DNA from: Ignavibacteriota bacterium
GTDB taxonomy: Bacteria; Bacteroidota; Ignavibacteria; UBA10030; UBA6906
Length of the DNA stretch: 45,727 nucleotides
Reading direction: 5' to 3'
Assembly (NCBI GenBank): GCA_016218065.1
Contig: JACRFA010000075.1
Coordinates: 1 to 45,727 of the forward strand
In this document: in pieces, positions 1 through 45,727 of the stretch
How positions within the stretch are numbered: the first letter of the stretch is position 1
Layout of the letters: each line of letters opens with the position of its first letter
Position numbers and translations under genes: made by a program
The notes under the pieces: generated by a model
Databases searched by the model: none
The model's input: the letters and a program-made list of their open reading frames with translations, nothing else
Told to the model about the DNA's origin: nothing

Positions 1-3000
1 CCGCCTTCTACCATCGTGTCGGATGACTTCCACGACTCGCCGCTCAATACAGGGCTCTGGACGTTCGTCAATCCTCAGGCAGACGCAACACAATCGATCA
101 CTGGCGCGGGCACGACGGATGCTCTTTTGAATATCGTTGTGCCATCGGGTACACGTCATGACATCTACGATCAGGGCTACATCGCGCCGCGCATTATGCA
201 GGCGGCGAACAACACTGACTTCACTGTGGAAGCGAAGTTCCAGTCGACGTTCACCGCGGCATTCCAGCACGAGGGCATTGTAGTCGAGCAAGATGCGAAC
301 AACGTCATTCGGTTCGACATCTACTTTGATGGAACGAACACGAACATCTTTGCTGCATCGATGATCGGCGGCTTTGGTGCGCCGACCAATCACATTAACA
401 TCAATATCGGCAGCGGTGCACAGAACCCGGCGTACATGCGCGTCAACAGGACGGGGAATGTCTGGACGCTTTCGTACTCCTTGAACGGAACGACGTTCAC
501 ACAGGCAGGACAATTCACCTTGCCGTTCACGGTAACGCAGGTGGGCGTCTGGGGCGGCAACTCGGGCACGAACCCGGCGTTCACGTTGCTGTGCGACTAC
601 TTCTTTAACACTGCCTCGCCGATCGTTCCCGAAGATCCGACCGGACCGCCTGCACCGCCGAGCATTACGCAGCAGCCGACAAATCAGACGGTGAACGAAG
701 GACAGACAGCAACATTCACCGTGGCAGCGACGGGTAATCCCGACCCGGCGTATCAGTGGCAGAAGAACAACGTCGATATTAGCGGCGCAACGAACGCGAG
801 CTACACGACACCGGCAACGGTGTTCGCTGACAGCGGCGCAACGTTCCGCTGCGTCGTGAGCAACTCACAAGGCACGGTCACAAGCAACAGCGCGATTCTC
901 AATGTGAATCGTGTTGGTCCGACGATCACGCAGCACCCTGCCAACCAATCTGTTCAGGCAGGTCAAACGGCAAACTTCTCCGTCACAGCGACGGGAAGCC
1001 CAACACTCGCCTATCAGTGGCAGAAAAATAACGTGAACATCGGCGGCGCAAGCACGTCCAACTACACGACCCCGGCAACAGTTGCCGGCGACGATGGATC
1101 GACGTTCAGATGTATCGTGTCGAACGCCGCCGGTACGGTGACGAGCAACTCAGCGACACTCACGGTCATCACCCAACCTGCCGGCACAATCGTCTCTGAT
1201 GATTTCCACACCGGCACGTTGAACAACTCGCTCTGGACGTTCACCAATCCTAACACGCCGTCAACACTCAGTTTCACCGGCATGGGGACGAGCGATGCGT
1301 TGCTTTCGATCGCCATTCCCGGAGGAGGCTCGGGCCACGATGCGTGGACGGGCGGTAATTTCGCTCCGCGCATTATGCAGACGATCACCAACGGAGACTT
1401 CCAGGCTGAAGTGAAGTTCCAATCTACGCCGAGCAGCGCATACCAGATACAGGGCATCATTGTCGAGCAGGATGCAAACAATTATCTGCGGTTTGATTTC
1501 CTGCATATTGGATCTGGCCTGCGTGCATACGCTGCAAGCTTTGTGGGCGGCAACCCGACTCAACGGATCAACGTTGCTACAACAAGCGCCAGCAATCTCT
1601 GGTTGCGCGTGACGCGTACAGGCAACAGTTGGACGCTAGGCGTTTCGACGAATGGAACAACGTTCACGACTGCAGGCACCTTCTCGCACACGCTTACTGT
1701 GTCGAAGATCGGTCCGTTTGCAGGAAACGCGACGGGAGCAACCGCTCCCGCATTCACGGCGCTGATCGACTACTTCTTTAACACGGCGTATCCATCGAAT
1801 CCGGAAGATCCGGTCGCGCCGATCATCACAACACATCCAACAGACCAATCGGCAACACTCGGCAACACAGCAACATTCACTGTCGTCGCGTCAGGAGCTA
1901 GCCTCGCGTATCAATGGCAGAAGAACAATGTTGATATCGGCGGAGCAACTAGCTCGAGCTACACAACACCATCGACGGTGCAACCCGATAGCGGCGCTAC
2001 ATTCCGTTGCGTTGTAAGCAACTCGTTTGGGACCGTCACAAGCAACGTCGCGATGCTTCACGTACTGCCCCCGGCTGTGCCATCGACTCTTGTGTCCGAC
2101 GACTTCAGTGCGGCCACGCTGAACGGTTCGCTCTGGACGTATGTGAATCCTCTCGCCGACGCAACACAGTCAATGGTCGGCACAGGAACATCTGATGCAT
2201 TGCTGAGCATCGCGATTCCCGGCGGAACTGCTCATGATCTCTTCACCAATGGCTACCAGGTGCCGCGCATCATGCAGAACGCCAACAACACCGACTTCAC
2301 GGTCGAGGCAAAGTTCCAGTCGGTCCTCACGGCGCAATACCAGTCGGAAGGTATCGTTGTCGAGCAGGATGCCAACAACGTGATGCGGTTCGATATTTAT
2401 TTTGATGGAACGAATACGAATGTTTTCGCTGCTTCCTTCATCGGCGGATTTGGCTCGCCGACTACACACATCAACAGCGGCATCGCGGGCGGCGCACAGA
2501 ACCCGGCATATCTCCGCATCAACCGGGCCGGCAATAACTGGACTGTATCATACTCACTCAACGGAACAACCTTCACGCAGGCCGGCACATTCACACAGGC
2601 AATCACCGTGGCAAAGGTCGGTGTGTGGGGAGGAAATTCCGGGACCAACCCGGCGTTCACACTGCTGTGCGACTACTTCTTCAATAACGCATCGCCGATA
2701 AATCCTGAGGATCCAACCGGTCCGCCTGTTGCCCCGACGATTACGCAACAGCCGACGAATCAAACTGTGAATGAGGGACAGACTGCCGCGTTTATTGTTG
2801 CCGCCAACGGCAATCCATCGCCCACGTATCAATGGCAGAAGAACACCGTTGATATTAGCGGCGCAACGAATGCGAGCTACACAACTCCCGCAACAGTATT
2901 TGCCGATAGCGGCGCAACATTCCGCTGCATCGTCGGCAATTCGCAAGGCACGGTCACGAGCAACACGGCTATTCTCAATGTGAATCGTGTCGGCCCGACC

Positions 3001-6000
3001 ATTACACAGCATCCATCAAATCAGACAGTCACGGTCGGACAGACAGCGCAGTTTTCCGTCACTGCAACGGGAAGCCCCACGCTCGCGTATCAGTGGCAGA
3101 AGAACAACGTGGACATCGGCGGCGCGAATAGCTCAGGCTATACGACGCCTGCAACAGTACAGGGTGACAGCGGCGCGACGTTCCGCTGCATCGTTTCGAA
3201 TTCAATCGGAACGGTGACGAGCAATAACGCAATCCTGAATGTCAATTCGGCGGCGCCCGGTCAGCCGGTGTCCGACGATTTCAGCTCGGGTACGCTCAAT
3301 GCGTCACTCTGGACGTTCATCAATCCTGGTACGCCATCGACGTTGAGCTTCACCGGAACGGGAACATCCGATGCACGATTGTCGATTGCGATTCCGGCAG
3401 GCAACGCGCATGATGTGTACGCGAACGGAATCGAGGCTCCACGCATCATGCAGACAATCGGCAACGTGGACTTCACAGTTGAAGCGAAGTTCGAGTCCAC
3501 CATTGGTTCACGATACCAGTTGCAGGGTATGATCATCCAACAAGATCTGAACAATTTCATTCGAACAGACTTCTATCATGACGGAACGGGCATTCACATC
3601 TTTGCCGCGACATTTGTGGCAGGATCTCCGACTGTCAGGTTCGACGGACTTGTTCCTGCATCTGCAGCGTTGTGGTTACGCGTGAACCGGGCAGGATCCA
3701 ACTGGACGATTGGCTATTCGACGGATGGAACCTCATTCACGAATTCGTCGCCGTTCTCATTCTCGATGACGACGAGCGCCATTGGCGTGTTTGCGGGCAA
3801 CCAGGGAAACACATCGACGACGGCGCCTGCATTCACAATGCTGTGCGACTACTTCTTCAATGTCTCGTCGCCGATCAATCCCGAAGATCCGTCTGGCCCG
3901 CCGAGCGGACCGACCATTACACAGCATCCGAACGCTGCCGTTGTTGACGAAGGCGGGCGCGCAACGTTCACGGTCGTTGCGAGCGGTAATCCGTTGAACT
4001 ACCAGTGGCAGAAGAACGGCGTTAACATCAACGGAGCAACGAACGCGAGCTACGCCACGCCGGCAAATCTGCTCACTGAAAGCGGCAACAACTTCCGTTG
4101 CATTGTGAGCAATGCCCTCGGCACATCGACAAGCAATCAGGCTCTGCTTACGGTCAATTCTCTTACAGGTCCCGGTATCAATGTCTGGTATGGGACAACG
4201 GAGAACTTCGGCACCGTCGGCGATCCGATTCCATTTGTCAACATACTTGGCAACGCCTCCGACGCAGATGGAATTCAGAGCTTACGGTACACACTGAACG
4301 GCGGCTCAGCTGTTACACTCCAGACAAATGCTGACGGACGTCGTATTGACGAGGTGGGAAACTTCATAATCGAAATTCCGCGAACGTCGTTGAATACCGG
4401 AAGCAATGCAATTGTCATTACGATGACGGATAATCTCAATAACGTGACGACAAAGAATGTCACGCTCAACTACTCCGGCGGCGGCAACACGTGGCCGCAG
4501 TCGTACACCATCGACTGGAACTCCGTGACGAACATACTCAGCGTCGCGCAGCCCTCCGATGGCTTGTGGGCTCCGGATACAAACGGCGTCCGCGTCATGA
4601 AACCGCGGTACGACCGCTTGCTGACAATCGGCGAGCAGACGACATGGAGTAATTACGAGGTAAGCTTCCCGTTCACGGTGTATTCACTTGCCGCGGACGC
4701 GTTCAGCTTCCCAAGCAACAATCCGGGTGTCGGCGTCATCATGCGGTGGAATGGACACACAGACTCGCCGCTGTCGGGCGCCAATCCGAAGACCGGATAC
4801 TTGCCGCTGGGATCGATCGGGTGGTTTACGTGGTCGAATCCGACAACTGGCAACATGCAGTTGCTCGACAACAATGCCAATCCTGCAGCGAACGACTTGA
4901 GCGGGTTCAACATTACGTTCGGAACGCGCTACATGTTCAAGATGAAGGTGTACTCGGCCGGTGTTGGTCAGGCCCCGACGTACCGGTTGAAGATGTGGCT
5001 CGCGTCGCAGGCCGAACCCGGAAGCTGGAACATCAGCTTCACAGGTTCCGCGAGTGATCCGTCGGCCGGTTGTCTTGCACTGGTTGCACATGAGTGTGAC
5101 GTCAACTTCGGTAACATCACCGTCGTGCCGACCGTGTCGGCAGCGCGCCCCGTTCGCAGTCCTGATGACATCGTTGCAATGTATCGCTTCGGTGAAGGAT
5201 CAGGAAACACGATTCACGACGTGGCCGCTCAAGGCGAACCTGCTGAACTGACGGTCGAGAAACCTGAAGCAGCTTCATGGATCAACGGCGGTGGTATTGC
5301 GTTGAATATGCCTTCTGCTATTCAGTCCGCACAGGCAGGATTGAAGATTCTTCAGGCAGTGAAGACATCAAACGCTATCACTGTCGAAGCATGGTTGAAG
5401 CCGACGCTTGTTTCGCAATCTTCACCATTGCATTTCTTCAGCTTGGTGGAGAGAGATGGCGTTCGGCTGCTCGACGTTCAATCTACCATGAACAACGACC
5501 GCTCGGCAATCTCCTTTGAAGCGCAGATGCAGACAGCTGCCGCTTCAATGATCCAGCCGATCGGCTCGCTGGCAAAGGCCAACGGCTTGACTCATGTGGT
5601 CTTCACGCGTGATGCTTCAAGCGAGGCAACGTTGTACCTGAATGGTGAGCCACGCGCCAGCGGGTCACCGGTCGTCAACTTTGCCGACTGGAACGACGCA
5701 ACGCTTGTGCTTGGCGGCGATGAAAGCGGCTGGCTCGGTGAGTATCAATTAGTGGTCGTGTATAGCCGCGCCATCACAGCGGAACAGGTTCGCGTGCACT
5801 TCGAAGGCGGACCGGATGCAGAACTTGCGATGCCTGTGCCCACGAGCATGGCCCCAACCATGAACAACACCATGACGGTTGCTCCGGCGCTGCCGAAGGA
5901 GTTCGCTCTGTATCAGAACTACCCGAACCCCTTCAATCCGAGCACGACCATCAAGTTCGACTTGCCGAAAGACGAGAACGTGACGCTGACGCTGTACAAC

Positions 6001-6159
6001 ATGATCGGTCAGCAAGTCGCGACGCTCGTCAACGAGCGAAAGACTGCGGGCAGCTACTCCATCAACTGGAACGCGCAGAACTTCGCAACCGGCGTGTACA
6101 TCTACCGGTTCAAGGCAGGCAATTTTGTGCAGACAAGAAAGCTCGTGCTGGTGAAGTAG
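1..6159 (+). CDS. Giant secreted repeat protein with Ig-like and concanavalin-like modules and T9SS sorting domain (5' partial)
   Basis: The frame is open from base 1 (first codons read PPSTIV), so the gene begins upstream; the GTG at 16 is not a convincing start. Four ~200-aa modules begin with V-S-D-D-F at 16, 1192, 2092 and 3268 and resemble concanavalin-like/DUF1349 folds. They are separated by six Ig-like domains (YQWQKN ... FRCVVSN ... TVTSN). Next come another Ig/cadherin-like stretch (about 4165-4480), a concanavalin-like region (about 4490-5125), a LamG-type domain (about 5150-5810, MYRFGEGSGN) and the T9SS type A tail (about 5890-6156, QNYPNPFNPSTTI, ending RKLVLVK). By family knowledge this is an exported, surface-attached or released protein, perhaps carbohydrate-binding or adhesive. 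No catalytic motif is seen. A strong terminator follows. Confidence 0.9.
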   Translation, partial: PPSTIVSDDFHDSPLNTGLWTFVNPQADATQSITGAGTTDALLNIVVPSGTRHDIYDQGYIAPRIMQAANNTDFTVEAKFQSTFTAAFQHEGIVVEQDANNVIRFDIYFDGTNTNIFAASMIGGFGAPTNHININIGSGAQNPAYMRVNRTGNVWTLSYSLNGTTFTQAGQFTLPFTVTQVGVWGGNSGTNPAFTLLCDYFFNTASPIVPEDPTGPPAPPSITQQPTNQTVNEGQTATFTVAATGNPDPAYQWQKNNVDISGATNASYTTPATVFADSGATFRCVVSNSQGTVTSNSAILNVNRVGPTITQHPANQSVQAGQTANFSVTATGSPTLAYQWQKNNVNIGGASTSNYTTPATVAGDDGSTFRCIVSNAAGTVTSNSATLTVITQPAGTIVSDDFHTGTLNNSLWTFTNPNTPSTLSFTGMGTSDALLSIAIPGGGSGHDAWTGGNFAPRIMQTITNGDFQAEVKFQSTPSSAYQIQGIIVEQDANNYLRFDFLHIGSGLRAYAASFVGGNPTQRINVATTSASNLWLRVTRTGNSWTLGVSTNGTTFTTAGTFSHTLTVSKIGPFAGNATGATAPAFTALIDYFFNTAYPSNPEDPVAPIITTHPTDQSATLGNTATFTVVASGASLAYQWQKNNVDIGGATSSSYTTPSTVQPDSGATFRCVVSNSFGTVTSNVAMLHVLPPAVPSTLVSDDFSAATLNGSLWTYVNPLADATQSMVGTGTSDALLSIAIPGGTAHDLFTNGYQVPRIMQNANNTDFTVEAKFQSVLTAQYQSEGIVVEQDANNVMRFDIYFDGTNTNVFAASFIGGFGSPTTHINSGIAGGAQNPAYLRINRAGNNWTVSYSLNGTTFTQAGTFTQAITVAKVGVWGGNSGTNPAFTLLCDYFFNNASPINPEDPTGPPVAPTITQQPTNQTVNEGQTAAFIVAANGNPSPTYQWQKNTVDISGATNASYTTPATVFADSGATFRCIVGNSQGTVTSNTAILNVNRVGPTITQHPSNQTVTVGQTAQFSVTATGSPTLAYQWQKNNVDIGGANSSGYTTPATVQGDSGATFRCIVSNSIGTVTSNNAILNVNSAAPGQPVSDDFSSGTLNASLWTFINPGTPSTLSFTGTGTSDARLSIAIPAGNAHDVYANGIEAPRIMQTIGNVDFTVEAKFESTIGSRYQLQGMIIQQDLNNFIRTDFYHDGTGIHIFAATFVAGSPTVRFDGLVPASAALWLRVNRAGSNWTIGYSTDGTSFTNSSPFSFSMTTSAIGVFAGNQGNTSTTAPAFTMLCDYFFNVSSPINPEDPSGPPSGPTITQHPNAAVVDEGGRATFTVVASGNPLNYQWQKNGVNINGATNASYATPANLLTESGNNFRCIVSNALGTSTSNQALLTVNSLTGPGINVWYGTTENFGTVGDPIPFVNILGNASDADGIQSLRYTLNGGSAVTLQTNADGRRIDEVGNFIIEIPRTSLNTGSNAIVITMTDNLNNVTTKNVTLNYSGGGNTWPQSYTIDWNSVTNILSVAQPSDGLWAPDTNGVRVMKPRYDRLLTIGEQTTWSNYEVSFPFTVYSLAADAFSFPSNNPGVGVIMRWNGHTDSPLSGANPKTGYLPLGSIGWFTWSNPTTGNMQLLDNNANPAANDLSGFNITFGTRYMFKMKVYSAGVGQAPTYRLKMWLASQAEPGSWNISFTGSASDPSAGCLALVAHECDVNFGNITVVPTVSAARPVRSPDDIVAMYRFGEGSGNTIHDVAAQGEPAELTVEKPEAASWINGGGIALNMPSAIQSAQAGLKILQAVKTSNAITVEAWLKPTLVSQSSPLHFFSLVERDGVRLLDVQSTMNNDRSAISFEAQMQTAAASMIQPIGSLAKANGLTHVVFTRDASSEATLYLNGEPRASGSPVVNFADWNDATLVLGGDESGWLGEYQLVVVYSRAITAEQVRVHFEGGPDAELAMPVPTSMAPTMNNTMTVAPALPKEFALYQNYPNPFNPSTTIKFDLPKDENVTLTLYNMIGQQVATLVNERKTAGSYSINWNAQNFATGVYIYRFKAGNFVQTRKLVLVK

Positions 6160-6213
6160 CTTGAGGTAAGTGGATTTGGAAGCGGACTAGTGTTTTCCTC
6201 CTCCACCACACAC

Positions 6214-6246
6214 AAAGGGGAGCCTGAAGTTGGCTCCCCTTTTTTG
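6214..6246 (+). terminator. Rho-independent terminator after the giant T9SS protein
   Basis: An 11-bp perfect stem (AAAGGGGAGCC / GGCTCCCCTTT) with a 7-nt loop is followed by a run of T. It lies 55 bases after the upstream stop and between convergent genes. It could also stop pgi transcripts from the other side, though the T run there is shorter. Confidence 0.9.
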
Positions 6247-6263
6247 TTGATGACGCACGCGCG

Positions 6264-8775
<2,512 letters not shown>

Positions 8776-8798
<23 letters not shown>

Positions 8799-9465
8799 AG
8801 CCTCTTCCGTGCACGCTCATGATTTCTACTCGCGGATCGCGCTGCAGATACTTGCGCAGCTTTGAGATAAACACGTCCATGCTTCTGCTATTAAAGTAGC
8901 TGTCATCGCCCCAAATTGCCTTCAGCGCGACGTCGCGCTCGAGCGTTCGGTTGAGATTCATACAGAGCAGTCGAAGCAACTCGGATTCTTTGCCGGTGAG
9001 TTTCTGCTCGTCCTTCCCACACTTGAGCGTTTGCGTCTCGGAGTTGAATGAGAATTTGCCGAGCGTAAACTCACGGCGAGGCTGCTCTGATTCCGCAGGC
9101 TTTGTTGTGCGTCGAAGAACAGCCTGCACGCGCAGCAGCAGTTCCTCCATGCTGAACGGCTTCGTGATGTAATCGTCGCAGCCAATCTTGAATCCTTCGA
9201 TGCGATCGTGCTTCAGTGACTTTGCCGTGAGAAAGATAATCGGTGTTGTCTGGTCTTTCTCGCGCACTTCCTTCGCAAAGGTGAAGCCGTCTTTCTTCGG
9301 CATCATCACATCAACCAAACACAAATCGAATTTGTCCTGATGGTACGCAGCGATGCCATCGACGCCGTTCACGTTCAGCCGAACGTCGTAGCCATTCATT
9401 TCCAGCTGCTCTTTGAGAATGAAACCGAGATTCGGATCGTCCTCAAGAAGAAGAACTTTTTTCAT
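8776..9465 (-). CDS. OmpR-family response regulator
   Basis: Cytoplasmic DNA-binding partner of the kinase encoded just upstream. The receiver domain occupies 1-120 with acidic residues Glu8-Asp9-Asp10, phosphoacceptor Asp52 (CLVDVMMP), Thr80 and Lys102 (DDYITKPFS). A winged-helix Trans_reg_C domain covers about 130-228 (LTGKESELLRLL ... DVFISKLRKYL). The start overlaps the 3' end of the kinase gene by 23 bases, so the two are co-transcribed and probably translationally coupled. The overall look is like the RprY-type regulators of Bacteroidota. The 3' end overlaps the convergent exonuclease gene by 23 bases. A plausible target is the divergent PDZ/ABC operon (see TAAC repeats). Confidence 0.95.
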
Positions 9466-11173
9466 CTGTTCGGATTGGCAAAGTGATTTCGACAGTCGTA
9501 CCCTTGTTGGGTGTGCTCATGATTCGGACCGAGCCGCGATGCGCTTCAACCATCAGCTTCACATAACTCAGTCCCAGCCCAAAACCTTTCACGTCGTGCC
9601 GATTGCCGGTTGAGACGCGGAAGTACTTGTCGAATGCCCGCTTCGTATCTTCGCTCGTCATGCCGATACCCTGATCGCTAACACGAACGACCACATGCTC
9701 GCTGACATTTTCGGTGCTGATCTCGATCTGCGGCTGATCGGGAGAGTACTTGATCGCGTTCTCGAGAAGATTGTGCATGATGTTCGAGATGTGCACGGCA
9801 TCGCCATCGATGACATGCCGCTCGGCGTCCAGCGTTGTTGCGACATTTCCCTGTTTGCTCTCCACGTGCAGCATAATGTTGTCGACTGCCGAGGCAATGA
9901 CATCGTGGACGTTGATGGGCCCTAGCTCCAGCTCTGCACCTCCTTCCTCCAGTGTTGCCATCTGGAGAATTTTTTCCACTTGATGTCGCATGCGACTGTT
10001 CTCGTCCTGAATCACGGAACTGTAGCGCGCGGCTCGTTCGTTGTCGGAAAGAACATCCGTTCTCGATAATGCCTCAGCGGCAAGTGCAATAGTCGAGATC
10101 GGCGTCTTGAACTCATGCGTCATGTTGTTGATGAAGTCGACCATGTGCGACGCCATGCGCTTTTGCGTGAACACCGTTCTGATGGTGTAGCCGAATCCAA
10201 ATATCACCATCGAGATGAACACGCACGTCGCGGCAATCATCGGAGCGATTTGCTTCAGCACAAACATTCTCCGCTCAGGAAAGATGAGTGCAAGATCATT
10301 CTGCTCGGCAAACAGGTCGCCGGGGAAAAGCTGCGATCGGAACTCCGAACGCCGAAGCTGCTCGGCAAAATCGGACGAGTTCGCCAGCGTGACCGAATCG
10401 TTTGAGGAGATTACGCCGAACACGTACGGCGTCTCGATCCCCGATTCGTGCAATGCGCGAGCGGCGAAGGAATCAATCTTGCTCACACTCAACCGTCGCT
10501 CGATGGGCAATCCCTCAACAAAAATGAGTTTGTCGAACGCTTTGCGCACGGCTTCTTCACGTTCTCTTGTCGGCACGCCGCGCTGAATCGGAGCGTGGGT
10601 ATCGCTTGTCGCAACGCTGACGACAAACGACATGCTGTCTGCTGAGTATTGAAAGACCCGCGTCATGCCTGCGCGATGGACTGTGTCGATACGCGTCTCA
10701 TACGTGCCGGGCAACTTCATCGTGTCGATCAATATTGTGTCCGAGCCGCCGCCCGGATCGAACATACGCAGCCGAATGTGTTGAGGCTTTTCTACTCTGT
10801 AGCGAACGCGATTTCCCAATACTTCGAGCGGCGGTTTCTGAAGTTTCTCGCCGGGCGGAAGGAGATGGTCGAATTGCCTGGCTTCGACGCGTACCTCCCC
10901 TCCCGCGCTTCCTTTTCGTGCGCCGACCACCGCGATGGTTGTCTTGCGGCCATTCGCTAGGGGCGCACCGGCAAATGCGAGCTGCCGCGCAGTCTCGTCG
11001 CTCTCCAGCCGCTGAACTATCGATGCAAGCGCAGCCGACACATTCCGTTGAAACGCCTCCTCCCTTTGCTCGACTGTGTTCATCAGCAGATGAACCTGAA
11101 GCCAAATGAGTCCGACAAGCGCGACGGCGCTCAACGCGATGATCACGAGAATTGTCCGTGGGTTCAGTCTCAT
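9443..11173 (-). CDS. Membrane sensor histidine kinase
   Basis: Inner-membrane sensor, 576 aa. TM1 is at about 7-28 and TM2 at about 308-332, enclosing a ~280-residue periplasmic sensor region with no domain I recognise. No clear HAMP follows TM2. The H box is at 348-360 (FINNMTHEFKTPIS, His353), N box at 469-475 (LLENAIK, Asn472), G1 at 500-504 (DQGIG) and G2 at 530-535 (GFGLGL). All catalytic boxes are intact. The gene precedes and overlaps the response regulator. The signal sensed is unknown; divergence from an ABC exporter set suggests envelope stress or an exported substrate, which is inference. Confidence 0.95.
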   Translation of the reverse strand: MRLNPRTILVIIALSAVALVGLIWLQVHLLMNTVEQREEAFQRNVSAALASIVQRLESDETARQLAFAGAPLANGRKTTIAVVGARKGSAGGEVRVEARQFDHLLPPGEKLQKPPLEVLGNRVRYRVEKPQHIRLRMFDPGGGSDTILIDTMKLPGTYETRIDTVHRAGMTRVFQYSADSMSFVVSVATSDTHAPIQRGVPTREREEAVRKAFDKLIFVEGLPIERRLSVSKIDSFAARALHESGIETPYVFGVISSNDSVTLANSSDFAEQLRRSEFRSQLFPGDLFAEQNDLALIFPERRMFVLKQIAPMIAATCVFISMVIFGFGYTIRTVFTQKRMASHMVDFINNMTHEFKTPISTIALAAEALSRTDVLSDNERAARYSSVIQDENSRMRHQVEKILQMATLEEGGAELELGPINVHDVIASAVDNIMLHVESKQGNVATTLDAERHVIDGDAVHISNIMHNLLENAIKYSPDQPQIEISTENVSEHVVVRVSDQGIGMTSEDTKRAFDKYFRVSTGNRHDVKGFGLGLSYVKLMVEAHRGSVRIMSTPNKGTTVEITLPIRTDEKSSSS

Positions 11174-11222
11174 GGTTCAATATACGCGAAGCCTGACCCA
11201 TTTTCTTTCGTCTTCACATTTT

Positions 11223-11250
11223 TTAACACCGGCTAACACTCTTTAACTCT
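11223..11250. promoter_or_regulatory. Candidate response-regulator operator: three TAAC direct repeats, 10-bp period
   Basis: TAAC occurs at 11224, 11234 and 11244, in the contexts TTAACACC, CTAACACT and TTAACTCT. The period is exactly one helical turn. OmpR-family regulators bind tandem direct repeats on one DNA face with 10-11 bp spacing. The site lies between the divergent kinase gene and the PDZ/ABC operon, so it could control either or both. Assignment to this regulator is inference. Confidence 0.5.
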
Positions 11251-11312
11251 GAATCGAGCAACCATTCACATATCTTGTCGTCACACTCTTCATAACAACT
11301 CGGAGTCATATC

Positions 11313-12056
11313 ATGCATCGTCAGTTGATTTCACTTTTCGGTATCCTGCTTCTCTTGTTCGCGACAGAAGCATCTCCATCGCAAGTCATTATCAAGCGCG
11401 AGGCAGGGAAAGGCGCCATTGAAGAACAGCCGGTCGTACTCATGGAAGCCGGAGCAATCATGGTCATGAAAGATGGGAGTGTGATTGTCGATCACTTGCT
11501 GCCAAAGGATCGACTGCCAAAAGGAAGCCAAGCGGTCGATCTCAAAGAAGGCGACGTGATTCTCATGGCGAATGGAAAGAAACTCAAGAGTGCGAAAGAG
11601 CTTGAGGGATTTCATGCATCGCTAGCTGTCGGGGGCGAACTGAAGCTCGGCGTGCAGAGAGGCGACCAGAAATTCATAGTCGCTGTGACGAAAGCGGATC
11701 CGAAAGATCTTCCGCAGATGCGGATCAAGATCGGTGGGGGCGGCGGCGAAGATCTCGAGGCACTTCCCGCTGTGGGAGTAGTTCTGAAGTCACTCAACAA
11801 CAAGATTCTCGTGGACGCCAAGTTTCCCGATTCCACGTCGGCGCTCGCGTCGGCAAATGTCAAACAGAACGATCAGCTTGTTGAGATGAACAAGCATCGT
11901 ATCTCGACGATGAAGCAGCTGATGGACGACTATTCGGGTCTGCCGATTGGCTCAAAGGTCGAATGGAAACTGAAGCGCGGGAGCGAGACAATCACAGTGA
12001 ACTTCATCAAACCAAAGCCGCGTCAAGGCGTCATCCGGCGCGAAATCAAGAACTGA
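11313..12056 (+). CDS. Exported protein with two PDZ-like domains
   Basis: 247 aa. An N-terminal signal peptide (about 1-23, LFGILLLLFATEASPS) points to the periplasm. Two PDZ-like segments follow. The first is at about 60-130 (LKEGDVILMANGKKLKSAKEL) and the second at about 155-240 (VKQNDQLVEMNKHRIST...LPIGSKVEWKLKRG). No protease motif (HExxH or Ser/His/Asp arrangement) is visible, so this looks like a binding or scaffold protein rather than a peptidase. GGAG lies 8 bases before the ATG. It is the first gene of the five-gene ABC set; the next gene starts 28 bases after its stop. Its partner is unknown. Confidence 0.75.
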   Translation: MHRQLISLFGILLLLFATEASPSQVIIKREAGKGAIEEQPVVLMEAGAIMVMKDGSVIVDHLLPKDRLPKGSQAVDLKEGDVILMANGKKLKSAKELEGFHASLAVGGELKLGVQRGDQKFIVAVTKADPKDLPQMRIKIGGGGGEDLEALPAVGVVLKSLNNKILVDAKFPDSTSALASANVKQNDQLVEMNKHRISTMKQLMDDYSGLPIGSKVEWKLKRGSETITVNFIKPKPRQGVIRREIKN

Positions 12057-12084
12057 CATTGGCGATTCCTCACTTTGAGATGCG

Positions 12085-13581
12085 ATGAGACTCAACGTTC
12101 GTTTTAGATTCATTTTAGGATCGATGGCCGCCCTCCTTGCCGTGCAGGCGCTTGCACAGGTTAACTACAATCAGCGCGACGACAAGTATCGCCTGCTCGG
12201 TCTCAAGCGCGCAAAGGAAGCGTACGAGACTGCTCGCAGTGAACATGAGCGCTACAAGGATTTGCATGCGAAGGGACTGATCTCCACCGCCGAACTTGAC
12301 CGGAGCAACAACGGCTTTTCGGACGCCGAAGTGAACTACCAGCAATCGTTGCTAGCCGTGTTGTTCGAATCGCAATACGTGTCGGTGTCGAGAGCCATCA
12401 AGTATAAGACGAACGATGGAGGCAAACACGTGAAGCTGCGGATTGCAAACACATCAGGCGGCGGCGCTGAATTTCAAAAGCTCCTCAACATTGACGATCA
12501 GCTCTTTCGTTCGCTGCAACCCGACGTCATCAACAACGTGTATGTCTCGCTGTTGAATGAGCAGGGGTCGATCATCAGTCAGCCGTATGAAGCGAAGATC
12601 GCCGAGTTGCAGCATGGACGCCCGAAGGATTTGGACTTTACGCTGCTGCAAGATCTCGATGCTGTCACGGTGAGCATGATCTACGCAAACGGTACATCAC
12701 GCACGATGAAAATCTTCCTTCAGAAAGACGCGACGGCCAACAAAGTTCTGGTCCAGTCTGAACAGTTCTCGCAGGAAGCTGACCTTGGCACCTCCGCGAC
12801 GTTCGATCTGACATTGGAGCTGTTCAGCGGAGCAAACACGACATACACTCTCGAAGTCGTGAACCTGCCGCGGCAGATCAATCGCTTTTTCAAAGACCCG
12901 ACAGGACAGGCGCGACTGAGCCAGATCAAATTCACCGAAACAACGAACACACGAAAAGCCGCGCTCGAAGTCTCGCTTCCCGACCGTCCAACGACCGAAG
13001 TCGCGATGGACAAGCCGATTCCCTTTTTCGTGTTGGTAATCCCGCGCGAACAAATCGGCTCGCTGCATCACCTTCAGACCAGAGAATGGACGCAGGAAGA
13101 GATTGAGAAACTCGGCGTTGGATATGCAAAGCTGGAACTGCTGCCCCGCGGCAAAGGACGGCTGCTCGTGCGAGCACCGCAGCTTTTTCACTCCATCAAG
13201 TCTGATGGCGCCGCTGAGATGACGATGGAGTTGGTCAATGAAGGCACGCGTCGGCTCGACAACATCCAAATCAAAGTCGATCAACCGCTCAACTGGTCGA
13301 AGACGATTGAGCCATCCGTCATCACAACATTAGGCATCGGGGAAGAGAAACGAGTCCGGCTCTCGTTCACGCCGCCAGCATCGGCAGAAGTCGGCAAGTA
13401 CGAAATGCGCGTGCAGACATCTGCCCTCTCCGACAATCAACCCATAAACGGCGAAGACAAATCCGTGACCATTGAGATTCAGGCGAGCGCGAGTTTCTTC
13501 GGCACAGCGTTGCTCGTGCTGTTGATGGTCGGTCTCGTCGCAGGCATCGTCATCTTTGGAATCCGTCTATCAAAACGATAA
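12085..13581 (+). CDS. Membrane-anchored NEW3-domain protein with TolC-docking-like helical hairpin
   Basis: 498 aa. Signal peptide at about 1-25 (ends QALAQ). Residues 35-95 form a short heptad-like helical hairpin whose turn carries R56-x3-L60-x6-S67 (RYKDLHAKGLIS), the pattern known from the hairpin tips of adaptor proteins such as AcrA, MacA and HlyD. No lipoyl or beta-barrel domain flanks it. The middle (about 100-365) is beta-rich and unrecognised. About 370-465 matches the NEW3 domain style (LVNEGTRRLDNIQIKVD ... VRLSFTPP). A single C-terminal TM at about 473-493 ends in RLSKR. The protein should sit in the periplasm, anchored in the inner membrane, next to the ABC transporter it is encoded with. 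The function is inferred only. Confidence 0.75.
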   Translation: MRLNVRFRFILGSMAALLAVQALAQVNYNQRDDKYRLLGLKRAKEAYETARSEHERYKDLHAKGLISTAELDRSNNGFSDAEVNYQQSLLAVLFESQYVSVSRAIKYKTNDGGKHVKLRIANTSGGGAEFQKLLNIDDQLFRSLQPDVINNVYVSLLNEQGSIISQPYEAKIAELQHGRPKDLDFTLLQDLDAVTVSMIYANGTSRTMKIFLQKDATANKVLVQSEQFSQEADLGTSATFDLTLELFSGANTTYTLEVVNLPRQINRFFKDPTGQARLSQIKFTETTNTRKAALEVSLPDRPTTEVAMDKPIPFFVLVIPREQIGSLHHLQTREWTQEEIEKLGVGYAKLELLPRGKGRLLVRAPQLFHSIKSDGAAEMTMELVNEGTRRLDNIQIKVDQPLNWSKTIEPSVITTLGIGEEKRVRLSFTPPASAEVGKYEMRVQTSALSDNQPINGEDKSVTIEIQASASFFGTALLVLLMVGLVAGIVIFGIRLSKR

Positions 13582-13600
13582 ACACAACCGAGGGAAGTCA

Positions 13601-14344
13601 ATGGAATCAGGTCAACCGGTGTTTGAGGCAATCGGCCTCACAAAGAAGTACGAAGACGAGACGCTCGCTCTCGACCACGTATCGTTTTCCGTGCGAGCAG
13701 GAGAAATCTTCGCCATGCTCGGCGGCAACGGCGCGGGCAAGACAACGACCATCAATCTCTTTCTCAACTTCATCGAACCGACGGAAGGGGAAGCGCGCAT
13801 TAACGGCATTGCTTCTCACAAAGATCCGCTGACAGCAAAGCGCAACGTTGCGTTCGTCTCCGAGAACGTGATGCTGTATCCCAACTTCACCGCATTGCAG
13901 AATCTGGATTACTTTTCAAGGTTGGGCGGGAAGACGCAGTACTCGAAGGAAAACTATCACGCTGTTCTTCGCCGGGTGGGACTGCAGGAGGAGGCACACA
14001 CCAAGCGGCTGCGTGGATTTTCGAAAGGCATGCGACAGAAATGCGGCATCGCGATCGCCATTCTCAAGGATGCGCCCGCCATTCTCCTTGATGAGCCGAC
14101 GTCGGGACTCGATCCGCAGGCGGGCTTCGAGTTCATCGAGTTGCTGAGATCATTGCGCGACGACGGCAAATCCATCCTCATGTCCACGCATGACATTTTC
14201 CGCGCGAAAGAAGTCGCTGACGTCGTCGGGATCATGAACCGCGGTAAACTCATCATGCAAAAGCACGCCGCCGAACTTGCCGGACACGATCTTGAAGAAC
14301 TGTACATGAAGTACATTGCCGGCCACATTCGCGACGCGGCCTAA
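13601..14344 (+). CDS. ABC transporter ATP-binding protein (ABC-2 type)
   Basis: 247 aa from the ATG at 13601, chosen because GAGGGAAG sits just upstream; a longer frame from 13556 would overlap the preceding gene and hide this site. Walker A is GGNGAGKTT at 41-49, signature FSKGMRQK at 140-147, Walker B AILLDEP at 160-166 (catalytic Glu165) and H-loop His197. The Q-loop position reads S-E-N (about 87-89), with Glu in place of Gln, as in many ATPases that pair with ABC-2 permeases (Gld/Nos/Ccm-like). It should power the two permeases encoded directly downstream. Substrate not deducible. Confidence 0.95.
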   Translation: MESGQPVFEAIGLTKKYEDETLALDHVSFSVRAGEIFAMLGGNGAGKTTTINLFLNFIEPTEGEARINGIASHKDPLTAKRNVAFVSENVMLYPNFTALQNLDYFSRLGGKTQYSKENYHAVLRRVGLQEEAHTKRLRGFSKGMRQKCGIAIAILKDAPAILLDEPTSGLDPQAGFEFIELLRSLRDDGKSILMSTHDIFRAKEVADVVGIMNRGKLIMQKHAAELAGHDLEELYMKYIAGHIRDAA

Positions 14345-14369
14345 CGATACGGCGTAGAAAGGACCTGAC

Positions 14370-15785
14370 ATGTTTCGACTCTTGATTGAGAAAGAACTGC
14401 GTGAGATTATCGGCTCAACGAAATTCGCCGTCTCCTTCGGCGTGTGCTCGATTCTCATTCTGCTTGCATTCTACCTGGGCGCAGCGAACTACCTCGCAAG
14501 CGTGGCTCAGTACAACGCGGCGAGAGCAGAGAACCTTCGCCAACTTGAGGGCCTCACGGATTGGCTTGCTGTGCGGGATTATCGCATCTTCTTGCCGCCG
14601 CGACCGCTCACGACGCTCGTCTCAGGAATTGCCAACGATGTCGGCCGCACGATTGAGATCAACGGCCGCGGCGATCTCGTCGCGCATGACAGTCGGTACG
14701 GCGACGAGCCTATCTACGCGATCTTCCGGTTCCTTGATCTGGATTTTGTTTTTCAGATCGTGTTGTCGCTCTTCGCCATCGTGTTTGCCTACGACTCCAT
14801 CAACGGCGAGAAAGAGCGAGGCACGCTTCGGCTGACGTTCGCCAACGCGGTACCAAAAGCTCACTACATTCTGGCAAAGCTCATTGGTTCGTATGCAGCG
14901 TTGGCGGTTCCGCTGCTGATACCGCTCGCGCTCGGATCCCTCCTGCTTGTTGTGATGGGAATTCCACTGTCATCCAACGAATGGATGCGACTCGGCGTTA
15001 TCATCGCCACGGGGATTGCGTACGTTGGGGTGTTTCTCACGCTCTCAATCCTTCTCTCATCGTTAACACAACGATCGTCAACCTCCTTCTTGATGCTGCT
15101 CGTCATTTGGGTGATGTCGGTAATCATCGTTCCCCGCGGTGCGGTGTTGCTCGCCGGACGCGCCGTCAGTGTTCCGACAATCGAAGAGAACAACGCCAAG
15201 AAAGGAAAGCTCAACGCGCAGTTGTGGCGCGAAGATCGTGAAGCAATGACCAAGTTCCAACCCTCATCATCATCGGATCCGCAGAGGATGGCAAGCGAGT
15301 TTCAGAAACTCATGCAAGAAATGGCCGACAAGCGCGACGCACGCATGAAGCAACTCAGCGACAGGCTGAATGAAGAGCGGACGAATGCGCAACAGGTTCA
15401 ACGAGGCCTCGCCTTCGGCATCGCCCGCGTTTCTCCGGCGGCAACGTTCGCTCTCGCGACCACTGCACTGGCAGGAACGTCTCTCGATTTGGAATATCTC
15501 TTTCGCGATGCAGCACTGGCCTACCAACAAGCGTACGCGGGCTTCATGTTCAAGAAGACGGGCGTCAATCTCAGCCGCGGCATGATCATTATGCGAACGG
15601 AATCCGGCGACCCTGAGAAACCGAAGTCCATTAACGCCAACGAGTTGCCTGTGTTTACCTACTCCGAGCGTGGAGTCTCTGAAGTGATGCAAGCCGTCCT
15701 TCCCGATATTGGACTTCTGCTTCTCTACAACGTGTTGTTCTTTGCGGGAGCGTTCGTCGCGTTCCTGCGCTACGATCTACGATAA
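14370..15785 (+). CDS. ABC-2 permease, first of two paralogues
   Basis: 471 aa. About six TM segments are predicted by eye: about 20-40, 125-145, 170-195, 205-230, 240-265 and 440-465. A ~80-residue loop follows TM1. After TM5 comes a ~170-residue loop rich in charged helices (FQKLMQEMADKRDARMKQL). The conserved ABC-2 motif GEKERGTLRLTFANAVPK follows TM2. The architecture fits permeases with a DUF3526-like middle region. AAAGGA precedes the ATG. Related over its length to the next gene, with the same motif and the same C-terminal AFVAFLRYD ending, so the pair probably forms a heterodimeric channel. Substrate unknown. Confidence 0.88.
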   Translation: MFRLLIEKELREIIGSTKFAVSFGVCSILILLAFYLGAANYLASVAQYNAARAENLRQLEGLTDWLAVRDYRIFLPPRPLTTLVSGIANDVGRTIEINGRGDLVAHDSRYGDEPIYAIFRFLDLDFVFQIVLSLFAIVFAYDSINGEKERGTLRLTFANAVPKAHYILAKLIGSYAALAVPLLIPLALGSLLLVVMGIPLSSNEWMRLGVIIATGIAYVGVFLTLSILLSSLTQRSSTSFLMLLVIWVMSVIIVPRGAVLLAGRAVSVPTIEENNAKKGKLNAQLWREDREAMTKFQPSSSSDPQRMASEFQKLMQEMADKRDARMKQLSDRLNEERTNAQQVQRGLAFGIARVSPAATFALATTALAGTSLDLEYLFRDAALAYQQAYAGFMFKKTGVNLSRGMIIMRTESGDPEKPKSINANELPVFTYSERGVSEVMQAVLPDIGLLLLYNVLFFAGAFVAFLRYDLR

Positions 15786-15803
15786 CGTTTCAACGGAGTG
15801 AGA

Positions 15804-17270
15804 ATGCTTTCCACAATCATTGTCAAAGAACTGAAGAACATCATCGTCAGCCCAAAATTCTCCGCAACATTTGCAGTCACATCGCTGTTGTTGTTGCTCA
15901 GCGTGTACGTCGGAATCAATGAGTACCAGGCGACAACACGTCAATACGAAGCAGCAACGGGTCTTGTCGATCAACGACTGCGCGAGACCAGATCGTGGGC
16001 GCGACTCAGTAACCGTGTGTATCGCGTGCCGAATCCGATGCACGTGTTTGTCGCCGGCGTGAACAACGACATCGGTCGCACATCGATCATCGATCCCACG
16101 GAGCAGGTCAAGCTGACCAACAGTACCTACAACGACGAGCCGATCTACGCAGCGTTCCGCTTCATCGACTTTACATTTATCGTGACGATCATCTTTTCGC
16201 TGTTTGCGATTCTCTTCACGTATGATGCCGTCAACGGTGAGCGTGAGAACGGCACGTTGCAACTCACGTTTGCCAATGCACTCCCCCGCGTGCACTTCAT
16301 CGCGGGAAAGTTTGTGGGACTTTGGCTCGGATTGATCGTGCCGCTGTTGATTCCTATCGTCCTGAGTGTCGTGCTTGTCCTTGCGTACAAGATTCCGCTG
16401 GCGGTTGACCATTGGATGTCGGTCGCGGCAATCGTCCTGGTCTCGCTCCTCTTCTGCACATTCTTCATCGCGTTTGGCATTTGCATCTCAGCTGTCACAA
16501 GACGATCAAGTACGTCGTTCCTGTTTCTGCTTGTCGCGTGGATTGTCATCTCATTCATCCTTCCGCGTGCAGGCGTCATGGCCGCAGGCACGCTTCACCC
16601 GGTCGCATCCGTTGCTGAAGTGGAAGGCATGCGTGAGGCATTTGCGAAGCAGATCTGGGCGAAGCATCGCGACGAGATGCAAGAGCGGTTCCGCAAGCGT
16701 GCGGATGAGATGCAGAACATGACGGCGGAAGAACGATCGGCATACGAAGATGAACACGCGTGGGAGATGATGGAGCAGGAAGACAAGGCGCGCAAGGACA
16801 TTCTCAAGCAGATTGATCTGTTGGGCAAGAAGCTGGAAGAAGAGACTCGCAACGGCAGACGACAGCAGGAAGGGCTTGCACTTGTGTTGTCTCGATTCTC
16901 ACCCGCGTCGGCATATCAACTCGCCGCCATGACCCTCGCAGGAATGAATATCGATGTGAAGTCGGCATACGAAGATGCGCTCTCCGCGTATCGCGCTTCG
17001 TTCGTCACCTACAAGGAGAAGAAGGAGAAAGAGTCCGGCGACAGCGGCGGCATCCGCATCACGGTCGATTCGAACACCGGATTCAAATTCTCAATGGGAC
17101 GGGAGTCAGGCTCGCTCGACATTTCGGAAATGCCGCGCTTCAATGCATCACGCTTTTCGTTTTCCGGGGTGCTTGCGTCTGCGCTGCCCGATATCGTGCT
17201 GCTCTGCGCGTTTACATTCCTTGCGTTCGCGGCAGCGTTCGTCGCGTTCTTGAGGTATGATGTGCGATGA
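15804..17270 (+). CDS. ABC-2 permease, second of two paralogues
   Basis: 488 aa from ATG 15804, which has GGAG five bases upstream; the GTG at 15798 would overlap that site. Same plan as its neighbour: TM1, an extracytoplasmic loop (RVYRVPNPMHVFVAGVNND), the motif GERENGTLQLTFANALPR, TM3-TM5, then a large loop and a last TM before AAFVAFLRYD. The large loop is strikingly charged and helical (about 275-360, e.g. EMQERFRKRADEMQNMTAEE). This is consistent with a coiled coil able to contact the NEW3/PDZ partners, which is inference. It ends 11 bases before the convergent dsbD-like gene. Confidence 0.88.
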   Translation: MLSTIIVKELKNIIVSPKFSATFAVTSLLLLLSVYVGINEYQATTRQYEAATGLVDQRLRETRSWARLSNRVYRVPNPMHVFVAGVNNDIGRTSIIDPTEQVKLTNSTYNDEPIYAAFRFIDFTFIVTIIFSLFAILFTYDAVNGERENGTLQLTFANALPRVHFIAGKFVGLWLGLIVPLLIPIVLSVVLVLAYKIPLAVDHWMSVAAIVLVSLLFCTFFIAFGICISAVTRRSSTSFLFLLVAWIVISFILPRAGVMAAGTLHPVASVAEVEGMREAFAKQIWAKHRDEMQERFRKRADEMQNMTAEERSAYEDEHAWEMMEQEDKARKDILKQIDLLGKKLEEETRNGRRQQEGLALVLSRFSPASAYQLAAMTLAGMNIDVKSAYEDALSAYRASFVTYKEKKEKESGDSGGIRITVDSNTGFKFSMGRESGSLDISEMPRFNASRFSFSGVLASALPDIVLLCAFTFLAFAAAFVAFLRYDVR

Positions 17271-17274
17271 GGAC

Positions 17275-17297
17275 CCGGCGATCAGCCGGCCTTTTCC
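17275..17297 (+). terminator. Weak candidate terminator for the ABC operon
   Basis: CCGGC / GCCGG 5-bp stem with a 5-nt loop, followed by CCTTTTCC. It overlaps the 3' end of the convergent gene. Short stem and short T run make this uncertain. Confidence 0.35.
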
Positions 17298-19513
17298 AGC
17301 GCGTCAAGCACAATGCCGGTCGTGATCACCTCCGGCAACACGATTGGTTCTGTTGGTCTGTCTTTGGGGAATACGACGTAGAGCGGAACGCCCGACCGGC
17401 CGAACTTCGCCAGCAGCTTCGTGATCGTCTCATTGCGCGTCGTCCAGTCCGCCTTCATCGCGACGATGTTCCTCTGCTTCACCGCATCGATAACGCTTTG
17501 GTCCGCGAGAACAGACTTCTCGTTGACCTTGCATGTCAAGCACCACTCAGCAGTGAAGTCGATGAACACAGTACGTTTGTTCCCGAGATGCGTTTCGAGC
17601 GCCTCGACCGTGAAGGGCTCCCACGCGATCTTTCCGGATGACTCTGCCGATGCGACGCCGGCCTGCGCCGTACTCGTGAGCACATCACGCGCCTTCAGGA
17701 TGTCGCCGATGAAGAACATATATCCCGCCACAACAAGAAGCAACGCAGCTGCCCACGTGGAAAAATAGCGCGCACGCGTTGCGGTGAGTGTCGCGAAGCG
17801 TCCGATCATCCAGCATGCAATCCCGACAAACAACAGAAATGCGCCAGTCCAAACGACGGCTTCCATGCCGAGCTGCGAGCCGAGAACGTGCAGCAGCCAG
17901 AGCAGCGTCGCCATCATGAGAAAGCCCATGAACTGTTTCGCCGTCACCATCCATTCGCCAGGCTTCGGAAGGAATTTCATCCACGCGGGTTTGGTCGTCA
18001 GAATCAGATACGGCAACGCCATCCCGAACGCGACAGCGGCGAACAAGATGAGAATGATATATGCCGGTTGCGAAAACGCGAACCCCATGGCGGAGCCGAG
18101 AAACGGAGCCGTGCATGGCGTTGCAAGAATTGTTGCAAAGACTCCTTCGGCAAACGGCGCTGCGAAGCCATGCGTTTCGCTGTCAGCCTTCGAGGCAACG
18201 CGACTCACACCGCTCACTGCAAAGCTCGGCACCGTAATCTCAAACACACCAAAGAGACTCAAGCCGAATGCAAAGACAATCGTACTCATCGCAATGACGA
18301 ACAGCGGCTCCTGAAATTGAAATCCCCAACCAACCGATTCGCCCGCCGATTTGAGAAGGAGTACCACCAATGCGATCGAGAGAAATGACGCGAGAATGCC
18401 GAGCGAAAAGAACCATCCCAGCTTTCTGATTTGCCGGGGCTGGTTCCCGGCCATCTTCACCAATCCAAAAATTTTCAGCGCGATCACCGGAAGTACGCAC
18501 GGCATGATGTTCAGCAGCAAGCCGCCGATAATCGCGAACAGAATGTACATGTAGAGCGGTTGTTGTTGCGCGGTTTCAATCGTCGTGAACTTCTGGTCGA
18601 GAAAGCCGCCGTCCTTCGTTGTCGCGTCAGACGACGTGGCGCCGAGTGTCGAGCAGAATTCCTCCGAGAGCGGAACGTCAATCGCGATACCTCTTCTGTC
18701 TCCACCTTCCAACTGGTACACGACCACGCCTTTCAATGTCTTCGGGCCTGCAATTTTCTCCTCGGATGACAATCGCACACTCAGCTTTGTCTCAGCCGGA
18801 TCAAAGGCTACTTCGGTTCTACTCATCGTCACCGGGTCGAGCGGCTCGGGATAGAAATCCGGACTGACATTGGACTTTGCGAGCTTCTTCTCGCGAGACT
18901 GAAGCGTGATCGTCACCGTTCCATTCTTTGCGTCGGATGAAATCCCGAGATCGCCCGCGCTTTCGTATCGCAGCGGAATCTGACTTCGATACTTCGCAAG
19001 GAGATTTTGGTTGATCTTTTCAGAAGCATCCGCTGCCACGGACAACTGCAATTCGACGGAAGCGCTGCCGGGCACGCAGAGCTTCTCGCATTCCAGCCAA
19101 CTCACATCGGCTTTCAACGTGACTCGAGAACCTGCCGCCACATTTGTTGCAGGCGTGATCTCGACGAGCAGCATGCTTTCATTTTCATATCCGTAGGTCA
19201 GCACGTCGCCGCTTTCATTGTACTTGTGCGGCAGTGGCCATTGGATTTCCCCGGCAGTGAATCCGGCAGGCAACTTCCAGGCAATCTCTGTTGGCAGGCC
19301 CGACTCACCGGGATTTTTCCAGTATGTGTGCCAGTCCTTGTCCATTTTCATGAGTATTCCGACTGTGAATGGCACGCCCGGCTGAACGGTTTTCACTTCT
19401 GACAGCAGCGACACTTTGGTATGATGCGCATCCTTCTTACCCGACTCTGGCTGAGCAAATGCGACCGAGCAAAACGCCCCGAGAACCGCAAGAATTGAAA
19501 TTTTCCTGAACAT
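17282..19513 (-). CDS. dsbD: DsbD/ScsB-like thiol:disulfide reductase
   Basis: 743 aa inner-membrane protein that carries electrons from cytoplasmic thioredoxin to periplasmic thiols. Signal peptide about 1-20. The N-terminal periplasmic domain (about 25-285) carries the Cys142/Cys146 pair (WLECEKLCVPG). The transmembrane core (about 320-625) has the paired cysteines Cys339 (IMPCVLP) and Cys467 (ATPCTAP). The C-terminal thioredoxin domain has Cys658-L-T-Cys661 (AEWCLTC) and a cis-Pro at about 710 (GVPLY). All three redox pairs needed for relay are present. The long N-terminal domain is closer to ScsB-type than to classical E. coli DsbD. No Shine-Dalgarno is visible; the leader is AT-rich. Confidence 0.92.
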   Translation of the reverse strand: MFRKISILAVLGAFCSVAFAQPESGKKDAHHTKVSLLSEVKTVQPGVPFTVGILMKMDKDWHTYWKNPGESGLPTEIAWKLPAGFTAGEIQWPLPHKYNESGDVLTYGYENESMLLVEITPATNVAAGSRVTLKADVSWLECEKLCVPGSASVELQLSVAADASEKINQNLLAKYRSQIPLRYESAGDLGISSDAKNGTVTITLQSREKKLAKSNVSPDFYPEPLDPVTMSRTEVAFDPAETKLSVRLSSEEKIAGPKTLKGVVVYQLEGGDRRGIAIDVPLSEEFCSTLGATSSDATTKDGGFLDQKFTTIETAQQQPLYMYILFAIIGGLLLNIMPCVLPVIALKIFGLVKMAGNQPRQIRKLGWFFSLGILASFLSIALVVLLLKSAGESVGWGFQFQEPLFVIAMSTIVFAFGLSLFGVFEITVPSFAVSGVSRVASKADSETHGFAAPFAEGVFATILATPCTAPFLGSAMGFAFSQPAYIILILFAAVAFGMALPYLILTTKPAWMKFLPKPGEWMVTAKQFMGFLMMATLLWLLHVLGSQLGMEAVVWTGAFLLFVGIACWMIGRFATLTATRARYFSTWAAALLLVVAGYMFFIGDILKARDVLTSTAQAGVASAESSGKIAWEPFTVEALETHLGNKRTVFIDFTAEWCLTCKVNEKSVLADQSVIDAVKQRNIVAMKADWTTRNETITKLLAKFGRSGVPLYVVFPKDRPTEPIVLPEVITTGIVLDALEKAG

Positions 19514-19614
19514 AAAAATATTCTAATAATACAAAGTGATTCGACGACTATTAAATGGTAGCCAAAAGAGGCAGAACAAACAAGGCGGTCGGATGGGAGG
19601 AGAATGCTGCTTCT

Positions 19615-19752
19615 TCACTGACGGTGAAGGAAGTTCTCTTTCCATCGCTTGCGGATCAACAGGAGGAGGTAAACGAAGATGAAAAGTCCGAGTACGCCGA
19701 GTAGCAGGATGTTGCCGGCAAAAAAATCGATAAGACTTGAATCGTGTTGCAC
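19615..19752 (-). CDS. Small membrane protein ORF, 45 aa, GTG start
   Basis: Too short for standard ORF cut-offs. Begins GTG (MQHDSSLIDF), with AGG six bases upstream and an in-frame stop ten codons before the GTG. One strongly hydrophobic segment (about 15-33, ILLLGVLGLFIFVYLLLL) is followed by a basic tail (IRKRWKENFLHRQ), the usual look of a single-pass protein with a cytoplasmic C-terminus. It lies on the same strand between trmH and the dsbD-like gene, 101 bases before the latter. I do not recognise a family. Codon-level conservation would be needed to prove it. Confidence 0.5.
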   Translation of the reverse strand: MQHDSSLIDFFAGNILLLGVLGLFIFVYLLLLIRKRWKENFLHRQ

Positions 19753-19863
19753 GAAGGACCTGATGTTTGGAGAGAAACGTCAGTTGTTATGTACACGCGG
19801 GATGAAGATTCCTGAGGCTGCGCCGTTCAAATATAGACATGAAATCGCGGCGAGTCAAGACGC

Positions 19864-20448
19864 TCAGAGCTTAATCCATTGCTCAAACAGTTCGCGGAAG
19901 GCTGTGTCGGAAAACTTTGATGCGTCAAACGCGCCGCACTCCATTCGCTGACGAAGCGCCTCATACAAGCTCACAGCGCAGGCAACGGAAATGTTCAGGC
20001 TCTGAATCATTCCCACCATCGGAATCACGAAGTTCCCATCCGCAAGCGTTGCTGCTTCGTCGGAGACGCCGCGATGCTCATTACCAAAAACAAGCGCGAC
20101 CTTCTTTGTCAAGTCAAGATCGTAAAGCGAGACTGCGCTCGTCCCGAGATGCGTCGCGTAGATGGCAAATCCCTCCTGACGAAGCGTCGAATAGCACTCT
20201 GCGACATCGGTGTGTTTCCTCCGCTCCAGCCATTTGTTCGCGCTGGATGAGCTTTTCTTTCCGATGCGTGGAAACTTCTCCACGTTGTACAGCAATTCAA
20301 CCCGCATCACGCCCACTGCATCGCAGGAACGCAGCACGGCGCTCACGTTGTGCGGGTCGTGAATGTTCTCCATGACAACGGTGAGATCCGGCTGGCGCTT
20401 GCTGAGCACGTCGCGGATCTTGGCTGTCCGACGTTCGCTACGCGGCAT
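19864..20448 (-). CDS. trmH: tRNA (guanosine-18-2'-O)-methyltransferase TrmH
   Basis: 194 aa SPOUT-class methyltransferase that 2'-O-methylates G18 in the tRNA D loop using S-adenosylmethionine. The N-terminus (KRQPDLTVVMENIHDPHNVS) and all three SpoU motifs match TrmH. Motif 1 is DPHNVSAVLRSCDAVG with Asn34 and catalytic Arg40; motif 2 is FGNEHRG at 121-127 with Glu124; motif 3 is IPMVGMIQSLNISVACAVSL at about 142-161. It is shorter than E. coli TrmH (229 aa), mainly at the C-terminus. GGAGG lies just upstream, and the start overlaps the EamA gene's end by 11 bases, so it is co-transcribed with it. Confidence 0.93.
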   Translation of the reverse strand: MPRSERRTAKIRDVLSKRQPDLTVVMENIHDPHNVSAVLRSCDAVGVMRVELLYNVEKFPRIGKKSSSSANKWLERRKHTDVAECYSTLRQEGFAIYATHLGTSAVSLYDLDLTKKVALVFGNEHRGVSDEAATLADGNFVIPMVGMIQSLNISVACAVSLYEALRQRMECGAFDASKFSDTAFRELFEQWIKL

Positions 20449-21364
20449 TGTTCACCTCCGGCTCAAATCTGGTGCGTCCTCCGGCTTCACGTTCTTTCTG
20501 AAATTGAAGGATGATAATCGCAGCGATGACAAGCGCCGCGCCAAGCAATTGAATCACCGACAACCGTTCTCCAATGAAGAGTGCTGCGGTGGCAATGGCA
20601 ATGACCGGTTCAAGCGTGCTGGTGATGATGGCGCGAGTCGGAACAAGATAGCGAAGTCCCGCTGTGAACAGCAGGTTCGGTATCAACACGGAGGTCATGG
20701 CAAGGAACACCAATGCGAGCCACACTGACGTTCCCGCGATTTGTCCGGGCAAGAGCCACGGCGGATTGATGCACGACCAGAACAGTCCCGCAAACGTGAT
20801 CGAATAGAACGACACAGTCCAGGCGCTGTTGCCGGCGACAAGGTGGCGCGTCAGAATTGTCATCAGCGAGAAACTCAAGATGGAGCCAATCCCTGTCAAC
20901 AACCCCAGCGACGAAATTTGCATGACGGAAAAATCCAGGCCGGTGACCGCACACACACATCCCGCGAGCGACAACACTGCGGCAAGCGCTTTCACCGCGG
21001 TGAACTGTTCTTCCCTTGTCAGCACTTCATACGCCATGACGAAGAGCGCCGCCGTGTACTGAATGGTGATCGCCGTGGCAACTGTGCTCTCTTTGATCGT
21101 GAAGTAGTACGTAAAATTCGCGCCTGCGAGTCCGAGTATGCCCAGGATGGCGACGCGCCAGAGATCGGTCAGACGAATGCGCAGGGCTCTCGGCGAAAGC
21201 AGTAGGAGGAACACCAACATCGTGACGGCAGAAAACGTCGAGCGCGTCTGCACGAGCAAAAGTGTATCGATCTGCTGGTTGAGGAGAAACTTTGCAAGCG
21301 TTGCCGCGGCGCCCCAGAATGCCGCAGCGCCGATGATCATCAAGTAGCCTTTGAGGTCTTTCAT
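20438..21364 (-). CDS. EamA/DMT-family transporter
   Basis: 308 aa, ten predicted TM helices in two EamA repeats (about 5-140 and 150-290), typical of small-metabolite exporters of the drug/metabolite superfamily. The first repeat begins LMIIGAAAFWGAAATLAKFLL. The second includes the typical ITSTLEPVIAIATAALFIGE near 250. ATG 21364 is chosen because it overlaps the preceding stop (TGATG); a TTG one codon earlier is less likely. The cytoplasmic tail is basic (QFQKEREAGGRTRFEP). Substrate cannot be read from sequence. Confidence 0.9.
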   Translation of the reverse strand: MKDLKGYLMIIGAAAFWGAAATLAKFLLNQQIDTLLLVQTRSTFSAVTMLVFLLLLSPRALRIRLTDLWRVAILGILGLAGANFTYYFTIKESTVATAITIQYTAALFVMAYEVLTREEQFTAVKALAAVLSLAGCVCAVTGLDFSVMQISSLGLLTGIGSILSFSLMTILTRHLVAGNSAWTVSFYSITFAGLFWSCINPPWLLPGQIAGTSVWLALVFLAMTSVLIPNLLFTAGLRYLVPTRAIITSTLEPVIAIATAALFIGERLSVIQLLGAALVIAAIIILQFQKEREAGGRTRFEPEVNNAA

Positions 21365-21918
21365 CAAGCAGAAGAATCGGGACTATGGAGTTGATCCAGC
21401 CGGTCCGCTTCGCGATGACATTCCTCCGCTTTCTCGGCGTCGCCCGCAAGTTCGTAGAAGTACGCGAGTCGTTTGTAGAGAGCCTTCGGATGAGTAACGT
21501 GCTTCAATCCTGATTTCAGAAAGTCGATCAGATTTTGGAGAGGCGGAACATTCAGGTCGGGGTCGTAGCAATCGCATGCGTCGAGGTACGGGTCTTGTTC
21601 GGCAGGACGCGCCTCCGCAGCCCTCTGAAAGTAGTAGAACGCAAGATCGTAGTTGTCGTTGGTCGCGTACGTTACCTCGAAAACGCTGGCGAGCCAGCAG
21701 TAAATGTCGTACTTGGTTTCAGGAAACTCCACGGCCAGCTTCTCGCCAAACAACCGGATCTCGTCCGCGGTCAGCGAGCTGTTCCAGAAGAGTTGGCGGT
21801 ACAGTTCAACATCGTTAAGCCTGTTCTTGACCGCTACTTCGAACGCATCGAAGATCTCGTTGAAATCCGAAGACGCTGTGAAGCAACGACGTATTTCTTC
21901 GACGGTGCGAGTATCCAT
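21364..21918 (-). CDS. TPR-like hypothetical protein
   Basis: 184 aa, soluble, no signal peptide. Helical throughout, with tetratricopeptide-like segments: about 95-125 (NYDLAFYYFQRAAEARPAEQD) and 148-178 (KALYKRLAYFYELAGDAEKA). TPRs mediate protein-protein contacts. It is the first gene of a tight run with the EamA transporter (TGATG coupling) and trmH. No specific function can be assigned. Confidence 0.75.
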   Translation of the reverse strand: MDTRTVEEIRRCFTASSDFNEIFDAFEVAVKNRLNDVELYRQLFWNSSLTADEIRLFGEKLAVEFPETKYDIYCWLASVFEVTYATNDNYDLAFYYFQRAAEARPAEQDPYLDACDCYDPDLNVPPLQNLIDFLKSGLKHVTHPKALYKRLAYFYELAGDAEKAEECHREADRLDQLHSPDSSA

Positions 21919-22008
21919 GGGCCCTGGACTGGAAAAATTACTGTGTAGGATAACGAACCCATCTCAGAAAATCAACACGCAAGACCAATGAGGCAGTTCA
22001 TCATCGTG

Positions 22009-23706
22009 TCATCGCACGACAAGCATTCGCTTCACATCGACGACTGAAGCTGCGCGCCCCTGCGGAGTCCACGACAGCCGATACATGTACACGCCGCTTG
22101 CCAACCCAGACGCATCAAACGTGACCGACTTCAATCCTGAATCTTCGATTCCATCAACCAGCGTTGCCACTTCTCGTCCAAGCAGGTCGAAGACCTTCAG
22201 CGACACATACCCTAAATCTTGAACCCTGAACCCGATGGTCGTCATGGGGTTGAACGGGTTGGGATAGTTTTGATCGAGGCCGAAGACAATCGGGTTCGTT
22301 TCAGCAACACTCGTTGGGCCGTCCGGCTTGTACACGAAGCTGAATGAATCCGCGCTTGTCGTCGCATTCCATTCATCGCGCGTAATCACTTTCCAATTGT
22401 ACGTTTGTTCGGATTGGAGTCGTGCAACGCTCGTGAAGAGCGAGACGCTATCTGCCGATCTCCACGTTGTATCGAATCCGGCTCCGCGCAAACGGATCTC
22501 ATACCAATGCGGATCGCTCTGCACATCTGTCGCCCTCGTCCAACGCAACGTCATCGACGACGAAGAACGAACGGTATCGCGATCAGCGGGTGCGAGCAAA
22601 TGAACCGCGCGACGCGACGCCAGTTCGCTGAATCTGAAAATCCAAAGTCCGGTCGAGCCGTCGCCGATGATCACTTTGCCGGAGGGAAAGTACGGGTACG
22701 TTTCCCATGCAAGACTGCTCGACGACGTACGATACCCTGCTGCAAGCGCAGGCAGCGCGGGATTGCTGATATCCGCGATCTGCAAGCCGTAGCCGCTGTA
22801 CCACGCGCAGTACGCGTAGTTGCCGCGGACATGAACGTTGTGTATCGTCGACGTCGGGTCAACCGTGAAAGACGCCGTTGTTGCTGTCGGAATTGCCGGC
22901 AGGTTGCCGATGTCCCACACCTTCAGGTCCTTTCGCGTCGAGCCGATTTCGTCCGTCGTCATAACATAGCGGCGATCCCTGCTGAGCCACGCGTTGTGCG
23001 TTCCCGATCCCGTGTAGCCGATTCGTCCGACCGTCTGCACGCTCGCTTTGTTTCTCGCGTCGGCGATGATGAGACCGCCGCCCGAGTTGATCGCAGAGCC
23101 GTAGATTGTGTCGCGTAAAACGTACGTGTCGTGCAGATACTGCGGCTGATACTCGCCGACGAACTGCGGATTCACCGGATCGTTGCGCAAATCAAAAATG
23201 AGCGCGCCGCCCGGCGACCAGTTCGCGCAGCCGTTCAAGTACATGAACCCGTCGCTCATCGTGATCGTGTGCGACTTGTTGATGTTCTTCGCGCCGTTCG
23301 AGTACGCGAACGTGCGAAGCAGTCTCGCCGTGTCGGGCAACGCCGAGAGATCGATGATCTGCACTCCCGTTCCCGATGATGCCTCCGTGACGACGTACGC
23401 ATATTGCCGGTACGTCTTCATTTCGCGCCACGTACTGTTCGGCCCGACGATATGAGTCACGACACGCGGGCTGGCGTCGTTCGTGATATCGACAATCGAC
23501 GTTCCTCCCGACGTGCTGCCGCTCCCCGACCCCGTGATGCCGACGAGCGCGTATTCCCGACCATCAGGCGCGGTATATCCCCAGATGGCAGAGAGTCCTG
23601 TACCCGGCCGGGGATGAATGTGCCGCAGCGTGTCGAGTCGCGGCTGCGCGATTGCAATTGTGCTGCATGCGAGCAGCGCCAGGAGAAATCCGAATACCTG
23701 TTTCAT
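22009..23706 (-). CDS. Choice-of-anchor B family protein with T9SS sorting domain (copy 1)
   Basis: 565 aa from ATG 23706 (AAAGGAG upstream); earlier in-frame codons lack a signal peptide and overlap the upstream gene. Signal peptide about 1-21 (FLLALLACSTIAIAQ). A beta-propeller of LVIVD-type repeats follows (GVQIIDLSALPDT, ALIFDLRNDPVNPQFVGEY, GLIIADARNKA, GLQIADISNPALP), then an Fn3-like segment (about 395-470) and a T9SS type A tail (DQNYPNPFNPMTT ... VKRMLVVR). Exported to the surface or medium; role unknown. Paralogous to the gene 17 bases upstream and probably in one transcript with it. Confidence 0.9.
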   Translation of the reverse strand: MKQVFGFLLALLACSTIAIAQPRLDTLRHIHPRPGTGLSAIWGYTAPDGREYALVGITGSGSGSTSGGTSIVDITNDASPRVVTHIVGPNSTWREMKTYRQYAYVVTEASSGTGVQIIDLSALPDTARLLRTFAYSNGAKNINKSHTITMSDGFMYLNGCANWSPGGALIFDLRNDPVNPQFVGEYQPQYLHDTYVLRDTIYGSAINSGGGLIIADARNKASVQTVGRIGYTGSGTHNAWLSRDRRYVMTTDEIGSTRKDLKVWDIGNLPAIPTATTASFTVDPTSTIHNVHVRGNYAYCAWYSGYGLQIADISNPALPALAAGYRTSSSSLAWETYPYFPSGKVIIGDGSTGLWIFRFSELASRRAVHLLAPADRDTVRSSSSMTLRWTRATDVQSDPHWYEIRLRGAGFDTTWRSADSVSLFTSVARLQSEQTYNWKVITRDEWNATTSADSFSFVYKPDGPTSVAETNPIVFGLDQNYPNPFNPMTTIGFRVQDLGYVSLKVFDLLGREVATLVDGIEDSGLKSVTFDASGLASGVYMYRLSWTPQGRAASVVDVKRMLVVR

Positions 23707-23723
23707 ACAACTCCTTTGATTGA

Positions 23724-25436
23724 TTATCGAACGAGTGCCATTCTTCGCGTCTGAACAAACCCGCCGGCTTCGAACTTGCAGAAATAGATTCCGCTCGCCT
23801 GCCCTTCTGCGTTCCACGTAACCGTGTATGTTCCGGGCGTCTTCACTTCATTCACCAGCGTCGCCACTTCGCGACCCAACATATCATAGATGCGTAGGGA
23901 CAGAGCATGCCCCGTCTCTACAGGAACCACGTATGAAATCGTTGTGCTTGGATTAAATGGATTAGGAAAATTTTGCTCGAGTGAAAACTCCGCCGGCGTG
24001 GAGGGTTCGTCGGCGTGCGTCGATGTCGATGACTTGTAAATCAACTGGAGCGTGTCGCGGCTCGACACCTCCGAGAATTCGTCCTTGATCCACACGTGCC
24101 AGCGATATGTCTGACCGTTCTGCATGCCTGCGAACGGAGCGATCGTCAGCGAAGTATCCCGCGTAGTGAGAAGCGTGTCCACTCCCGGCCCCCAGAGATG
24201 CAGCTGGTAGTAGTGAGGATCTTCTGTTTGAGACGCCGATGAGCGCCATCGAAAAGCCTTGGCTTGCGCCTGAGTGAACGTATCGAGATTTGCCGGAGCT
24301 ACAAGAGGAGACCGCAACCTCGGAGCCAAACCGTTGAACCCGCAGAGATACAAACCGGTTTGCATATCCGAACCGATCCATCTGCCTGAGAAGAAATACG
24401 GATAGACGCCCCAGCAGCCATTATAGCCTCCGCCGGCTCCGGGGTACGTATCATACGCTCCCGCTTCTGTTGGCGTCGCGGGATTGTGCACGTCCACAAC
24501 GCGCATCCCGGCTGTGTAGTGTGAGATGTAGAGATAGTTGCCGCGGCCGTGAACGTTGTGAATGATGTCTGTGGGCGTAGCGCTGTATTGAGCCGCCGGA
24601 AGGTACGGCGGTCCCGAGCCGAGGTTCTGCATGTCCCACACTTTCAGATTGTTCACCGAACCGATCTCGTCCGTCGTGAACGCAAATCGTCCGCTGATGG
24701 CAGCCCATGCGTGGTGAGTGCCGCTGCCCGAGTAGGAAATTTTTCGTATGAGAACAGGATTCGCTTTGTCGTGGACATCGGCAACGTAGAGTCCGCCGCC
24801 GCCGTAGATTGCCGCGCCGTAGAGCGTGTCGTTGCGTACGTACGAGTCGTGAATGTACATCGGCTGATACTCACCGACATACTGAGGATTGGTCGGATCG
24901 TTTCTGAGGGAGAAGATGGCAACGCCGCCGGGCGACCATCCCGCCGATCCGTTCAAATACAAATATCCATCAGCGAGCGTAACAGTGTGAGATCGCGTGA
25001 CGTTCTTCGTGCCGTTGGAGAAAAGAAATTCTCGGACGAGCAGCCCTGATGTGTCCGGAAGTCGGGACAGATCGAGTATCTGAACGCCGCGTCCTCCTTC
25101 CGAAACGATGTAGGCAAAGTTCTTGTAGGTTTTGAATTCGCGGTAGGCATACGAGGCTGTGTTCCCCGGAATGAAGCCTATCTCGCGAATAGGTGAGATA
25201 TTGAGGTCAATGATCGAGGTGCCTGTGTAACAGCCGAGCAGTGCGTACTCGCGGCCGTCGGGCGAAGTCCAACCCCAGCAACTGGAAAACCTTGTGCCCT
25301 GACCTGACAACCCGTGCGCCCGATTGAGCGTGTCAAGCAGCGTTACGCCGTTGGTTTGCGAATGCAGCGACTCAACAATGCCGAGTGTACATACCGCAAT
25401 CGCAAGCAAAAAAGTCACCGTAGAGTGTCGTCTCAC
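23724..25436 (-). CDS. Choice-of-anchor B family protein with T9SS sorting domain (copy 2)
   Basis: 570 aa. GTG 25436 is preferred over GTG 25442 because GAGG lies five bases before it. Signal peptide MRRHSTVTFLLAIAVCTLGI... to about residue 27. LVIVD-type propeller blades parallel those of the neighbouring paralogue (GVQILDLSRLPDT, VAIFSLRNDPTNPQYVGEYQ, GLYVADVHDKANP, MRVVDVHNPATP). An Fn3-like region and T9SS tail (EQNFPNPFNPSTT ... TRRMALVR) follow. The family is widespread among T9SS bacteria but biochemically obscure. A terminator separates the pair from the upstream phospholipase D-like gene? No: that terminator belongs to the gene at 25516-28902, so this pair is a separate unit. Confidence 0.9.
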   Translation of the reverse strand: MRRHSTVTFLLAIAVCTLGIVESLHSQTNGVTLLDTLNRAHGLSGQGTRFSSCWGWTSPDGREYALLGCYTGTSIIDLNISPIREIGFIPGNTASYAYREFKTYKNFAYIVSEGGRGVQILDLSRLPDTSGLLVREFLFSNGTKNVTRSHTVTLADGYLYLNGSAGWSPGGVAIFSLRNDPTNPQYVGEYQPMYIHDSYVRNDTLYGAAIYGGGGLYVADVHDKANPVLIRKISYSGSGTHHAWAAISGRFAFTTDEIGSVNNLKVWDMQNLGSGPPYLPAAQYSATPTDIIHNVHGRGNYLYISHYTAGMRVVDVHNPATPTEAGAYDTYPGAGGGYNGCWGVYPYFFSGRWIGSDMQTGLYLCGFNGLAPRLRSPLVAPANLDTFTQAQAKAFRWRSSASQTEDPHYYQLHLWGPGVDTLLTTRDTSLTIAPFAGMQNGQTYRWHVWIKDEFSEVSSRDTLQLIYKSSTSTHADEPSTPAEFSLEQNFPNPFNPSTTISYVVPVETGHALSLRIYDMLGREVATLVNEVKTPGTYTVTWNAEGQASGIYFCKFEAGGFVQTRRMALVR

Positions 25437-25470
25437 AGTCACCTCGTAAGATTGTATGTGAATGAACAGG

Positions 25471-25504
25471 AAAAACTCCGCAGCCGAAACGATTACGGCT
25501 CCGG
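25471..25504 (-). terminator. Candidate terminator of the phospholipase D-like gene
   Basis: Read on the minus strand: an 8-bp stem (CCG.AGCCG / CGGCT.CGG, one mismatch) with a 9-nt loop, then AG and five T. It starts 12 bases after the stop codon. Confidence 0.6.
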
Positions 25505-25515
25505 TCTAACTCGGG

Positions 25516-28500
25516 TCATTTGACTAGCATGAACTTTTTGGTCTGACGGAAAGCGCCTGCTTCCAATCTATAAAAATACAGACCCGAAGCAAAGTTCCCT
25601 CCATCGAAAGAGACTTTGTATTCCCCCGACTTCAGTTGTTCGTTCACGAGCGTCGCAACTTCGCGGCCAAGCACGTCATAGACCTTGAGAATTGTGAATT
25701 GTCCCGAAGGGATGCCTTCGGCATGATTCTGAATTGTGAACCGGATATTCGTTGACGGGTTGAATGGATTCGGATAGTTCTGCCCGAGCGAAAATTCCTG
25801 TGCAATCACTCCAGGCTGCTCTTCGACGCCCACAAGAATCGAGTCCGCGCCGCCGAACTGATAGTAGCGCGCGGCAAACTCCTGCAGATATTGGTTTGCG
25901 ATGTTTCCGTCACGCACGATCATCATGTTTTCGTTGTTAGCATTCTCTGCGGAGCTTGTCCAGTTGTGCGAGCCGGTGAGCGTTACTGCATTCCAAATCG
26001 GGTTCTCGGCGTCGATGATGCCGTACTTGTGATGCAGCAGCCCGCTGGTACCGCTGGATTTCAGTCGCACGTCAACTCCGTTGTTGACCAGAACGCGATA
26101 CTGCGAACCGGTATCCGTGCTGTCATCGAGGTTGCCGCGAACTTTCTTGCCGGCGTTCTTCTTGTTGCGGAGCGCGGTCGCAATGCCGCTGCGCGTCAAG
26201 GTCAAGAGCTGGAAGCCGACAGAATGCTCGGCACGGTTGATCTCGTCAACGATTCTCGCGTCCGCGCCATCGCTCGGACTGAAGTACGCCTCAACCGGCT
26301 TTCCTCCGATCACAAACTTATGCGGCGTGTTGTTGGTCTTGCGTGCGCCAAATCGCGAATTTGCGCCAACCGGCGTTTCGCCGGAGCTTCCCCACATTTC
26401 ATTGAATTCGATCGTAAACGCGTTCGTGAGGGCCGCATCCTGAAATTCAATTGCATTCTGGAAGTCTGCGTTCGTTCCGGGATCGGTCGGGTTCCACGAG
26501 CCGGTCCAGACCCAGACGCTTTCCGGCGCGCCGCCCCTGCCATCGATAACAAAAAACTTATTGTGCATCAGGCCGGCGCCGTTGTTGATCGCATCAAATT
26601 TATCCGAGATTAGCGGAACGCCGTTGCTGGAGAGAAACGTGAGCGCCGCTGAATTCTTGTTGTCGTCTTCGCAAATGGCCCGCACCTTCACGCCGCGATT
26701 CTTCGCCGCCACGAGCGCACTGGCAATGTCGGTTCCCGGCTGGCCGCTCAGACTGTACACTGCAAGATCGATGGAACGCTTCGCGCTCGCAATCCGTGCA
26801 ATCAGTCGCTGCGGCAGATTCTGATTGCCGAGCGCCGGCTGATACCACGCGAGACTCGTGTTGACGCTCTTGTTAAAGTACGCGTTCACAGCGCCGGTGC
26901 TCTGCGCGGGCGAAGCGGTGCTCGCCAGAAACGTCGCAGCAAAACTCGTGTCGCTCCCCGACGCGGAGAATGCCTGGATGTAGTAGGCTGTCGCAGGAAG
27001 CAACGTCGTGAGCGCGATGCTATGACTCGTTTGCAGAATTGAATTGGTTACCGCGCCAAGCTCCAACGCAGACGTTCTTCCGTAGCGAACACCCGATGTG
27101 CCGTTGTGCAGCGTTGTCCACGTAATTGTCAGCGCGGTCGGCAGAATGGTGGATTCCGTCGGCGCAGATGCGATGATAGGTCCGGTCGTAATCTGGTCGG
27201 CGACAAAGCGCGGCAGAAGCTGGTAGCCGCCAATGTACGGCGCCGGGCTGATGAACTGTCCGACAACGCCAATGATGTCGAACGAGCCGCCCGGTATTGG
27301 CGTTCCGATCAGGTTTACCGGATCGTCGATGCGAAGCTGCGTGCTGCCGCTTGCATCGGTGAGCGTGTAGTTGGTGTTTCCTGTCCACGTGCCTGCTGAT
27401 GCGACCGTGACATTGTTCAGTCGCACAAGCCGACATTCGTATTGCTCAACGCCGCCGACGCCGTCATTCGCAATCTGCGATGCGGCGACGATCATTGGCG
27501 TCACAACGTTGCCCGAGCTCGCGATCGAATGCAGCGTCGGGTTGACAATCTCCGTCAGTCCGTTGAAAGGCTGCACAAGCCCGGAGACAATCACTTCATC
27601 ACCAATCGACGCCGCGGTCGAAAACGATGAGCCGAAGATTGCAAGTCCGCCGCTATTATCCTGAATGTACGATGGCCCGCCGAACTGATTTGCGACCGTC
27701 ACGATGCCGCGCACAGTAACAAGCGTGTTGTTCCGCAGCGGAACGCCGTTGGCATCGTTCTGCTGAACAGCCGAGAGAGACAGCGGCGTGCTGTAAATGA
27801 AAATCGACGGCTGCGTTCCGATCGGATACACTGAATCGGGATGCGTTCCGGTTTTGACATTGAAAACGAAGTACGCCGTAGTATCCGCCGGCGTGATGTT
27901 GCTGATCTGCACGCGCAGCGTGTCGCCGCCGGCAACATTCGTGTTCGAAACAACGACAGTATCACCGGCAACTGCAACGGTCGGACTTCCGCCTCCCGAC
28001 ACGATGAGATCGGCCACCGATCGTGACCACGACCATGACGAAGGCACAGCGATGCGCGTGCGAACAAGTGCGTACGGTGTTTGCCCCGCGACCTTGATCG
28101 TCACCGAATGACTTGCTCCGCCGGAAAGCGTTGAGGGCAAAAGGCTCGCCGAGCCGCGGCCAACTTGTCCGCCTGAAGTACTTGCATCCGTTTCTTGTCC
28201 GGCAGTGATCGCCCACGGACCGACAAACGCCTGATCGCGCGAGCCATCGTCGTTAAACGTCACGAGTGAGTCAACAAATCCGGCAGGCACGGCAATCTTG
28301 AATCCGCCCGCGCCGTACGAGTAGCCCTCCACAATTGCATTGTCCTCGGTACGATACGTGCCGACGATGTTGCCGCCGGAGTACGCAACGATTCCCTTGT
28401 TCACCGCCGGCGATGTTGCGCGAACAATCCAGCCTCCCGTTCCACCACTCGTCATCGACAGCACGTTCAATGTCATCTGCGAACTTGTCAGGTTTGTGCT

Positions 28501-28902
28501 GGTGGCGCCGACCTTTGCAGCGCGCACCGCGACCGTAACGCCGAGCGCATCGTTGTGCTTCGCGTAAATCCATCCGGACCAATTGCCGCCGGCATCAACG
28601 CTCACCACCGGCTGATTCGCGTTGTTGTACGCCGAAGCATTGCTCCACACGCCCGTTGCGCTCCACATGTACTCGTTGTTCGTGCTGTTGTAGAACTTCA
28701 CGAACGCCTGGCCCGAAGCGCCCGCGGTCCAGTTTTGAATCCGGACAAACACCGCGTACGGATAACCGACTGTCCCGCTGCCTCCGGTTCCTGCAACAGC
28801 GGCGGGCATTCTCACTGCGGTGATGCTTGACTGAGCGTGAAGTGTTGCATACGAAAGCGTGAGACAAACAACGAGGGAAAACAAACGTCTAGCAAAAAAC
28901 AC
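25516..28902 (-). CDS. Secreted phospholipase D-like/OB-fold protein with T9SS sorting domain
   Basis: 1128 aa. The GTG start at 28902 has AGGAG six bases upstream. Signal peptide about 1-23 (LFSLVVCLTLSYATLHAQ). The N-terminal ~370 residues are beta-rich and unrecognised. An OB-fold-like segment of the YhcR type lies at about 395-470 (TVRGIVTVANQFGGPSYIQD ... GDEVIVSGLV). An Fn3-like domain is at about 590-665. Then come two PLD halves with HxK motifs: HNKFFVIDG near 779 and HHKYGIIDA near 957, each followed by N-x-T-type strands (WTGSWNPTD, LTGSHNWTS). The T9SS tail ends KKFMLVK. Family knowledge suggests an extracellular nuclease or phosphodiesterase; the substrate is inferred. The tail carries a 14-codon insertion. 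Confidence 0.88.
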   Translation of the reverse strand: MFFARRLFSLVVCLTLSYATLHAQSSITAVRMPAAVAGTGGSGTVGYPYAVFVRIQNWTAGASGQAFVKFYNSTNNEYMWSATGVWSNASAYNNANQPVVSVDAGGNWSGWIYAKHNDALGVTVAVRAAKVGATSTNLTSSQMTLNVLSMTSGGTGGWIVRATSPAVNKGIVAYSGGNIVGTYRTEDNAIVEGYSYGAGGFKIAVPAGFVDSLVTFNDDGSRDQAFVGPWAITAGQETDASTSGGQVGRGSASLLPSTLSGGASHSVTIKVAGQTPYALVRTRIAVPSSWSWSRSVADLIVSGGGSPTVAVAGDTVVVSNTNVAGGDTLRVQISNITPADTTAYFVFNVKTGTHPDSVYPIGTQPSIFIYSTPLSLSAVQQNDANGVPLRNNTLVTVRGIVTVANQFGGPSYIQDNSGGLAIFGSSFSTAASIGDEVIVSGLVQPFNGLTEIVNPTLHSIASSGNVVTPMIVAASQIANDGVGGVEQYECRLVRLNNVTVASAGTWTGNTNYTLTDASGSTQLRIDDPVNLIGTPIPGGSFDIIGVVGQFISPAPYIGGYQLLPRFVADQITTGPIIASAPTESTILPTALTITWTTLHNGTSGVRYGRTSALELGAVTNSILQTSHSIALTTLLPATAYYIQAFSASGSDTSFAATFLASTASPAQSTGAVNAYFNKSVNTSLAWYQPALGNQNLPQRLIARIASAKRSIDLAVYSLSGQPGTDIASALVAAKNRGVKVRAICEDDNKNSAALTFLSSNGVPLISDKFDAINNGAGLMHNKFFVIDGRGGAPESVWVWTGSWNPTDPGTNADFQNAIEFQDAALTNAFTIEFNEMWGSSGETPVGANSRFGARKTNNTPHKFVIGGKPVEAYFSPSDGADARIVDEINRAEHSVGFQLLTLTRSGIATALRNKKNAGKKVRGNLDDSTDTGSQYRVLVNNGVDVRLKSSGTSGLLHHKYGIIDAENPIWNAVTLTGSHNWTSSAENANNENMMIVRDGNIANQYLQEFAARYYQFGGADSILVGVEEQPGVIAQEFSLGQNYPNPFNPSTNIRFTIQNHAEGIPSGQFTILKVYDVLGREVATLVNEQLKSGEYKVSFDGGNFASGLYFYRLEAGAFRQTKKFMLVK
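25689..25740. repeat. 42-nt insertion-like palindromic segment inside the T9SS domain
   Basis: The 10-mer GAATTGTGAA occurs at 25689-25698 and 25731-25740, exactly 42 nt (14 codons) apart. Between them are small hairpins CCCGAAGGG (25703-25711) and ATGCCTTCGGCAT (25712-25724). The encoded extra residues (QNHAEGIPSGQFT) are absent from the other sorting domains in the window. Confidence 0.6.
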
Positions 28903-29393
28903 TGAACTCTCCTAAAAAACGTGGAAGTAATCGGGCTGAGTAATACGTGGGGGTGGATCAAGATAGAGAAAAGCCGCTGGAGTATCAACCGAAAATCTGT
29001 GAAATGCGGATTAGTGGATTAATGGAGTGATGATGCTTTCCGATTTTGAGACCTGGGATTTGTCTGTGATTTGTCACGCTTTGCGGGATTCCTTCTCAGG
29101 TATTTGGATTCTAGAATTTCTCTTCTGGGCCACCGACGGGTCTTCCTCGTCAAGACTGAACCGCATGGCGCGAAGCCTGCCCGCCTTATTGAACTTTGAC
29201 GGCAGGCGGGCGGAGCAGTTTTACTTCGGCGCAAAGCATACCGCCCACCTTCGCACTTGCCACTATCAGAAGAAACTTCGTGCACCTTCGTGTTCTTCGT
29301 GGATCATATCTTCTTTTTCAACAGCCTGCTAACCCATGCCTCAACCATAATCTTCGTGGTCTTCGTGTCCTTCGTGGACAAAGAACCAGCCTG
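28903..29393. other. 491-bp intergenic region with repeat fragments
   Basis: No convincing gene. The left part is the leader of the phospholipase D-like gene. About 29050-29125 reads as degenerate AAATCCC-type repeats on the minus strand. 29175-29212 holds a GC-rich inverted repeat. 29274-29398 holds two TTCGTG repeat clusters, each followed by CAGCCTGCTAA. The frames that cross it are compositionally repeat-derived. Confidence 0.7.
29175..29212. repeat. GC-rich inverted repeat (GCCTGCCCGCC ... GGCAGGCGGGC)
   Basis: GCCCGCCT can pair with AGGCGGGC (8 bp), or GCCTGCC with GGCAGGC (7 bp). The left arm sequence recurs in another intergenic region near 32629-32639 (GCCTGCCCGCCT). Confidence 0.55.
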
Positions 29394-29398
29394 CTAAA
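29274..29398. repeat. Two TTCGTG repeat clusters with shared CAGCCTGCTAA tails
   Basis: Cluster one (about 29276-29302) has three CTTCGTG units; cluster two (about 29351-29378) also has three. Each cluster is followed by CAGCCTGCTAA (29322-29332 and 29388-29398). On the minus strand the units read CACGAAG, the pattern of a common environmental-genome intergenic repeat. Confidence 0.65.
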
Positions 29399-31112
29399 AT
29401 CCAATTGCAACTCCCTCCTCGCGCGGATCGGGAGCACCAAGAAACTCGCCCGTCACCGGATCGATCATGAGCGCCTCGGCGCGAGCGTTGTGGACGTGCG
29501 TATGTTCAAGCGTGTAGCCCATGTGTTGCAGATTGCGTATCACGTCCAGCGGAAGTCCGTTTGCCTCATAGAAGATTTTGTCGGGAAGCCATTGGTGATG
29601 CACGCGCGGAATGTCCACCGCATCCTGAATGTTCATCTCGAAGTCGATCACATTCAGCAGAATGGTTGCGACAGCAGTAGTGATGCGGCTCCCTCCCCGC
29701 GCCCCGACTGTCAGCAGCGGCTTGCCGTTCTTCAGCACAATTGTCGGCGTCATCGATGAGAGCATGCGCTTGTGCGGCGCAATCGCGTTCGCGTCGCCGC
29801 CAATCAGCCCGAACATGTTCGGCGTGCCGGGCTTCGCCGCAAAATCATCCATCTCGTTATTCAGAAAAAATCCTGCGCCGTCCACGACAGTCTTGCAGCC
29901 GTACAATCCGTTCACTGTCGTCGTCACGCTTACAACATTGCCAAACCTATCGGCGACGCAGAAGTGTGTTGTCTGATGATTGTCGACGTCGGAAGACGCA
30001 CCCGGTCGAACAGCGCTGCCGGCAACCGCGTGCATCGAATCGATGGATCGAGATCGCCCGGCCGCATACTTTTTCGCGATGAGCGCCTTCACCGGAATTT
30101 TCACAAAGTCAGGATCGCCCAAAAATTCCGAGCGATCGGCATACGCTCGTTGCGCTGCAGCGGCAAAGAGATGAATGGTCTGCGAAGAATTGTGCCCCTT
30201 GCTCCTCAGATCAAATCGCTCGAGCATGTTCAGCATTTGCAGCAACACTACTCCGCCTGCCGATGGTGGAGAAGCACTGACAATGTCGTAGCCGCGATAG
30301 GTTCCGCGGACCGGTTCTCGCTCGATTGCTCTGTACGCGGCAAGATCATCCATCGTCATGATGCCGCCGCCGCGATGCATCTCGGCAACGATTTTCGCGG
30401 CGATGTCCCCCTTGTAGAATCCGTCCCTTCCCTTCTCTCTGATCTCGCGCAGCGTGTATGCAAGCTCCGGTTGTAAGAACAGCTCGCCTTCGTGAAACGG
30501 AACGCCGTTCTTCGTGAAGGCTCTCATCGTCGATGGGTACGCGGCGAATTCTTCCAATGACTCTTTGAATCCCGCAGCCAAACGTTCGGAGACAATCAGT
30601 CCGCGTTCCGCAATCTCGATCGGGCGGGCCAGCACTTGCGCTCGACTTGCTGTTCCATATTTTTCGAGCGCGTACAGCAAACCCGCGACACTCCCCGGAA
30701 CACCCGCGGCCAACGGACCGTACTCGCTCTTCTGCGATACGAAATTACCGGCGGAATCAAGATACATCGTACGCGCTGCTTTGCCCGGCGCCTTCTCGCG
30801 AAAATCGATCATTGTACACTTACCGTTCGGGAGTCGGATAAGCATGAACCCTCCGCCGCCGATATTCCCTGCTTCCGGAAACGTAACGGCAAGCGTAAAT
30901 CCAACCGCAACGGCAGCATCAATCGCGTTGCCGCCGTTCTTCAACACTTCAACGCCTGCACGTGTAGCAAGCGACTCGGCGGAAACAACCATGCCGTGCT
31001 TCGCTTTCACCGGCTTGCGCCATGAAGCGAACAGCGTTCCTCTGCTTTCCGCGAAACCCAACAGAAGCAGAACGAACGCTGTACTAAGAAGGAGTTTGGG
31101 TCGGAAGTTCAT
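29394..31112 (-). CDS. ggt: Gamma-glutamyltransferase
   Basis: 572 aa periplasmic or secreted N-terminal-nucleophile enzyme that hydrolyses or transfers the gamma-glutamyl group of glutathione and related compounds. N-terminal signal segment about 5-22 (LLLSTAFVLLLLGFAESRG). The precursor should self-cleave before Thr381 (DNHQ|TTHFCVAD), giving large and small subunits. Arg105 (DFREKAPG) matches the substrate-carboxylate binder, and ARGGSRI (small subunit) is the conserved glycine pair region of the oxyanion hole. Length matches the family (~570-580). It starts 11 bases after ssb, so they probably share a transcript. Confidence 0.95.
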   Translation of the reverse strand: MNFRPKLLLSTAFVLLLLGFAESRGTLFASWRKPVKAKHGMVVSAESLATRAGVEVLKNGGNAIDAAVAVGFTLAVTFPEAGNIGGGGFMLIRLPNGKCTMIDFREKAPGKAARTMYLDSAGNFVSQKSEYGPLAAGVPGSVAGLLYALEKYGTASRAQVLARPIEIAERGLIVSERLAAGFKESLEEFAAYPSTMRAFTKNGVPFHEGELFLQPELAYTLREIREKGRDGFYKGDIAAKIVAEMHRGGGIMTMDDLAAYRAIEREPVRGTYRGYDIVSASPPSAGGVVLLQMLNMLERFDLRSKGHNSSQTIHLFAAAAQRAYADRSEFLGDPDFVKIPVKALIAKKYAAGRSRSIDSMHAVAGSAVRPGASSDVDNHQTTHFCVADRFGNVVSVTTTVNGLYGCKTVVDGAGFFLNNEMDDFAAKPGTPNMFGLIGGDANAIAPHKRMLSSMTPTIVLKNGKPLLTVGARGGSRITTAVATILLNVIDFEMNIQDAVDIPRVHHQWLPDKIFYEANGLPLDVIRNLQHMGYTLEHTHVHNARAEALMIDPVTGEFLGAPDPREEGVAIGF

Positions 31113-31123
31113 TCTAACACAAA

Positions 31124-31549
31124 TCAGAACGGAAGGTCCTCAGTTGGTGAGGCAGATGGCGCCGGCTCGGCGCTGGGCGGTGCACTTGGCTCGGCCACCG
31201 GACGGGCGCCTCCGCCGCCATCGAGCATGATCATGTTGTCCGCGACAATCTCGGTGATGTAGCGTTTCTGTCCGGTGTTCTTGTCATCATAGCTGCGGTT
31301 TTGAATGCGTCCTTCGATGTAGACGCGCTTTCCTTTCTTCAGCCACTCGCCGCAAATCTCTGCCAGCTTCCGCCACGCAACGATGTTGTGCCATTCGGTC
31401 TTCTCTTGCTGGTTGCCGTCCTGATCCTTCCACGACTCCGTTGTTGCCATACTGAACGTGGCAACGGCAACGCCGCTGGATGTGTAACGCAGCTCAGGGT
31501 CTTTGCCGAGATTTCCGATCAGCATTACTTTGTTCAAACCTTTCGCCAT
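31124..31549 (-). CDS. ssb: Single-stranded DNA-binding protein
   Basis: 141 aa. The OB fold spans about 1-110 ([19 protein letters not shown], stacking aromatics Trp40, Trp53, Trp59) and coats single-stranded DNA during replication and repair. A Gly/Ala/Pro-rich tail (111-136) leads to the acidic tip EDLPF, the partner-binding end equivalent to DDIPF of E. coli. A perfect AAGGAGG precedes the ATG. It sits between the beta-propeller protein gene (33 bases upstream) and ggt (11 bases downstream), an unusual setting; ssb is normally near rpsF/rpsR. Confidence 0.97.
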
Positions 31550-31582
31550 AAAACCTCCTTGTGAGTAGTAGTGTCTTGAATG

Positions 31583-32437
31583 TCACTTCCGTGGATCTGC
31601 TGCGGCTGTAACACCGTTTGATGTGAGAAAATAGATTTTCCCCCGGCTGAGTGCAAACGCTCGCGGCGTTGCGTCCGTCAGTTGTGCAACCTCGACTGTC
31701 TGAACCAATCGCTCGTTCTCATCAAAGCAGAAGAGCTTGCTCTCGCTCAGCACGACGAGTCCGGTCTCGTCCGCGTAGATGTACGCGGGCGAGGAGAAGA
31801 GTCCGGCGCCGAGAGTCTGGATGTAGTTTCCAAAATTGTCAAAGACAACAACGTCATGTTCATCGCGGATGTACACCTTGTCGGCAGGGCCTAGCTCGAT
31901 CTGAGTGGGCTTCTTCAATCGTCCTTTACCTGCGTCGAAGCCGCCGAAGATTTTTTCGATCTTCCCGGCGCCGTTCACTCTCAAAATGCGAAGATTCTCT
32001 CCGTCGCAGATGAACATGTCGCCCAAGCGCGAGATCGCGACGTCGGTCGGATAGCCGAACCGCTCATCTGCATTGGCGCGCTCGCGTGTCGTGAACGTGG
32101 AGATGAACGCCAGATTACGGTCGAAGCGCTGGATGCGATGATTGCCGTAATCGGCCGCAAAGATGTCGATGCCGTTGCGCGCCCAAATTCCTGTCGGCCT
32201 GTCGAACTGATTGTCGCCCCATCCCGCGCCGCCGATCTCTCCCAGCAGCTTGCCATCGTGCGCCACGAGGCGGATGGTATTTTTTTCTGAGTCGAGAATC
32301 GTCAGCCGGCCATTGATATCGACATCGAAACGCGTTCCGGTCAGTGTCGAGGTATCCGGTATCGGCGGAAGTTGTGATTGTGTTGTACGACAGGAGAAGA
32401 CAACCGCGAGCAACGCCAGGACTGAAAGACGAATCAT
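31583..32437 (-). CDS. NHL-type beta-propeller protein
   Basis: 284 aa from ATG 32437. The open frame extends to 32653, but only this start gives a signal-like N-terminus (MIRLSVLALLAVVFSC). Cys16 might be a lipobox Cys, though the preceding V-F-S is not ideal. The rest is a beta-propeller of NHL-like blades: FDRPTGIWARNGIDIFAADY, FGYPTDVAISRLGDMFICDG, LKKPTQIELGPADKVYIRD, and FSSPAYIYADETGLVVLSE. Such proteins act as extracytoplasmic binding scaffolds; the ligand is unknown. Followed closely by ssb and ggt. Confidence 0.82.
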   Translation of the reverse strand: MIRLSVLALLAVVFSCRTTQSQLPPIPDTSTLTGTRFDVDINGRLTILDSEKNTIRLVAHDGKLLGEIGGAGWGDNQFDRPTGIWARNGIDIFAADYGNHRIQRFDRNLAFISTFTTRERANADERFGYPTDVAISRLGDMFICDGENLRILRVNGAGKIEKIFGGFDAGKGRLKKPTQIELGPADKVYIRDEHDVVVFDNFGNYIQTLGAGLFSSPAYIYADETGLVVLSESKLFCFDENERLVQTVEVAQLTDATPRAFALSRGKIYFLTSNGVTAAADPRK

Positions 32438-32679
32438 AGGTGGATTTCCGAAAGGCTGTGATAAGAAAATCATTGCATCGGACAAATGCAAGATGGCGAT
32501 GAGGCTATGAAGCTGAAGCCCGAAATCCGAATTAGAAAGAGAACCCAGTGTTCTACGTCGAACACTGGACCAACACAATCCCCTCTGTGTGTTGGCCTGT
32601 GAGTGAGGGAGAGCGGAACCGAAGGCCTGCCCGCCTCGGAGAATGCTGCACATTCAGATGGCACACACCCCGACCGCTA

Positions 32680-32768
32680 AAGCGGCCACCCCTCTCCCCA
32701 ATGCTCGTGCCCACACTCAGAGGGGAATGGGTCAACAAAAAGGTGCAGAAGCATTGCTCCCGCACCTT
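32680..32768. repeat. Repeat-plus-terminator block, copy 1
   Basis: 89 bp, nearly identical to 34655-34745 (about five mismatches and a 2-nt length difference by eye). Starts AAGCGGCCACCCCTCTCCCC and ends in the terminator stem. Contains CCCCTCT/AGAGGGG inverted arms. Confidence 0.8.
32736..32768 (-). terminator. Terminator of Asp-box paralogue 1
   Basis: On the minus strand AAGGTGC / GCACCTT (7 bp) encloses a 15-nt loop and leads into TTTTTG. It begins 25 bases after the stop codon at 32793. Confidence 0.75.
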
Positions 32769-32792
32769 CGTTGACGTAACGATTCGGCGTTC

Positions 32793-34529
32793 CTATTTCA
32801 GCAGCGCCATTCTCTTTGTCTCGGCATAGCCTGCGGCAGCCATCTTGTAGAAGTACACGCCGCTCGACAGGCCGGCGCCGTTGAACGATAGTTCATACTG
32901 TCCGGGCACAAGCTCTTCATCAAGCAGCGTTCTCACTTCCTGGCCGAGCGCATTATAGACTTTGATCGAAACAGGTCCCGCGTGCGCAACGGAGTACTCA
33001 ATCTTTGTTGCAGGATTGAAAGGATTGGGATAGTTCTGCTTGAGCGCGAACGAGTTACCCGGCGTTCCGGATTCGTTCACACCCGTTGTTGTGGACAACT
33101 TGTAAAACACCTGACGTGCGCGCGACAGCGGCGCACCATCCGTGAACGCAGCAGAGCCGGGCTGTGTGTCTTCTTGCCACGTCATGTAGATAAACCCAGC
33201 CGGATTGTATCGCGAGATGCTCGGATACCGTTCGTCGAGATTGCGCGTTTGCGTGAAGTTCACCGGCGCAGTCCATGTCGCGCCGTTGTTCGTGGACTTG
33301 CAGAAAAAGAGATCGCCGAAGTTGAAACCGACCGCGGATGTATCTGCGGTGAGCCCCTGGAAAACGATCACCAGCGTGTTTCCTGATTTGCCTATCGTCG
33401 ACCAGCCCATTGTCAGATGGTTGGACTGTCCGAGATTGAGTGGATAGTTGTATCCCGGCGTGTTCGAAGAATCGGCGACATCGACGTAACCGGTCGCTTG
33501 ACTCCAGAAGGCAATGCGTCCCTGATTATTTCGTCCGGTGCCGAGTGTCTGTTCGTTGAGCACCATCAAGGGCGTGTTCCCATCCCAAAGAAAATCCACT
33601 CCAACCCAGATACGACAGTTGCCTTGTGCAGTCTCGCGACCTGGGGGCGACGGCGGATAAATGTTTTGCGCAGGAGAACTCCACGTGACTCCATTGTTGG
33701 TCGAGAAGTGCCACCACACGCCGGCAGTGTTGCTCGAGTAGAGAAGCGTGCCAACGTAGCCGTTGTCGTTCGCGTATGTCGGATAGCGTCCGCCGGTGCC
33801 GTTTGAATCGGGCGTTTGTTGCCACGCCGACCACGTGCTGAAGTCGGTGGTGCGCGTGCGGAGACTGTAGTAAGGAACTGCCGCGACATTCAATGCGGCG
33901 GTCATGTTGATCGAGCCGTCGGCGGCGCCGGCAATGTTGGGCCAGATGGGCTGTAGCGTTCCCGAGATACTAACAATCGGCGGGGCGTTCAACTCGCTGA
34001 ACGCGCCTGTTCCCTCTGGTGAATCGACGAACACGGTGGATTGTGTTCCAGTGATCGTGCTGTGATTTGCAATCGCGGGAAGTCCGGCATTCGCGCCTTT
34101 GAGCAGCGTGAGGACCGGATATCCGGATGCACGCGACGGCACGCGCACGTTGCTGAAGTTATTCCACGAACCGCCTCCATCGGTGCTGAACGCATACGCG
34201 CTGCGACGACTTGCAGCAAGCTGCGTGGAATCATCGGACACCATGTAGGTGACATGGATGTTGCCGTTCGCAGGGTTGACTTGAATGTGCTGAACCGCGC
34301 CGCCATTCGATTGCCAATCGTAGTAGCCGGTGAGCGTGGTGTAGCTTCCGACCGTGGGCCGGGCAAAGGGAGTGAGATAATCTGCTGTCGTCCGAATCGG
34401 CGCATCACGTCCGATCGACTGATCAACTTGCACTTGCGCGGATTGCGTCGGCTTCGTTCCCGAACCCGCGCATGCAATCGCAACGACAACACACAGCAGC
34501 ACAAACAAAAGGAGTAGCTTGTGGGTCAT
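32793..34529 (-). CDS. Asp-box beta-propeller T9SS cargo, tandem paralogue 1
   Basis: 578 aa. ATG 34529 is chosen because GGAGG lies five bases upstream, inside the longer frame. Signal peptide about 1-21 (LLLLFVLLCVVVAIACA). Sialidase-like propeller with Asp-box strands (FSTDGGGSWNNF, FSTNNGVTWSSP, KSTNNGATWTAP) and a conserved block NHSTITGTQSTVFVDSPEGT. Catalytic sialidase residues were not identifiable, so enzymatic activity is unproven. T9SS tail begins KQNYPNPFNPATK and ends TKRMALLK. First of four tandem related genes, each with its own terminator. Confidence 0.88.
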   Translation of the reverse strand: MTHKLLLLFVLLCVVVAIACAGSGTKPTQSAQVQVDQSIGRDAPIRTTADYLTPFARPTVGSYTTLTGYYDWQSNGGAVQHIQVNPANGNIHVTYMVSDDSTQLAASRRSAYAFSTDGGGSWNNFSNVRVPSRASGYPVLTLLKGANAGLPAIANHSTITGTQSTVFVDSPEGTGAFSELNAPPIVSISGTLQPIWPNIAGAADGSINMTAALNVAAVPYYSLRTRTTDFSTWSAWQQTPDSNGTGGRYPTYANDNGYVGTLLYSSNTAGVWWHFSTNNGVTWSSPAQNIYPPSPPGRETAQGNCRIWVGVDFLWDGNTPLMVLNEQTLGTGRNNQGRIAFWSQATGYVDVADSSNTPGYNYPLNLGQSNHLTMGWSTIGKSGNTLVIVFQGLTADTSAVGFNFGDLFFCKSTNNGATWTAPVNFTQTRNLDERYPSISRYNPAGFIYMTWQEDTQPGSAAFTDGAPLSRARQVFYKLSTTTGVNESGTPGNSFALKQNYPNPFNPATKIEYSVAHAGPVSIKVYNALGQEVRTLLDEELVPGQYELSFNGAGLSSGVYFYKMAAAGYAETKRMALLK

Positions 34530-34621
34530 ACAAACCTCCATGTTGGTTTTTTAGTGGGATTGCTGAAGGATGGTGTGCAGAAGAAAAGAACGGATTGCGG
34601 AAGAGAGATGCAAGAGGCGGG

Positions 34622-34650
34622 GAATTTGGGATTTGGGATTTGGGATTTCG
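34622..34650. repeat. GGATTTG-type short tandem repeat
   Basis: Four near-copies of GGGATTT/GGAATTT in a row (AAATCCC on the minus strand), in the leader region of the Asp-box paralogue 1 gene. Similar degenerate sequence occurs at about 29050-29125. Confidence 0.65.
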
Positions 34651-34654
34651 ACTG

Positions 34655-34745
34655 AAGCGGCCACCCCTCTCCCCAATGCTCGTGCCAGCGCTCAGAGGGG
34701 AATTGGTCAACAAAAAAAGGTGCAGAAGCATTGCTCCTGCACCTT
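34655..34745. repeat. Repeat-plus-terminator block, copy 2
   Basis: 91-bp near-copy of 32680-32768. Lacks the CACACCCCGACCGCT left end seen beside copy 1; here the left neighbour is the GGGATTT repeat. Confidence 0.8.
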
Positions 34746-34746
34746 T
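34712..34746 (-). terminator. Terminator of Asp-box paralogue 2
   Basis: On the minus strand AAAGGTGCA / TGCACCTTT (9 bp) with a 13-nt loop runs into seven T. It starts 23 bases after the stop codon. Confidence 0.85.
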
Positions 34747-34768
34747 GTGAACTGACGACTCGCTGTCG

Positions 34769-36508
34769 TTATTTCATCAACACCATCTTCTTCGACTCTG
34801 AATAGCTGCCCGCAGTCATCTTGTAAATGTAAACGCCGCTGGCGAGTCGCGCACCGTCGAACGTGAGTTGATATTGTCCGACGCTCAGATGCTCATCCAA
34901 CAACGTTGCGACCCGCTGTCCGAGCGAGTTGTACACGTTGATCGTGACAGGGCCGGCCTGCGCGACACTGTAGTCGATGGTCGTCGCAGGGTTGAACGGA
35001 TTGGGATAGTTCTGACTGAGCTTGAAACTGTTGGCCGGTACATCGACATCGTCCACTCCGGTAATCGGGGGCAACGTGAACTTCAGGAAGATGAGGCGTG
35101 AACGCGTCGTGTCGGTCAGATCGGTGAATGCCGATGAGCCGGGCGAGGCGTCTTCCTGCCATGTAATGTTGATCTTCCCTGCTTCATTGTATTTCGAGAT
35201 GCTCGGATAGCGCTCATCCATGTTTGCTGTTTGCGAGATGTTCTGCGCTTTCGTCCAGGTTGCACCATTGTTGCCCGATTGCGTGAACCAGATATCGCCG
35301 TAGCGGAAGCCCGTTGATCTTCCCGCGGTGGCGGTGTCGCGCTGGAATGCCTGGAACACAATTGCAATGCGGCTTCCTGATTTTGCAATCACGGGATAGC
35401 CGAGCGTGAGATGGTTGGTCTGATTGAATCCGTTCATGTCGCCAACAAAGAGTGTCGTGTCGTGCGGAACAGCCGTAACGAAACCGGTCGCCTGACTCCA
35501 GAACTCGATGCGTGCATCGGCAAAGAAGTAGCCGCCCGCGCCGTCGGTAGTTGAGCTGCCGAAAGCATAGAGCGGTGTGTTGCCATCGTATGTGAAATCG
35601 CAGCCGACCCACACTGCCAACGATTCGCCGCCCACTTCGCGAATCGGCGGATAGATTGTTGTGGGGGTTGTGGGCCATGTCGTTCCGCTGTTTGTCGATT
35701 CATACCAATGCACACCCTGATCGACAGCATTCCACATAATGCCAACGCGTCCATTCGCATTCGCGTACGTCGGGTATCGGCCGCCTGCATCCTGAGTTCC
35801 GCCAAGTTGCGTCCATGCAGCCCATGTCGAGAAATCCGCAGTGCGCGTTACGTGGTTCATCTGCCCCGACGTGATGTTGGGCGATGCAGCTAACGTGACG
35901 GATCCATCGGATGCGCCTGCGACGTAGGGCCAGATGGGTTCAGTGGCGCCTGCCGAAATGAGCGGCGGCGCGGAGATTTCCGAGAACGCTCCCGTGCCTT
36001 CTGGCGAGTCGACAAAGATCGTCGATTGCGTTCCTGTAATGGTGCTGTGGTTTGCAATTGTCGGGAATCCGGCATTCGCTCCCTGCAGCAGATCGAGCGT
36101 CGGGAATCCTGATCGACGGGCCGGCACACGAACCTGGCTGAAGTTATTCCAGGTCGTTCCGCCGTTGGTGCTGAACGCGTAGGCTGTTCTGCGCGCAGCG
36201 TTGTTGCCTGCTGCAGTTGAATCGTCCGATAGCATGTAGGTGACGTGAATGTTGCCGTTGGCCGGATTCACGCGCACATGCTCACACGCGCCGCCGTTCG
36301 ATTGGTAATCGTAGAATCCGGAGAGCGTCGTGCTGACGCCGACCGTGGGGTTGTCCATCTGAACATCTCCTGAGGGACGAACGATGGATGAGTTGGTGGA
36401 GTTGACGTTTGTCTCCCGCATGATTGTTGCCCGGGTCTTCTCTCCACCGAGCGCCCATTGACTCAGAGATGCAACAACCAGCGCCGCAAGCAATACCGAA
36501 CGATACAT
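34769..36508 (-). CDS. Asp-box beta-propeller T9SS cargo, tandem paralogue 2
   Basis: 579 aa from ATG 36508 (GAGAGG upstream); the frame before it has no signal peptide. Signal peptide about 1-19 (VLLAALVVASLSQWALGG). Same plan as paralogue 1: YDYQSNGG ... VNPANGNIHVTYMLSDDST, Asp-box FSTNGGTTWNNF and QSGNNGATWTKA, conserved NHSTITGTQS block, T9SS tail SQNYPNPFNPATT ... SKKMVLMK. The middle segment (DGAGGYFFADARIEFWSQATG ... PHDT) is clearly closer to paralogue 4 than to 1 or 3. Confidence 0.88.
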   Translation of the reverse strand: MYRSVLLAALVVASLSQWALGGEKTRATIMRETNVNSTNSSIVRPSGDVQMDNPTVGVSTTLSGFYDYQSNGGACEHVRVNPANGNIHVTYMLSDDSTAAGNNAARRTAYAFSTNGGTTWNNFSQVRVPARRSGFPTLDLLQGANAGFPTIANHSTITGTQSTIFVDSPEGTGAFSEISAPPLISAGATEPIWPYVAGASDGSVTLAASPNITSGQMNHVTRTADFSTWAAWTQLGGTQDAGGRYPTYANANGRVGIMWNAVDQGVHWYESTNSGTTWPTTPTTIYPPIREVGGESLAVWVGCDFTYDGNTPLYAFGSSTTDGAGGYFFADARIEFWSQATGFVTAVPHDTTLFVGDMNGFNQTNHLTLGYPVIAKSGSRIAIVFQAFQRDTATAGRSTGFRYGDIWFTQSGNNGATWTKAQNISQTANMDERYPSISKYNEAGKINITWQEDASPGSSAFTDLTDTTRSRLIFLKFTLPPITGVDDVDVPANSFKLSQNYPNPFNPATTIDYSVAQAGPVTINVYNSLGQRVATLLDEHLSVGQYQLTFDGARLASGVYIYKMTAGSYSESKKMVLMK

Positions 36509-36624
36509 AGTACCTCTCCCTTGTTTCTTGTTGAACGTGAGATAACCGCTAGTGAACCAGACGGCACCACACAGTGACCGTATTAAATAAGCAAACGGGA
36601 GGCATGAGATGCAAGACAATGGAC

Positions 36625-36656
36625 AAAAAAATGGCGCAGAAAATTCTCTGCGCCAT
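36625..36656 (-). terminator. Terminator of Asp-box paralogue 3
   Basis: Perfect 10-bp stem (ATGGCGCAGA / TCTGCGCCAT) with a 6-nt loop and, on the minus strand, seven T. It starts 28 bases after the stop codon. Confidence 0.9.
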
Positions 36657-36684
36657 CAGAACAAGAAAAAAGAAAAAGATTCGT

Positions 36685-38403
36685 CTATTTCATCAAAACC
36701 ATTTTTCTCGACTCGGTATATCCGGATGCGACCATTGTATAGAAGTACACTCCGCTGGCAAGTTTCGCGCCATCGAATACAACCTGATAGCTTCCGCGTT
36801 CAAGTCGCTCGTTCAGAATTGTCGCGACCTCTTGGCCGAGTGTGTTGTACACTTTGATGCTCACGGGACCAGCCTCGCCTACTGTATAGTCGATCTTCGT
36901 CGCCGGGTTGAACGGATTGGGATAGTTCTGAGTCAACTTGAACGAGTTGGCGACCGTTCCTCCGCCTTCGTTCACATCGGTAAGAAGGGTACGCAAAAAC
37001 ATTTGCGTAGTGCGTACCGTATCGGCACCGCCGGGAAAAGCGAAGAGGCCACTTGCGTTCTTTTGAGTCCACACCATGTCGAACCTGCCCGAAGCGTTCC
37101 ACTTAGAAACGGATGGATAGCGCTCGTCAACCTGCGCCGTGTTCGTGATTCGCACCGGCGCGGACCACGTCGATCCCCCATTGTTTGAAGAGACATACCA
37201 GAGGTTACTATAGTGATAGGCGAGTCGATCTGTATCCGGTTGAAACGCCTGATAAGCAACTACAATCGTGTTACCCGACATTCCGATCGTAGGCCATCCC
37301 AATTGGAGTCCATGGAATCGTTGGTTGACGGGGTCGAGGAAATACTTGCTTGAATCCCACGGCACAGCAATCTTGAAACCAGAAGCCTGACTCCAGAACA
37401 CTATGTTAGCATCGGGACGAGCATCCGTAATGTATTCGGAGAAAACAAACAAAGGAGTATTACCATTGTACACGAAATCTGCATGGACGTACGAATTGAA
37501 TGTGTCTGCCCCAGCGCTTCGGGTTGGATACAGGTTCACGGGTGCGCTCCACGTTGCGCCGTTGTTGGTGGACTCGGTCCACCAGTTGCCAAGCGCGGCA
37601 GTACCATTTGAAGTGTTTGCCAAAATTCCAACTCGTCCGGTACCATTGGATTGAACGGGATAACGACCGCCGCTTTGCGTCGGGCCGGTCATTTGCGTCC
37701 ATGGAGACCAGCCGGTGAAGTCGGATGTGCGGGTATAATGAACCGTTGCCGCAGTGCTGCGCGAACCTGCCATCACAACCGATCCATCTGTTGTGCCGGC
37801 AATGTATGGCCAAATCGGTTCATCAGCTCCACCGGCATCAATCAATGGCGGTGCAGTGATTTCAGAAAAAGCTCCAGTACCTTCAGGCGAATCAACAAAG
37901 ATCGTGGAATTGGTCCCCGTGATCGTGGAGTGGTTTGCAATCACAGGACATCCTGCGTTTGCGCCTTGCAGCAAGTCAATCGTTGGAAAGCCTGCGCGGC
38001 GCGAGGGAACGCGCACATTGCTGAAGTTGTTCCACGACGTGCCGCCATTGCTGCTGAACGCATAGCCAACGCGTCGCGCCCCATTCAGTCCTGCCGCAGT
38101 CGAATCGTCTGCCAGCATGAATGTCGTATGAATATTGCCGTTTGCAGGATTGACACGAATCTGCTGGATAGAACCACCGTTGGACTGGTAATCATAGAAC
38201 CCGGACAACGAAGTGGATGTGCCAACCAGCGAGGTGATATTGGGCGTCGGGGGAACGCTGTATTGCAGTTGTCCTCCCGTCACGGGTTTGCTCTCGTCGG
38301 GCAGTGCTTCATAAGAAATCTTCTTTTTCCCCGTTCCCGCGAGCGCCAGTACTGCACATGTCATCAGCAGTACTGCCACAGAAAACAGTAGGTGTTTCTT
38401 CAT
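36685..38403 (-). CDS. Asp-box beta-propeller T9SS cargo, tandem paralogue 3
   Basis: 572 aa from ATG 38403 (GGAGAGG upstream). Signal peptide about 1-23 (LLFSVAVLLMTCAVLALAG). Asp-box strands FSSNGGTSWNNF, STNNGATWSAP and SSNNGGSTWSAP; conserved NHSTITGTNSTIFVDSPEGT; T9SS tail TQNYPNPFNPATK ... SRKMVLMK. It has diverged most in the middle (TRSAGADTFNSYVHADFVYN). Role is unknown; export to the cell surface is well supported by the tail. Confidence 0.88.
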   Translation of the reverse strand: MKKHLLFSVAVLLMTCAVLALAGTGKKKISYEALPDESKPVTGGQLQYSVPPTPNITSLVGTSTSLSGFYDYQSNGGSIQQIRVNPANGNIHTTFMLADDSTAAGLNGARRVGYAFSSNGGTSWNNFSNVRVPSRRAGFPTIDLLQGANAGCPVIANHSTITGTNSTIFVDSPEGTGAFSEITAPPLIDAGGADEPIWPYIAGTTDGSVVMAGSRSTAATVHYTRTSDFTGWSPWTQMTGPTQSGGRYPVQSNGTGRVGILANTSNGTAALGNWWTESTNNGATWSAPVNLYPTRSAGADTFNSYVHADFVYNGNTPLFVFSEYITDARPDANIVFWSQASGFKIAVPWDSSKYFLDPVNQRFHGLQLGWPTIGMSGNTIVVAYQAFQPDTDRLAYHYSNLWYVSSNNGGSTWSAPVRITNTAQVDERYPSVSKWNASGRFDMVWTQKNASGLFAFPGGADTVRTTQMFLRTLLTDVNEGGGTVANSFKLTQNYPNPFNPATKIDYTVGEAGPVSIKVYNTLGQEVATILNERLERGSYQVVFDGAKLASGVYFYTMVASGYTESRKMVLMK

Positions 38404-38499
38404 CGTACCTCTCCTTTTTGTGAATGGTTGTTGAATTGATGAACTGAGTGCCCGCATCGACTGCATGCAGACTCATGATTAAGACAACCTGATTGCGCA

Positions 38500-38546
38500 G
38501 AGGAAAACAGCAACCGCGCGGAGTGTTCGAGGTTGTCCGCGCGGTT
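38500..38546 (-). terminator. Candidate terminator of Asp-box paralogue 4
   Basis: Perfect 11-bp stem AACCGCGCGGA / TCCGCGCGGTT with a 13-nt loop. The minus-strand T run is short (GCTGTTTTCC), so efficiency is uncertain. Confidence 0.7.
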
Positions 38547-38557
38547 CGGATGTGAAA

Positions 38558-40291
38558 CTACTTCATCAAGACCATCTTCTTCGTCTCAGAAAACTGTCCG
38601 GCTCTCAGCGTGTAGTAGTACACGCCGCTTGCCAGATGCGATGCGTTGAAATCAACTTCGTAATTTCCCGTTTCACGATAGTCATCAACAACTCTCGCGA
38701 CTTCCTGACCGAGAACATTGTACACGCTCAGTTGAACATTCATCCCTTTCGGAACGAGATAGCTGATTCGCGTTTTGGGGTTGAAGGGGTTGGGATAGTT
38801 TTGTTCGAGGACGAAGCCCGACGCGACCGTTCCGGATTCAGTGACATCCGTGGTCGGAAGTTGCAGCTTGTAGTACACTTGCCTGGCGCGCGACGGAAGC
38901 GCGCCCGCATCCGGCGTGACAATCACCCACGTACCCGGATACACATCTTCCTGCCACGTCATGTTGACGAAGCCGGCCTGATTCCACTTGGAGACGCTCG
39001 GATAGCGTTCATCCAAATTCGGGGTATTGGTAATGTTCACCGGAGTGGACCACGTTGCACCGTTGTTCACTGATCGTACGTACCACACGTCGCTGAAACG
39101 GTGACCGCTTATTGCCGTGTCGCGCTGGAACGCCTGGAACACAATCACGATTTGCGAACCTACTTTGCAAATTGTGGGGCCTCCGAGTGTAAGGTGATTC
39201 GACTGCGGGAATCCATTCATCTCATCAACAAATAACGCTGTATCGTGCGGGACTGCCGTGACAAGCCCGGTCGCCTGGCTCCAGAAATCAATTTTTGTAT
39301 CGGCGTAGAAGTACCCGCCAGCGCCATCGGTGGTGGAAGTATTGAGCGCGACAAGCGGTGTGTTGCCATCGTACGTCATATCCGCTGAAACCCAAACAGC
39401 GAACGAGTCCACTGTGAGCGCCGGGTGAACAGTAACCGGTGCACTCCACGTAGCGCCGTTGTTCGTCGACTCATAGAAAAACAAGCCGTTCGTTGTCGCA
39501 TTAACGATTGTACCAACACGTCCGCTTGTTGTTGCCTGCGTTGAGTTGCGTCCGCCTGAGCCGTTCGGTCCGCTGAACGTAAACCAAGGCGTCGGGAAGA
39601 GCCAGGATGAAAAATCTGTGGTGCGGTTGAGGTGATTGGTTCCGGCCGTTGATCGTGATGAATGCATGATGAGTCCGCCATCGGCAGCGCCGGCAACGAA
39701 CGGCCAGATCGGCTCATCGGTTGCGCCGGCATCAATCAGCGGCGGAGCGTTCAGCTCTGAGAACGCGCCCGTTCCTTCCGGAGAATCGACGAAGGCAGCA
39801 GACTGTGTTCCCGTGATGGTGCTGTGGTTGCCAAGCACAGGACATCCGGCATTGGGCGCCTGCAACAGGTCAATCGAAGGAAACCCGGATCGACGCCCCG
39901 GCACGCGCACGTTGTTGAAGTTATTCCATGTCGATCCGCCGTTGGTGCTATATGCGTACGCTGTGCGGCGACTTGGACTCACCGACGCTGAGTCATCGGC
40001 GAGCATGTAGGTAACGTGGATGTTTCCGTTTGTGGGATTGACGCGAATATGCTGCGGCGTTCCGTTCGCTTGATAATCGTAGTAGCCGGAGAGGGTCGTG
40101 TACGTCCCGACAGTGAGCGCCTGAGGTGGCAGCGGCTGAGGCAGAGGGGTAAACGACTTTTCCGCGACGGCACTATGCTCATCGGGAATAGTGGGTTTGA
40201 GTGTGCCCCCTTTCCTGTTGCCCGCTGGTAACGATTGGTTGGTCATCACCAGCGCACCAAGTACCGCAAACAGAAAAACTCTTTTCATCAT
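38558..40291 (-). CDS. Asp-box beta-propeller T9SS cargo, tandem paralogue 4
   Basis: 577 aa. Two ATGs (40291 and 40288) stand in a row behind AAGGAG; either may be used. Signal peptide about 1-22 (VFLFAVLGALVMTNQSLPA). Asp-box strands YSTNGGSTWNNF, ESTNNGATWSAP and RSVNNGATWSTP; conserved NHSTITGTQSAAFVDSPEGT; T9SS tail EQNYPNPFNPKTR ... TKKMVLMK. Shares with paralogue 2 a DGAGGYFYAD ... FWSQATGLVTAVPHDT segment. Its upstream gap leads to the PorV-like gene's terminator. Confidence 0.88.
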   Translation of the reverse strand: MMKRVFLFAVLGALVMTNQSLPAGNRKGGTLKPTIPDEHSAVAEKSFTPLPQPLPPQALTVGTYTTLSGYYDYQANGTPQHIRVNPTNGNIHVTYMLADDSASVSPSRRTAYAYSTNGGSTWNNFNNVRVPGRRSGFPSIDLLQAPNAGCPVLGNHSTITGTQSAAFVDSPEGTGAFSELNAPPLIDAGATDEPIWPFVAGAADGGLIMHSSRSTAGTNHLNRTTDFSSWLFPTPWFTFSGPNGSGGRNSTQATTSGRVGTIVNATTNGLFFYESTNNGATWSAPVTVHPALTVDSFAVWVSADMTYDGNTPLVALNTSTTDGAGGYFYADTKIDFWSQATGLVTAVPHDTALFVDEMNGFPQSNHLTLGGPTICKVGSQIVIVFQAFQRDTAISGHRFSDVWYVRSVNNGATWSTPVNITNTPNLDERYPSVSKWNQAGFVNMTWQEDVYPGTWVIVTPDAGALPSRARQVYYKLQLPTTDVTESGTVASGFVLEQNYPNPFNPKTRISYLVPKGMNVQLSVYNVLGQEVARVVDDYRETGNYEVDFNASHLASGVYYYTLRAGQFSETKKMVLMK

Positions 40292-40395
40292 GATTCTCCT
40301 TATAAGTAGTGAAGTGTGTATGTGGTCGCTGGCTCTTCTATGGCGAAGAAGCGTTCGCATCTTCAAAACGGAAAGAGACCAATGTGCCATGAAGC

Positions 40396-40443
40396 AAAAA
40401 AACAAACGGCTGCCGGAAGGTGACCAATCTCCGGCATGCCGTT
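40396..40443 (-). terminator. Terminator of the PorV-like operon
   Basis: On the minus strand AACGGC.TGCCGGA pairs with TCCGGCA.TGCCGTT (12-13 bp, one bulge) and runs into TTTGTTTTTTTG. It closes the TonB receptor / 1055-aa protein / PorV-like set. Confidence 0.88.
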
Positions 40444-40476
40444 ATGCATTGTTGCTGCGAACCGAGGTTGGTTTGC

Positions 40477-41520
40477 TTAGAACCCGACCTTCAGCGTGAA
40501 CCACTGATTGGCGCTGAAGAAGTCAGCTGTGCGGTACGCATAATCGAACGAAACATTCGTTCCGCCGATAGGCAACATCACCCCGCCACCAACACTGGGA
40601 CCATAGATGTTGTTCTCTTTGTCGTTCTGTCCCAGACGCATATAGCCTCCCCGCAAGAACAGTTGGTTATTCCACGAGTACTCAAGGCCCACCCTGAATT
40701 CATCGGCGCCAAAATTCGCGTTTTGGAAGTTGCCCATGATCGTCACGATGTTATCTTCAGCGAAACTGTAGTCGTAGGCAATTCCAATCTCCAAAGTTGA
40801 GGGAAGGTCGAATTGTCCACCTGTCAAGCGCACTGCGCGATCTCTTGAACCCGGTTCCTGATATGGCAATGACACGAAGTTCTCCATATCCTCGCCGTCG
40901 AATTTCATCTCCGGCCCTAGATTCTTGAGCGCCACGCCAAGCTTCAGCCCCACCGACGACACGTACTGAACACCAAAGTCCATTCCGATGCCTGTTGCGG
41001 TTGTGCGAAGGATTTTTTCCGAGATGAGTTTCATCGTTACACCGCCATAGATGCGATCGGTGAACGCTCGCGAGAACGAGAGCCCAAGAGTAATATAGTT
41101 CGGAGAGAATGTACCACCGGTACCCTCCGGGTTCTGGACAGTGGTTTCCTGAATATCCCCAAAATCCAATGTCCTCAATGAGAGCCCAAGTGCATTTGCC
41201 TCCCCAACCTGTACACCAACTGCGAAGTAATTGAGCTGAATATCGGCAAGCCAGTTTAGAGAGGAGAACATTGCCTCAACCCCGCTGGAGGCGCCAAGAT
41301 TTCGGCTTAACCCCGCTGGGTTCCAGTGTAGTGCCTCAACACCTGTCATCATTGAGTTCCCAGCCCCACTCAGGGCTGCGCCCCTAGATCCAACAGGGAT
41401 CATAAGCTCAACAGCGCCCGCTGTCCCGGTTCGGTTTTCAGATCCACCATACACCGAACTTACAAACAGCACAAGCACGAGAGGCAGGAGAAGGGCGGAT
41501 AGGAATTTCCTTGTATTCAT
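40477..41520 (-). CDS. PorV/PorQ-family outer-membrane protein
   Basis: 347 aa. Signal peptide about 1-25 (LLPLVLVLFVSSVYGG). The mature start GTAGAVELMIPVGSRGAALSGAGNS and ALHWNPAGLS are typical of the FadL-like PorV/PorQ beta-barrels that shuttle or anchor T9SS cargo at the outer membrane. The C-terminal strand ends in Phe (NQWFTLKVGF), as outer-membrane barrels do. GGGAG precedes the ATG. It is the last gene of a run with the 1055-aa protein (54 bases upstream), suggesting that protein is its client. Whether it is the main PorV of the cell cannot be told. Confidence 0.87.
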   Translation of the reverse strand: MNTRKFLSALLLPLVLVLFVSSVYGGSENRTGTAGAVELMIPVGSRGAALSGAGNSMMTGVEALHWNPAGLSRNLGASSGVEAMFSSLNWLADIQLNYFAVGVQVGEANALGLSLRTLDFGDIQETTVQNPEGTGGTFSPNYITLGLSFSRAFTDRIYGGVTMKLISEKILRTTATGIGMDFGVQYVSSVGLKLGVALKNLGPEMKFDGEDMENFVSLPYQEPGSRDRAVRLTGGQFDLPSTLEIGIAYDYSFAEDNIVTIMGNFQNANFGADEFRVGLEYSWNNQLFLRGGYMRLGQNDKENNIYGPSVGGGVMLPIGGTNVSFDYAYRTADFFSANQWFTLKVGF

Positions 41521-41574
41521 TGCTAATCTCCCAAGTTTGTTTTATTAAATTCCTTTGTGATCTGCGTGAATGAG

Positions 41575-44500
41575 TTAGAAGTTGTCAAGACGTTCCTCAG
41601 ACATGATAACGGCAACCTTCAGTATCTTCGAGCCAAGGCCATCTGCTTCAACGTGGACGATATAGATACCGCTTGCGACCGGCAATTCATTCCGATTGGT
41701 AAGGTCCCAATCAAGCGTAGTATTGCCGCCAGCTGCCGCGTTGTCCAACGACCTAATCAACTCCCCTGCAAGATTGAAGACACGAACTCTCGCGTTTGGA
41801 GGAAGATTCGTAAACCGAACGACACGGTTAAACTGATTTCGCTCGTACGCACTCGCGCCGAAATATGGATTTGGTACTGCATTAACGGAAGCAAGATCCG
41901 ATTTCTGAAAACCCACGCTCTTTGCCGGCGCTGCAGGACCAACGATGGCGTATGAATCCGCCGGCTTCAATAACTTGAACGGAGTAACCGTAATCTTGCT
42001 TTGTGTCCATGGGGTTTTCCCGGTAACAAGTCCAAACGACATGCCGTACATGATGTCGGATGTGGCGCTTGCCGTTGCGGCATTTGACCACACATTGATT
42101 CCCACAGGGTCTCCTTGATACGGCCACTGCCCACCTGCAGGATTGTAGGTTCGGAAATAGATGAATGCTATCTCGAGACCATCGTCGCTGCCAGCCGGTG
42201 GATTGAACACGGCATTGTTGTCTTGATCTCTCCAAGAAACTGTGAGTTGCCGCGGCGCCGCGCTATTGCTAATGTCCCACACCTGGAATGGAACGTCCAC
42301 AAATGGATTTGTTTGCTGGATGACATAGGTGGTTCCATTCCCACCAGCTCTCCGCAAACGATAGGCTTTCTGAGTTATTCCAGGACCAAAGCGGACTTCG
42401 ATCGGAACGGCATTCCTCGCATCAAATGCAGGCGCGACTTGACCAAGGAAATTCGGCAGATCATAGGACGGAGTGATGACTCCGTGACCGCCGTCGTTTG
42501 TCGGATCTACCACGGCTGGCGGGATGTTGGACCAACGTGCCGCAAAAAGCCAACTGTCAGTTGAGCCGAGACTGAATGATGATGCATCAGGATTAGGGCG
42601 AGTTTCGACATCATAAGTGGCCCATTCAATGCCATCAGCTTCAGGCCAGCTATAATCGGTTCCCCCTTGGCTCGGACCAAAATTCGCGGATGTCAGCACA
42701 TCCTTCGCTGCAGTAGCATCACGCAACTTCCATTTTTGCGTCCCGCCCACAGTGTCAATGGTGATTTGATAGTTGTGCCCCGTAAGAGCAGCAGGATTAA
42801 TTATGCGAGGAATAACTTTTGCTTCAGAAATTCCCGCAGAATGTGTAACAGCTTTCACAGTGTCACCGTACGACCCTTGAGTTCGAGTGCCGAAGAGCTT
42901 CGTGGGACGAACCGTCGCAGTCGCAACTGCGCTCTCAAGCGTCTTAGGCACACTCTCTTTGCTGTACGAGTAAGCGGACACACCATAGTAGTAGTCCTTC
43001 GCATTTGCAAGCGCTAGGTTGGTGAAGAGGTCCCTCGTAATTCTGATAGAGCGCTGAACTCCATTGTTGTTCCCGAACTTCACGGGGATATTGACCAAGC
43101 CACCCAACTCAGGTTTGAACACATCATCGTAGATGAGGCCGGGGCTTGGAACCTCTGGATGCTCAGGGTTAACTTTTGCATCGAAAGTCGACACAACCTT
43201 AGCCTGATCCAACTGGAAGGATGCGTTCGGGAATTGATAGACAACGTATCCCTCGAAGTTGTAAGTAAAGTCTGCGGCTCCGCCTGCTTGTGCAAGTGGG
43301 TCGAGCGTCACCGTGTTTTCGATGACCGTAGCGAGTGAATCTTGTCGGCCCCACGAGAGGACAATCTCATTCGACGACTCTACGGCATCGACAATTGGCG
43401 TAGGTGGTGGAGCCGCCAATTTGAAGTCCAATTCGTAAGCCGTCTGTACTTGTTTGTCTGCATTCTTAAGAGCGACAACACTATTCTTATAGTCGGTTCC
43501 CACTGCAATGAGATTCGCAGCGACAATCTCTTGCGTATCGTTCGGCGCCATCGTGAATGGACCGGCGCTCATCATGAACCGACGGTCTCCGCCTGCACCA
43601 ACCTCAACATAATTGCCGCCAGTCGTATCACGCGTCGGATCGCCGGAAAACATGAAGGACGTGGGACGCCCTCGGTAATCGCGAATCAACTGACCGGAAC
43701 GGGTTACGCCTTTCATGTAGTTGAACACTTCCTGTCCGTTGTCCGGATTCCCAAGATCTGTCGCGTCGTTGTTGTACTTTATGAAGGACGTCATTTTGAG
43801 AAGCTTCTTGCCAGGAAAAGTCCGGCCGTTGGGGAACCGGGCGGTGTCCGTCGCAAGTCCGGGTACCAATGGCCCCTGCAAAAAATCGAATCCCGTTGCT
43901 GGTACCGCCGTACCATACACTCCATCATCGGGATCGGAATTGTATGTGAAGCCGAGGCCAATGGTCGTATCACATCCATCGAAGTCGTCCCCGGAGTCTC
44001 CAAGGTCAATGTCTGTCCACACGGTCACGAATGCTGAATCGATTTGCTGACCGCTCTTGTTGATGAACTTCCATTTGTAGAAGATGTTATTGCCAAGGGC
44101 ATCGGACCTGTTGAACGCGAAGGCCGTGAGCTGTACTTCAACGCCCACTGGCAACGTGTTCATGTTCGTATGCAGCGCCTGATTGTTATCGTTGAAGACG
44201 CAGAAAATCGTTGCATCGCCAATAAGAAGCGGTTCATCCGGGTTTGCAGGATTTTCAGCAACGCTCTGATAGCCCGTTATCCCATTCTTCTCAGTGTAAG
44301 GGGCGCCGTCAGCGCCTGGCCAGTTCTTGTAGTCATCGCTCGCGGTGTTTCCTCGAACGATCTTGTACACGCGCCATCGTGCATCGAGCGGGTTGACGCC
44401 TGTAGCGATCGGGCCTGCATCGAATTCATACGCGTATTCTGCAACCGCGACTCGAACAACGCCGCCACGTTTGCCGCCGATCCAAAGACCGGAGGCGTAA

Positions 44501-44742
44501 TTTGCGGTGTTGCCAGTTCCTTTGGGCCATTCGAAACCCGCATTGCCAGTTCCCGGATTTCTATTGAATGACCCATTGTTTCGAATATAGGTCGCGATGT
44601 TGTTGGCATCCATAACAACATAGTCGCCGCGGTTAAGCACGCTGGCGGGGCGCCCCTTGATCTTCCCGACGGGCGTGTTCCCCATCAGCAGAATGCCAAC
44701 GGCACATAGCGCCGCTAAGGTTAACCAATTCTGTACTTTCAT
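41575..44742 (-). CDS. Large exported protein with FlgD-like C-terminal Ig domain
   Basis: 1055 aa. Signal peptide about 1-22 (LTLAALCAVGILLMGNTPVG). The long N-terminal region (about 40-440) contains NYASGLWIGGKRGG and TDIDLGDSGDDFDGCD and resembles uncharacterised proteins of T9SS bacteria. An Fn3-like part is at about 440-610. The C-terminus (about 970-1050: VPNPYFGAS ... RVRVFNLAGELIRSL ... ASGIYIVHVEA) has the FlgD/T9SS-tail fold but lacks NPFNP and ends in an extra SEERLDNF. AGGAG lies nine bases before the ATG. The TonB receptor gene ends 28 bases upstream and the PorV-like gene follows, so the three probably act together at the outer membrane. Confidence 0.82.
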   Translation of the reverse strand: MKVQNWLTLAALCAVGILLMGNTPVGKIKGRPASVLNRGDYVVMDANNIATYIRNNGSFNRNPGTGNAGFEWPKGTGNTANYASGLWIGGKRGGVVRVAVAEYAYEFDAGPIATGVNPLDARWRVYKIVRGNTASDDYKNWPGADGAPYTEKNGITGYQSVAENPANPDEPLLIGDATIFCVFNDNNQALHTNMNTLPVGVEVQLTAFAFNRSDALGNNIFYKWKFINKSGQQIDSAFVTVWTDIDLGDSGDDFDGCDTTIGLGFTYNSDPDDGVYGTAVPATGFDFLQGPLVPGLATDTARFPNGRTFPGKKLLKMTSFIKYNNDATDLGNPDNGQEVFNYMKGVTRSGQLIRDYRGRPTSFMFSGDPTRDTTGGNYVEVGAGGDRRFMMSAGPFTMAPNDTQEIVAANLIAVGTDYKNSVVALKNADKQVQTAYELDFKLAAPPPTPIVDAVESSNEIVLSWGRQDSLATVIENTVTLDPLAQAGGAADFTYNFEGYVVYQFPNASFQLDQAKVVSTFDAKVNPEHPEVPSPGLIYDDVFKPELGGLVNIPVKFGNNNGVQRSIRITRDLFTNLALANAKDYYYGVSAYSYSKESVPKTLESAVATATVRPTKLFGTRTQGSYGDTVKAVTHSAGISEAKVIPRIINPAALTGHNYQITIDTVGGTQKWKLRDATAAKDVLTSANFGPSQGGTDYSWPEADGIEWATYDVETRPNPDASSFSLGSTDSWLFAARWSNIPPAVVDPTNDGGHGVITPSYDLPNFLGQVAPAFDARNAVPIEVRFGPGITQKAYRLRRAGGNGTTYVIQQTNPFVDVPFQVWDISNSAAPRQLTVSWRDQDNNAVFNPPAGSDDGLEIAFIYFRTYNPAGGQWPYQGDPVGINVWSNAATASATSDIMYGMSFGLVTGKTPWTQSKITVTPFKLLKPADSYAIVGPAAPAKSVGFQKSDLASVNAVPNPYFGASAYERNQFNRVVRFTNLPPNARVRVFNLAGELIRSLDNAAAGGNTTLDWDLTNRNELPVASGIYIVHVEADGLGSKILKVAVIMSEERLDNF

Positions 44743-44770
44743 GTCGGATTTCTCCTATGCTGAATAGTGA

Positions 44771-45727
44771 TTAATATTCCAGACGCAAACCTAAACGAAT
44801 CTGTCGCGGAATGCCGAAGTTGCCCGGATCGTTTTCACGACCACTGAAGACATCGACAAAGTTTAACGTTTGTCCGTTGACAACAACAGGTCGATATTCG
44901 GCAAGCGCGAGCAACGCCTGGCCCGCCGGAGTGGACAAATATCCGGAGTTATCAGGCTCGCCAGTTCCGCGGTACACACCATTCACCGTACCGGCTGCGT
45001 CGATGCCCAGTCGAGGCACACTGTTAATATTCTTTGAATCGAGTAGGTTGAGCACTGCGAGAGAGGCGACCATATTCACTGGACCAATCTTGAAACTTCG
45101 GTCGACTCGGAAGTCGAATCTGAAATTCCACGGAGTGTAGGCGCCGTTTATCGAACCTTGAGGCACAACTTCGGTCACACCTCCAAAAAACGGATTGGTA
45201 ATATTCGATTTCGTGTATGGTACGCCGCTATTGAATGTGAAGAGCAATGACAATCCAAAATTCTCAAGCGGATAGAAATCTCCGACCACCGGACCCTCAT
45301 TGAGGTTGGTCTGATAGCTTATGTTTATCGATCCTACATGACGTCTGTCATAGTCGAGAGGGACAACGATTTTGGGATTCTCCGTTTGGATCCAGGACAT
45401 GCGCGATTGCGTATTGGGATCCGATCCCGTACCGTTGGCAAACCCGAGTGTGTAGTTTGCAGTAATCGCAATGTTCTTCGTCCTTCGGAGTTCGAAAATA
45501 AAATCAAATCCCTTCACTGTGCCGAAGTCCACGTTCTCAAATGTTTCGTAGCCATTGGGATAGGCTTCAACTGAACGCGACTGAATAAGGTCCTTGATTT
45601 CCTTGTAGAAGCCGGTCACACTGAAGGTCGCATTGTCGGACACCGCAGTTTTGAAGCCAAGCTCATACGACGAGGTTCTCTCTGGTTTCAAATTGGGATT
45701 CGGAATTCTGGTTGAAAACGGCGCGTC
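44771..45727 (-). CDS. TonB-dependent receptor, C-terminal part (gene continues past window edge)
   Basis: The frame is open to base 45727; the visible part is 318 residues of the C-terminal barrel. NPNLKPERTSSYELGFK near its start is the hallmark barrel motif of TonB-dependent receptors. Later strands (FNSGVPYTKSNI, WNFRFDFRVDRSFKIG, VLNLLDSKNI) and the terminal RQIRLGLRLEY confirm an outer-membrane barrel. The plug domain and start lie outside the window. Substrate unknown. Followed after 28 bases by the 1055-aa exported protein gene, an arrangement reminiscent of receptor/partner pairs, although the partner is not SusD-like. Confidence 0.9.
   Translation of the reverse strand, partial: DAPFSTRIPNPNLKPERTSSYELGFKTAVSDNATFSVTGFYKEIKDLIQSRSVEAYPNGYETFENVDFGTVKGFDFIFELRRTKNIAITANYTLGFANGTGSDPNTQSRMSWIQTENPKIVVPLDYDRRHVGSINISYQTNLNEGPVVGDFYPLENFGLSLLFTFNSGVPYTKSNITNPFFGGVTEVVPQGSINGAYTPWNFRFDFRVDRSFKIGPVNMVASLAVLNLLDSKNINSVPRLGIDAAGTVNGVYRGTGEPDNSGYLSTPAGQALLALAEYRPVVVNGQTLNFVDVFSGRENDPGNFGIPRQIRLGLRLEY

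Follow-up and report, generated by a model that had tools for sequence, protein, structure and literature searches.

An RLS-tipped adaptor hairpin on an Ig/NEW3 column: a candidate TolC adaptor encoded with an ABC-2 transporter in Ignavibacteriota

The window analysed here (the whole stretch of 45,727 nucleotides, positions 1 to 45,727 of contig JACRFA010000075.1, assembly GCA_016218065.1 of an Ignavibacteriota bacterium) encodes, together with one ATPase and a pair of ABC-2 permeases, a membrane-anchored protein in which the α-hairpin of periplasmic adaptors stands on a column of Ig-like domains ending in NEW3. Its architecture, the homology of its hairpin, the conservation of the hairpin tip, the linkage to ABC genes and the occurrence of TolC homologues in each genome tested were established by sequence comparison and structure prediction. 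On this basis we lean slightly towards a role for the NEW3 protein as a stalk that would hold the hairpin tip up to a TolC-type channel for ABC-2 export.

The locus and the architecture of the NEW3 protein

The initial annotation had described a set of five co-directional genes for a PDZ protein, a NEW3 protein, an ATPase and two ABC-2 permeases, and all five do lie on the plus strand at the place given. The features of the locus are:

8776..9465, minus strand, OmpR-type response regulator, divergent, part of the conserved locus (Pfam Response_reg and Trans_reg_C)
9443..11173, minus strand, sensor histidine kinase, divergent from the operon (HisKA and HATPase_c)
11313..12056, plus strand, secreted protein with two PDZ domains and without a lipobox (Pfam PDZ_2 and PDZ)
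12085..13581, plus strand, hairpin-Ig-Ig-NEW3-TM protein of 498 aa (PF10633, AF2 model, about 100 relatives)
12085..12156, plus strand, signal peptide of the NEW3 protein, residues 1-24 (hydrophobic helix 2-23 in the model; N-terminus variable in the alignment)
12190..12369, plus strand, adaptor-type α-hairpin, residues 36-95 (AF2 helices 36-62 and 68-95; homology to adaptor hairpins)
12250..12285, plus strand, RLS tip motif R56-x3-L60-x6-S67 (conservation in non-redundant relatives)
12379..13479, plus strand, three Ig-like domains, residues ~99-211, 221-320 and 346-465 (DSSP of the AF2 model)
13495..13578, plus strand, C-terminal TM helix 471-497 and short basic tail (AF2 helix; end conserved in the alignment)
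13601..14344, plus strand, ABC ATPase of the DrrA/GldA/NosF/ABCA type (ABC_tran)
14370..15785, plus strand, ABC-2 permease 1 (ABC2_membrane_2, PF12679, E 1.7e-26; weak DUF3526)
15798..17270, plus strand, ABC-2 permease 2, NosY-like core with a helical insert (ABC2_membrane_2, PF12679, E 9e-29)

The ATPase reading frame had been listed from a TTG at 13556 (13556-14344); the ATG at 13601 is the likelier start.

The AF2 model of the NEW3 protein has a mean pLDDT of 90.5, and its domain order places the hairpin at the opposite end from the membrane anchor. The NEW3/NPCBM_assoc domain (PF10633) was matched at residues 377-445 (Pfam, E 1.9e-11) and corresponds to the third of the Ig-like domains. 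The proposal that NEW3 serves as the body of an adaptor thus holds only in part, since the domain is present but the body consists of three Ig-like domains of which NEW3 is the last. By structure comparison this body resembles a sialidase Ig domain (Z 12.3 over 99 residues, rmsd 1.9), and Ig-domain proteins (integrins, ciliary HYDIN-like) dominate a Foldseek search with the whole model, by which the hairpin was barely tested. A single-sequence search of the PDB with the whole protein returned only NtcB, matches that we judged to be chance.

As had been anticipated, the protein shows no sign of lipoyl or barrel domains and is modelled with a C-terminal TM anchor. There was no Pfam match to Biotin_lipoyl, HlyD_D23 or an adaptor β-barrel, and the model has Ig-like sandwiches instead of the barrel. 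Only the signal peptide and about ten residues precede the hairpin, which leaves no room for an N-terminal lipoyl half, and when the full-length protein was aligned with adaptors (hhalign) the hairpin alone was aligned (residues 39-89). The lipoyl domain is thought to help adaptors oligomerise, and its absence here counts against export by TolC docking.

Homology of the hairpin and conservation of its tip

On the sequence evidence the likeness of the hairpin to those of periplasmic adaptors is homology and not a chance motif. When a profile of the hairpin was compared with the PDB, nine adaptor sequences ranked first (E 0.0016-0.081), and all 55 relatives scanned matched CzcB/NccB adaptors (best E 1.5e-8), 51-53 of them matching also each of RND_mfp, MdtN, EmrA and PRK03598 HlyD. 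Ten reversed copies included as a control matched no adaptor family. The comparison with HlyD-family hairpins proposed in the initial annotation gave, by hhalign against canonical adaptors, a probability of 97.6% (E 4.3e-12) in an alignment where R, L and S coincide. Conversely, an HMM built from 12 canonical adaptors and run on 2958 ORFs selected only three genuine adaptors and 72 NEW3 proteins.

A chance similarity, i.e., a generic helix-turn-helix of SHOCT type or of TolC-like composition, would be the simplest alternative, and the hairpin does match SHOCT weakly in 7/55 relatives and OEP in 40/55 (best 1.7e-6). However, adaptor families were matched more often and better, canonical adaptors show the same cross-match to OEP, the reversed controls were negative and the adaptor HMM was specific among the ORFs searched. 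We therefore rejected a SHOCT or OEP origin, for which there were weak Pfam matches only, and regard chance similarity as largely refuted already and very improbable.

The motif itself (R56-YKD-L60-HAKGLI-S67) spans the turn between the two helices, within a block confidently modelled by AF2 (pLDDT 90-95 over residues 41-80) and not disordered, in agreement with the hairpin first noticed there. R-x3-L-x6-S alone would be expected by chance in many proteins; the tip goes beyond chance because of its conservation, together with the homology of the hairpin and the negative control with reversed sequences. Conservation among orthologues, on which the original proposal was made to depend, was found for the three residues: R56 is kept in 62/64 non-redundant relatives, L60 (as L, M or I) in 64/64 and S67 (as S or T) in 55/64. 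Within positions 46-79 of this alignment R56 ranks second in information, and R was present in all 45 rows of a second draw of sequences that included a paralogue clade at ~42% identity. The serine is a permissive position, and HlyD also has T in its place (PMC3391258); for HlyD the tip has been placed in the MacA hairpin and its binding to a TolC tip hybrid assayed (PMC3391258). Residues 29-45 and 80-98, which form the hairpin base, are conserved to an even greater degree than the tip, and the middle is variable. Two observations go against TolC-docking export, namely one locus (L098) that retains the ABC linkage while the RLS residues are absent, and the weak cross-match of the hairpin to OEP. 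A further member, L111, has also lost RLS.

The NEW3 protein thus has an RLS-tipped α-hairpin homologous to that of the periplasmic adaptors (the HlyD/RND membrane fusion family, including AcrA, MacA, EmrA, CzcB and YbhG). It differs from them in that the hairpin directly follows the signal peptide, with no flanking lipoyl domain, and in having three Ig-like domains for the barrel and a C-terminal TM anchor. The TolC-docking-like tip that had been noticed is to this extent borne out, docking itself being putative.

Distribution, ABC module and origin

The NEW3 gene is linked to ABC genes almost universally, as the original proposal required: this was so in 74/75 testable loci from many diderm phyla; in 70 it adjoins the ATPase gene, and in four more ABC genes lie at another position in its neighbourhood. 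All carriers with an organism name belong to diderm groups. The four plus-strand genes for the adaptor-like protein, the ATPase and two permeases were all found in 60/80 loci, many of the remainder being cut by contig ends. Often the loci also include a gene for a PDZ protein and, in divergent orientation, a two-component system. The former lies upstream of the NEW3 gene in 52/80 loci, so that the PDZ protein, rightly included in the set as a common member, is not universal and therefore not essential to the core; a minus-strand histidine kinase homologue was found in 45/80, and in many surveyed loci the response regulator gene adjoins the operon on the opposite strand. In KSB1 loci a β-lactamase-fold hydrolase or an S41 peptidase is encoded in or beside the operon.

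The TolC family (PF02321) was detected in 25/25 genomes carrying the system, but it is so common in them that little can be concluded from this. A home-made OEP profile (five sequences only) detected no TolC gene next to the operon in any of the loci examined, an observation that speaks against TolC-docking export. We also considered whether the operon might use an additional, canonical adaptor and discarded the idea, since the 16 HlyD_D23 matches of the genome are all on other contigs.

The ATPase matches drrA and GldA (NCBIfam) and is also close to ABCA3/NosF. The core of permease 2 is nearest to NosY by sequence (E 4.1e-7) and by fold (Z 27.4 over 249 residues, rmsd 2.2), and carries an insert of ~190 residues, presumably periplasmic, in which helices span 272-305 and 310-365. 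NosDFY is not known as a classical exporter, which again counts against export here. The two systems share the fold of the permease core and the type of ATPase, and in both the ABC module has a periplasmic partner of its own. However, NosD is a β-helix protein, whereas the partner here is of Ig/hairpin type (Pfam found no NosD-like β-helix domain in any of the five operon proteins), and there are two different permeases. In its composition (one adaptor, one ATPase and two ABC-2 permeases) the E. coli operon YbhG-YbhF-YbhS-YbhR is alike, with a periplasmic hairpin protein encoded in one operon with the transporter, but the adaptor body of the NEW3 protein is unrelated and not canonical HlyD-family, the permeases belong to the NosY/ABC2_membrane_2 type and have large inserts, and PDZ and two-component system genes are added. 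YbhFSR has been studied before (PMC7190983). Literature searches, including NEW3 with ABC transporter and TolC and COG1470 with ABC-2, found no published description of a hairpin-NEW3-ABC system.

The initial annotation had taken the protein for a stripped-down adaptor, which is right as to the missing lipoyl and barrel domains and probably wrong as to the direction of the change. In 3/3 Bacteroidota genomes examined (L163, L164 and L165) a NEW3 protein with a C-terminal TM helix is encoded, as here, directly before an ATPase and ABC-2 permease, but without the hairpin, without a PDZ gene, with a single permease and with no divergent two-component system seen. Since such hairpin-less proteins already adjoin the ABC genes, the hairpin is a probable graft on NEW3; we infer that fusion more likely added it to a NEW3 protein already partnering ABC-2 transporters, and that the protein is probably not an adaptor that lost its other domains. 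Hairpin-less variants with the same Ig1-Ig2 body were also sought within the class and none was found, the hairpin being present in every readable match (28 genomes).

Possible mechanism and its meaning

The ATPase and the two permeases would form an ABC-2 transporter with an inner-membrane-anchored periplasmic partner, an unusual adaptor in which a TM helix carries three Ig-like domains arranged as a column, and the column ends, away from the membrane, in the hairpin with the RLS tip, the part that contacts TolC in adaptors. Several copies of this partner may ring the transporter and dock tip-to-tip on a TolC-type channel whose gene lies at another place in the genome; a putative substrate would then be carried out through inner and outer membrane. 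In this scheme the PDZ protein would act as an accessory in the periplasm, and expression of the genes would be under the control of the divergent two-component system.

The lack of a linked TolC gene and the NosY-nearest permease core make force transmission without export a serious rival, if an unlikely one. The ABC module would then pass no substrate, and ATP would move the Ig stalk and hairpin against a periplasmic or outer-membrane partner (compare NosFY-NosD, FtsEX-EnvC and MacB on MacA-TolC), the hairpin still touching TolC, perhaps, or something else. The NosY-like sequence and fold of permease 2 and its helical insert are what such a module might have, and PDZ proteins with the KSB1 hydrolase or peptidase suit envelope work rather than efflux. 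However, the operon has no NosD-like protein, the ATPase is close to lipid and drug exporters too, and the specific retention of the RLS residues would be unnecessary in a generic lever. A hairpin of adaptor descent could also now serve in oligomerisation of the stalk or in binding to a permease or the PDZ protein, its tip being retained for packing and not for TolC. The stronger conservation of the base implies a second interface; yet R56 and L60 stand out as isolated conserved residues of the tip, the middle being variable, the hairpin is the part farthest from the membrane anchor in domain order, and the tolerance of T for S is the same as in TolC-binding adaptors. We consider this reading improbable, more so than force transmission.

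The combination of an Ig/NEW3 stalk with an adaptor tip suggests a second way of connecting a pump of the inner membrane with a channel of the outer membrane. Tentatively, and with nearly as much confidence as doubt, we see in it a TolC adaptor of a second and independent architecture, in which the docking hairpin has moved from the lipoyl/barrel scaffold to an inner-membrane-anchored Ig/NEW3 column; such adaptors would serve a widespread, undescribed class of ABC-2 machines in diderms, a proposal that we hold jointly with the former and just as cautiously. TolC adaptors have been reviewed as modular proteins with lipoyl and barrel domains as their core, and BesA keeps this adaptor body while the hairpin is absent (PMC4446572, PMC8277102). 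The NEW3 hairpin family is the mirror image of BesA, with the hairpin kept and the body replaced. If the architecture is as we propose, the hairpin is a portable docking module, and the family would bear directly on the tip-to-tip debate and offer a simple system for testing tip-to-tip docking. Should the NEW3 protein dock on TolC, the hairpin tip alone would define an adaptor, the lipoyl ring and the barrel would be dispensable, and a conserved operon of many little-studied phyla would have a role.

The operon and its NEW3 protein

The window, one entire contig of a 5.17 Mb genome, carries the five-gene ABC-2 set described in the initial annotation, as borne out by its ORFs and domains, and a number of type IX secretion genes:

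8776-11173: divergent histidine kinase and OmpR-type regulator
11313-17270 (+): two-PDZ-domain protein, NEW3 protein, ABC ATPase and two ABC2_membrane_2 permeases
16-6159, 25516-28902, 36685-38466, 38558-40405, 40477-41520: four large proteins sharing the Por_Secre_tail sorting domain, plus one that is PorV-like (also Ig and Laminin_G domains in the product of 16-6159, PLD-like domains in that of 25516-28902)

The AF2 model of the NEW3 protein (64-row alignment, pLDDT 90.5, pTM 0.65) contains both the helical hairpin and the C-terminal TM helix that had been claimed for it:

residues 2-23: signal helix
residues 36-62 and 68-95: hairpin helices
residues about 99-211, 221-320 and 346-465: three Ig-like domains
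residues 471-497: TM helix

Pfam assigns NEW3 only to the last Ig domain, whose fold is similar to that of an Ig domain from a sialidase (Z 12.3 over 99 residues, rmsd 1.9). The domain order would place the hairpin and the membrane anchor at opposite ends, relative domain placement being uncertain at this pTM.

Homology of the hairpin to adaptors

Sequence comparison indicates that this hairpin is the hairpin of periplasmic adaptors, by homology. Four NCBIfam families, all of them adaptors, weakly match the NEW3 protein of the window within residues 24-90. Among the hairpins of 55 relatives, all match CzcB/NccB (best 1.5e-8), 53 RND_mfp, 53 MdtN, 51 PRK03598 HlyD and 51 EmrA, and none of ten reversed hairpins used as control matched an adaptor family. 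The top nine PDB matches of the hairpin profile were all adaptors (E 0.0016-0.081). Against 12 canonical adaptors from the same and related genomes, profile-profile comparison gave a probability of 97.6 (E 4.3e-12, 51 columns), with the adaptor R-L-S in register with R56/L60/S67; the hairpin was the sole part of the full-length profile that aligned. An HMM of these 12 sequences, searched at E 1e-3 against 2958 ORFs from 80 loci, retrieved 72 NEW3 proteins, three ORFs resembling canonical adaptors and nothing else. Most secondary matches of the family profile in 395 genomes of the phylum covered the hairpin and lay in ORFs of adaptor size, and those checked by Pfam or reading were canonical adaptors.

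The RLS motif is defined as R-x3-L-x6-S at the cogwheel tip, S being the permissive position (HlyD carries T) (PMC3391258), and is absent from some TolC adaptors (PMC4446572). The proposed tip proved to be conserved among 64 relatives (<85% identity), with R56 as R in 62, L60 as L/M/I in 64, S67 as S/T in 55 and the complete R-[LIM]-[ST] pattern in 53. Conservation is highest at the hairpin base (29-45, 80-98), the tip forming a second, narrower peak. In a second draw R56 was kept in 45/45 rows read, some genomes being present twice. Two divergent relatives have lost the motif, L098, which still adjoins matching ABC genes, and L111:4824-6344 (40% identity), the sole relative without them (n=1).

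Carriers and gene neighbourhood

Named relatives include members of Ignavibacteria, Zixibacteria, KSB1, Calditrichota, Rhodothermales/Balneolaceae, Krumholzibacteria, Acidobacteria, one deltaproteobacterial MAG and one Pseudohongiella, a gammaproteobacterial label on a contig (L091) whose orthologue operon was either transferred horizontally or binned wrongly. Across the 80 loci surveyed, genes are found repeatedly in the order PDZ, NEW3, ATPase, permease 1, permease 2. The ATPase directly follows the NEW3 gene in 70 of the 75 loci with sequence beyond it; three others have ATPase and permeases upstream (L105, L107, L110) and one a permease directly after (L109), so that the linkage to ABC genes, anticipated from the window, extends to 74/75. 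The PDZ gene was found in at least 52/80 loci and the minus-strand kinase in at least 45/80; with so many short contigs, the true counts may be higher.

L105, L107 and L110 form a paralogue clade (about 42-48% identity) in which the NEW3 gene comes last, after the ATPase and two to four permeases, and the RLS tip is kept in members read. In KSB1/Caldithrix relatives a beta-lactamase-fold hydrolase (PF00144) or S41 peptidase lies in the operon or at its edge (L037:4013-5476, L087:6481-7944, L057:126-1586, L047:3404-4924, L087:10398-11414), which may give a clue to the substrate or to a role in the envelope.

Mechanism and origin

Judged on gene content, the operon may work like YbhG-YbhF-YbhS-YbhR. 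Several NEW3-protein copies would surround the transporter, their Ig columns spanning the periplasm and hairpin tips docking on TolC, and a substrate would be exported; TolC-family genes are present in 25/25 carrier genomes. The strongest competing reading, in which force is transmitted but nothing is exported, is favored by permease 2 (15798-17270), whose core is NosY-like (by sequence; Z 27.4) and whose model holds a presumably periplasmic helical insert of ~190 residues between TM5 and TM6 (helices 272-305 and 310-365, the latter of 56 residues). NosY chains, of about 275 residues, have no room for such an insert. The two readings overlap, since MacB is described as performing mechanotransmission within an efflux pump (PMC5985334).

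We found no published description of the system in the literature searched, which excluded preprints and most subscription journals. The suggestion of a stripped-down adaptor holds in that the NEW3 protein has no room for an N-terminal lipoyl half and no detected adaptor barrel, which by domain definition places it outside the adaptor family, but the implied direction of change is probably wrong. In L158, L159 and L162 hairpin-less NEW3-TM proteins are each directly followed by an ATPase and ABC-2 permease; NEW3 partners of ABC-2 transporters therefore exist without a hairpin, which makes its acquisition through fusion likelier than loss of the body from an adaptor. Within the class the Ig1-Ig2 body was never seen without the hairpin, indicating that the fusion is stable, and the NEW3 protein is best described as adaptor-like, having borrowed its hairpin from adaptors.
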